A stretch of 34,649 bases of DNA, taken from the NCBI GenBank assembly GCA_003168295.1, contig PMST01000351.1, positions 26,707-61,355 on the forward strand. The letters are read 5' to 3'. Under the pieces are notes generated by a model. The model searched no databases. It saw nothing but the letters and a program-made list of their open reading frames with translations, and was not told where the DNA came from. Source of the DNA: Actinomycetota bacterium (lineage in GTDB: Bacteria > Actinomycetota > Actinomycetes > Streptosporangiales > Streptosporangiaceae). Shown here piece by piece: positions 1 through 34,649 of this stretch (position 1 is its first letter; the number at the start of each line of letters is the position of its first letter). Made by a program: the position numbers and the translations under genes.

Positions 1-19
1 CCGGAGTAGACGACCGCTC

Positions 20-1102
20 TCACGAACCCGGCCCAAGCACCGAACCGACGCCGGGGCCCTGGGCCGCACCGAGCAAGGCCAGGCCCAGCTGGGACGTCTG
101 GTAAAGCACCGTCCGTCCGCTGCGCTGCCGGTCCACCAGCCCGCCGCGGTGCAGCACGGCCAGGTGCTGGGAGATCGCGCTCGGCGTGACTCCGAACCGC
201 CGGGCCAGCGCGCTGGTGGTAGCAGGCAACCGCAGCGCGCTGAGCATCCTGGCCCGCGGCGCGCCGAGCAGCGACTCGACAGCCTCCAGATCATCACCCG
301 TCCGGCCGGGCGCGACCCCAAAGGCCCCGAAGGCTCCGAAGACGGCCGTGCCCGAGCCGCCTTCCCACACGGTGGCTGCGCCCCGCGCCGGGTACATCAG
401 CGTGGTCTGCGTGCTCGTCGCCCTCTTAATCGACCATTGCGGCCCGATGAACACGCTCGGCAGCAGCACGAGGCCATCGGGGCCCAGCGTTATCTCGGCG
501 TCAACGTCTAGCTCGGCGTCGGCCAGGAACAGCTTGCCCTTCGACCAGCGCAGGTCGGGATGCAGGTCGCCGAACAGCGACCGGGCGCCCCCGCCGGCCA
601 GCAGCCCGGCGTGGTAGGCGATGTCGGCCTCCAGCACCGGCCGGATCCGCTCCCAGTGCGGGACGATGAGGCGGTGGTGGCACTCGGCGAGTTCGGCGGC
701 GATCTCTGCCAGCGATTCGCGCGGCCGCTCGAACAAGTCCGTCGCGCTGCCCGGCCACGGGCCGTCGCCGAACACGCGGCGCAGGCTGGCCCGCACCGGC
801 TCCTCCGGCGTGGCGCAGAGCCGGGTCAACTCCATGTCGAAACCTGGTGACTTGCCGGCAGGTGCCGGGACAAGAAACTCGGGCCAGTAGGGCAGGCCGG
901 CCGCGACCAGCGGCCACAGCCTCGCGAGCCGCAGCGACCGCCCGTCAAGCACCGTTCGCGCCCAGCGCACCCAGGGCCGGTTCATGGCGGGCGGGTTCGG
1001 GTTGCTCAGCGCATGGACGGCTTGGAGCGTTTCGTACAGCGGCGAGATCGCGAACCTGGTCCCGGCGAGGTCGGTCACGTCAAGCTCGAGCACCAGCAGC
1101 AT
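20..1102 (-). CDS. ArsR-like winged-helix transcriptional regulator (DUF5937-type)
   Basis: Predicted 360-residue cytoplasmic DNA-binding protein. The last ~80 residues form an ArsR-type winged helix: a helix-turn-helix reading LARRFGVTPSAISQHLAVLH followed by a wing GGLVDRQRSGRTVLYQTS. The long N-terminal part (starting MLLVLELDVTDLAGTRFAIS, then YETLQAVHAL) resembles the DUF5937 domain found in actinobacterial ArsR proteins. The open frame extends 36 codons further upstream, but that extension is basic and low-complexity and would run across the divergent promoter, so the ATG at 1102 was chosen. It faces an MFS exporter across 95 bp, and an inverted repeat lies between them. By family, it probably represses itself and the exporter until a ligand binds; the ligand is unknown. 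No metal-binding Cys cluster is evident, so a metal-sensing role is not supported. Confidence 0.85.
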   Translation of the reverse strand: MLLVLELDVTDLAGTRFAISPLYETLQAVHALSNPNPPAMNRPWVRWARTVLDGRSLRLARLWPLVAAGLPYWPEFLVPAPAGKSPGFDMELTRLCATPEEPVRASLRRVFGDGPWPGSATDLFERPRESLAEIAAELAECHHRLIVPHWERIRPVLEADIAYHAGLLAGGGARSLFGDLHPDLRWSKGKLFLADAELDVDAEITLGPDGLVLLPSVFIGPQWSIKRATSTQTTLMYPARGAATVWEGGSGTAVFGAFGAFGVAPGRTGDDLEAVESLLGAPRARMLSALRLPATTSALARRFGVTPSAISQHLAVLHRGGLVDRQRSGRTVLYQTSQLGLALLGAAQGPGVGSVLGPGS

Positions 1103-1140
1103 GCCCCTAGCATCGCCCGGCCCGGCGCCAACGCGCCAGG

Positions 1141-1160
1141 GTTTAGCCCCAGACTTAAAC
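1141..1160. promoter_or_regulatory. inverted repeat, candidate operator of the divergent pair
   Basis: GTTTA at 1141-1145 and TAAAC at 1156-1160 form perfect 5-bp arms of a 20-bp inverted repeat. It lies 38 bp from both the regulator start (1102) and the exporter start (1198). Position and symmetry fit an ArsR-family operator; binding by the neighbouring regulator is inferred. Confidence 0.45.
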
Positions 1161-1197
1161 GTCGCCCGCGATGTAAGCGGCTGACACGCTGGCCAGC

Positions 1198-2460
1198 ATG
1201 ACGCAGGCACCGAGAACCGCAGACCAGAAGCCGGAAAGCAAGCGACCGCCGAAACTGGGGCGGAACTACTGGCGGCTGTGGTGGGCGAACGCGGTCAGCA
1301 GCACCGGCGACGGCGCCTTCGTGGCCGCGCTGCCGCTGCTGGCTGTCACGATCACCCGGGATCCGCGGCTGGTCTCGGTCGTGACCGCCGCCACCTACCT
1401 GCCCTGGATGGTGCTGTCCCTGCCGGCCGGCGCCCTGGTCGACCGCTATGACCGGGCCACGCTCATGTGGCGGGCCCAGGCGGTCCAGGCGGCCGTGGTC
1501 GCGGTGGTGACGGTCCTGGTCATCGCGCGCGAGGCGAATATCGCGGTGCTCGGCGTGGCCGGGTTGCTCCTGGGCAGCGCCGAGGTCATCTTCAGCAACG
1601 CCGCGCAGTCGGTGCTGCCCGACCTGGTGCCAACCGAACTGCTGGCCAAGGCCAACGGCAGCCAGCAGATCAGCCTGACCGTGGGCGAATCCTTTCTCGG
1701 GCCGCCAGCCGGCAGCCTGCTGTTCGCCGCGGCGGCGGCCCTGCCCTTCGGGCTGGACGCCGTCTCTTTCGCCGGCTCAGCGGCGCTGCTATCCCGATTG
1801 CCGAAGCACCAGCAAGCCAGGGACGCAGCCACCCCCGGAATCAGGGCCCAGATCGCGGCGGGCCTGCGCTGGCTGGTCCGTCATCGCCTGCTCCGGGTGG
1901 TCGCCGTCCTGCTCGGCGTCGTCAACTTCGCCAACCAGATGGGCCAGGCCATCCTGGTGCTGCTGGCCACCGAGACGCTGCACGTCAGCGTGCGCGGTTA
2001 CGGGCTGCTGCTGGCGGCCAGCGCCGTCGGCAGCGTTGTCGGCGGGCTGGTGAATCCGGTGCTGACGCGCCGGCTCGGCATGCTGGCCTCGCTGATCATC
2101 GGGGGAGCGGTTATTGCCGCCGTCTTCGTCGGCATCGGGCTCGCGCCGGACCCGGCCGTGGCGGCCGTGATGCTGGCCGGCCAGGGGTTCGCCGTCACCA
2201 TGTGGAACATCGTCACCGTCAGCCTGCGCCAGCAGATCGTGCCCTCGGCCCTGCTCGGCCGGGTCAACAGCGTCTACCGGATGCTGGGCTGGGGCCTGAT
2301 GCCGCTCGGCGCGCTGGCCGGCGGCTTCGTCGCGCACACCGAAGGCCTACGTGCCCCTTACATCGTCGCCGGTGTCATCTGCGGCCTCGCCCTGCTGATC
2401 AGCATTCCGTTCCTGCTCGCCGCGGACCGTACCCTCCAGCCTCATCATCCGCCGTCCTGA
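1198..2460 (+). CDS. MFS transporter (EntS/MFS_3-like exporter)
   Basis: Predicted 420-residue inner-membrane major facilitator with about 12 hydrophobic segments. A short hydrophilic basic N-terminus precedes NYWRLWWANAVSSTGDGAF, which is typical of the MFS_3/EntS-like group, as are LPWMVLSLPAGALVDRYDR (the A-motif loop after TM2) and the later VNSVYRMLGWGLMPLGALAGG. These proteins usually export drugs, siderophores or small metabolites by proton antiport. It is divergent from an ArsR-like regulator, an arrangement typical of ligand-inducible efflux. The ATG at 1198 has no clear Shine-Dalgarno sequence, so a leaderless or poorly spaced start is possible. The substrate cannot be read from the sequence. 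Confidence 0.9.
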   Translation: MTQAPRTADQKPESKRPPKLGRNYWRLWWANAVSSTGDGAFVAALPLLAVTITRDPRLVSVVTAATYLPWMVLSLPAGALVDRYDRATLMWRAQAVQAAVVAVVTVLVIAREANIAVLGVAGLLLGSAEVIFSNAAQSVLPDLVPTELLAKANGSQQISLTVGESFLGPPAGSLLFAAAAALPFGLDAVSFAGSAALLSRLPKHQQARDAATPGIRAQIAAGLRWLVRHRLLRVVAVLLGVVNFANQMGQAILVLLATETLHVSVRGYGLLLAASAVGSVVGGLVNPVLTRRLGMLASLIIGGAVIAAVFVGIGLAPDPAVAAVMLAGQGFAVTMWNIVTVSLRQQIVPSALLGRVNSVYRMLGWGLMPLGALAGGFVAHTEGLRAPYIVAGVICGLALLISIPFLLAADRTLQPHHPPS

Positions 2461-2590
2461 GCTGCGAATTTCTCCTTACCTGGCGTGTGATTGAAGCTGC
2501 CCCGCTGGGTAGAACTAGGAAGCTGAGCAATAACCAACTAATCTAGTCGAAATTATCCGATGTAGCAGTATTCTCCCCTTGGAGGCCCCT

Positions 2591-3619
2591 GTGGCCATGC
2601 CTGACTTCCTGGTGATCGGCGCCCCGAAGTCGGGGACCACGGCGCTGAACGCCGCGCTCGCCCAGCATCCCGGACTGTACATGTCGGCCATCAAAGAGCC
2701 GAAGTTCTTCCTCTCCGACGGCCCGCCCCCGACCAAGGGCGGGCCCGGGGACGCGCTGACCTACCGGGAGCACGTGTGGCGCAGGCCGGACTACGAGGCC
2801 CTGTTCGACCCGGCCCCGGCCGGGACGCTGCGCGGTGAGTCGACTCCGCTCTACCTGTACGACCGCGCCGCCGTGACCCGGATCCACGACACGCTGCCCG
2901 GCGCCCGGCTGATCGTGATCGTCCGCGACCCGGTGGAACGGGCGCACTCCAACTGGACCCACCTGTGGTCGGCGGGCCTGGAACCCATCGGCGACTTCGT
3001 CCGGGCCTGCGGCGAGGAAGAGCGCCGGATCGAGGCCGGCTGGGCCAGCTTCTGGCACTACATCGGGCTCGGCCGTTACGGAGAGCAGCTCGAGTACCTC
3101 TTCACGCTCTTCCCGCGCGAGCAGGTCCTGGTTATCCGCTACCGGCTGCTCGTCGACGAGCCCGCGCAGACCCTGGACCGGATCTGCGCGTTCCTCGGCG
3201 TCCAGACGGGGGTGCTCACCGAGATACCGCGGCACAACGTCACGTCGCACCCGGAGTCGACGCTGTCCCACAGCGCGGTGGCGCTCGCGCAGCGGACGGC
3301 CACCGCGGTGGGCACCCTGATTCCCGGCCTGACCGCGGCCACCCTGAACGGCCCGTTCGAACGCTTCCTGCAGCGTCACAGCCGCGAGCGCCAGCCGCTG
3401 GACTGGGACCAGCGCCAGGAGCTCCTGCCGCGGTTCGAGACCGACATCAAGCTCCTGGAGGACATCCTCGGGGAGAGTTTTGCCGACTGGAGCAAGCCCA
3501 GGGAGCGCTCGGGCGGCATGGTCGGCGGCCGGCCCGCCGGCCAGAGCCAGGCCAAGAACGGCCGCCGGATCGTGACCAAGCCCCAGCCGTTAGCGCAGCT
3601 CGGTGAGCAGCGCGTGTGA
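2591..3619 (+). CDS. sulfotransferase family protein
   Basis: Predicted 342-residue PAPS-dependent sulfotransferase. The 5'-phosphosulfate loop is at the N-terminus ([16 protein letters not shown], Lys13) and the 3'-phosphate motif follows in the middle ([15 protein letters not shown]). Such enzymes move a sulfuryl group from PAPS to a hydroxyl or amine on a sugar, lipid or small molecule. GGAGG at 2581-2585 sits 5 nt before GTG 2591; ATG 2597 is the alternative start. The upstream in-frame TTG at 2579 overlaps the ribosome binding site and was rejected. No signal peptide is seen, so it is probably cytosolic. The last 30 bases overlap the convergent glycosidase-like gene. Glycosidases follow, so a carbohydrate acceptor is possible but unproven. 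Confidence 0.88.
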
Positions 3620-4465
3620 TCCGTCCGGCCTGGTCATCTCGTAGTAGAGCCGGTGCCGGCCGTCAGGCAGCGGCACGATGTCCAGGTAGCGAAGGCCGCC
3701 GCCGTGATAAGGCGACGCGAGCGGCCCGCCGCCGATGGAGGTCAGCGCCGCCGCGTCGGTGCCGGTCGCGACCCCGGTCCGCTCCTCGTAGTTCTCCGCG
3801 GCCGTCGCGCGCCCGTCATAGTAGGCCGTCACCGTGTCCTGCTCGAAGTGCACCGCGCTGACCCGCGTGCCCCTGGCGTCCCACTCGCCGGGTGTCCCGC
3901 TCAGCGCGGTGCCGTGCCAGGTCCAGCTCAGGCCGTCGGTGCTCGTGGCGTACTCGGTGGTCATCTGGTCCGTCTGCAGCGGGTCGTCCAGCGGGTGGCA
4001 CGACGCCCACAGATGCCACTGGCCGCGATGGTGGACGATGACCGGATCCTTCACGCCGGTCTTGGCGTCACCGGGCAGCACCGTCTCCCGGTACCTGACG
4101 TTGAACTCTGACGGGTGCGCGGCCTCGGTCATTTCCACCCGCCAGTGCTTGGTGCCAGGAGTTGCGCAGCTCAGGTACAGGCGCCAGCGTCCTGACGGCG
4201 TGCGGACCAGGGCGGGCCGTTCCAGCGACTCGGTGGCCAGCTCCTGTTTGCCGATGGTCAGCAGCGTGGAGAACCGTATCCCGTCCGTCGAACGCGCCAC
4301 CGCCACCGCGTAGCCACGGCCCTGGCCGATGGGCCGCCTGAGCCGGTAGGCGAGAATGATCTCGCCGTCACCCGCGACCGCGGACGGGGCGCCCGACCAG
4401 TATCCCGGGCCGGCGCCGGGTGGTTCGGCGGCGACGACGCCGTGTTCAGGACGGGGCAGCAGCAT
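3590..4465 (-). CDS. glycoside-hydrolase-like five-bladed propeller protein (GH43/32-like)
   Basis: About 291 residues with repeated blade patterns of the GH32/43/62/68 superfamily: [81 protein letters not shown] and the final [22 protein letters not shown]. The mid-chain VKDP motif resembles the conserved Asp strand of these enzymes. A catalytic Asp/Glu set cannot be assigned safely, so hydrolase activity is inferred from fold only. The reading frame opens with a GTG at 4492, but GAAGAGG at 4474-4480 lies 8 nt before ATG 4465, which was chosen; GTG 4468 is also possible. No signal peptide. It converges on, and overlaps by 30 bp, the sulfotransferase gene. Confidence 0.68.
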
Positions 4466-4631
4466 CACAGGGTCCTCTTCTCCTTTATTCACATCGGAAT
4501 AATGGACAACTGTAGTCTTCCCACGTCCTAGACGTGCAATTGGCTTATCATAAGGCGAATCCGTTACCGTGGCTCACGATCTATTCTGGCCCAGGTACGA
4601 AACCCTCAGGCCCAGAACTACTGTGCGTCCG

Positions 4632-4646
4632 ACGCCACTGTGGCGT
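4632..4646. terminator. hairpin after the GH39-like gene
   Basis: ACGCCA at 4632-4637 and TGGCGT at 4641-4646 form a perfect stem with a three-base loop, 5 nt beyond the stop of the minus-strand GH39-like gene. There is no T-tract, as is common in actinomycetes. Confidence 0.4.
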
Positions 4647-4650
4647 TTCC

Positions 4651-6501
4651 TCACGGCACGAGCTCCAGATATGAGATGCCGGGCATCGGCAGGTCAAAGG
4701 TGAACTCCGGCGTCGCCCGCGCGGACACCCGCTCCGGGGCGCACAGTTCGTCGAGCGTATTCAGGGCGCGCAGGGCCTGCCACTGACCCTCGTCCGGCCA
4801 GGCGGCGCCGTCCCGCAGCCAGGTCCAGGCCGCCGTGATGTTGGAGTGCTCCGCGTCGACGCGGTAATGCCGGACGGTGTACGACCGGCCGGGCGTCACC
4901 TCCACGCGCACCCGGACCCGGCGGTCAAGCTCCGCGTCCCCGGCGGTCTTGCTCTGGTCCAGCGTACCGTTCCAGACCAGGATCCCGATGCACCCGTCAT
5001 CGTGGCGGGCCGCCAGCGCCTCCACCAGCCCGCCCGCCCCGTCGCCAGTGACCGACGTCCGTAGCTGGTGCCGTCCCATCCCGGCTAGCAGCGAAAGCGC
5101 CCAGTACCTCGGCTTGCGCAGGTTCCCCACCGACAGCAGGCCGAACCCGCCGTGGAACAGCTCGGCCGGCGGCCCGAGTTCGGTGAAGTGGTCGGAGGCC
5201 ACCCAGTGCGACAGCGCCTGGATCCGGCCGAGCGCGGAGGCCATGCCGCGGAGCAGGAACGCCGCGGCGAAGACGGTGTCGCCGACCCGGTTGAAGTGCG
5301 CCGGGGTGGGACCCCACTCGGTCCACCAGGCGGGCGTTCCGTCGCGGCCCGCCGCCGCGAGCGCCGGCCGCAGGTCGAGCGGCACGTTGCCGTAGACGTG
5401 CGTGGACAGGAAATCCAGCGGCGAGCCTGAGGCGTCCAGGTGGGCCAGCAGCTCGCGGGTCCAGCCCGTCGCTGCCGAAGCCGGCCCGCCGACCCGCAGC
5501 CCCGGGTGCACCGACTTGATCGCGGCGGCGGAGCAGTCGTAAAGCCGGAAGTACTCGGCTTGCGTGCCCGACCAGAACACGTCCAGGTTCGGCTCGTTCC
5601 ACACCTCGAACGCCCAGTGGCCGGTGACCTCGTCCGCGCCGTAGCGCTGGATCAGGTGGTCGGCCAGGGCGCCGGTCAGGTCGGCCCAGCGGTCCCAGTC
5701 CCGGGGCGGCGAGATGACCGCGCGGTAGCTGAAGACGGTCTTGTCCGGGTCGCGGGCTAGGTCACGCGGCATGAACGAGAGCTCCACGACCGGCCGCAGC
5801 CCGAGGTTCATCAGCTCGTCGTACACCCGGTCGATCTCGCCGAAGTCGTACCCGGCCCGGTCCTGGCGGTATACGCCGAGATCATCGGACAAGATGCCGT
5901 GGGCGCGGACGGCCCGCACGCCGAGCTCGTCGTGCGCGATCCGCAGCGCCTCGCGCAGTTCCGCGCCGATGACCCGGCCCCCGGTCCGGTCCGGGCGCAG
6001 CAGGTAGCTCAGGTGCTCCGAGCCGATCATCGGCTCCCATGGCCGGGCCAGCTCACCGGTGACCGCATTGGAGACCTCGACCTCGACCGCCGCCGACCCC
6101 GACCCCGCCGCGGCCAGGAGCGGTGCGGCCGCGACCGCCCCGGAAAGCGGCCCGGCCGACTCCCCGTCCGCCACGGCCGCCACCGCGTAGTACCTGACCT
6201 GCCCGGCGGACCCCGTGCTATCGGCGTACGGCCCGGCCGGCACCGCGAGGACGTCCCCGCCGCCGTGATCCAGCGGCTTGAACGGCCCTCCGGCTGCGGC
6301 GGCCCGGTACACCAGGTACCCGGCCGCGCCGGGTACCGGCTCCCAGTCCAGCATCACGTGCCCGCGCCCTGGGATCGCGCCCAGCCCGGACGGCGCCGGC
6401 AGGCGGGCCGCCGCGTCCTCGTCCAGGCCCGGACCCCGACGCCGCCCGACCCGCTGGTCCCAGTCCGCGCGGGCCTGACCAGACTGGTCGAGGGCCGCCA
6501 T
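4651..6501 (-). CDS. GH39-like glycoside hydrolase with N-terminal FnIII-like segment
   Basis: Predicted 616-residue clan GH-A hydrolase. Residues ~35-130 look like a fibronectin-III-type domain (LPAPSGLGAIPGRGHVMLDW, then YLVYRAA, and RYYAVAAVADGESAGPLSG). A TIM barrel follows, with the acid/base motif FEVWNEPN and the later WWTEWGPT motif carrying the likely nucleophile Glu. The C-terminal ~120 residues form a beta-rich domain ending GISYLELVP, as in GH39 beta-xylosidases and alpha-L-iduronidases. The start is the ATG at 6501, preceded by AGGAGAA with 7-nt spacing. No signal peptide is visible, which is notable for a domain layout usually secreted. The substrate is unknown; xylan, uronide or exopolysaccharide fragments are the family range. 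Confidence 0.83.
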   Translation of the reverse strand: MAALDQSGQARADWDQRVGRRRGPGLDEDAAARLPAPSGLGAIPGRGHVMLDWEPVPGAAGYLVYRAAAAGGPFKPLDHGGGDVLAVPAGPYADSTGSAGQVRYYAVAAVADGESAGPLSGAVAAAPLLAAAGSGSAAVEVEVSNAVTGELARPWEPMIGSEHLSYLLRPDRTGGRVIGAELREALRIAHDELGVRAVRAHGILSDDLGVYRQDRAGYDFGEIDRVYDELMNLGLRPVVELSFMPRDLARDPDKTVFSYRAVISPPRDWDRWADLTGALADHLIQRYGADEVTGHWAFEVWNEPNLDVFWSGTQAEYFRLYDCSAAAIKSVHPGLRVGGPASAATGWTRELLAHLDASGSPLDFLSTHVYGNVPLDLRPALAAAGRDGTPAWWTEWGPTPAHFNRVGDTVFAAAFLLRGMASALGRIQALSHWVASDHFTELGPPAELFHGGFGLLSVGNLRKPRYWALSLLAGMGRHQLRTSVTGDGAGGLVEALAARHDDGCIGILVWNGTLDQSKTAGDAELDRRVRVRVEVTPGRSYTVRHYRVDAEHSNITAAWTWLRDGAAWPDEGQWQALRALNTLDELCAPERVSARATPEFTFDLPMPGISYLELVP

Positions 6502-6584
6502 GTGGTTCTCCTGTAAGACCTTGTCCCGGAACGGCAGTGGTGCTTGCGACCATCATGCCGTTAGCGGCCCCTGGCGGTCCCGCC

Positions 6585-8246
6585 TTATGGCATCGATGCT
6601 GATGAAATCGACATCGTCTCCATCGATAGGTACGTGTGCGCGGCCCAGGAGACCGGATCGCGGGCGAAGTCGCGCTGCAGCGCCCGGTTGTTCAGCGCGT
6701 TGTCCAGCGATGCCATGATGATCGACTGGTCGAGCACCAGGTCGCGGTGGCCGATCGCGCCGGTGACCGGGTTCACGGCGTCGAAGAAGCCAACCGGCCC
6801 GTACACGCCGGGATACAGCGTGCGCAGCGCTTGGATGTTCGCGTAGGCCTGCTGTGGCGCCACGTCCAGCGCGAGGAAGGACGCGTGCGGCGTGACGACA
6901 TCCTCGGTGGCGCAGCCGTGGCACTGGGAGAGCCCGTCGTTCGGGTGGCTCGCGTCGGCGCCCGTCCCGTAGTAAGGGAACGCCAGGCCCTCGACCCCGT
7001 AGCCGCCGTAATCGCCGGTGTCGTCCGCCGTGCTCGATGGCGACATCCCCCACACCGGGTCGTGCAGCTGCTGGGTGGCGTACTTGATCTGGACCTGCGC
7101 GGTGCGGGCGTCGGCGAGCCCGAAGCTGCGCGGGCCCCAGCTGGTCTCCGGCACGATCTCGTTCGGCATCAGCCCCTCGAACATGCCGCCCGAGTAGGTC
7201 GGGATGAAGGTGAGGTTGGTGCCCGGGTAGGTGTAGTGCCCTTCCCAGACCGGGAATTTCTGCCCGGACTGCGGATCGGTGTAGGTCTGCCAGTAGCCGG
7301 CCATCGGCCACTGTCCCTGCCAGGAGAAGTCGGGGTCGGTGCTCTGGCAGTCGGCGAACGGGGCCGGCGGCGGCAGCTCCCGCCAGCTGCGCCACCACAC
7401 GTTGCCCGGCATCTGGTGCAGGCCCATGCCGATGTAGGCGGAGATCCGCGGGTCGCTGTACAGCGCGCCGTTGTGGTAATAGTTCGTGTAGTTGGTGCCC
7501 TGATCGGGCGGCAGCCCGACGTAGTACCCGCCGTACATCTGCCCGGTCGGCTGGTTCCCGGTGATCGCCGGGTTGGTGTTGCAGTGCGTCTCGGCTCGGT
7601 CATCGTAGAAGATGCCGAAGTTCATCGGCGCGATCAGGCTGTCCGCCAGGGGGGCCAGTTCCGGCACGGCCTGCCGGACCACGATGAGCCCCGAGGCGTA
7701 CCAGCCGTTGTCCACGTTGGAGACGAAGAAGCAGTTGGTGAACGCGGGCGCCGCCCCGGCCGGACAGGCCGCCTCGCCCGGGTTGCTGAGCACGTCACCG
7801 TTGGTGGTGTCGTACCACTGGTACAGGAAACCGTCGTAGCGCTGCAGGTGCTGCACCTCGGTCAGGGTGGCCTCGAGCCGGGCCCGGGCCTGCGCCTCGC
7901 TGATCAGGCCGAGGTCCCGGGCCGAGACCACGGCCCATAGGTACACCCCGATGTTGGCCGCCGAGGTGTACCGGCCGTACGTGGTGGGGGTGGCCGAGCC
8001 GCCGGCGAAGGTGAGGTTGTCCATCGGCAGGTTCGTGGCCGGATCCACGTCCAGACCGTAGAACTTCCAGGTATCGCGGGCGATGGACAGCAGGCTCGCG
8101 CGCTGCGCCTGGCTCAGCCCGCTGTAGCCGGTCACTGGGGACGCCGCACTGCCGGCGTGGGCCTGCTGCAGCGGCGCCAGCAGCGCCACGGTGACCACCG
8201 CGGCGACGACCCACCCGTACCTGCCGAGCCTCATTGCTCTGAACAT
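6585..8246 (-). CDS. secreted glucoamylase-like hydrolase (PF10091 / GH144-like)
   Basis: Predicted 553-residue exported enzyme. A basic N-terminus (MFRAMRLGRYG) and a hydrophobic stretch WVVAAVVTVALLAP end in QQAHA, a likely signal peptidase site. The mature part has an all-alpha toroid pattern: SIARDTWKFYG, YTSAANIGVYLWAVVSARDLG, NVDNGWYASGLIVVRQ, TYSGGMFEGLMPNEI and DLVLDQSIIMASLDNAL. This matches the glycoamylase-like PF10091 family, which includes GH144 endo-beta-1,2-glucanases. Whether the glucan is beta-1,2 cannot be told here. The frame opens at 8330 with a Cys/Trp-rich run before the signal sequence, so ATG 8246 (AGGGA upstream) was chosen; ATG 8234 is also possible. It lies on the same strand as the GH39-like gene, 83 nt upstream of it. 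Confidence 0.8.
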   Translation of the reverse strand: MFRAMRLGRYGWVVAAVVTVALLAPLQQAHAGSAASPVTGYSGLSQAQRASLLSIARDTWKFYGLDVDPATNLPMDNLTFAGGSATPTTYGRYTSAANIGVYLWAVVSARDLGLISEAQARARLEATLTEVQHLQRYDGFLYQWYDTTNGDVLSNPGEAACPAGAAPAFTNCFFVSNVDNGWYASGLIVVRQAVPELAPLADSLIAPMNFGIFYDDRAETHCNTNPAITGNQPTGQMYGGYYVGLPPDQGTNYTNYYHNGALYSDPRISAYIGMGLHQMPGNVWWRSWRELPPPAPFADCQSTDPDFSWQGQWPMAGYWQTYTDPQSGQKFPVWEGHYTYPGTNLTFIPTYSGGMFEGLMPNEIVPETSWGPRSFGLADARTAQVQIKYATQQLHDPVWGMSPSSTADDTGDYGGYGVEGLAFPYYGTGADASHPNDGLSQCHGCATEDVVTPHASFLALDVAPQQAYANIQALRTLYPGVYGPVGFFDAVNPVTGAIGHRDLVLDQSIIMASLDNALNNRALQRDFARDPVSWAAHTYLSMETMSISSASMP

Positions 8247-8270
8247 GATCGGTCCCTGCCTGTCGGTCGG

Positions 8271-8290
8271 TACCCACAAATACCCGCAAA
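8271..8290. repeat. tandem 10-bp repeat in the hydrolase leader
   Basis: TACCCACAAA at 8271-8280 is followed directly by TACCCGCAAA at 8281-8290 (9 of 10 identical, one helical turn apart). It sits 25 nt upstream of the secreted hydrolase start. It could be a regulator binding site; no regulator can be named. Confidence 0.35.
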
Positions 8291-8340
8291 TCCAAACGTT
8301 CAGGCAAACACAGGACCCGGCCGGCGTCAAGACCCCGCGG

Positions 8341-9321
8341 CTACACGTCGCGGCGGAGCAGCACCACCGCGGTGACGCCGATGAGGAGGGCGGCCAAAGC
8401 GGCGAAGATACCGAACTCGATGCCCTGGAACGCCCAGTAGCGACTGGCGGGCTGGTAGGTGATGAACCCGTGAAACCCGGCCAGGACCTGTCGGCAGGAC
8501 GCCGGAGGGCGCAAGACGCGACCGACCGTCGTCGCGCAGGAAGCCGGGAGGAAGCCGAGAGGAACGCCGTCGATGGCGGCCCCGTTCGGAGCCGGGATGA
8601 GCTGGCCCGCCGGGTTGCGGACGCCCTGCCCGAACTGCCAGTACGACCCGGTAGGACTGAACGGGCTGAGCAGCTTGTAGGTGACCGTGATCGCGCTCAT
8701 GTAGTGCGGGCGGAGCCAGAGCGTGACCACCGCGCGCACGGCGATGAACCCGGCCAGGGTGACGGCCATCGCGGGCAGCGTGCGGCGCAGCAGGGCGCCC
8801 GCGCACAGGCCGAGCGCCATCGCGAACAGCGCGTAGCCCACCGGGACGATGCCCATGATGTCGAACCGGCCGGGTTTGAACTGGTCGAGCTGCAGCGCGT
8901 TGTCCGGGCCGGACCACCAGGTCACCAGCGCCGAGACGGCACCGCCCCAGGCGGCCGCGGCCAGCAGCATCCACCCGGCCGTGACCGCGAGCCAGCGCTT
9001 GCGGGTGACGCTCTGCATCCAGGCGAACTGGCCGGTCCCGGTCTCGAGTTCGGCGGCCACCAGCGGCGCGCCCCAGAACAACCCGAGGACGGCCGGCACC
9101 CCCAGCGTCATGATGACCAGGAAGCCGACCGCATGGCTGCCGAGGAATAGCGTGCTGCCGAGGGTGCCGCAGCTGTGGCTCGCGCCGCAGGCGGCGAGCG
9201 CGGAGTGGTACTGCGACGCCATCTGCAGGCCGGTGACCAGCAGCAGGACGGTGAGCGCGGCGAGCAGTGCGGCGGCGATGTACAGCTGCGTGCGGTGCAG
9301 CCGCCAGATGAGCCAGCTCAT
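8341..9321 (-). CDS. ABC transporter permease
   Basis: Predicted 326-residue membrane protein with about six hydrophobic segments, beginning MSWLIWRLHRTQLYIAAALLAALTVLLLV and ending ALLIGVTAVVLLRRDV. A large extracytoplasmic loop lies between the first two segments and another before the last. This is the layout of ABC-2-type permeases paired with YtrA-regulated ATPases. Its start codon overlaps the ATPase stop (ATGA, 9318-9321), so the two are translationally coupled. The longer open frame to 9585 lies inside the ATPase gene and is rejected. It probably moves a peptide, lipid or drug, or serves in envelope stress defence; the substrate is not readable. Confidence 0.87.
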   Translation of the reverse strand: MSWLIWRLHRTQLYIAAALLAALTVLLLVTGLQMASQYHSALAACGASHSCGTLGSTLFLGSHAVGFLVIMTLGVPAVLGLFWGAPLVAAELETGTGQFAWMQSVTRKRWLAVTAGWMLLAAAAWGGAVSALVTWWSGPDNALQLDQFKPGRFDIMGIVPVGYALFAMALGLCAGALLRRTLPAMAVTLAGFIAVRAVVTLWLRPHYMSAITVTYKLLSPFSPTGSYWQFGQGVRNPAGQLIPAPNGAAIDGVPLGFLPASCATTVGRVLRPPASCRQVLAGFHGFITYQPASRYWAFQGIEFGIFAALAALLIGVTAVVLLRRDV

Positions 9322-10241
9322 TGGTCGTCTCCGATCGAGGTCAGCTGCGCCAGGGCCGACGGTGCGTCCTGACCCATGTAGGCGAGCACGAGTTCTTCCA
9401 GGCCGACGTCGCTGGTCTGGAAGGCGGGGTCGATGACCGGGCCGTTCAGCCGGACGAGCATCGTGACCTGCCGCGGCGTGCGGGTGATCTGGACCACGCG
9501 ATGGTCCCGCTCGATCGCCGAGGTGTCCTTGCGGCGGCCGACCAGGATCTGGTGCTCGGCCAGTACCGTGTCGATGTCGCCGCACAGCTGGACCCGGGAC
9601 GCGGCCAGCATGATGATGTGGTCACAGACCCGTTCCAGGTCGGCGACCAGGTGGGAGGACAGCACCACGGTCAGGCCGCCCGCGGCGACCGCGTCGGCCA
9701 GGATGGCCAGGAAGTTCCGCCGGGCCAGCGGGTCAAGTGCGGCCACCGGCTCGTCCAGCAGCAGCAGCCGGGGCCGCTTGGCCAGCGTCAGCGCCAGCGC
9801 GACCTGAGAACGCTGGCCCCCGGACAGCGTGCCCACCGCGCGGTCGAGGGGAATCGTCAGTGTCGTCAGCCGCTCGCGCACCGACTCGCCGTCCCAGCAC
9901 GGGTTCAGGTGCGCGCCGGCCCGGATGTGGTCCTCGGCGGATAGCCGCCGGTACAGCGGGATCTCCTGGGCCAGGAAGCCGATGCTGGCCAGGAAGGCCG
10001 GGTCCTGACGCGGGATGCCGCCGTTCACGGTCATCTCGCCTGTAGTCGGCTGGGTCAGTCCGGCCAGCAAGCGCAGCAGCGTGGTCTTGCCGGCCCCGTT
10101 CGGGCCGATCAGCGCGGATATCCGGCCCTCAGGAACGGTGATCGTGCAATCGCTCAGGGCGTAGACCCGCCGGTAGCGCTTGGACAGCCCGCTCGTCCGG
10201 ATCGCCGTAGCCACCTCGGGAACTGCCTGCACTGCGATCAT
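9318..10241 (-). CDS. ABC transporter ATP-binding protein
   Basis: Predicted 307-residue cytoplasmic ATPase. Walker A GPNGAGKTTLLRLLAG lies ~45 residues in, the signature LSGGQRSQVALALTLAKRP near residue 140, Walker B LLLLDEPVAALD directly after, and the H-loop VVLSSHLVADLERVCD further on. The C-terminal ~90 residues form the extra domain seen in drug-export ATPases. The ATG at 10241 overlaps the regulator stop (ATGA) and has GAGGAGATCGC in front; the longer frame to 10649 simply runs through the regulator gene. It energises the permease encoded directly downstream. Confidence 0.93.
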   Translation of the reverse strand: MIAVQAVPEVATAIRTSGLSKRYRRVYALSDCTITVPEGRISALIGPNGAGKTTLLRLLAGLTQPTTGEMTVNGGIPRQDPAFLASIGFLAQEIPLYRRLSAEDHIRAGAHLNPCWDGESVRERLTTLTIPLDRAVGTLSGGQRSQVALALTLAKRPRLLLLDEPVAALDPLARRNFLAILADAVAAGGLTVVLSSHLVADLERVCDHIIMLAASRVQLCGDIDTVLAEHQILVGRRKDTSAIERDHRVVQITRTPRQVTMLVRLNGPVIDPAFQTSDVGLEELVLAYMGQDAPSALAQLTSIGDDQ

Positions 10242-10630
10242 GCGATCTCCTCCTCGGTCTCCGCCTGCAGGGCCACCCGCAGCAGCGACTCCATCGATTC
10301 GTCGTCGAGCCCGGCCGCGCGCGCTTCCGCGACCCACCGGACCAGGCTGCGGCCCAGCCGTGAATGAGTCCCCGGTGGCGGGCCCGGCAGCCGGCGGCGT
10401 ACGAACGTGCCGTGCCCGGCCCGGGCCTCGACCAGGCCGTCGCGCTCCAGGTCGCGGTAGGCCTTCAGCACGGTGTTGGGGTTGATCGCGGTGGCCGCGA
10501 CGACTTCGCGCACGGTGGGGAGCTTGTCGCCCACGTCCAGCACGCCCATCTGCAGCGCCTGCTTGACCTGCTGGACGATCTGCAGGTACGGCGGCGCCAC
10601 CGACCGCCCGTCCATCCGGAAGCTGATCAC
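10238..10630 (-). CDS. GntR-family regulator, YtrA subfamily
   Basis: Predicted 130-residue repressor. The winged helix occupies residues ~8-78: PPYLQIVQQVKQALQMGVL, then KLPTVREVVAATAINPNTVLKAYRDLERDGLV and a wing ending GTFVRRR. The short ~45-residue C-terminal helical tail is the size typical of the YtrA subfamily, which lacks a large effector domain. It starts at GTG 10630 with AGGAC upstream. It is the first gene of an operon with an ABC ATPase and permease, the usual YtrA context, where the regulator represses its own operon. A matching inverted repeat lies 18 bp upstream of the start. YtrA systems often respond to cell-wall-active antibiotics; the inducer here is unknown. Confidence 0.9.
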   Translation of the reverse strand: MISFRMDGRSVAPPYLQIVQQVKQALQMGVLDVGDKLPTVREVVAATAINPNTVLKAYRDLERDGLVEARAGHGTFVRRRLPGPPPGTHSRLGRSLVRWVAEARAAGLDDESMESLLRVALQAETEEEIA

Positions 10631-10647
10631 CCGACCGCCCGTCCTTC

Positions 10648-10671
10648 AAAGTACTAGTTAACTAAGACTTT
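10648..10671. promoter_or_regulatory. YtrA-type operator (24-bp inverted repeat)
   Basis: The half-sites AAAGTACTAGTT (10648-10659) and AACTAAGACTTT (10660-10671) pair at 10 of 12 positions around the perfect centre TAGTTAACTA. It lies 18 bp upstream of the GntR-family start. Long AT-rich inverted repeats in this position are typical YtrA autoregulatory sites. Confidence 0.7.
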
Positions 10672-10732
10672 AGGCCCAGACCCACCCCGCTGTCAACGGC
10701 AACCCACCCCGCGCATGTCCCCGTAACCACCG

Positions 10733-10772
10733 CAATGGACCATTGATAGCGTAATAGCAACACCAATGGTCC
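10733..10772. promoter_or_regulatory. CCATTG/CAATGG inverted-repeat array upstream of the lasso precursor
   Basis: CAATGGACCATTG (10733-10745) is a perfect 6-1-6 palindrome. Its right part, GGACCATTG (10737-10745), pairs perfectly with CAATGGTCC (10764-10772) across an 18-nt spacer. The array lies 120-160 bp upstream of the precursor gene and about 20 bp before a weak candidate promoter (TGGACC 10791-10796, 17 nt, TAGGCT 10814-10819). It could bind a regulator of the cluster or form an RNA hairpin; none is encoded inside the cluster. Confidence 0.45.
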
Positions 10773-10798
10773 GTCCTTATCGTTTGCATCTGGACCGA

Positions 10799-10923
10799 CA
10801 CAAGCGCATGGGATAGGCTCATAATCTATTCGCGAAATACGAGCGCTCTCGGCCGAGATTTCCCCTTTAGTCAGAAAATGTGAGGAGCCGAAATGACAGG
10901 CAACGGTGAGCACGGCCAGCCGG
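10799..10923 (+). repeat. duplicated promoter/leader segment, copy 1
   Basis: This stretch is repeated in diverged form at 11116-11250. Shared blocks in order are CAAGCGCATGGGATAGGCTC, then CGCGAAATAC, then CTCGGC, then a TAGTCAG...ATGTGAGG block, then GAAATG with the first eight or so codons. Here it carries the ribosome binding site and start of the lasso precursor. Confidence 0.75.
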
Positions 10924-11072
10924 CGAGAAAACGGGTGGAGCAGACGGCGGCCGAATCCGCGCGTCCCGCATGGGCTAAACCTGTGATCCGCCGGTTCTCG
11001 CTGGCCAGGACGCTGGCCGGTAGCGGTGTCTTCAATGATGGGGGAGCCGTTCATCAACCGACGCCGACCTAA
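10893..11072 (+). CDS. lasso peptide precursor (A protein)
   Basis: A 59-residue protein with GAGGAG 5 nt before its ATG. The basic leader holds W27-A-K-P30-V-I32, matching the Y/W-x2-P-x-L/I motif that lasso B1 proteins bind, and T40 sits at the usual -2 position. Cleavage after L41 gives an 18-residue core AGSGVFNDGGAVHQPTPT. Ala1 and Asp8 can form an eight-residue macrolactam; the tail GGAVHQPTPT would thread it. The AG-x-G start is like paeninodin, and the last residue is Thr, a possible site for the HPr-kinase-like enzymes encoded nearby. The synthetase gene follows on the same strand. Assignment rests on motif and context; the exact cleavage site is inferred. The monoisotopic mass of the dehydrated core from residue masses is 1692.79 Da. 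Confidence 0.85.
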   Translation: MTGNGEHGQPARKRVEQTAAESARPAWAKPVIRRFSLARTLAGSGVFNDGGAVHQPTPT

Positions 11073-11115
11073 CGGCTCCGCATGCACGGGCCGCTGCAGA
11101 CACACCGAGACCCAT

Positions 11116-11250
11116 AACAAACGTATGGGACAGGCTCGCCAACACGGCGAGTAGCCTAGTCGCAGAATACTAGTGCCCTCGGCTGCAATTCCCTTAAGTC
11201 AGGATATGTGAGGGTTGAAATGGCAGACGACGGTGAGAAGGGCTGGCCGG
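11116..11250 (+). repeat. duplicated promoter/leader segment, copy 2
   Basis: Diverged copy of 10799-10923. It keeps ATGGGA-AGGCTC, TCGCAGAATAC, CCTCGGCTG, AAGTCAG, ATGTGAGG and GAAATGGCAG, but has a net gain of about 10 nt in the middle, where a hairpin has formed. It precedes the synthetase gene rather than a full precursor gene. Confidence 0.72.
11133..11156 (+). terminator. hairpin between precursor and synthetase genes
   Basis: CTCGCC (11135-11140) and GGCGAG (11146-11151) pair around AACAC, and GG/CC outside can extend the stem across a two-base bulge. It lies about 60 nt after the precursor stop. Lasso operons often hold a partial terminator here that keeps precursor mRNA in excess; that role is inferred. 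No T-tract follows. Confidence 0.4.
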
Positions 11251-11306
11251 GGGAAGGCGGGAGGAGCGGCGCTGAGAGCCATCGCCACTACGATCGGAGC
11301 CGGTAG
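11220..11306 (+). pseudogene. 28-codon remnant of a second precursor, coupled to the synthetase gene
   Basis: An ATG preceded by GTGAGGGTT opens a 28-codon frame beginning MADDGEKGWPG, which aligns with MTGNGEHGQPA of the real precursor at the DNA level for about 30 nt. After that, similarity fades and the frame ends at TAG 11304-11306, without a W/Y-P-L motif or a core. The TAG shares its G with the GTG start of the synthetase gene, so ribosomes finishing this frame could restart there. It is best read as a truncated duplicate of the precursor that now acts as a leader ORF; expression of a functional peptide is unlikely. Confidence 0.55.
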
Positions 11307-13267
11307 TGAGCGCGATCTTCGGGCTGGTGCGCGTCGACGGCGACCGGCTCCCCAGCCAGGCGCTCGAGGGAATGAGGTCTGCCCTGGCGGACCACGGCGG
11401 TGACGGGGGCGGCATCTGGGCGCTTGCCGGGGCGGGCCTTGGCCAGCAGTTGAAGTTCGTGACGCCCGAGGACCGGTTCGAGCGCCAGCCGCTCGTCAGC
11501 CCGGATGGTCTTCGCGTGCTGGTGAGCGACGGGCGCATCGACAACCGCCCGGAGCTGTCTGGTGAGTTGAGCCTTCCAGCGCGGGCTGGCCCGGATTCGG
11601 CGTTTATCCTGGCCGCGTACGAGCGCTGGGGTACCGATTGCGGTAAGCATCTGGTCGGCTCGTTCTCGTTCGCCATCTGGGACGCCGGCCTGAAGCGGCT
11701 GCTGCTCGCCCGGTCGCCGTTCGGTGCGAAGCCGACCTTCTTCCATCAGTTCGCAGGCTTCTTCGCGTTTGCCACCATGCCTAGGGCGCTCTTCACGCTC
11801 CCCGGCGTACCGCGCCGGTTGTGCCTGGAAAACGTCGCGGACGGCCTGATCCTGGTACCGCCGGAGCCGGGGACCAGCCTGTTCCAAGATATCCGCAGTC
11901 TTGAGCCAGGTCATGTGCTCACCGTGGACCGCCGAGGCCGCCAGGAGCGGGCGTTCTGGAGACCCGAGCTGCGGCATGAGCTGCGGCTGCGTCGCGATGA
12001 GGAGTATGTGGAGGCGTTCACGGAGCGGTTTGACCGGGTGGTCGCGGACCACCTGCGGAGCCTGAGCCCGGTCGGCGTGCTGATGAGCGGCGGACTGGAT
12101 TCGACCTCGGTGGCGGCCACGGCGGCTCCGCAGCTCGCCCGGCGTGGGGAGCGCCTGGCTGCCTTCACGGCTGCGCCCCGGGATGGTTACCGGGAGCCCG
12201 GCGCGCCGGACTGGCTGGTCGATGAGGCGCCGCTGGCAAGCACGGTCGCGGCCAGATACGAGAACATCGATCTGTCCGTCATCCGCGCCGAGGGGCTGTT
12301 CTTCCTCGATGGGCTCGACCGGTTCTTCGATGCCGCCGAGATGCCATATGAGTCGCCGGCCGGCCGGGTCTGGTACGAGGGCATCATGGCCGAGGCACAG
12401 CGCCGGGGCATCCGCGTGCTGCTGTCCGGGAAGTGCGGAAACTGGACCGTAAGCTGGAACGGCGCCGGTCTGATCCGATCGCTCGTCGGTACCGGGAGAT
12501 GGGCTGCCGCGTGGCGCGAGACTCGTGTCCTAGCATCGACAAGCCGGGTCCGGCCCGCCGCCGGTGCCCTGGTCCGCGGGGGACTGATCTCGCAACTGCC
12601 ATTTCGGGTCCAGCTCGCGATCGCGCGCCGCCGCAACGGCGACGATCCGCTGCTCGCCTCCGACGCATGGTGGGCGCCGTTGTCCCCGATCCATCCCGAG
12701 TTCGCCCGGGCCCAGGGCGTAGCCGAGCGCAGCCGCGCCCGGGCGTGCGATCACTGGTTCCGCCGCCGGCTCGACACGCCTGAGCGCCGCTGCGACCAGC
12801 TGGTGCACGTGCAGCGGCTGGCCGGCATCAACGGCGCCTGCCAGGCTCTGTACGCCACGGATATCCGCGACCCCACTGCGGACACGCGGGTCGCCGAGTA
12901 CTGCCTGTCGCTGCCGGAGGAGCAGTATCGCCGTGCGGGTGTGTCACGCTGGCTGATCAGGCGCGCGATGGCCGGCCGCCTGCCGGCCGAGATCCTGGCC
13001 AGTCCCCGGCGTGGCATCGATACCGCGGACTGGTTCGAACGGCTGTCTGGCGCCCGGGTCCGGGTGTTCGACACGCTCCACCTGCTGGAGCAGAGCCAGA
13101 CCGCCAGCGCGGTCCTTGACCTGCCCCGGATGCGACGGCTCGCCGAGCAGATGGACCAGCCGGCGTCAGATCCGGTGCAAAAGATGATGGACTACCGTCA
13201 CGTCCTGGAAAGGGGCCTGATGATGGGGAGGTTTCTCTGCTGGTTCGAAGGCAGCCGTGACTCATAG
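11306..13267 (+). CDS. lasso peptide macrolactam synthetase (C protein, asparagine-synthetase-like)
   Basis: Predicted 653-residue cytoplasmic enzyme. The N-terminal half is a glutaminase-like domain starting MSAIFGLVRVDGDRLPS; it lacks the Cys2 nucleophile of real amidotransferases, as expected for lasso cyclases. The C-terminal half has the PP-loop SGGLDSTSVAAT near residue 260, and SGKCGNWTVSWNG later, as in asparagine-synthetase-type AMP-forming domains. The family activates the Asp/Glu side chain of the core with ATP and closes the ring with the N-terminal amine. The GTG start at 11306 overlaps the stop of the short upstream ORF. The gene ends 11 bp from the convergent kinase gene, with no clear terminator between. 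Confidence 0.93.
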   Translation: MSAIFGLVRVDGDRLPSQALEGMRSALADHGGDGGGIWALAGAGLGQQLKFVTPEDRFERQPLVSPDGLRVLVSDGRIDNRPELSGELSLPARAGPDSAFILAAYERWGTDCGKHLVGSFSFAIWDAGLKRLLLARSPFGAKPTFFHQFAGFFAFATMPRALFTLPGVPRRLCLENVADGLILVPPEPGTSLFQDIRSLEPGHVLTVDRRGRQERAFWRPELRHELRLRRDEEYVEAFTERFDRVVADHLRSLSPVGVLMSGGLDSTSVAATAAPQLARRGERLAAFTAAPRDGYREPGAPDWLVDEAPLASTVAARYENIDLSVIRAEGLFFLDGLDRFFDAAEMPYESPAGRVWYEGIMAEAQRRGIRVLLSGKCGNWTVSWNGAGLIRSLVGTGRWAAAWRETRVLASTSRVRPAAGALVRGGLISQLPFRVQLAIARRRNGDDPLLASDAWWAPLSPIHPEFARAQGVAERSRARACDHWFRRRLDTPERRCDQLVHVQRLAGINGACQALYATDIRDPTADTRVAEYCLSLPEEQYRRAGVSRWLIRRAMAGRLPAEILASPRRGIDTADWFERLSGARVRVFDTLHLLEQSQTASAVLDLPRMRRLAEQMDQPASDPVQKMMDYRHVLERGLMMGRFLCWFEGSRDS

Positions 13268-13278
13268 CGCCAGCCGGT

Positions 13279-14115
13279 TCAGCTCTCGGCTCCGTCCTCG
13301 ACGATGTCGGCGAGTTCGCCGGCTGTCCACCGGCCGCGTGGCCGGATGAGTCGGCGGATCGGGATACCAGAGCCGGCGACAGCGCCGGCGACGGTCAGGT
13401 AACTGGTCCGGTCAAGCAACGCGCTGGCGATGCGCCGGTTATACGCCATCGCTCCGAGAGCCTCAAACCGCGAGACGCCCTCGACGCCGTGAACCTCGAT
13501 CGGGTCGAAGCCGTGGACACCGAGCCACCAGATCGCCCTGACCGGCCGTGCGTCATCGACAAACCTGGCCTCCAAGCCGACGGCCCGCCGCGACCCCGCC
13601 GGGCCGAACTCCGTGGCGTCGGCCCCGTCAGCAACCGACGTCGCGCCTCGGACCGCGTCGGGCCACAGGATCATCTCCGGCCATGTCGCCACCGCGACCG
13701 CCACGCCCGCGTCATCGACGGTCAGCGGCGCGAGATCGTCGGCCAGCAGCCCCCATCCCCGTTGCACCAGCGCGGCGAGCAGGACGGACTTGCCGGCGCT
13801 CGAATTGCCGGCCAGCACGATCGCATGCCCGGCCGGGTCGGCTGCGACCGCGGCGTGCAGCACCGGGATGCCGCGCTGCAGGTACAGCGCGGCCGTCGGG
13901 GTCATCCGAAGAAAGCGCCGCACCTCCCCGGCCCCGGCGCCCCCGTACGGCTCGATCTCCACCAGCTTTCCCTCCGAGACGAGATAGCGAGCCACGTCGG
14001 GGACCTCGAGCAGCAAACGTCCGGGGCCGGCACGCCACAACACTCCCGAGTGCGGCGCGGCCGCCAAGTCTCCGACCGAAGCCGGGCACCGGATGACGCA
14101 GCCGTCAAGACCCAT
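13279..14115 (-). CDS. HPr-kinase-like protein 1, probable lasso peptide kinase
   Basis: Predicted 278-residue protein of the HprK C-terminal fold. GIPVLHAAVA is followed by the P-loop AGNSSAGKS (residues ~102-110) and GWGLLADDLAPL, the usual HprK spacing of His, Walker A and Asp pair. In paeninodin-type lasso clusters such enzymes phosphorylate the hydroxyl of the C-terminal residue of the precursor. It is the last gene of the minus-strand operon, overlapping the sulfotransferase gene by 11 bp. Its P-loop differs from that of the second kinase (GESGAGKST), so the two probably have different partners or acceptors, or one may be inactive. A role in carbon-catabolite control is unlikely: the HprK N-terminal domain is missing and the context is biosynthetic. 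Confidence 0.8.
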   Translation of the reverse strand: MGLDGCVIRCPASVGDLAAAPHSGVLWRAGPGRLLLEVPDVARYLVSEGKLVEIEPYGGAGAGEVRRFLRMTPTAALYLQRGIPVLHAAVAADPAGHAIVLAGNSSAGKSVLLAALVQRGWGLLADDLAPLTVDDAGVAVAVATWPEMILWPDAVRGATSVADGADATEFGPAGSRRAVGLEARFVDDARPVRAIWWLGVHGFDPIEVHGVEGVSRFEALGAMAYNRRIASALLDRTSYLTVAGAVAGSGIPIRRLIRPRGRWTAGELADIVEDGAES

Positions 14116-14938
14116 AGCCGAACCGCTCCATCGTCTCGTGATGCGCTGCCGTCAGGCGCTCGGCCAGATGGCCCGGCAGCTCATCGCGCCATGAGCCGAC
14201 CTCACCCCGGCGGAAGAACCCGCCCGGCGCCGCCGTCGACCGTTCCCCGAAGCCGGCCGATCCCTCCTGACGCTGCAGCTCGGCAAACGACGAGAACGCC
14301 ACCGCCTTCTCGACCCCGTCCTCGTCGTAGTCGAGACCACAAGACCTGACCACGCCCCCGAATACACGGCAAGGGTCGACGCTCAGGTCCTCGTACCGGA
14401 CCACGTGAACCGGCCCGCCCGAGTCATCGACCCAGGACCGGACATGGAGGCTCCACGACCCGACCTGCTGGCGGAGCTGGCCCGGCAGACCGGACAGGCG
14501 CTCAGCGGAGCCGCCGCACATCCGGTCGACCGCCGCCTCTATCGGCGTACCCCAGTGGTGAGCACACGACCCGGCCACGTCGAGCGGGTTTCGGATGATG
14601 TAGACAACGCCCAGCGTGACGTCCGCGGGAAACATCGGCTCGCCGGTGTCGATCCGCGCCCACGCGTCGTGCACCTTCATGAACAATGTGTCGTCCGCAT
14701 CCCGGGCCGCGCAGCGGTATACCTGCGGACGAAGCCGGTCGACGACGTTCGCATCGAGCGCGGATCCTTCGATCCCTGCCCACTGGTCGAAGCACTCACG
14801 GGAGCTCGCGCCCGGGGCGCCGAGGAGATTGTTGATGTCCGCCGGCTCGCCGGTGTCCCTGACGTAGTTGGTGAGCAGCACGCGCAGCCACGTATTGCCC
14901 GATTTCGGATACGACGCCAGCCAGACGATGCCGCTCAT
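14105..14938 (-). CDS. sulfotransferase, probable lasso tailoring enzyme
   Basis: Predicted 277-residue PAPS-dependent sulfotransferase. The 5'-phosphosulfate loop is at residues 7-19 (LASYPKSGNTWLR), and the 3'-phosphate motif VVYIIRNPLDVAGSCAHHWG lies near residue 135. The C-terminal GGFFRRGEVGSWRDEL matches the RKG-x2-GDW region of cytosolic sulfotransferases. Its ATG overlaps the stop of the second kinase gene (ATGA) and its end overlaps the first kinase gene, so it is embedded between the two kinases of the lasso operon. It may sulfate a Ser or Thr of the peptide (Ser3, Thr16, Thr18 of the core) or a sugar or phosphate added to it; the acceptor is unknown. Confidence 0.87.
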   Translation of the reverse strand: MSGIVWLASYPKSGNTWLRVLLTNYVRDTGEPADINNLLGAPGASSRECFDQWAGIEGSALDANVVDRLRPQVYRCAARDADDTLFMKVHDAWARIDTGEPMFPADVTLGVVYIIRNPLDVAGSCAHHWGTPIEAAVDRMCGGSAERLSGLPGQLRQQVGSWSLHVRSWVDDSGGPVHVVRYEDLSVDPCRVFGGVVRSCGLDYDEDGVEKAVAFSSFAELQRQEGSAGFGERSTAAPGGFFRRGEVGSWRDELPGHLAERLTAAHHETMERFGYGS

Positions 14939-15864
14939 AGGACCAGCTCAGGCACGCTGCCGAAGATCGCGTCGCCCACCTCGCCGATCGACCACCGCCC
15001 GGCCGGCCGTTCCAGCCAGAAGAACGGCACGGTGTTCACGACCGTCGACATCAGGGGAAACAGCGCCGGGTGCTCCTCGGTGAACATCGGACCGTACATG
15101 CACTCCTGCAACGCATGGAACTTGTCACCCCCGCTGACCTGAGTCAGCACGACGTCATCGGCACGCGACAGCCGAAGTACGTACAACGCCCGGAGCCGGC
15201 CTGCCCGCCAGGCCATGCCGTCATGGGTGAGGATCGCGGCCTTCATCCGCCGCCACGGCTGCAGCTGCGCCGGATCGACCGTGTAGCCGAGACCCTCGGC
15301 GGCGTCCTCGGCGAGGTGAGTCTGCGCCACGCCGGGCAGGACCTCCACCGACCTGGGCGCACCACCGGGCCGCAGCGCGGTCACGTCGTCGGAGAGCATC
15401 CGGCCGCCGCGATCGCGCAACGCGGCCAGGGTCGTCGATTTCCCGGCCCCAGACTCACCGCCGATCACGATCACGCCACCAGGCACCTCGACCGCGTTGG
15501 CATGCAGGACGAGCAGGCCGCGGTGCCGCAACAACGCGGCCAGCACCTGGTCGGTAAAGTGCCGGGCGAGGATGGCGTCCTCGCACCCGGGGTTCCGCTC
15601 GAACGTCACGGCGTCCGCTTCAACCAGGAATCGCCCGGCCCGCCGGCCGCCGCGCAGCAGGAACAGTCCCGGAGCGGCATCCCACGACGCCTCGCTGGCC
15701 TGCGGCGCGCGCAGCCGCCGTGGCACCAGGCCCTCACCCACGACGACATCGGCGCCAGTGACATCTACGCCAGGCGCAACGCAGCCGGTGTCGACCGGGG
15801 TCAGCGCCGGGCAGGCGAACGGCACCCGGATCGTCAGCCCGTAGGCGTGGTAGGTGTAGCTCAT
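14935..15864 (-). CDS. HPr-kinase-like protein 2, probable lasso peptide kinase
   Basis: Predicted 309-residue protein. A beta-rich N-terminal region (MSYTYHAYGLTIRVPFACPA) is followed by the HprK-type core: LLVLHANAVEV, Walker A GGESGAGKST (residues ~135-144) and RGGRMLSDDVTAL with the paired Asp. This is the full set seen in lasso kinases such as the paeninodin enzyme, which uses ATP (or other NTPs) to phosphorylate the C-terminal Ser of the precursor. Here the matching residue would be Thr59 of the precursor. It is coupled by ATGA overlaps to the B2 gene upstream and the sulfotransferase downstream. Of the two kinases this has the more canonical P-loop and is the better candidate for the primary phosphorylation. 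Confidence 0.83.
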   Translation of the reverse strand: MSYTYHAYGLTIRVPFACPALTPVDTGCVAPGVDVTGADVVVGEGLVPRRLRAPQASEASWDAAPGLFLLRGGRRAGRFLVEADAVTFERNPGCEDAILARHFTDQVLAALLRHRGLLVLHANAVEVPGGVIVIGGESGAGKSTTLAALRDRGGRMLSDDVTALRPGGAPRSVEVLPGVAQTHLAEDAAEGLGYTVDPAQLQPWRRMKAAILTHDGMAWRAGRLRALYVLRLSRADDVVLTQVSGGDKFHALQECMYGPMFTEEHPALFPLMSTVVNTVPFFWLERPAGRWSIGEVGDAIFGSVPELVL

Positions 15865-16334
15865 CCGCGCAGGCCGGCCGATGGCCGATAGGCGGCGATG
15901 ACGGAATACCGGTGCTGGCTGCCACCTCCGGTGACGAGGCCGTCACCGCACCGCAACCAGCTGTGAGCGATGAGCTCGCCTCCGGCGTCCTTAGCGACGC
16001 CTAGGTACACGACGCTCGGGACATCATGTCGGCGGAGCATCACGTAACCGGCCAGCGACTGGACCAGGCAGGTGCTGAGCCACGGCGTGCGGGCGGCCAC
16101 ACCTTGCACCGCCCACCCGATCGCCTCGGCCCGGGCCCGGTGGCCTGCGCAGGATGAGAGCGAGACGTCCGAAGGGTCGGACTGCGTCAGCCCCAGCAGC
16201 GATGCCAGCCGCCGGTACGGCAGCACCAGGACGGCGACCCGCAGTAGCCCCAGCCACCCGATCGCCTCGATGAGCAGGCGCCGCTCCGTCGGCGAAAGGC
16301 CCCGGGCGCGGACCAGATCACGGCCCAACGACAC
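15861..16334 (-). CDS. lasso leader peptidase B2 (transglutaminase-like)
   Basis: Predicted 157-residue protein of the lasso B2 / transglut_core3 family, which cuts the leader from the core after B1 delivers the precursor. The Cys protease residues are visible: C89 in RTPWLSTCLVQSLAGYVMLR, H124 in ELIAHSWLRCGDG, and probably D131. Length and the N-terminal helix (LSPTERRLLIEAIGWLGLLR) fit split B2 proteins. Start GTG 16334 has GAAGGGA with 8-nt spacing and overlaps the B1 gene by 17 bp; the end overlaps the second kinase gene by ATGA. Works in the cytoplasm together with B1 and C. Confidence 0.92.
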   Translation of the reverse strand: MSLGRDLVRARGLSPTERRLLIEAIGWLGLLRVAVLVLPYRRLASLLGLTQSDPSDVSLSSCAGHRARAEAIGWAVQGVAARTPWLSTCLVQSLAGYVMLRRHDVPSVVYLGVAKDAGGELIAHSWLRCGDGLVTGGGSQHRYSVIAAYRPSAGLRG

Positions 16335-16602
16335 GCGCGATCCCTTCGCAGGTCAGCTCGGCCAGGAACGGCAGCACGTCGGCCGCGACCTGATCCGGCG
16401 TGGTGTCGAAGTCCTGGCTCAGCTTCCGGCAGAGCTCGGCCACCTCGTGGGGTTGCTCGATGAGATCCCACACGGCGCGGCCGATCGCGTCGAGTCCGAC
16501 GTAGTTGTCACGATCCGGGTTCAAGATCACGATCTCGTCGTCGACGGCCGTGCTGAGCAGTCCGGCGGTCCGGACGACGACCGTGCCAGGCTCGATAGTC
16601 AT
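16318..16602 (-). CDS. lasso RiPP recognition element B1 (PqqD-like)
   Basis: Predicted 94-residue PqqD-family protein. The three-strand start (GTVVVRTAGLLSTAVDDEIVIL) and the conserved YVGLDAIGRAVWDLIEQP, then the helices VAELCRKLSQDFDTTPDQVAADV, are hallmarks of a RiPP recognition element. It binds the leader motif (W27-P30-I32 here) and brings the precursor to the B2 peptidase. It lies 15 bp after the exporter gene and overlaps the B2 gene, as in most actinobacterial clusters where B is split in two. Confidence 0.93.
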   Translation of the reverse strand: MTIEPGTVVVRTAGLLSTAVDDEIVILNPDRDNYVGLDAIGRAVWDLIEQPHEVAELCRKLSQDFDTTPDQVAADVLPFLAELTCEGIARVVGP

Positions 16603-16617
16603 GAAAGGTCCAATCAG

Positions 16618-18432
16618 TCAGGAGGGGCGTCCGGCGAGGACATCGTGACGGCGGGCCGGGACGACCCGGCCGTCGGCCACCGTGATCACCTGGTCGGCGT
16701 CGCGAAGGGAGGAGCGCTGATGCGCGATGACAAGAATGGTCATGCTGCCGTGCAGCATCGCCAGCGCGTCGAGGATGGCGGTCTCGTTCCCGGCGTCGAG
16801 CGAGCTGGTCGCCTCGTCAAGCACGAGCAGCGTCGGCTCGCGGAGCAGCGCACGAGCCAGGGCGATGCGCTGACGTTCTCCGCCGGAGAGCCTCGCCCCT
16901 CGGTCGCCGACGACGGTATCGAGACCGTCGGGCAGCTGACGCACGAGTGCTTCGGCTGACGCCAGCGCCAGCGCCCGCCACAGTTCGCCCTCGCTCGCGC
17001 CAGGCTGGGCCCACAGCAAGTTGGCCCGGATGCTCTCATGGAACAAGAAGACGTCCTGGGGCACCATCGCCACCTCCTCGCGCCACCGCGGGATGAGCTC
17101 GCCGGCCAGCGCCGCGCCGTCAATCAGCACCCGGCCCGACGTCGGTACCAGCAGTCCCACGGCCAGGTCGGCGATGGTGGTCTTCCCTGCTCCTGACGGA
17201 CCGACCAGCGCGGTGGTCGCGCGGGCGGGCACCTCAAGGGTCACCCCGTGCAGCACTTCGACCGGCTGGCTGTCCGGCCGCCGGTAGGAAAAGCAGACAC
17301 TGTCGAGGCACAGTCGATCCGAGAGGACCGGACGGCGCTCGGAGAGGGCGAGAGGGCGATCGGAGAGGATCGGACGGCGCCGGCTGGGAGCAGGCTGAAG
17401 TTCCCCTTCGGCGGCGCGGGCGCAGTCATCGATCACGGCGGTGAGCTCGCCGAAGGCGGGCAGCGACTGGGCCAGCGTCTGCACGTTGGACTGGGCCTGG
17501 GTGACCTGTGGCACCAGGCGGGTGAAAATGAAGGCAAGCACCAGCAGTTCGGCGAGCGAGACGGCGTGCTGGCCGGCGACGACGTCGATCAGCACCGCCA
17601 GGACGACGGCCGTGGCGCTGAACTGCACGGCCCCAGCGGCGGCCTGAGCCTTGGTGAAGTCGATCTGCGAACGCCTGGACCGGGCAATCGCGCTGTCGAA
17701 ACTCGTGAGGTGCCCGGGCTCAAGCCCGTGGACCTTGGCGAGCTTGAGCCCGTCAAGGAACCCGGTCACCGAGGCGAGCACGCCCCGGTTGAGCTGGACC
17801 AGCTCCCGGCCCAGGCGGCGGCTGCGCGCGACCAGCGGCCACATCAGCGCCGCGAGGCCGATGCCGGTCGCCATGGCGAGGCCGGTGACCGCCGGGGAGA
17901 TGCGCAGGGCCACAGCCACCTGCACGATGATGACGACAACGGCGACGCCGAGATTCAGCACGGCGAGCGTCCCCTGGCCGACCCAGCTGACGTCGATAGT
18001 CAGCGCGGTGAGCAGATCGGACTGGCGCAGGCCGAGAAGGTGCCGCCACTCGGCACGGGCGATGGTTCCGTAGAGCCGCTGACGCAGCTCATCGACGAAC
18101 TCCAGGCGATAGCGCACCAGCAGCACGTTCTGGTAGGCGGTGAGCGCCGCCGCCATGGTGACCACGGCGACGTAGACGACCAGCATGGCGCTGAGGGAGA
18201 GCGGAACGCCGAGGGCATGGAAGGCCTCGCGGGCGCGCGCCATCAGCCCTGCTGCGGAGGCTGCCCGGCTGACTCCGGCCAACTCCAGGAGCGGCACCAG
18301 CAACAGCAGCCCCGCGCCCTGGATCAGTGCGGCGATCACCTGGACGGTGAGCACCCACGCCAGCCGCCGCGGGTTGCCCGCGGCCAAGGCCGCAAGGAAC
18401 CTGCCCGCTCCTGCACCCGGATGAGCCCTCAC
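16618..18432 (-). CDS. lasso peptide ABC exporter (D protein)
   Basis: Predicted 604-residue half-transporter with fused membrane and ATPase domains. The first ~330 residues carry about six hydrophobic segments (e.g. LAWVLTVQVIAALIQGAGLLLLVPLLELAG). The ATPase has Walker A GPSGAGKTTIAD, signature LSGGERQRIALARALL, Walker B LLVLDEATSSLD and H-loop VIAHQRSS. There is no N-terminal peptidase domain, as expected because B2 removes the leader. It should export the mature peptide and give self-immunity. GTG 18432 overlaps the nucleotidyltransferase stop (GTGA); the longer frame to 18516 lies inside that gene. An Arg/Pro/Leu/Ser-repeat linker (SRRRPILSDRPLALSERRPV) before the ATPase domain is unusual. 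Confidence 0.9.
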   Translation of the reverse strand: MRAHPGAGAGRFLAALAAGNPRRLAWVLTVQVIAALIQGAGLLLLVPLLELAGVSRAASAAGLMARAREAFHALGVPLSLSAMLVVYVAVVTMAAALTAYQNVLLVRYRLEFVDELRQRLYGTIARAEWRHLLGLRQSDLLTALTIDVSWVGQGTLAVLNLGVAVVVIIVQVAVALRISPAVTGLAMATGIGLAALMWPLVARSRRLGRELVQLNRGVLASVTGFLDGLKLAKVHGLEPGHLTSFDSAIARSRRSQIDFTKAQAAAGAVQFSATAVVLAVLIDVVAGQHAVSLAELLVLAFIFTRLVPQVTQAQSNVQTLAQSLPAFGELTAVIDDCARAAEGELQPAPSRRRPILSDRPLALSERRPVLSDRLCLDSVCFSYRRPDSQPVEVLHGVTLEVPARATTALVGPSGAGKTTIADLAVGLLVPTSGRVLIDGAALAGELIPRWREEVAMVPQDVFLFHESIRANLLWAQPGASEGELWRALALASAEALVRQLPDGLDTVVGDRGARLSGGERQRIALARALLREPTLLVLDEATSSLDAGNETAILDALAMLHGSMTILVIAHQRSSLRDADQVITVADGRVVPARRHDVLAGRPS

Positions 18433-19403
18433 CGGCCGTCGCCCTTGGCGAGCCTTCGGCGGACCCTGACGAAACGCACCGCGGAAACGAAGGCCGGCGC
18501 GAGATCCCACCACCACCTCGCATAGGCGAGCAGCAGGGTGCGCCCGTGCGCGTCGGGACGGCGCGACATGTGGCGGACCCAGGCCGGGCTCGGGAGGAGC
18601 TTTGAGCGGATCCGCTGCGCCTTAACGCGCAACGTGAGAGCGGACGAGAACTCAGTGAGCGACGCTGAGCCCCGAGGGGCGGAGAGCATCCAAGACCATG
18701 GATCGGCCGGTGAGAGATAGGGCAGAGCGAGGCTGTCGGCGATTTCGGCGCCGACCCCATGGTGGCGCAGCCCAAGCCCGAGGATTCCCGCGATGCCCAG
18801 TCGTGCCGCCAGGTCGGCGACCGGTCGCCAGTCATCCACGGACATCACCGTGATGGCCCGGCAGAGGTCCTCGCTGGTGTGGGACTGGAACCCGTGCTGC
18901 ACGGCGTGGACGACCACGTGCAGGGCGAGCGCGGTACGGCCGAGCACACAGACCTGGACGTCGCCGACTCCGATGGTCTCGGTGCCCGCGCTGAACGCCT
19001 CCCACAGGATTTCGTCGGGGGTGGGCAGCATGGGCAGGTTGCGGTGCAGGTCAACGCCGTCGTCCGGACCGCGGCCGAGTGCGGGCCTACGGGCGAACTC
19101 GATCTCCACCTTCACGCTCTGCTCGAAGGTGTGAAGCCCCTCCACTACCTCGGAAAAGCCGAGCGATTTGAGCATGGTCCGGGCGCGGCCAAATTCGCAG
19201 GCGGGAACGAGGATGTCGGTGTCGACGTAGGTGCGGCCACCGGACGGATAAAGCCACCGGGCGATCGACGGTCCCTTGAGCAAGATGCTCGGAATACCGG
19301 CATCCTGAAAGGCGCCGACGACCTCGGCGCTGACCCGATCACAGCCCAGTGCGCGCGCCGCGTTGAGCAGCGCTCGACCTGGGACCGCCCCCCGAGCGAT
19401 AAT
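18429..19403 (-). CDS. nucleotidyltransferase family protein (NTP_transf_5), probable ATT start
   Basis: Nucleotidyltransferase of the PF14907 type common in kinase-containing lasso clusters. The core reads GIPSILLKGPSIARWLYP then TYVDTDILVP (metal-binding Asp pair) and VKVEIEF. Relatives have helices before GIP; here the frame codes for a fitting stretch (AARALGCDRVSAEVVGAFQD) upstream of the first usual start, a TTG at 19283 inside LLKGP that would remove it. There is no ATG, GTG or TTG further up, but ATT 19401-19403 is in frame with GAGGGGG (19409-19415) 5 nt before it, so this 324-codon version is proposed; a CTG at ~19370 is an alternative. In the pseudomycoidin pathway a related protein is thought to extend the phosphorylated tail with sugar; a similar role is possible. 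First gene of the operon. Confidence 0.75.
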   Translation of the reverse strand: MIARGAVPGRALLNAARALGCDRVSAEVVGAFQDAGIPSILLKGPSIARWLYPSGGRTYVDTDILVPACEFGRARTMLKSLGFSEVVEGLHTFEQSVKVEIEFARRPALGRGPDDGVDLHRNLPMLPTPDEILWEAFSAGTETIGVGDVQVCVLGRTALALHVVVHAVQHGFQSHTSEDLCRAITVMSVDDWRPVADLAARLGIAGILGLGLRHHGVGAEIADSLALPYLSPADPWSWMLSAPRGSASLTEFSSALTLRVKAQRIRSKLLPSPAWVRHMSRRPDAHGRTLLLAYARWWWDLAPAFVSAVRFVRVRRRLAKGDGR

Positions 19404-19492
19404 GCTGACCCCCTCAGCACTTCTGGTCCCAGTACCGAACTCTACTCTCGTGAACCAGCCTCAAGCACCGTGAGCTAGCGTCGGCCAGCAAA

Positions 19493-19514
19493 GTGGTACC
19501 ATATCCTGTACTAC
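19493..19514. promoter_or_regulatory. inverted repeat before the antitoxin gene
   Basis: GTGGTAC (19493-19499) and GTACTAC (19508-19514) pair at 6 of 7 positions over an 8-nt spacer; the left part also holds the palindrome TGGTACCA. It ends 19 bp before the antitoxin start, where YefM-type antitoxins usually bind to repress their operon. Confidence 0.5.
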
Positions 19515-19533
19515 TACCGGAAGGGTGGCCGTC

Positions 19534-19803
19534 ATGCCGATCACCGCGAGCGAGGCCCGCAAGGAGCTCTTCCCGCTGATCAAGAAGGTCAACGAGGACC
19601 ACGACGCCATCGAGATCGTCTCCAGGCACGGCAACGCCGTCCTGCTCTGCGCCGAGGACTACGCCGCCCTGCGCGAGGGCGCTTACCTGCTGCGCTCGCC
19701 AGCCAACGGCCGCCGGCTGCTCAAGGCCTACGAGAACGCCCTGAACGGCACCCACCTAGCCGAACACGCCCTGATCGATCCCGACGCGGTGGACGCCCGG
19801 TAG
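19534..19803 (+). CDS. yefM: YefM/Phd-family antitoxin
   Basis: Predicted 89-residue antitoxin. The N-terminal Phd/YefM DNA-binding fold reads MPITASEARKELFPLIKKVN, then IEIVSRHGNAVLLCAEDYAAL; the C-terminal part (LLRSPANGRRLLKAYENAL) would wrap the toxin. ATG 19534 has GGAAGGG with 8-nt spacing; an in-frame GTG 9 nt upstream is too close to that site. It neutralises the RNase encoded 6 bp downstream and, with it, should repress the operon. It borders the lasso cluster, divergent from the nucleotidyltransferase gene. Confidence 0.93.
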   Translation: MPITASEARKELFPLIKKVNEDHDAIEIVSRHGNAVLLCAEDYAALREGAYLLRSPANGRRLLKAYENALNGTHLAEHALIDPDAVDAR

Positions 19804-19809
19804 CGCCGG

Positions 19810-20064
19810 GTGCGGCTGGTATTCGAGAACCAGGGCTGGGAGGACTACGCGTCCTGGCTCAAGACCGACCGCAAGATGCTCGCGCGGATCAACAAGCTGA
19901 TCTCCGATGTCCGGCGGGATCCGTTCACCGGCATCGGTAAGCCCGAGCCGCTCAAGTACCACCTGCCCGGGGCCTGGTCGCGGCGCATCGATGACGAGCA
20001 CCGTCTCGTCTACATCGTCACGGAAGCAGAGATCGTCATCCTCGCCGCCCGCTACCACTACTGA
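19810..20064 (+). CDS. yoeB: YoeB-family mRNA interferase toxin
   Basis: Predicted 84-residue ribosome-dependent endoribonuclease, exactly the length of E. coli YoeB. The catalytic residues fall at the same numbers: E46 (GKPEPLK), R65 (DDEHRLVY), H83 and Y84 in the terminal RYHY. It cleaves mRNA in the ribosomal A site under stress when the antitoxin is degraded. The GTG start follows the antitoxin stop by 6 bp with a GCGCCGGG stretch instead of a strong ribosome binding site, fitting coupled, lower toxin translation. All key residues are present, so it is probably active. Confidence 0.95.
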   Translation: MRLVFENQGWEDYASWLKTDRKMLARINKLISDVRRDPFTGIGKPEPLKYHLPGAWSRRIDDEHRLVYIVTEAEIVILAARYHY

Positions 20065-20115
20065 CCGCACCACCGCCCACCGGCCGCACCACCACCCCGT
20101 CTCAGGGTGCTGGTG

Positions 20116-20463
20116 TCACAGCCACCTACCTGCCAGGCCCGCCACCAGCCGCCAGCCGAGCAGGAACAGGCCGAGGAACGCCAGCGCCACGCCGATGAAC
20201 GCGACCGCCGTGCCCTGCCCGGACACCACCCGCAGCACCATGCCGAGCACGACCGTCCCGAGCCAGGCACCCACGCCCGCGGGAAAAAGCCCGAACGGCC
20301 GCCGCCAGGCCCGGGCCGCCAGCCAGCCGCCCGCCAGCCCGGCCAGGAACGGCCATGCCGTCGAGGCGATGCCGGCCAGGCTCTCGCCCTTCGCATGGCT
20401 AGCCCGCCCGATGATCACGAACAACAGCACGCAGCAGCAGTCGAGAACCAGCGCTCTTTTCAT
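20116..20463 (-). CDS. DUF3054 family membrane protein
   Basis: Predicted 115-residue integral membrane protein with four hydrophobic segments (e.g. LVLDCCCVLLFVIIGRASH, AWPFLAGLAGGWLAARAW, GAWLGTVVLGMVLRVV, TAVAFIGVALAFLGLFLLGW). The opening D-x5-LFVIIGRxSH and the RPFGLFPAGVGAWLGTV region are typical of DUF3054, a family of unknown function widespread in actinobacteria. Its ATG lies 2 bp after the stop of the dehydrogenase gene, so the two are cotranscribed; no functional link is evident. Confidence 0.85.
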   Translation of the reverse strand: MKRALVLDCCCVLLFVIIGRASHAKGESLAGIASTAWPFLAGLAGGWLAARAWRRPFGLFPAGVGAWLGTVVLGMVLRVVSGQGTAVAFIGVALAFLGLFLLGWRLVAGLAGRWL

Positions 20464-20465
20464 GA

Positions 20466-21476
20466 TCAGCGCTGCGGTTCGATGACGACCTTGAGCCCGG
20501 TGCGACGCGCCCCTTCTCCGAACGCCGCTCGTATCTCGCCCAGGCCCATCCGGCTCGTCACCACCGAGGCGAGATCCACCACCCCCCGCTCGGCCAGGCC
20601 AATGGCCCTCGGGTACACCTCGTTCATCCGCCGCACCATCGCGATCGTCAGCCCCTTGCGCCGAGCGGCCGAGGCCCCGAACCTGATCGCGTCGTCACCG
20701 GGGATGCCGGCCAGCACGACCCGTCCGCCCGGCCGGACCGAGGCGATCGCCAGCCCGACGCTCTCGTCGTTGCCCGCCGCCTCGAACGCCACATCCACCC
20801 CGTGGCCGGTCATCTCGCGCATGAGATCGTCCCCGAACGATCCAGGATCGGCCACCAGATCAGCGCCCGCCCGCGCCGCCGCTTCCCGCCGGTGGGCCAG
20901 CGGCTCGATGGCGAGCACCGAGCTCGCGCCCGCCGCCTTGAGCAGCTGGATGAGCAGCAGCCCGATCGGCCCGCAGCCCACCACCGAGGCCGAGCCGCCG
21001 TACGGCAGGTGTCCCAGGTCGACGGAATGCACCGTCACCCCGAGGGGTTCGAGCATGGCGCCGTCCGCGTCGGACAGCCGGTCGGGCAGCGGGTACAGCT
21101 GCGCCGCGGGCCAGGTCATGAACTCGCGCATCATGCCGTCGGTGTCCCCGTGCCCGGAAAACCTGAGGTGGTAGCACAGGTTCCGGTAGCCGTCGCGGCA
21201 GGCGCGGCACCGCTCGCACGGAATCGCCGGGTCGATCGCGACCCGCTCACCGCTCCGCGGCCCGTCGGCGATCACCCCGGCCCCCTCGTGCCCGAGCACG
21301 AGCGGATGTGTGAGCTTGGCGTCGCCGATCGCGCCCTCGTCCCACCAGTGCAGGTCAGAGCCGCAGATCCCGACCGCCGTAACCCGCACCAGGGCAGTCC
21401 CCGGAGCGTCGGCCGACGGCACCGGCTCCTCCGCCACCCGAAGGTCGCCCACCGCGTGGAGTCTCGCTACGCGCAC
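20466..21476 (-). CDS. zinc-dependent alcohol/polyol dehydrogenase (L-idonate 5-dehydrogenase-like)
   Basis: Predicted 336-residue medium-chain dehydrogenase. Catalytic zinc ligands are C38 (GICGSDLHWW), H63-E64 (GHEGAGV); structural zinc Cys are C87, C90, C93 and C101. The Rossmann motif VVGCGPIGLLLIQLLKAAGAS is followed by an acidic residue (AIEPL), pointing to NAD preference. The family oxidises sugar alcohols or acids such as sorbitol, xylitol or L-idonate. GTG 21476 is preceded by GGAGG with 7-nt spacing; a GTG at 21500 would place that site inside the gene and was rejected. The exact substrate is unknown. Confidence 0.87.
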   Translation of the reverse strand: MRVARLHAVGDLRVAEEPVPSADAPGTALVRVTAVGICGSDLHWWDEGAIGDAKLTHPLVLGHEGAGVIADGPRSGERVAIDPAIPCERCRACRDGYRNLCYHLRFSGHGDTDGMMREFMTWPAAQLYPLPDRLSDADGAMLEPLGVTVHSVDLGHLPYGGSASVVGCGPIGLLLIQLLKAAGASSVLAIEPLAHRREAAARAGADLVADPGSFGDDLMREMTGHGVDVAFEAAGNDESVGLAIASVRPGGRVVLAGIPGDDAIRFGASAARRKGLTIAMVRRMNEVYPRAIGLAERGVVDLASVVTSRMGLGEIRAAFGEGARRTGLKVVIEPQR

Positions 21477-21796
21477 CCGATCTCCTCCCGTCTGTTTCAC
21501 CCATTCTTAGCCGAACGGCAGTGGCGCGTCCTCCCGGCCAGCTAACCCGACCCAGGTGTCCCGGCAAAACCGGCTCGTCCGGCCTTATCGGCACCGCGCT
21601 CGCGGCCAGCCTGCGCGCTAGCGGCCGCGAGGTCATGAAAACGCGGCCGCGCTAGGGAACGCGGCCGCGCGGTAAGTGCAGTGCCGTTGATTTAAGACAG
21701 TGCTGTTGAAACGGCGGGACCAGTGATCCCCGGCGGCGGCCGGGGATCACTGGTGCAGGGCCCGCCTTCTCTGACCTCTCTGACCTCTCAGCCCCC
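21477..21796. other. 320-bp intergenic region with repeats and palindromes
   Basis: No gene is supported here. Three GCGGCCGC palindromes occur at 21621-21628, 21643-21650 and 21661-21668; the last two sit in a 12-bp direct repeat ACGCGGCCGCGC. Two direct copies CAGTGCCGTTGA (21679-21690) and CAGTGCTGTTGA (21698-21709) follow with a 19-bp period, then a strong hairpin. The right part is the 3' region of the protease gene; the left part should hold the dehydrogenase promoter. Confidence 0.6.
21719..21754 (-). terminator. strong hairpin after the HtrA-like gene
   Basis: A perfect 15-bp stem: ACCAGTGATCCCCGG (21719-21733) pairs with CCGGGGATCACTGGT (21740-21754) over a six-base loop. It lies 43 bp beyond the protease stop. 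No T-tract follows, as usual for actinomycete terminators; it also separates the protease gene from the dehydrogenase operon downstream on the same strand. Confidence 0.75.
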
Positions 21797-23248
21797 TCAG
21801 GCTGCGGGGCCTGAGGCCAGGGTCAGGGTCGAGGTGTGCGACTGGCCGGTCCCGTCGACCCAGGTGACCGAGATCGAATCACCCGGGTGGTACTTGACCA
21901 GCGCCTGCGAGATGTCCTCGGCCGTAGAGACCGAATGGCCGCCCAGCGCGGTGATCTCGTCGCCTTCGGCTAGGCCGGCCTCGGCGGCCGGAGATCCGGC
22001 CAGGGTCCCGCCGAGACTCACGCCGCTCGTGCTGCTCTGGCCGCCCCCGAAGCCGCCGCTGCCGCCGAAGCCTCCGGAGTTGCTGCCCTCGCTTGCGGAC
22101 TGGATCTCGATGCCGAGGAAGGCGGTGGCGCCGATGTGGATGTCAGTGGTGGTCGTGCCCGCCTCGATCTGCTTGGCGATGGACAGCGCCTCGTTGATCG
22201 GGATCGCGTAGGCCTGCTCCGCACCGTTGCTCCCGGTGCTGCCCTGGCCGGTCGGCGACTGGAACGAGTATCCGGTGGAGGCCGCGGTGTCCATCCCGAT
22301 CACCTGGCCGTAAGAGTTAACCAGCGAACCGCCCGAGTCGCCCGGCTGGATGTCCGCGTTGTCTTCGATCAGCCCGGTCAGCTGCTCGCTGGCTCCGGAG
22401 AGCTCGTCCGACGCTGTGATCGACTGGTTGAGGGCGGTGACCGTGCCGGTCGCGACCGACGGGGTGCCGCCCTTGCCCTCGGCGTTCCCGAGGGCGACCA
22501 CGCTGTTGCCGGTCTGCACGCTCGAGGAGTTTCCGAGGCTGGCGATGGTCAGGTCGGCCGCGTTCTGCAGCTGGATCACCGCGACGTCCTGGCTGGCGTC
22601 GTACCCGACGACCTTCGCCGTGTAGGTCTTGCCGTTGCCGATGTCGGTGACCTTGATGGCGGTGGCGCCTTCGATGACGTGGTTGTTGGTCAGGATCTCG
22701 CCGTTGGAGGTCAGCACGATGCCGGTGCCGGCCGAGGTCGCCTGCTCGTCGCCGTCGGTGGACACCACGTCAACCAGTCCTGGATCAACCCGGGCGGCAA
22801 TCTGGCTGGTGGAAAGCATGGTCTTGGAGGTCGCGGTGGCGGTGCCCGACGAGGACGAGCTCGTGCTGCCGATCACCCCGCCCACCGCGGCTCCCGCCAA
22901 GAGCGCAGCGGCAGCGGTGATGGCCAGCCCGCGCTTGTGGTTCCGGCGTCGTGGTGGCGGCGGCGGCTCGCTGCCAAACCCAGGTCCACTCCCATATCCC
23001 GCGCCCGCACCAGAGCCGCCAGCCCCAGAACCGCCAGGCCCGTAACCGCCAGAGCCGTAGCCGGATTCAGCACCGTAACCCTGACCACCTGGGTAACCCT
23101 GTCCGCTCGGGTAACCGTGTCCAGCTGGGTATCCCTGACCGCCCGGATAAGCCTGTCCACCGGGGTTGCTCTGTCCGCTCGGGTATCCCTGCCCGTTCTC
23201 CGGGCCGCTGGCGTGCTCAGAATTGTTCGGGTCGTAGGTCTGGCTCAT
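21797..23248 (-). CDS. HtrA/DegP-like S1C serine protease with PDZ domain
   Basis: Predicted 483-residue membrane-anchored protease. Residues ~20-95 are a disordered Gly/Tyr/Pro/Gln repeat tail (GYPSGQ, AYPGGQ, GYPAGH, GYPSGQ, GYPGGQ). A transmembrane helix at ~107-127 (GLAITAAAALLAGAAVGGVIG) follows an Arg-rich stretch. The outside trypsin domain has H190 (LTNNHVIEG), D221 (YDASQDVAVIQL) and S305 (QPGDSGGSL). A C-terminal PDZ domain (GVSLGGTLAGSPAAEAGLAEGDEI) comes after a Gly-rich linker. It should degrade or process misfolded envelope proteins. ATG 23248 was chosen over an in-frame TTG 15 nt upstream. Monocistronic. Confidence 0.92.
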   Translation of the reverse strand: MSQTYDPNNSEHASGPENGQGYPSGQSNPGGQAYPGGQGYPAGHGYPSGQGYPGGQGYGAESGYGSGGYGPGGSGAGGSGAGAGYGSGPGFGSEPPPPPRRRNHKRGLAITAAAALLAGAAVGGVIGSTSSSSSGTATATSKTMLSTSQIAARVDPGLVDVVSTDGDEQATSAGTGIVLTSNGEILTNNHVIEGATAIKVTDIGNGKTYTAKVVGYDASQDVAVIQLQNAADLTIASLGNSSSVQTGNSVVALGNAEGKGGTPSVATGTVTALNQSITASDELSGASEQLTGLIEDNADIQPGDSGGSLVNSYGQVIGMDTAASTGYSFQSPTGQGSTGSNGAEQAYAIPINEALSIAKQIEAGTTTTDIHIGATAFLGIEIQSASEGSNSGGFGGSGGFGGGQSSTSGVSLGGTLAGSPAAEAGLAEGDEITALGGHSVSTAEDISQALVKYHPGDSISVTWVDGTGQSHTSTLTLASGPAA

Positions 23249-23318
23249 GGCTTTCGCCCCCAACTCAATGCCGCCTCGTCTGGCGGCTTCGTTCTTTCGT
23301 TACGTTTAGATAATCGGT

Positions 23319-23332
23319 CCCGAACCTTCGGG
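23319..23332 (-). terminator. small hairpin after the SGNH hydrolase gene
   Basis: CCCGAA and TTCGGG pair around CC, about 60 bp beyond the SGNH stop; a second small palindrome CGGCTAAGCCG is at 23351-23361. Either could end the glycosyltransferase operon. No T-tract. Confidence 0.35.
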
Positions 23333-23390
23333 GGAGCCAAGGGGAAGCACCGGCTAAGCCGTAAGTTTCCTGAAGGTCTTCTCTCAGCGT

Positions 23391-24179
23391 TCAGGTTGGG
23401 ACGCTTTCGGGGGCTACGTCAGGCTCCGTACCGTTTTCGCCAGCCCGCCATTCTCTTACGGCCAGGGCGGCTAGCGCCGGCACCAGATCCCGGGAGCGTC
23501 GGAACAGCCACCCGGTGCCCTTGGTGGCCATCCAGCCGAACTCCGCGAGCCGGGTGGGCGGCGGGCTCGACGGCTCCGGGTCAGGGCCGTCGCCGACCGG
23601 GAAACCCGAGGCAGCCAGCAGGCCGTGGAAGCGGCACGCCATGAGGCGGTGGCCGCGCTCGTTAGGGTGCAGCCGGTCCACGCTCCAGTAGCGGCGCTCA
23701 TAGGTAGCCGGATCGCGGGCGGCGTCCAGGTGCACGGTCCCGTAATGCAGTGCCACCTGATCGACGGCCGCGTTGACCGCTCGCATCCGGCGGGCCAGCG
23801 GCCGGGCGAGCGCCCCCGGCAGCCCGAACATCTGTCCCGGGTCGGGCAGCCGCGTGGTGAGCACCTCCGCGCCAGCGGCCCGCAGCGCCGCCACAGTGCG
23901 GCCGACCGAGGCGCCGGTGCGTTCCGGGTCGAAGTCGCCGCGCAGCGTGTCGTTGATCCCCACGATCACGCTGGCGACGTCGGGCGCCAGAGCCAGGGCA
24001 ACCGGCAGCTGATCGCGCTCGACGTTCACCGATAGCGCACCCAGGTTAGCCAGGTTGTGCAGCTCGGGCTGGTCCAGGGTGTCGGCCAGCAAGGCCGCCC
24101 ACCCGCGCCACCCTCCTCCCGGCACCGGGTCACCCATGCCGACCGTAATCGAGTCCCCCAGGGCGGCAAACACCGTCAT
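23391..24179 (-). CDS. SGNH/GDSL hydrolase
   Basis: Predicted 262-residue esterase-type hydrolase. Block I is at the very N-terminus (FAALGDSITVGMGDP, Ser10), block III is VIVGINDTLRGDF, and block V is SVDRLHPNERGH with the Asp/His pair. No signal peptide precedes block I, so it acts in the cytosol or on the membrane face. The ATG overlaps the stop of the preceding glycosyltransferase (ATGA). Such hydrolases next to GT4 enzymes may remove acyl or acetyl groups from glycolipid or glycan intermediates; that is inference. A short upstream extension of the frame (to 24203) lies inside the glycosyltransferase gene and was rejected. Confidence 0.88.
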   Translation of the reverse strand: MTVFAALGDSITVGMGDPVPGGGWRGWAALLADTLDQPELHNLANLGALSVNVERDQLPVALALAPDVASVIVGINDTLRGDFDPERTGASVGRTVAALRAAGAEVLTTRLPDPGQMFGLPGALARPLARRMRAVNAAVDQVALHYGTVHLDAARDPATYERRYWSVDRLHPNERGHRLMACRFHGLLAASGFPVGDGPDPEPSSPPPTRLAEFGWMATKGTGWLFRRSRDLVPALAALAVREWRAGENGTEPDVAPESVPT

Positions 24180-25282
24180 TCCGGTAGTCCCGCCTGCGAG
24201 CAAGCACGATGCACAGCCAGGAACCCCTCCACGGCGGCGGGCCAGCCGTAGTGTTCGGCGCGGGTCCGGGCCGCTTCCCGGCGGCTGGCTTCAGGCCTGG
24301 CCAGCACGGCGTGCACGCCCTGGGCCAGGTCCTCACCCGCCACGCTGGCCCCAGCCTCGCCGACAACCTCAGGCAACGCGGACTCCGCGCTCACCACCAC
24401 CGGAGTACCGCAGGCTAGTGCCTCAAGCGCGGCGAGTCCGAAGGTCTCCGCCGGACCCGGGGCGATGGCGACATCGGCGCCGCTGAGCAGCGCGGCCAGC
24501 TCCGCTCGGCCCGGCAGGAACCCAGCGAACCTGACGGGGAGCCCGTCGCGCGCGGCCCGGCGCTCGAGGCGCAGGCGCAGCGGGCCGTCCCCGGCCACCA
24601 CCAGGCGGGCCGGCACGCCGTCCGCGCGCAAGCTGGCCAGCGTGTTCAGCGAACGTTGCGGCTTCTTCTCCGCGGACAGTCGGCCGCAGTGCACGAGCAG
24701 CACCTCACCTGCGGCCGGGTCGCGCGGCCCTACTTTGAACGTAGTCAGGTCGACACCGAGCGGGACACGGACCAAGTTGCGGACGCCGATCCGATCGAAC
24801 TCGACGGCGGCCCAGTTGGTAGTGCAGATGATCCGCTGGTATCCGTGCGCCGTGCGCCGGTTGAGCCAGTCGGCCGCGCGCCGGGAAAGTCCCCGGCCGA
24901 GTGGCACCAGCCGGAACAAGGCCACCAGGCTTTCGTGGGACACCATGACGGCGGGCACGCCGTGCGTGCGAGCCCATCGGCCGGTCCAGCGCAGCGTGGC
25001 CCGGTCGGAAACCTCGAGGGAATCCGGTTGCAGCTGGCTGAGCAGAGCGGCCACCGGCCGGCGGCGCCACAGCACCCGGTATCCGCCGGTGAACGGCACC
25101 CGTAGCCCGCGCAGCGTGATCACCCGGCCCTGGGCGCTCTGCTGGTCGCTGTGGCGGCGTCCGGGAATGATCAGCACCGGCTCGTGTCCCGCGGCCAGGT
25201 AACCCGCGCCAAGTTCGCCGAGCGAGGTGCGAAGGCCACCCGACCGGGGCGCGACGAAGTTGGCCAGCCTGACGATCCTCAA
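24176..25282 (-). CDS. GT4 family glycosyltransferase 2
   Basis: Predicted 368-residue GT-B enzyme. The N-terminal domain begins MRIVRLANFVAPRSGGLRTSLGELG, and the donor-binding domain has VHCGRLSAEKKPQRSL, LVVAGDGPLRLRLE and the GT4 E-x7-E motif in PAETFGLAALEALACGTPVVVS. These enzymes transfer sugar (often mannose from GDP-mannose or glucose from UDP-glucose) to a lipid or glycan. It likely starts at TTG 25282, overlapping the stop of the first glycosyltransferase (TTGA); no other start fits the conserved N-terminus. Second gene of a three-gene operon. Confidence 0.88.
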   Translation of the reverse strand: MRIVRLANFVAPRSGGLRTSLGELGAGYLAAGHEPVLIIPGRRHSDQQSAQGRVITLRGLRVPFTGGYRVLWRRRPVAALLSQLQPDSLEVSDRATLRWTGRWARTHGVPAVMVSHESLVALFRLVPLGRGLSRRAADWLNRRTAHGYQRIICTTNWAAVEFDRIGVRNLVRVPLGVDLTTFKVGPRDPAAGEVLLVHCGRLSAEKKPQRSLNTLASLRADGVPARLVVAGDGPLRLRLERRAARDGLPVRFAGFLPGRAELAALLSGADVAIAPGPAETFGLAALEALACGTPVVVSAESALPEVVGEAGASVAGEDLAQGVHAVLARPEASRREAARTRAEHYGWPAAVEGFLAVHRACSQAGLPE

Positions 25283-26406
25283 ATCGCCACCTTGGCCTTC
25301 TTGGCGCGTCCGAGCACTGCGGCGTAATGTCCGACCAGTTCCCCGGTCAGGACAGGCCAGCTCCGGCCGAGGACCTTTTGCCGTCCCGCCGCGCCGAACG
25401 CGGCCCGCATGGCCGGATCGGCGGCCAGCCGCGCAACGGCGGACGTGAGCGCGTCCGGGTCCGCGGGCGGGACCAGGTATCCGGTCACTCCGTCCTCGAC
25501 CAGGTCAAGCGGGCCGCCCGCGGCCGGCGCCACCACCGGCAGTCCGCTCGCGGCGGCCTCCTGCAGCGTCTGCCCGAACGTCTCGTAGGGCCCGCTGTGC
25601 ACGAACACGTCGAGGCTGGCGTAGATGGTGGCCAGCTCATCACCGCGGCGCTCACCGAGGAAGGTGGCGTCCGGCATGTGCTGGCGGAGCATGGCCTCGG
25701 CCGGGCCGGCCCCCACGATGACCAGGCGCACTCCATCCAGCGCGGTGATCCCGGCCAGCCACTCGACGCGTTTCTCCGTGGCCAGCCGCCCCACGTAGCC
25801 GACGAGCAGTTCTTTCCCTAGCGTGGCGCGCAGTTCCTGGCTGCGCCGCGCCGGATCGAAGCGTCCAGTGTCCACGCCGCGGCTCCACAGCCAGACGTTG
25901 TCGATGCCCTGGGCATGCAGCCCGGTCGCGGTGGCCGTGGACGGGGCCAGCGTTCGCGCGGTGCTGTTGTGGATGCCGCGCAGCCAGCGCCAGGCGAACG
26001 CCTCACCGGCCCGGCCGAGCCGGTAGGCGCGGGCGTACGCCGGCAGGTCGGTCTGGTATACGGCGACCGTGGGCAGGCCCAGCCGGCCGGCCACGGCGGC
26101 GCCGTGGGCGCCCAGGCAGACCGGGCTGGCCAGGTGCACGACCTCGGTCCGGTGCGTGACCAGCGCTTCGCGTACCCGGGGACTGGGCCGTCCGAGCCGG
26201 AAACTCGGGTACCCGGGTAGCGGCACCGCGGGCACGCGGACCACAGGGAAGGGAAACGAGTCCCCTCTGGAGCCCCGTACCGGTTGCGGCGCGATGACGA
26301 GTGGATGGTGACCATGTTCGGCGAGGAGTTCGGCGACGCGCAGCACGCTGTGCGCGACGCCATTGACGTCAGGCGGGAACGATTCGGTGATGATCGCAAC
26401 CCTCAT
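25279..26406 (-). CDS. GT4 family glycosyltransferase 1 (MgtA/PimB-like)
   Basis: Predicted 375-residue GT-B glycosyltransferase. The N-terminus MRVAIITESFPPDVNGVAHSVLR with its GNxxG-like loop, the donor-site LLVGYVGRLATEKRVEWL and GPYETFGQTLQEAAASGLPVVAP match the GDP-mannose-dependent alpha-mannosyltransferase branch (MgtA-like) of GT4. It is the first gene of the operon, and its product may begin a mannosylated glycolipid completed by the next enzyme. ATG 26406 matches the family start; in-frame ATG 26424 is possible. A longer frame to 26496 overlaps the divergent amidase promoter and is rejected. Donor sugar is inferred. Confidence 0.88.
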   Translation of the reverse strand: MRVAIITESFPPDVNGVAHSVLRVAELLAEHGHHPLVIAPQPVRGSRGDSFPFPVVRVPAVPLPGYPSFRLGRPSPRVREALVTHRTEVVHLASPVCLGAHGAAVAGRLGLPTVAVYQTDLPAYARAYRLGRAGEAFAWRWLRGIHNSTARTLAPSTATATGLHAQGIDNVWLWSRGVDTGRFDPARRSQELRATLGKELLVGYVGRLATEKRVEWLAGITALDGVRLVIVGAGPAEAMLRQHMPDATFLGERRGDELATIYASLDVFVHSGPYETFGQTLQEAAASGLPVVAPAAGGPLDLVEDGVTGYLVPPADPDALTSAVARLAADPAMRAAFGAAGRQKVLGRSWPVLTGELVGHYAAVLGRAKKAKVAI

Positions 26407-26504
26407 ACTCACACGGTGCGACATCAACCGATCGTGCCGTCGCAGCCGCCATGACCAGCAAAAGAAATATCCGTGACTTCTTTGGCTCTGCGACAATCTC
26501 CCCC

Positions 26505-27608
26505 ATGGATCCCACCTGGATTGTGCGGCTTGACGCGCCGGGCGATGGGCCGCGGCTCGCGGTCAAGGACTGCATCGATGTCGAGGGCCTGCCCACCACG
26601 GTGGGTTGCCAGGTGATCGCGGAGCAGGCGAAACCGGCGGTCAAGGACGCGGCCGTGGTGGCCGCGTCCCGGCGCTCAGGGGCCAGGATCGTCGGCAAGA
26701 CCAACCTGGCCGAGCTGTGCTGGTCCGCCGCGGGCACGAATGCGTGGTCAGGTACCCCGCCGAACCCGCTGGACTCCCGTCGCTTGCCCGGCGGCTCGTC
26801 CAGCGGCTCGGCGGTCGCCGTGGCCACCGGCGAGGCCGACGTCGGCCTCGGGACCGACACCGGCGGCTCGGTGCGGATCCCCGCCGCCTGCTGCGGTGTG
26901 GTCGGCTTGAAAACCACCTGGGGGCGGGTGCCGGTCGACGGTGTCTACCCGCTGGCACCCTCGATGGACACGGTGGGCCCGCTCGGTGCGGACGTAGCCG
27001 CGGTGGACCTCGGCATGCGCCTGATCGAGCCGGGCTTTACGACCGGATCCTGCGAACTCGCGGTCGGCCGGCTGCGGCCCGAGGTCGCCCCGGAGATCGA
27101 TGCGGCGGTTGACGCCGCCCTCGCGACCGCCGGCGTGCGGGTCGCCGACGTCACGGGTCTCGACCTCGGCGCCGCGGTTCGCGCCGCGAACGTGATCATC
27201 GACGTGGAGGCTTACCAGGCGAACGCGTACCTGCTGGCGCAGCTGGACCGGCTCAGCCCGTCGATCCGGCGCAATATGACCGAGGCGTCCGCGATCACCG
27301 AGAATCAGCTCACCGCCGCGAACCGCATCCGGGAGGCGGTCCGCGAGTGGTTCAGCCAGATGCTGGCCCGTCATCCGTTCCTCGCCCTGCCGACGCTGGT
27401 GGGCCCGCCTCCGCTGCTCGGCGAGCGCGGTATGTCGCTCATCGTGCTCACCGTCCCGGCCAACCTGGCCGGCCTGCCCGCGCTGTCCCTGCCCGTTCCC
27501 GGCGGCCCGGCCGGGCTGCCCGCGTCCCTCCAGCTCATCGGGCCGCCCGGCGGCGAAGAGCAGCTCATCGCCCTCGGCCGCACCGTCGAGGCCGCGATCT
27601 CCGGCTAA
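26505..27608 (+). CDS. amidase signature family protein
   Basis: Predicted 367-residue hydrolase, short for the family. The catalytic triad is visible: K21 (LAVKDCIDV), cis-Ser S98 (LPGGSSSGSAVAVATG) and nucleophile S122 (GTDTGGSVRIPAACCG), with the usual 24-residue spacing between the two Ser. It hydrolyses an amide, possibly of a small molecule; the substrate is unknown. ATG 26505 matches where relatives begin (DPTWIVRLDAPGDGP). GACAAT at 26492-26497 just upstream and no ribosome binding site suggest a leaderless mRNA; ATG 26451 would add 18 residues of unfitting sequence. Divergent from the glycosyltransferase operon. Confidence 0.87.
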   Translation: MDPTWIVRLDAPGDGPRLAVKDCIDVEGLPTTVGCQVIAEQAKPAVKDAAVVAASRRSGARIVGKTNLAELCWSAAGTNAWSGTPPNPLDSRRLPGGSSSGSAVAVATGEADVGLGTDTGGSVRIPAACCGVVGLKTTWGRVPVDGVYPLAPSMDTVGPLGADVAAVDLGMRLIEPGFTTGSCELAVGRLRPEVAPEIDAAVDAALATAGVRVADVTGLDLGAAVRAANVIIDVEAYQANAYLLAQLDRLSPSIRRNMTEASAITENQLTAANRIREAVREWFSQMLARHPFLALPTLVGPPPLLGERGMSLIVLTVPANLAGLPALSLPVPGGPAGLPASLQLIGPPGGEEQLIALGRTVEAAISG

Positions 27609-27684
27609 CTTCTCGCCCAGTACCGATGAATTCCTGTAAGCCGGCACGTCCACAACATTGATGCCTGAACGCGCAGGAGGAGAC

Positions 27685-28494
27685 ATGCAGACCAGGACGC
27701 TGGAAGTACCCGGGGCTTCGCTCTACTACGAGGTGCGCGGCTCGGGCCCGGTGCTGCTGATGATTCCCGGCGGCCCGATGGACGCGGCCGGATTCGCGCC
27801 GCTCGCCGACGCCCTGGCCGACCGGTACACGGTCGTGACGTGTGACTGCCGCGGCAATTCGAGGAGCACGGCCGAAGGGCCAAAGGACGATCTGACCGTG
27901 GGCGTGTTCGCCGACGACGCGCACCGCCTGCTGGCCGCAGTCACGTCGGAACCCGCTTACGTACTTGGTTCAAGCGGCGGCGCCAGCTACGCCTTGGATC
28001 TCGTGGCGCGGTACCCGGAGCAGGTGCGCACGCTGGTGGCACACGAGCCTCCGGCAGCCGCGTTGCTACCGGATGCCGCGCACTGGCGCGCCTTCACCGA
28101 GGAGATCCGCGACATCTACCGGCGCGATGGCGTGTTCCCCGCCATGCAGAAGTTCGGCGAGGGCGTGGGCCTGGGCGGCCCTGAGCCCGGTGCCGAGCCG
28201 GGCCCGGAGGCCATGCAACGGATGATGGGCAACCTGGAACTGTTCGCCGGGTACACGATCCCGGTGATCACCAACTACTCGCCGGACCTTGAGGCGCTGC
28301 GGACCAGCCCGGCCCGGGTGGTCGTGGGCGTCGGCGACGAGTCGACCCCCGATCAGCTCGCCTACCGGTCCGCGGTCGCGCTGGCCGCTGGACTGGGGAT
28401 CGAGCCGGTGCCGTTCCCCGGTGCTCACGGCGGCTTCGCCAGCCACCCGGAAACCTTCGCCGCCCGGCTCCACGAGGTTCTGAGCAACTCCTAG
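27685..28494 (+). CDS. alpha/beta hydrolase
   Basis: Predicted 269-residue cytoplasmic hydrolase. The nucleophile elbow is VLGSSGGASYALDL (S97 in G-x-S-x-G), the oxyanion region is LLMIPGGPMDAAGF, and the C-terminal His sits in FPGAHGGFASHPE. YTVVTCDCRGNSRST is the typical strand 4 loop (usually D-x-RG-G-S). Two Cys and an Asn replace common residues there. The ATG at 27685 has GCAGGAGGAGAC in front, an excellent ribosome binding site; the frame extending to 27658 was rejected. The substrate is unknown. It follows the amidase by 76 bp and may be cotranscribed. Confidence 0.9.
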   Translation: MQTRTLEVPGASLYYEVRGSGPVLLMIPGGPMDAAGFAPLADALADRYTVVTCDCRGNSRSTAEGPKDDLTVGVFADDAHRLLAAVTSEPAYVLGSSGGASYALDLVARYPEQVRTLVAHEPPAAALLPDAAHWRAFTEEIRDIYRRDGVFPAMQKFGEGVGLGGPEPGAEPGPEAMQRMMGNLELFAGYTIPVITNYSPDLEALRTSPARVVVGVGDESTPDQLAYRSAVALAAGLGIEPVPFPGAHGGFASHPETFAARLHEVLSNS

Positions 28495-28498
28495 CGTG

Positions 28499-28529
28499 TG
28501 GTCCGGCCGAACAGGGGCCGGCCGGACCA
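28499..28529 (+). terminator. strong hairpin after the alpha/beta hydrolase gene
   Basis: A perfect 11-bp stem, TGGTCCGGCCG (28499-28509) with CGGCCGGACCA (28519-28529), over a nine-base loop, starts 5 nt after the stop codon. No T-tract follows. It isolates the hydrolase gene from the deoC operon. Confidence 0.75.
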
Positions 28530-28630
28530 ACTCGCCGGTGAACTCCGTCCGTCCGCTTACCTCGGCGGCCGCCGAAGTCGTGGCCGTGGGTAAGAATGGT
28601 GACTTAGAAGTCTCGCGGAGGGAGTCGCTG

Positions 28631-29569
28631 ATGAGCGCGCTCGCTGACATACCTACCTGGTCGGACGCCTCGTTGCGCGGGTTCCTGCACGGGCTGCCCG
28701 GGGTCGACCAGGTGGGGGCGCAGGCGCGGGCCGCCATGCTGGCCAGCAGGTCCATCAAGACCACGGCCAAGCAGTGGGCGCTCGACGCGGCCATCTCGAT
28801 GATCGACCTGACCACGCTCGAAGGCCAGGACACACCGGGTAAGGTGCGCGCGCTGTGCGCCAAGGCCAAGCGCCCGGATCCTGCCGATCCGACCGCGCCG
28901 ATGGTTGCCGCCGTCTGCGTCTACCCCGACCTGGCCCAGGTCGCGGCGACCGAGCTGAACGGCAGCGGCGTGAAAGTGGCCAGCGTGGCGACCGCGTTCC
29001 CCAGCGGCCGGGCCAGCCTCGACGTCAAGCTGGCCGACGTGAAGTACGCGGTTGCGGCCGGCGCCGACGAGGTGGACATGGTGATCGACCGGGGCGCCTT
29101 CCTCTCCGCACGCTACCAGGAGGTCTTCGACGAGATCATCGCGGTCAAGCAGGCCTGCGACGGAGCTCATCTCAAGGTGATCCTGGAGACCGGCGAACTA
29201 GTCACGCTGGACAACGTGCGGCGCGCTTCGTGGCTGGCCATGCTGGCGGGCGCCGACTTCATCAAGACCTCGACCGGCAAGGTCACCCCGGCCGCCACGC
29301 TCCCGGTGACCCTGGTCATGCTGGAGGCCGTCCGCGACTTCCGCGAGGACCACGGCCGCCAGGTCGGCGTCAAGGCCGCCGGCGGTATCCGCACCGCCAA
29401 GGACGCCCTGCGCTACCTGGTCCTGGTCAACGAGACGGCGGGGGAGGACTGGCTGGACCCCCGCTGGTTCCGTCTCGGCGCCTCCAGCCTGCTGAACGAC
29501 CTGCTCATGCAGCGCACCAAGCTAGCCACCGGACGCTACTCCGGCCCCGACTACTTCACCCTGGACTGA
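28631..29569 (+). CDS. deoC: deoxyribose-phosphate aldolase
   Basis: Predicted 312-residue class I aldolase that splits 2-deoxyribose 5-phosphate into glyceraldehyde 3-phosphate and acetaldehyde in deoxynucleoside breakdown. The Schiff-base Lys is in GADFIKTSTGKV, and the second active-site Lys in QVGVKAAGGIRTAKDAL; the early ISMIDLTTLEG and the VCVYPDL motif also fit. The ATG at 28631 has GGAGGGAG with 8-nt spacing; the frame reaches 28496 but crosses the terminator upstream. It is longer than E. coli DeoC, with an N-terminal extension and the C-terminal LLMQRTK... tail typical of the actinobacterial form. First gene of a three-gene operon; the next start is 1 bp away. Confidence 0.96.
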   Translation: MSALADIPTWSDASLRGFLHGLPGVDQVGAQARAAMLASRSIKTTAKQWALDAAISMIDLTTLEGQDTPGKVRALCAKAKRPDPADPTAPMVAAVCVYPDLAQVAATELNGSGVKVASVATAFPSGRASLDVKLADVKYAVAAGADEVDMVIDRGAFLSARYQEVFDEIIAVKQACDGAHLKVILETGELVTLDNVRRASWLAMLAGADFIKTSTGKVTPAATLPVTLVMLEAVRDFREDHGRQVGVKAAGGIRTAKDALRYLVLVNETAGEDWLDPRWFRLGASSLLNDLLMQRTKLATGRYSGPDYFTLD

Positions 29570-29570
29570 C

Positions 29571-31007
29571 ATGGGAAAGTTCGAGTACGCACCGGCTCCG
29601 GAGTCGCGGGCCGTCGTTTCGCTGCGCGAGTCGTACGGTCTTTTCATCGGCGGCGAGTTCACCCCCGGCGTCGACAGCCGCGCGTTCAAGACCATCTCGC
29701 CGGCCACCGAAGAGGTACTGGCCGAGGTGACCGAGGCTGGCCCTGCCGACGTGGACCGGGCGGTAACCGCCGCACGTAAGGCCTACGAGCACACCTGGGC
29801 GCTCATGCCAGGGACCGAGCGAGCCAAGTACCTATTCCGTATCGCCAGGCTCGTTCAGGAAAGAGCTCGTGAACTTGCCGTGCTTGAGTCGCTCAACAAC
29901 GGCAAGCCCATCCGTGAATCACGTGATGTCGACATCCCGCTCGTCGCCGCGCACTTTTTCTACTATGCGGGCTGGGCCGACAAGCTGGAGTACGCGGGAT
30001 ACGGCTCGGCGCCGCGCCCGCTCGGCGTGGCCGGCCAGGTCATCCCGTGGAACTTCCCGCTGCTCATGCTGGCGTGGAAGATCGCCCCCGCGCTGGCCTG
30101 CGGCAACACCGTGGTCCTCAAGCCGGCCGAGACGACGCCGCTGACCGCGCTGGCGTTCGCGGAGATCTGCCAGCAAGCCGATCTGCCGCCCGGCGTGGTC
30201 AACATCGTCACCGGCGCGGGGGAGACCGGCCGTGCTCTGGTGACCCATTCCGGCATCGACAAGGTGGCGTTTACCGGCTCCACCGAGGTCGGCAAGGAAA
30301 TCGCCCGGGCCTGCGCCCCTACGCACAAGAAGCTGACCCTCGAGCTAGGCGGCAAGGCCGCCAACATCGTGTTCGAGGACGCGCCCATCGACCAGGCCGT
30401 CGAGGGGATCGTGAACGGCATCTTCTTCAACCAGGGCCACGTATGCTGCGCCGGATCCCGGCTGCTGGTGCAGGAATCCGTCTACTCCGAGGTGCTGGCG
30501 GCGCTGCGGCGGCGGCTGGGAACCCTGCGGCTGGGCGACCCGCTGGACAAGAACACCGACGTGGGTGCCATCAACTCCGCGGCCCAGCTGGCCAAGATCC
30601 GTGAGCTGTCGCAGGTCGGCGAGGCGGAGGGCGCGGAGCGGTGGTCACCGCCGTGCGATCTGCCCGTGAAGGGCTTCTGGTTCCCGCCGACCGTGTTCAC
30701 CGGGGTGTCGCAGGCGCATCGCATCGCGCGTGAGGAGATCTTCGGGCCGGTACTGTCCGTACTGACGTTCCGGACTCCCGCCGAGGCGGTGGAGAAGGCC
30801 AACAACACGCCGTACGGGCTGTCAGCCGGGGTGTGGACGGACAAGGGATCGCTGATCTTGTGGATGACCTCCCGGCTGCGGGCCGGCGTGGTGTGGGCTA
30901 ACACGTTCAACAAGTTCGATCCGACGTCCCCGTTCGGCGGCTACAAGGAATCCGGTTACGGCCGGGAAGGCGGCCGGCACGGGCTGGAGGCTTATCTCGA
31001 TGTCTGA
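29571..31007 (+). CDS. aldehyde dehydrogenase
   Basis: Predicted 478-residue NAD(P)-dependent aldehyde dehydrogenase. The coenzyme motif VIPWNFPLLMLAWKIAPALACGNTVVLKPAE, GFTGSTEVG-type loop (VAFTGSTEVGKEIA), catalytic Glu in LELGGKAANIVF and catalytic Cys292 (NQGHVCCAGSR) are all present, as is the C-terminal FGGYKESGYGREGG. It lies 1 bp after deoC, so it probably oxidises the acetaldehyde released by DeoC, or a related short aldehyde, to the acid. It overlaps by 8 bp the following truncated homologue, which may be its partner subunit. Confidence 0.95.
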   Translation: MGKFEYAPAPESRAVVSLRESYGLFIGGEFTPGVDSRAFKTISPATEEVLAEVTEAGPADVDRAVTAARKAYEHTWALMPGTERAKYLFRIARLVQERARELAVLESLNNGKPIRESRDVDIPLVAAHFFYYAGWADKLEYAGYGSAPRPLGVAGQVIPWNFPLLMLAWKIAPALACGNTVVLKPAETTPLTALAFAEICQQADLPPGVVNIVTGAGETGRALVTHSGIDKVAFTGSTEVGKEIARACAPTHKKLTLELGGKAANIVFEDAPIDQAVEGIVNGIFFNQGHVCCAGSRLLVQESVYSEVLAALRRRLGTLRLGDPLDKNTDVGAINSAAQLAKIRELSQVGEAEGAERWSPPCDLPVKGFWFPPTVFTGVSQAHRIAREEIFGPVLSVLTFRTPAEAVEKANNTPYGLSAGVWTDKGSLILWMTSRLRAGVVWANTFNKFDPTSPFGGYKESGYGREGGRHGLEAYLDV

Positions 31008-31872
31008 GCTGGCCGAGGCACGGATCGCCGTGCGGAAGACCTACAAGCTCTATATCGGCGGGGCTTTCCCCCGTTCGGAAAGCGGAAGGTCCTACGTGGT
31101 GACCGACCACAAGGGCGGGTTCGCGGCCAACGCGGCGATGGCCTCGCGCAAGGATGCGCGGGACGCCGTCGCGGCCGCACGCAAGGCGTTCGGCGGCTGG
31201 TCCGCGGCGACCGCCTACAACCGGGGCCAGGTGCTCTACCGCGTCGCCGAGCTGCTTGAGGGCAGGCGGGCGCAGTTCGTCGCCGAAGTGCGCGCGGCCG
31301 AGGGGCTGGGGCCGCGGCGGGCCGAGGCCCTGGTGGACGCGGCCATTGACCGGTGGGTGTGGTACGCGGGCTGGGCGGACAAGATCGCTCAGGTGCGCGG
31401 CGCGACCAATCCGGTGGCCGGCCCCTACTTCAACTTCTCGCTGCCCGAGCCGACGGGCGTGGTGGCGGTGATCGCGCCGGAGGCCTCGAGCCTGCTTGGC
31501 TTCGTATCGGTGGTCGCGCCCGCGGTCGTCAGCGGCAACACGGTGGTGGCGCTGGCCAGCGAGCGGTTCCCGCTGCCCGCTGTGTCGCTGTCCGAGGTGC
31601 TCGCCACCTCCGATGTCCCCGGCGGCGTGATCAACGTGCTGACCGGCCGCACAGCCGAGGTCGCGCCTTGGCTGGCCTCGCACATGGACGTCAATGCCAT
31701 AGACCTGTGCGGAGCGCCGGATGAACTGGCCGACGACCTAGCCGTGGCCGCGGCCGAGAACCTCAAGCGTGTCGTCCGGATCGGCGACGAGGACTGGGCT
31801 CTGCCTCCTGGCTTGAAGCGCATGTTCGCCTACCTGGAGACCAAGACCGTCTGGCACCCAGCCGGAACCTGA
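31000..31872 (+). CDS. truncated aldehyde-dehydrogenase-like protein (no catalytic domain)
   Basis: Predicted 290-residue protein homologous to the first ~60% of an aldehyde dehydrogenase: YKLYIGGAFPRSESGRSY, AARKAFGGWSAATAYNRGQVLYRVAELLEGR, PTGVVAVIAPEASSLLGF and FPLPAVSLSEVLATSDVPGGVINVLTG. The Rossmann region survives in altered form (PWN is replaced by APE), but the ELGG Glu, the G-Q-x-C Cys and the whole catalytic domain are absent. It ends with its own tail (GLKRMFAYLETKTVWHP), so this is not a fresh frameshift. The 8-bp overlap with the full-length enzyme suggests a structural or regulatory partner. Catalysis on its own is not expected. Confidence 0.85.
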   Translation: MSELAEARIAVRKTYKLYIGGAFPRSESGRSYVVTDHKGGFAANAAMASRKDARDAVAAARKAFGGWSAATAYNRGQVLYRVAELLEGRRAQFVAEVRAAEGLGPRRAEALVDAAIDRWVWYAGWADKIAQVRGATNPVAGPYFNFSLPEPTGVVAVIAPEASSLLGFVSVVAPAVVSGNTVVALASERFPLPAVSLSEVLATSDVPGGVINVLTGRTAEVAPWLASHMDVNAIDLCGAPDELADDLAVAAAENLKRVVRIGDEDWALPPGLKRMFAYLETKTVWHPAGT

Positions 31873-31888
31873 GCCGTCTGGCCCAGGA

Positions 31889-31917
31889 CCCGGGCATCTC
31901 CGGGATCACTTTTACCT
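31889..31917 (+). terminator. possible terminator of the deoC operon
   Basis: CCCGG (31889-31893) and CCGGG (31900-31904) form a short stem, followed by CACTTTTACC, the only T-rich tail seen after a hairpin in this window. It begins 16 bp after the stop. Confidence 0.4.
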
Positions 31918-31953
31918 CACGCGTTTCTTTCAAATTTATGTCCTATTTGGTAC

Positions 31954-31981
31954 TTGCATGGGGCCAATTTACTGATAATCT
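31954..31981 (+). promoter_or_regulatory. candidate promoter of the acidic protein gene
   Basis: TTGCAT (31954-31959) and TAATCT (31976-31981) are separated by 16 bp in an unusually AT-rich stretch, 45 bp before the start codon. It resembles a housekeeping-sigma promoter. Confidence 0.45.
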
Positions 31982-32025
31982 CTTCTACGAAAAATAATTC
32001 GACCTACATCGTTAGGAGACGACCG

Positions 32026-32346
32026 ATGTTCGATTCCCTTACCTGGCGAAGGCAGACGTACGAGCGTCACCTTCTCGGCCTCGACGACGACGGCCTCGAC
32101 GACGAGGATTTCGACGAGTGGGATGACATCGAGGAGGAGGAACGGTACTACCAGGACCAAATCGATGACGGCGAGTCGGCCTTTGTGTCGATGGCCCGCC
32201 TCGCGGCCGACATCGAACGCGGCCGCGCGGAGGTACCGCGAGGCTGGAAGCTCGACCGGCCGAGCCCTGAGGTCTTGGTGTGGACCACTCCGTCCGGACG
32301 TCGTTACGCCTCCACCCTGACCGGTGACCCGCTACCGTTGCCGTGA
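32026..32346 (+). CDS. small acidic hypothetical protein
   Basis: Predicted 106-residue soluble protein, not recognised. The N-terminal third is strongly acidic (LLGLDDDGLDDEDFDEWDDI, then EEEERYY). The C-terminal part is mixed and ends with a beta-hairpin-like WTTPSGRRYASTLTGDPLPLP, preceded by RGWKLDRPSPEVLVW. ATG 32026 has AGGAGA with 8-nt spacing and an AT-rich promoter in front, so the gene looks well expressed; the longer frame to 31954 overlaps the promoter. No membrane segment or known motif. No clear partner nearby. Confidence 0.75.
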   Translation: MFDSLTWRRQTYERHLLGLDDDGLDDEDFDEWDDIEEEERYYQDQIDDGESAFVSMARLAADIERGRAEVPRGWKLDRPSPEVLVWTTPSGRRYASTLTGDPLPLP

Positions 32347-32450
32347 CACATATGCATCGTCAGCCGCGCATGGTGAACGCTAAGCCGGGGAAGAAACGAG
32401 ATTCTGTCTGGTAATCGTCCGCGCGGGTTGCGCCGCGGCGAGGAGGAAGA

Positions 32451-32828
32451 ATGCCGTCCACGCTTCAGCCGGTAATCGTGACCCCGAGCCTGCCGCTGTT
32501 GCTCGCCTTCTATAAGGCCCTGTTTGGCGCCGAGGAGGTCTCGCGCGTCCCGGAAGACGGCCCCGCCTTCTACGTTGGCCTCAGGATCGGCAATGCCGAG
32601 CTCGGCGTGGTGGCGGACGGAGATGCCCACATCGACGCCCCGCAGCGGATCCTGCTCAACGTGAACATCGCCGACCTAGACGTCGGAGATGTAGACGGCC
32701 TGCTTGAGCACGTGGAAGCCCTGGGCGGACGCGTGCTCGGCGCGCCGAACGACATGCCCTGGGGCCAGCGAGTCGCTCACATCCAGGACCCGGACGGCAA
32801 CACGGTCAACCTCAGCCAGCCCATCTAG
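32451..32828 (+). CDS. VOC family (glyoxalase/bleomycin-resistance-like) protein
   Basis: Predicted 125-residue protein with one vicinal-oxygen-chelate module pair. Typical signs are the early PSLPLLLAFYKALFGAEEV, the middle ILLNVNIADLDVGDVDGLLEHVEALGG and the end WGQRVAHIQDPDGNTVNLSQP. Such proteins dimerise and bind metals or small hydrophobic compounds; roles range from dioxygenase to drug sequestration. Metal ligands of glyoxalase I are not all evident, so enzymatic activity is uncertain. AGGAGGAAGA precedes ATG 32451. Confidence 0.88.
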   Translation: MPSTLQPVIVTPSLPLLLAFYKALFGAEEVSRVPEDGPAFYVGLRIGNAELGVVADGDAHIDAPQRILLNVNIADLDVGDVDGLLEHVEALGGRVLGAPNDMPWGQRVAHIQDPDGNTVNLSQPI

Positions 32829-32877
32829 CCCGGTCGCCTCTCGTCACGTTCCCTTCGAATGCTGACTCCATGAACTA

Positions 32878-32901
32878 TCCCGGATGTAACTGTCACCGGG
32901 A
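32878..32901 (+). terminator. possible hairpin after the VOC gene
   Basis: TCCCGG (32878-32883) pairs with CCGGGA (32896-32901) over a 12-nt loop, 50 bp after the VOC stop. Short stem and no T-tract, so support is weak. Confidence 0.3.
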
Positions 32902-33051
32902 AACCTGTTCGCTTGTTCCGCCGTGTCGTTCCCCTGAAATGTCGTAGCCATCCCCTAGAATCGAACTAGAAAGCTACAAAGACCCCGGCCGCCAGCCAGC
33001 CCCCAGGGGAACCACCCGCCCGCGCCGCCCGGAGGGGAGGTGAGCACCGCC

Positions 33052-34649
33052 ATGACCACGCCCGCGCCGCCCGCCAGCACCAGCGAGGCACTGGGGATGC
33101 TGACCTCCGCCCTGGCCTACCTGGCCGCCGCCGATGCGACCCAGATGCCGGCCGAGGTCCAGGCCCAGTGCCTTTACACGCTGGAGCGGGCCGACGCGAT
33201 GGGCACCGCCGCGCGGGCCTCGGTCCTGGCCGCGTTCATCGCCTCCCAGGGCTACTGCGCCGACGGCGACTACAGCGCCCGGTCCTGGCTGATGCACCAG
33301 ACCCGCGTCACCAAGGGCACCGCGGTCGAGCACACCGGCTGGTCCCGTCGGACCGGCACCAACCCCCGGGTCATCGCCGCGCTGGCGGCCGGGGGCCTGT
33401 TCTCACGGTCCTACGCCCGCACCATCTGCCACTGGACCGACAAGCTGCCTGAGGACTGCCGGGACAGCGCGGACGCGATCCTGGTCAGCGCCGCGCTGAT
33501 GGGGATGGAACTGCCGGACCTGGCCGCGCTGGCCGCCGAGATCGAGGCCCGGTCCCGGCCCGATGTGCCCGATGAGGACGGCCACCGGTTTGAGGACCGC
33601 GCGGTCAAGCTGGAGACCACCTTCGGCGGCGCCGGCGTGCTGACCGGCGACCTGAGTCCCGAATGCGCGGCGGTGGTGACCGCGGTGCTGGACGCGCTGT
33701 CGGCGCCGCGGGGCGCGGAGGATGACCGCAGTCATGTGCAGCGGTATCACGACGCTTTGGAGGAGGCGTGCCGGCGGCTGGTCGCGGCGGGCCTGCTGCC
33801 GGAGCGGGCGGGGCAGCCGGTCCGGGTGACCGGGCATATTCACCTGAAAGACCTAACCGACCTCGACGTCGGCTCCGCCCTGCAAAAGCAGTGGACCGAG
33901 GAGGTCCGGGGCGCGTGGGCGGCGGCCCGCGCGGCCGCCTCAGAGGGCGGCAGTGACGGCGGGGTGTGGCTGGAGGACGAGGCCGCGGAGGGGTTCGCGT
34001 GCGATGCGTCGGTGACCCCGGTGGTGCTGGGCACCGTGGATCCGGGCGTGCTGGAGGACCTGGTCCGGTTCTGCGTGCGGCTGGCGGGTCACGGCCTCGG
34101 CCGCTGCACCCCCGCCCCCGGCCCCCGCCCCTCCACCGACCCGGACCACCCCGCCTCGGACCACAGGGACCCGGACCCGGCCGGCCTGGGGGAGCCGGTG
34201 CCGGATCGGCAGCCGCTGCCGCCCGGGCTGAGCCGCGAGTCGCTCGAGCGGGAGATCATCGGCCGGGCCGTCGCCTTGCTCTCGGGCCCCGGCGGGCTCG
34301 CGAGCTTCCTGCGCCGCCGCGAGCTCGGGGCCCGGCTCGGCGGTCCCAGCCAGCCGCTCGACATCGGCTACAGCAACGATGTCCCGGCCGGGATCCGCAA
34401 TGCGGTCAAGGCCCGGGACCGTAAGTGCCAGTGGGCCGGGGGCTGTGACCAGCCCGCCTCAGCCTGCGAGGTGCATCATCTCAAGCACAAGGGGCACGGA
34501 GGCGAAACTAGTCTCGATAATTGCATCCTGATCTGCTTCTTCCACCATCAGATCATGATTCACCGGAAGGGCTGGACCCTGGTCCGCAACGCCGACGGGA
34601 CCACCACCGCGTGGAACCGCGACCGGTCCAAGGTGCTGCGCAGCCACAG
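33052..34649 (+). CDS. HNH endonuclease of the 13E12/DUF222 family (cut by window end)
   Basis: An open frame of 532 codons with no stop before the window ends. The N-terminal DUF222 region includes LYTLERADAMGTAARASVLAAF, YSARSWLMHQTRV, and GLFSRSYARTICHWTDKLPEDCRDSA. The C-terminal HNH domain has the zinc Cys pairs (CQWAGGCDQPASACEVHH), then HHLKHKGHGGETSLDNCILIC and FFHHQIMIHRKGW. This repeated actinobacterial family is probably a nuclease, sometimes mobile-element linked; its biological role is unclear. The start is ATG 33052, with GTG 33040 also possible; GGAGGGGAGG lies at 33031-33040. TAGAAT at 32956-32961 may be its -10 element. Only a few residues should be missing at the C-terminus. 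Confidence 0.9.
   Translation, partial: MTTPAPPASTSEALGMLTSALAYLAAADATQMPAEVQAQCLYTLERADAMGTAARASVLAAFIASQGYCADGDYSARSWLMHQTRVTKGTAVEHTGWSRRTGTNPRVIAALAAGGLFSRSYARTICHWTDKLPEDCRDSADAILVSAALMGMELPDLAALAAEIEARSRPDVPDEDGHRFEDRAVKLETTFGGAGVLTGDLSPECAAVVTAVLDALSAPRGAEDDRSHVQRYHDALEEACRRLVAAGLLPERAGQPVRVTGHIHLKDLTDLDVGSALQKQWTEEVRGAWAAARAAASEGGSDGGVWLEDEAAEGFACDASVTPVVLGTVDPGVLEDLVRFCVRLAGHGLGRCTPAPGPRPSTDPDHPASDHRDPDPAGLGEPVPDRQPLPPGLSRESLEREIIGRAVALLSGPGGLASFLRRRELGARLGGPSQPLDIGYSNDVPAGIRNAVKARDRKCQWAGGCDQPASACEVHHLKHKGHGGETSLDNCILICFFHHQIMIHRKGWTLVRNADGTTTAWNRDRSKVLRSH

What the first reader, a model, noticed from the sequence alone, without database searches (positions are those of the whole stretch)
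10893..11072. Unannotatable-size gene encodes a new lasso peptide precursor
The 59-codon frame is easily missed by gene callers. It has a good ribosome binding site, W-x2-P-x-I, Thr at -2 and a core AGSGVFNDGGAVHQPTPT with Asp8 for an eight-residue ring. A complete C, B1, B2 and D set surrounds it. I do not recognise this core as a described lasso peptide, but no search was possible.
Basis: partly seen in the sequence, partly recalled or inferred. Interest (0 to 1): 0.92.

Follow-up and report, generated by a model that had tools for sequence, protein, structure and literature searches.

The report
Lasso peptide precursor with unusual tailoring
An actinomycete-like bacterium carries a small gene for a new knot-shaped (lasso) peptide, beside two different kinase-like enzymes and a sulfotransferase that probably add phosphate and sulfate to it; the knot class is known, but I found no characterised example with this set of decorating enzymes.

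Summary
ORF 10893-11072 (+) encodes 59 aa and is a conserved lasso precursor: 22 family members (itself included), with W-x2-P, Thr(-2) and core Asp8 invariant in 22 of 22. The motif alone is weak evidence (1.2 hits per randomised window), so conservation and neighbourhood carry the claim. C, B2, B1 and D are present. The first ten core residues occur in no paper of the open PMC library. "Easily missed by gene callers" is only partly right: 11 of 21 relatives bear a JGI "hypothetical protein" label.

More interesting is the tailoring operon: two HprK-like proteins (K1, K2) around a sulfotransferase (S), plus a nucleotidyltransferase. K1 and K2 are no recent duplication: each forms its own supported clade, apart from 11 kinases of other clusters fetched here. 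The K1-K2-S set recurs in two further genomes (alphaproteobacterial by class of draw) with precursors of similar layout. Ser3 is invariant in 22 of 22, and BsfK, a characterised lasso kinase, acts on core position 3, so ring Ser3 is my best guess for the phosphorylated residue. None of the 22 cores contains Tyr, so sulfation would fall on Ser/Thr or a sugar. No product is shown.

The parts
10882..10887 (+). ribosome binding site GAGGAG, 5 nt before the start codon
   Evidence: read directly
10893..11072 (+). A: lasso precursor, 59 aa; leader codons 10893-11015, core codons 11016-11069 (AGSGVFNDGGAVHQPTPT)
   Evidence: 22-member family
10971..10988 (+). leader motif W-A-K-P-V-I (RRE-binding type WxxP)
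   Evidence: W and P invariant in 22 of 22
11010..11012 (+). Thr(-2) codon
   Evidence: invariant in 22 of 22
11022..11024 (+). core Ser3 codon, proposed phosphorylation site (inferred)
   Evidence: Ser in 22 of 22; BsfK precedent, PMC10368454
11037..11039 (+). core Asp8 codon, predicted ring-closing residue
   Evidence: Asp in 22 of 22
10793..10941 (+). copy 1 of a duplicated stretch: upstream region, RBS and first codons of the precursor
   Evidence: local alignment score 120 against copy 2; 284 other window stretches: mean 22.7, at most 38
11109..11267 (+). copy 2 of that stretch, between A and C
11220..11306 (+). remnant of a second precursor: ORF of 28 aa in copy 2, similar over its first codons, then out of frame; its TAG overlaps the GTG start of C by one base
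11306..13267 (+). C: asparagine-synthetase-like lasso cyclase; Ser after the start where glutamine-using relatives have Cys (recalled), SGGLDS present
   Evidence: PF00733, PF13537 above cut-off; lasso cyclase model NF033535 best NCBIfam hit but below its cut-off
13279..14115 (-). K1: HprK-like protein, own clade; His87, P-loop GKS, Asp126-Asp127 present
14105..14938 (-). S: sulfotransferase
   Evidence: PF00685 above cut-off; Teg12/Teg14/StaL nearest in PDB; alignment
14935..15864 (-). K2: second HprK-like protein, different clade; His, GKS and DD present; overlaps S by 4 bp
15861..16334 (-). B2: leader peptidase
   Evidence: NF033537 85.6 bits, cut-off 33
16318..16602 (-). B1: PqqD-like recognition element
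   Evidence: PF05402 above cut-off; TbiB1 best PDB match
16618..18516 (-). D: ABC exporter
   Evidence: PF00005, PF00664 above cut-off
18429..19403 (-). N: nucleotidyltransferase (NTP_transf_5); listed from TTG 19283, but the homologous frame reaches up to an ATT at 19403-19401 behind GAGGGGG at 19415-19409
   Evidence: 54.8 bits read from 19283, 75.2 bits read from 19400; sequence

Best explanation
The ORF is the precursor of a class II lasso peptide (no cysteine in this core) from a Streptosporangiales-like actinomycete. Likely order of events: B1 grips the WAKPVI leader motif and presents the precursor to the tailoring enzymes; K2, with or helped by K1, phosphorylates the core while it is still linear, most likely at ring residue Ser3; B2 cuts after Leu41; C joins Ala1 to Asp8 around the threaded tail; D exports. 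S adds sulfate to a Ser/Thr hydroxyl or to a sugar, and N may add a sugar or nucleotide to the phosphate. Shown here: ORF, conservation, gene set, kinase clades, recurrence of the K1-K2-S set. Inferred: every enzymatic step, the modified residue and the order. My estimates: lasso precursor used by these enzymes 0.95; phosphorylated 0.75; at Ser3 rather than the C-terminal Thr 0.6; sulfated 0.45.
Against: No product, expression or mass data. Precedent conflicts on the site: PadeK, SyanK and PsmK act on a C-terminal Ser (PMC9266682); here the C-terminus is Thr in 19 of 22 and Ser in 0 of 22. LppK does not accept Thr for Ser3 in its substrate (PMC13381572), BsfK does (PMC10368454). In L039 position 3 is Val or Met, so Ser3 is not universal in dual-kinase clusters. 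K1 of L039 and L067 has Asn for the catalytic His, so K1 may not be a kinase there. The P-loop of the window's K1 reads GNSSAGKS, without the middle glycine (Gly166) listed for BsfK. Both kinases score far below the cut-offs of every HprK model. C and B1 fall below the cut-offs of the NCBIfam lasso-specific models NF033535, NF033536 and NF033530. The precursor family was found in neither genome contigs nor viral contigs. The organism is known only by similarity of DeoC-ALDH-ALDH to Nonomuraea.
Confidence: 0.85

Rival explanations
1. Paeninodin-like reading: the kinases act on the C-terminal hydroxyl (Thr18, perhaps Thr16), and N and S then build on that phosphate; Ser3 is conserved for ring structure only.
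For: C-terminal Thr in 19 of 22 and Thr/Ser at the third-last position in 21 of 22 cores. Kinase+S clusters L002, L049 and L051 have candidate precursors ending in Ser, and a less certain candidate in L040 does too. PadeK/SyanK/PsmK act at the C-terminal Ser (PMC9266682).
Against: L067, with the K1-K2-S set, has a core AGSGSNPD with no tail; the L039 cores end in Pro and Val; the window's kinases are not in the clade of the other lasso-cluster kinases.
Confidence: 0.25
2. One site per kinase: K2 phosphorylates a ring serine and K1 the tail Thr (or K1 extends the first phosphate), so the peptide carries two phosphate positions and S a third group.
For: Two separate clades K1 (99/98) and K2 (100/100) found together in window, L039 and L067; two conserved hydroxyl positions in the family.
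Against: L067 keeps K1 though its precursor has no tail; K1 there and in L039 lacks the catalytic His. In L066 a K2 was found and no K1.
Confidence: 0.2
3. The ORF is a chance frame, or a decayed relic like the one at 11220-11306, and the cluster is dead or uses another precursor.
For: The motif scan alone does not beat randomised windows; a second, broken copy of the precursor start lies next to it.
Against: 21 homologs with leader and core; C, K1, S, K2, B2, B1 and D are uninterrupted ORFs; this is the only ORF of the window that fits the pattern.
Confidence: 0.03
4. S has nothing to do with the peptide (sulfates a lipid or polysaccharide) and only travels with the cluster.
For: Related sulfotransferases occur without lasso genes: 12 of the 20 fetched S neighbourhoods show none, though several of these are short or cut contigs.
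Against: In the other 8 of 20 (7 with a C match, L038 with kinase and exporter matches only) S sits next to a kinase gene; so it does in L002 (the same place as L035), L004, L067, L068 and L069, which were found through kinases. In the window it lies between K1 and K2 with overlaps.
Confidence: 0.2

Closest known systems
Bsf lasso cluster, Bradymonas sediminis (PMC10368454; abstract, section 22 and passages seen)
   Same: A, B1, B2, C, D, one HprK-like kinase and a nucleotidyltransferase; core with Asp8 and a conserved Ser3, which BsfK phosphorylates
   Different: One kinase, no sulfotransferase named; Y-x2-P-x-L leader and Ile(-2) instead of W-x2-P and Thr(-2); other phylum
Paeninodin / pseudomycoidin (PMC9266682, PMC8498205, PMC13381572; passages seen)
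   Same: WxxP leader motif, HprK-like kinase, NTP transferase, MsbA-like exporter
   Different: One kinase acting on a C-terminal Ser, which is absent here (0 of 22); Bacillota; two Bacillaceae lasso-cluster kinases fetched here fall in another clade than K1 and K2
Lasso clusters with kinase and sulfotransferase genes (PMC4289311, PMC8498205; passages seen)
   Same: Kinase and sulfotransferase genes in some lasso clusters, already pointed out in 2014 and in a 2021 review
   Different: No product or function given there; no second kinase mentioned in the passages seen
Linear polyphosphorylated peptides, LPP (PMC13381572; passages seen)
   Same: RRE, HprK-like kinase, NTP transferase, exporter; Ser3 phosphorylation by LppK
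   Different: LPP clusters lack a cyclase and use an SpI peptidase; here C and B2 are present. L066 looks more like this type
Glycopeptide sulfotransferases Teg12, Teg14, StaL (PDB)
   Same: Best solved-structure matches of S
   Different: They sulfate glycopeptide antibiotics of non-ribosomal origin (recalled); best E only 9.5e-13

Membership tests
lasso peptides | precursor next to a B/C biosynthetic set | tested here: met
   C starts 233 bp downstream; B2, B1, D in the convergent operon
lasso peptides | leader with [WY]-x2-P motif and Thr at -2 | tested here: met
   W27, P30, T40 invariant in 22 of 22; not significant by itself
lasso peptides | Asp/Glu at core position 7-9 | tested here: met
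   Asp8 in 22 of 22
lasso peptides | NCBI lasso B2 model NF033537 | tested here: met
   85.6 bits, cut-off 33
lasso peptides | NCBI lasso cyclase and B1 exception models | tested here: not met
   NF033535 319.5 of 525 bits; NF033536 51.6 of 80; NF033530 26.9 of 70. By their kind 'exception' these seem to be models of subgroups (my reading); the general Pfam models are met
lasso peptides | isopeptide ring with threaded tail | not testable with these tools
   needs mass spectrometry or NMR
paeninodin-like lasso peptides | C-terminal Ser as kinase target | tested here: not met
   C-terminal Ser in 0 of 22; Thr in 19 of 22
paeninodin-like lasso peptides | WxxP leader | tested here: met
   22 of 22
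paeninodin-like lasso peptides | kinase of the same lineage | tested here: inconclusive
   K1 and K2 are each a clade apart from 11 other lasso-cluster kinases, two of them from Bacillaceae; PadeK itself was not in the tree
Bsf-type phosphorylated lasso peptides | Ser at core position 3 | tested here: met
   22 of 22
Bsf-type phosphorylated lasso peptides | Ile(-2) and YxxPxL leader | tested here: not met
   Thr(-2) and WxxP
HPr(Ser) kinase/phosphatase (K1, K2) | NCBI model TIGR00679 | tested here: not met
   20.8 and 24.5 bits of 240; relatives by fold, not members
HprK/PEPCK kinase fold (K1) | fold of the P-loop domain | tested here: met
sulfotransferases (S) | Pfam PF00685 and the N-terminal PKSGNTW loop (its PAPS-binding role is recalled) | tested here: met
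   72.7 bits, cut-off 22; PKSGNTW in 12 of 13 aligned S, two of them from places without lasso genes; L051 has MKSGNTW
sulfated lasso peptide | sulfate on the product | not testable with these tools
   no product

The most novel reading that the evidence does not exclude
The cluster makes a doubly tailored lasso peptide, phosphorylated in the ring by a two-kinase system in which K1 has become a partner or second-step enzyme of K2, and then sulfated, which would be the first sulfated lasso peptide that I know of. In L067 the same system would act on a tail-less eight-residue ring (AGSGSNPD), a decorated macrolactam that cannot be threaded.
Probability: 0.3. Interest if true: 0.72.

Novelty: new variant of a known kind. 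Interest (0 to 1): 0.52.

Why it matters
Sulfotransferase genes in lasso clusters have been pointed out since 2014 (PMC4289311), and I found no product for them in my searches. This family offers a compact test case: short cores with no Tyr, one invariant ring Ser, and S set between two kinase genes. It suggests that HprK-like lasso kinases come in at least three lineages, two of which occur as a pair, and it extends WxxP/HprK/NTP-transferase lasso gene sets to an actinomycete-like host. Phosphate and sulfate differ by only 9.5 mDa here, so a nominal +80 shift cannot tell them apart.

Tried and rejected
Motif significance: tested against 60 randomised windows and found not significant alone, so it was not used as an argument.

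Precursor alignment against genome contigs and viral contigs: 56 and 29 pattern matches, 0 confirmed. The close precursor family is thus known here only from the protein search.

K1 against plasmids: 4 records, 26-38% identity, none covering 80% of K1. The search of the Nonomuraea record failed for size.

S in the class of the Virgibacillus genome: 0 of 299 at E <= 1e-35; the tool warns that an empty answer without a positive control shows nothing.

Precursors: with the patterns used none was found in L001, L003, L004, L037, L038, L047, L068 or L069, none convincing in L005, one less certain in L040.

Promoters and terminators: no promoter-like site on the + strand and no terminator-like site at 10640-11320 (one promoter-like site on the - strand at 10696-10667), none at 13200-13360. 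Rfam: 0 matches. A 'tRNA' at 20902-20988 without a named amino acid lies inside an ORF that looks by eye like an alcohol dehydrogenase and is judged false.

Counting caveats: S matched in 3 of 369 genomes of the class of the Thiodictyon genome and in 77 of 385 of the class of the Hyphomicrobiales genome, centres included; of the 77, 16 were fetched by region (the best-scoring after the centre), plus 4 places in 3 genomes of the first class. L036, L044, L052 and L027 are short or cut by contig ends. Taxonomic classes of G genomes are inferred from the named centre. Of 12 genomes with a match to the K2 of L039 among 248 of its order, four besides G640 were not excluded by score and were fetched (G1170, G1162, G1118, G1143); seven were not looked at. 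Of 7665 S homologs 120 were listed; of 95 K1 homologs 94 have a contig length. The 14 shared lengths are an indirect sign of linkage. The tree warns that the two long K1 branches of L039 and L067 meet; without L067, L039 K1 still grouped with K1 (99/97).

Full report
Observation. The frame 10893-11072 is present, with GAGGAG 5 nt before the ATG. It encodes MTGNGEHGQPARKRVEQTAAESARPAWAKPVIRRFSLARTLAGSGVFNDGGAVHQPTPT. A motif scan finds only this ORF in the window, but 60 randomised windows give 1.2 hits on average (up to 4), so the motif by itself proves nothing.

Conservation. The protein search returned 22 members including the window's own, from 5.8 billion proteins. In the alignment W27, P30, T40, core Ser3 and core Asp8 are invariant in 22 of 22. 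Position 1 is Ala in 21 and Ser in 1; the last residue is Thr in 19 of 22; no core contains Tyr; there are 20 distinct cores, 18-20 residues long. A conserved leader with a varying core is what one expects of a lasso precursor. Eleven of the 21 others carry a JGI 'hypothetical protein' label, so the gene is often called.

Neighbourhood. A and C lie on the + strand; a convergent run N-D-B1-B2-K2-S-K1 lies on the - strand, ending 11 bp from the end of C. Pfam supports C, S, B2, B1, D and N above cut-off; the two kinase-like genes match the HPr kinase C-terminal domain only below it. NCBIfam calls B2 a lasso peptidase above cut-off; lasso-specific cyclase and B1 models are among the best hits but below their cut-offs. 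B1's best solved relative is TbiB1.

Host. No whole genome is held for the window. DeoC-ALDH-ALDH at 28496-31872 is collinear with Nonomuraea gerenzanensis at 75, 83 and 71% identity, so a Streptosporangiales-like actinomycete is likely; this is inference from three genes. The first ALDH's next best organism in that plasmid collection stands at 57%.

Recurrence. Of 20 fetched neighbourhoods of S matches, 8 contain lasso-type genes (7 with a C match; L038 with kinase and exporter only), and in these 8 S sits beside a kinase gene; 12 show no lasso gene, several of them short contigs. Two kinases with S occur in G640 (L039: C-K1-K2-S-B1-B2) and in G1162 (L067: the same order, with an exporter and, by eye, a nucleotidyltransferase-like ORF beyond C). 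A search of 385 genomes of that class with the window's K2 (E <= 1e-20) found three: the centre G1162 itself, G640, and G455, whose kinase belongs to the other group; so apart from the chosen centre the pair was met in 1 of 384. L039 has two precursor candidates, cores SNVGSVADGGLGSTP and ASMGSLNDGGTPTV; L067 has one, core AGSGSNPD, ending at Asp8. L002 (Thiodictyon, one kinase found, plus S) has AGTGSYNDATNYPDPGIS.

Mechanism. BsfK phosphorylates Ser3 of BsfA on the precursor, helped by B1 (PMC10368454); LppK acts on Ser3 of LppA (PMC13381572); PadeK, SyanK and PsmK act on a C-terminal Ser and PsmN adds hexose to the phosphate (PMC9266682). Here Ser3 is invariant and C-terminal Ser absent, and L067 has no tail; I therefore favour Ser3. 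Against this, position 3 is Val or Met in L039, and the C-terminal Thr is nearly as conserved as Ser3 in the family. S has no Tyr to act on in any of the 22 cores, so Ser/Thr or a sugar is left. That S acts on the peptide at all is inferred from its place beside kinase genes.

A duplication. A stretch of 149 bp, from upstream of A into its first codons, is repeated between A and C (score 120; 284 other window stretches at most 38). The second copy holds the start of a precursor that soon loses frame and ends in a TAG overlapping the GTG of C. C may thus be driven by, and translationally coupled to, what is left of a second precursor; this is inference.

Novelty. Five core strings and one leader string of the family are in 0 papers of the PMC library. 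Searches for lasso peptide with sulfotransferase, HPr kinase (26), sulfated (27), sulfation (38), kinase with nucleotidyltransferase and actinobacteria (39), two kinases (80), and any three of lasso peptide, sulfotransferase, kinase and Streptosporangiales (94) showed no characterised sulfated lasso peptide in their listings or in the passages that I saw (PMC8498205, PMC4289311, PMC8776678, PMC13381572, PMC9484694, PMC12325987, PMC9266682, PMC10368454). Most subscription papers are not held, and the paeninodin paper itself was not. Lasso clusters with kinase and sulfotransferase genes were noted in PMC4289311 and PMC8498205. I therefore rate it a new variant of a known kind.

Noticed in passing
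10793-10941 and 11109-11267: Imperfect tandem duplication of the precursor's upstream region, RBS and first codons; copy 2 is a broken precursor start whose ORF overlaps the start of C by one base.
   Followed up: yes
L067:12608-12757 (-): Precursor whose predicted core AGSGSNPD ends at the ring Asp8, so nothing is left to thread, beside a K1-K2-S-B1-B2-C set; may be real or a sequencing or stop artefact.
   Followed up: partly
L066, 8020-13239 (+): K2-type kinase, B1, B2 in one ORF with a nucleotidyltransferase match, exporter and three tandem precursor-like ORFs (ends MWCPSTGCPD, NGCPSTGCPT, NGCPSTGCLG after T-L) without Asp/Glu at 7-9; no cyclase match in the 18.9 kb fetched. Looks like a linear phosphopeptide (LPP-like) system outside Bacillota.
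   Followed up: partly
L039:10693-11565 (-) and L067:9864-10634 (-): K1 proteins with Asn in place of the catalytic His, although 21 of 22 aligned K1 homologs of the window have His; K1 may be changing into a partner protein.
   Followed up: partly
19525-20064 (+): YefM/YoeB type II toxin-antitoxin pair directly beside the start of the tailoring operon (PF02604, PF06769).
   Followed up: partly
8341-10630 (-): GntR regulator followed by an ABC ATPase (PF00005) and a permease-like ORF (by eye) beside the precursor; could serve regulation or self-protection.
   Followed up: no
18429-19403 (-): Nucleotidyltransferase gene without ATG/GTG start in its homologous frame; reading from 19400 raises the Pfam score from 54.8 to 75.2 bits.
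   Followed up: partly
G711:C157:313-7979, L046, L053: Tandem arrays of up to six sulfotransferase genes related to S; the L046 and L053 neighbourhoods, the two fetched, show no lasso genes.
   Followed up: no
L068:2902-10227: Two divergent kinase-sulfotransferase pairs beside C and B1 matches.
   Followed up: no
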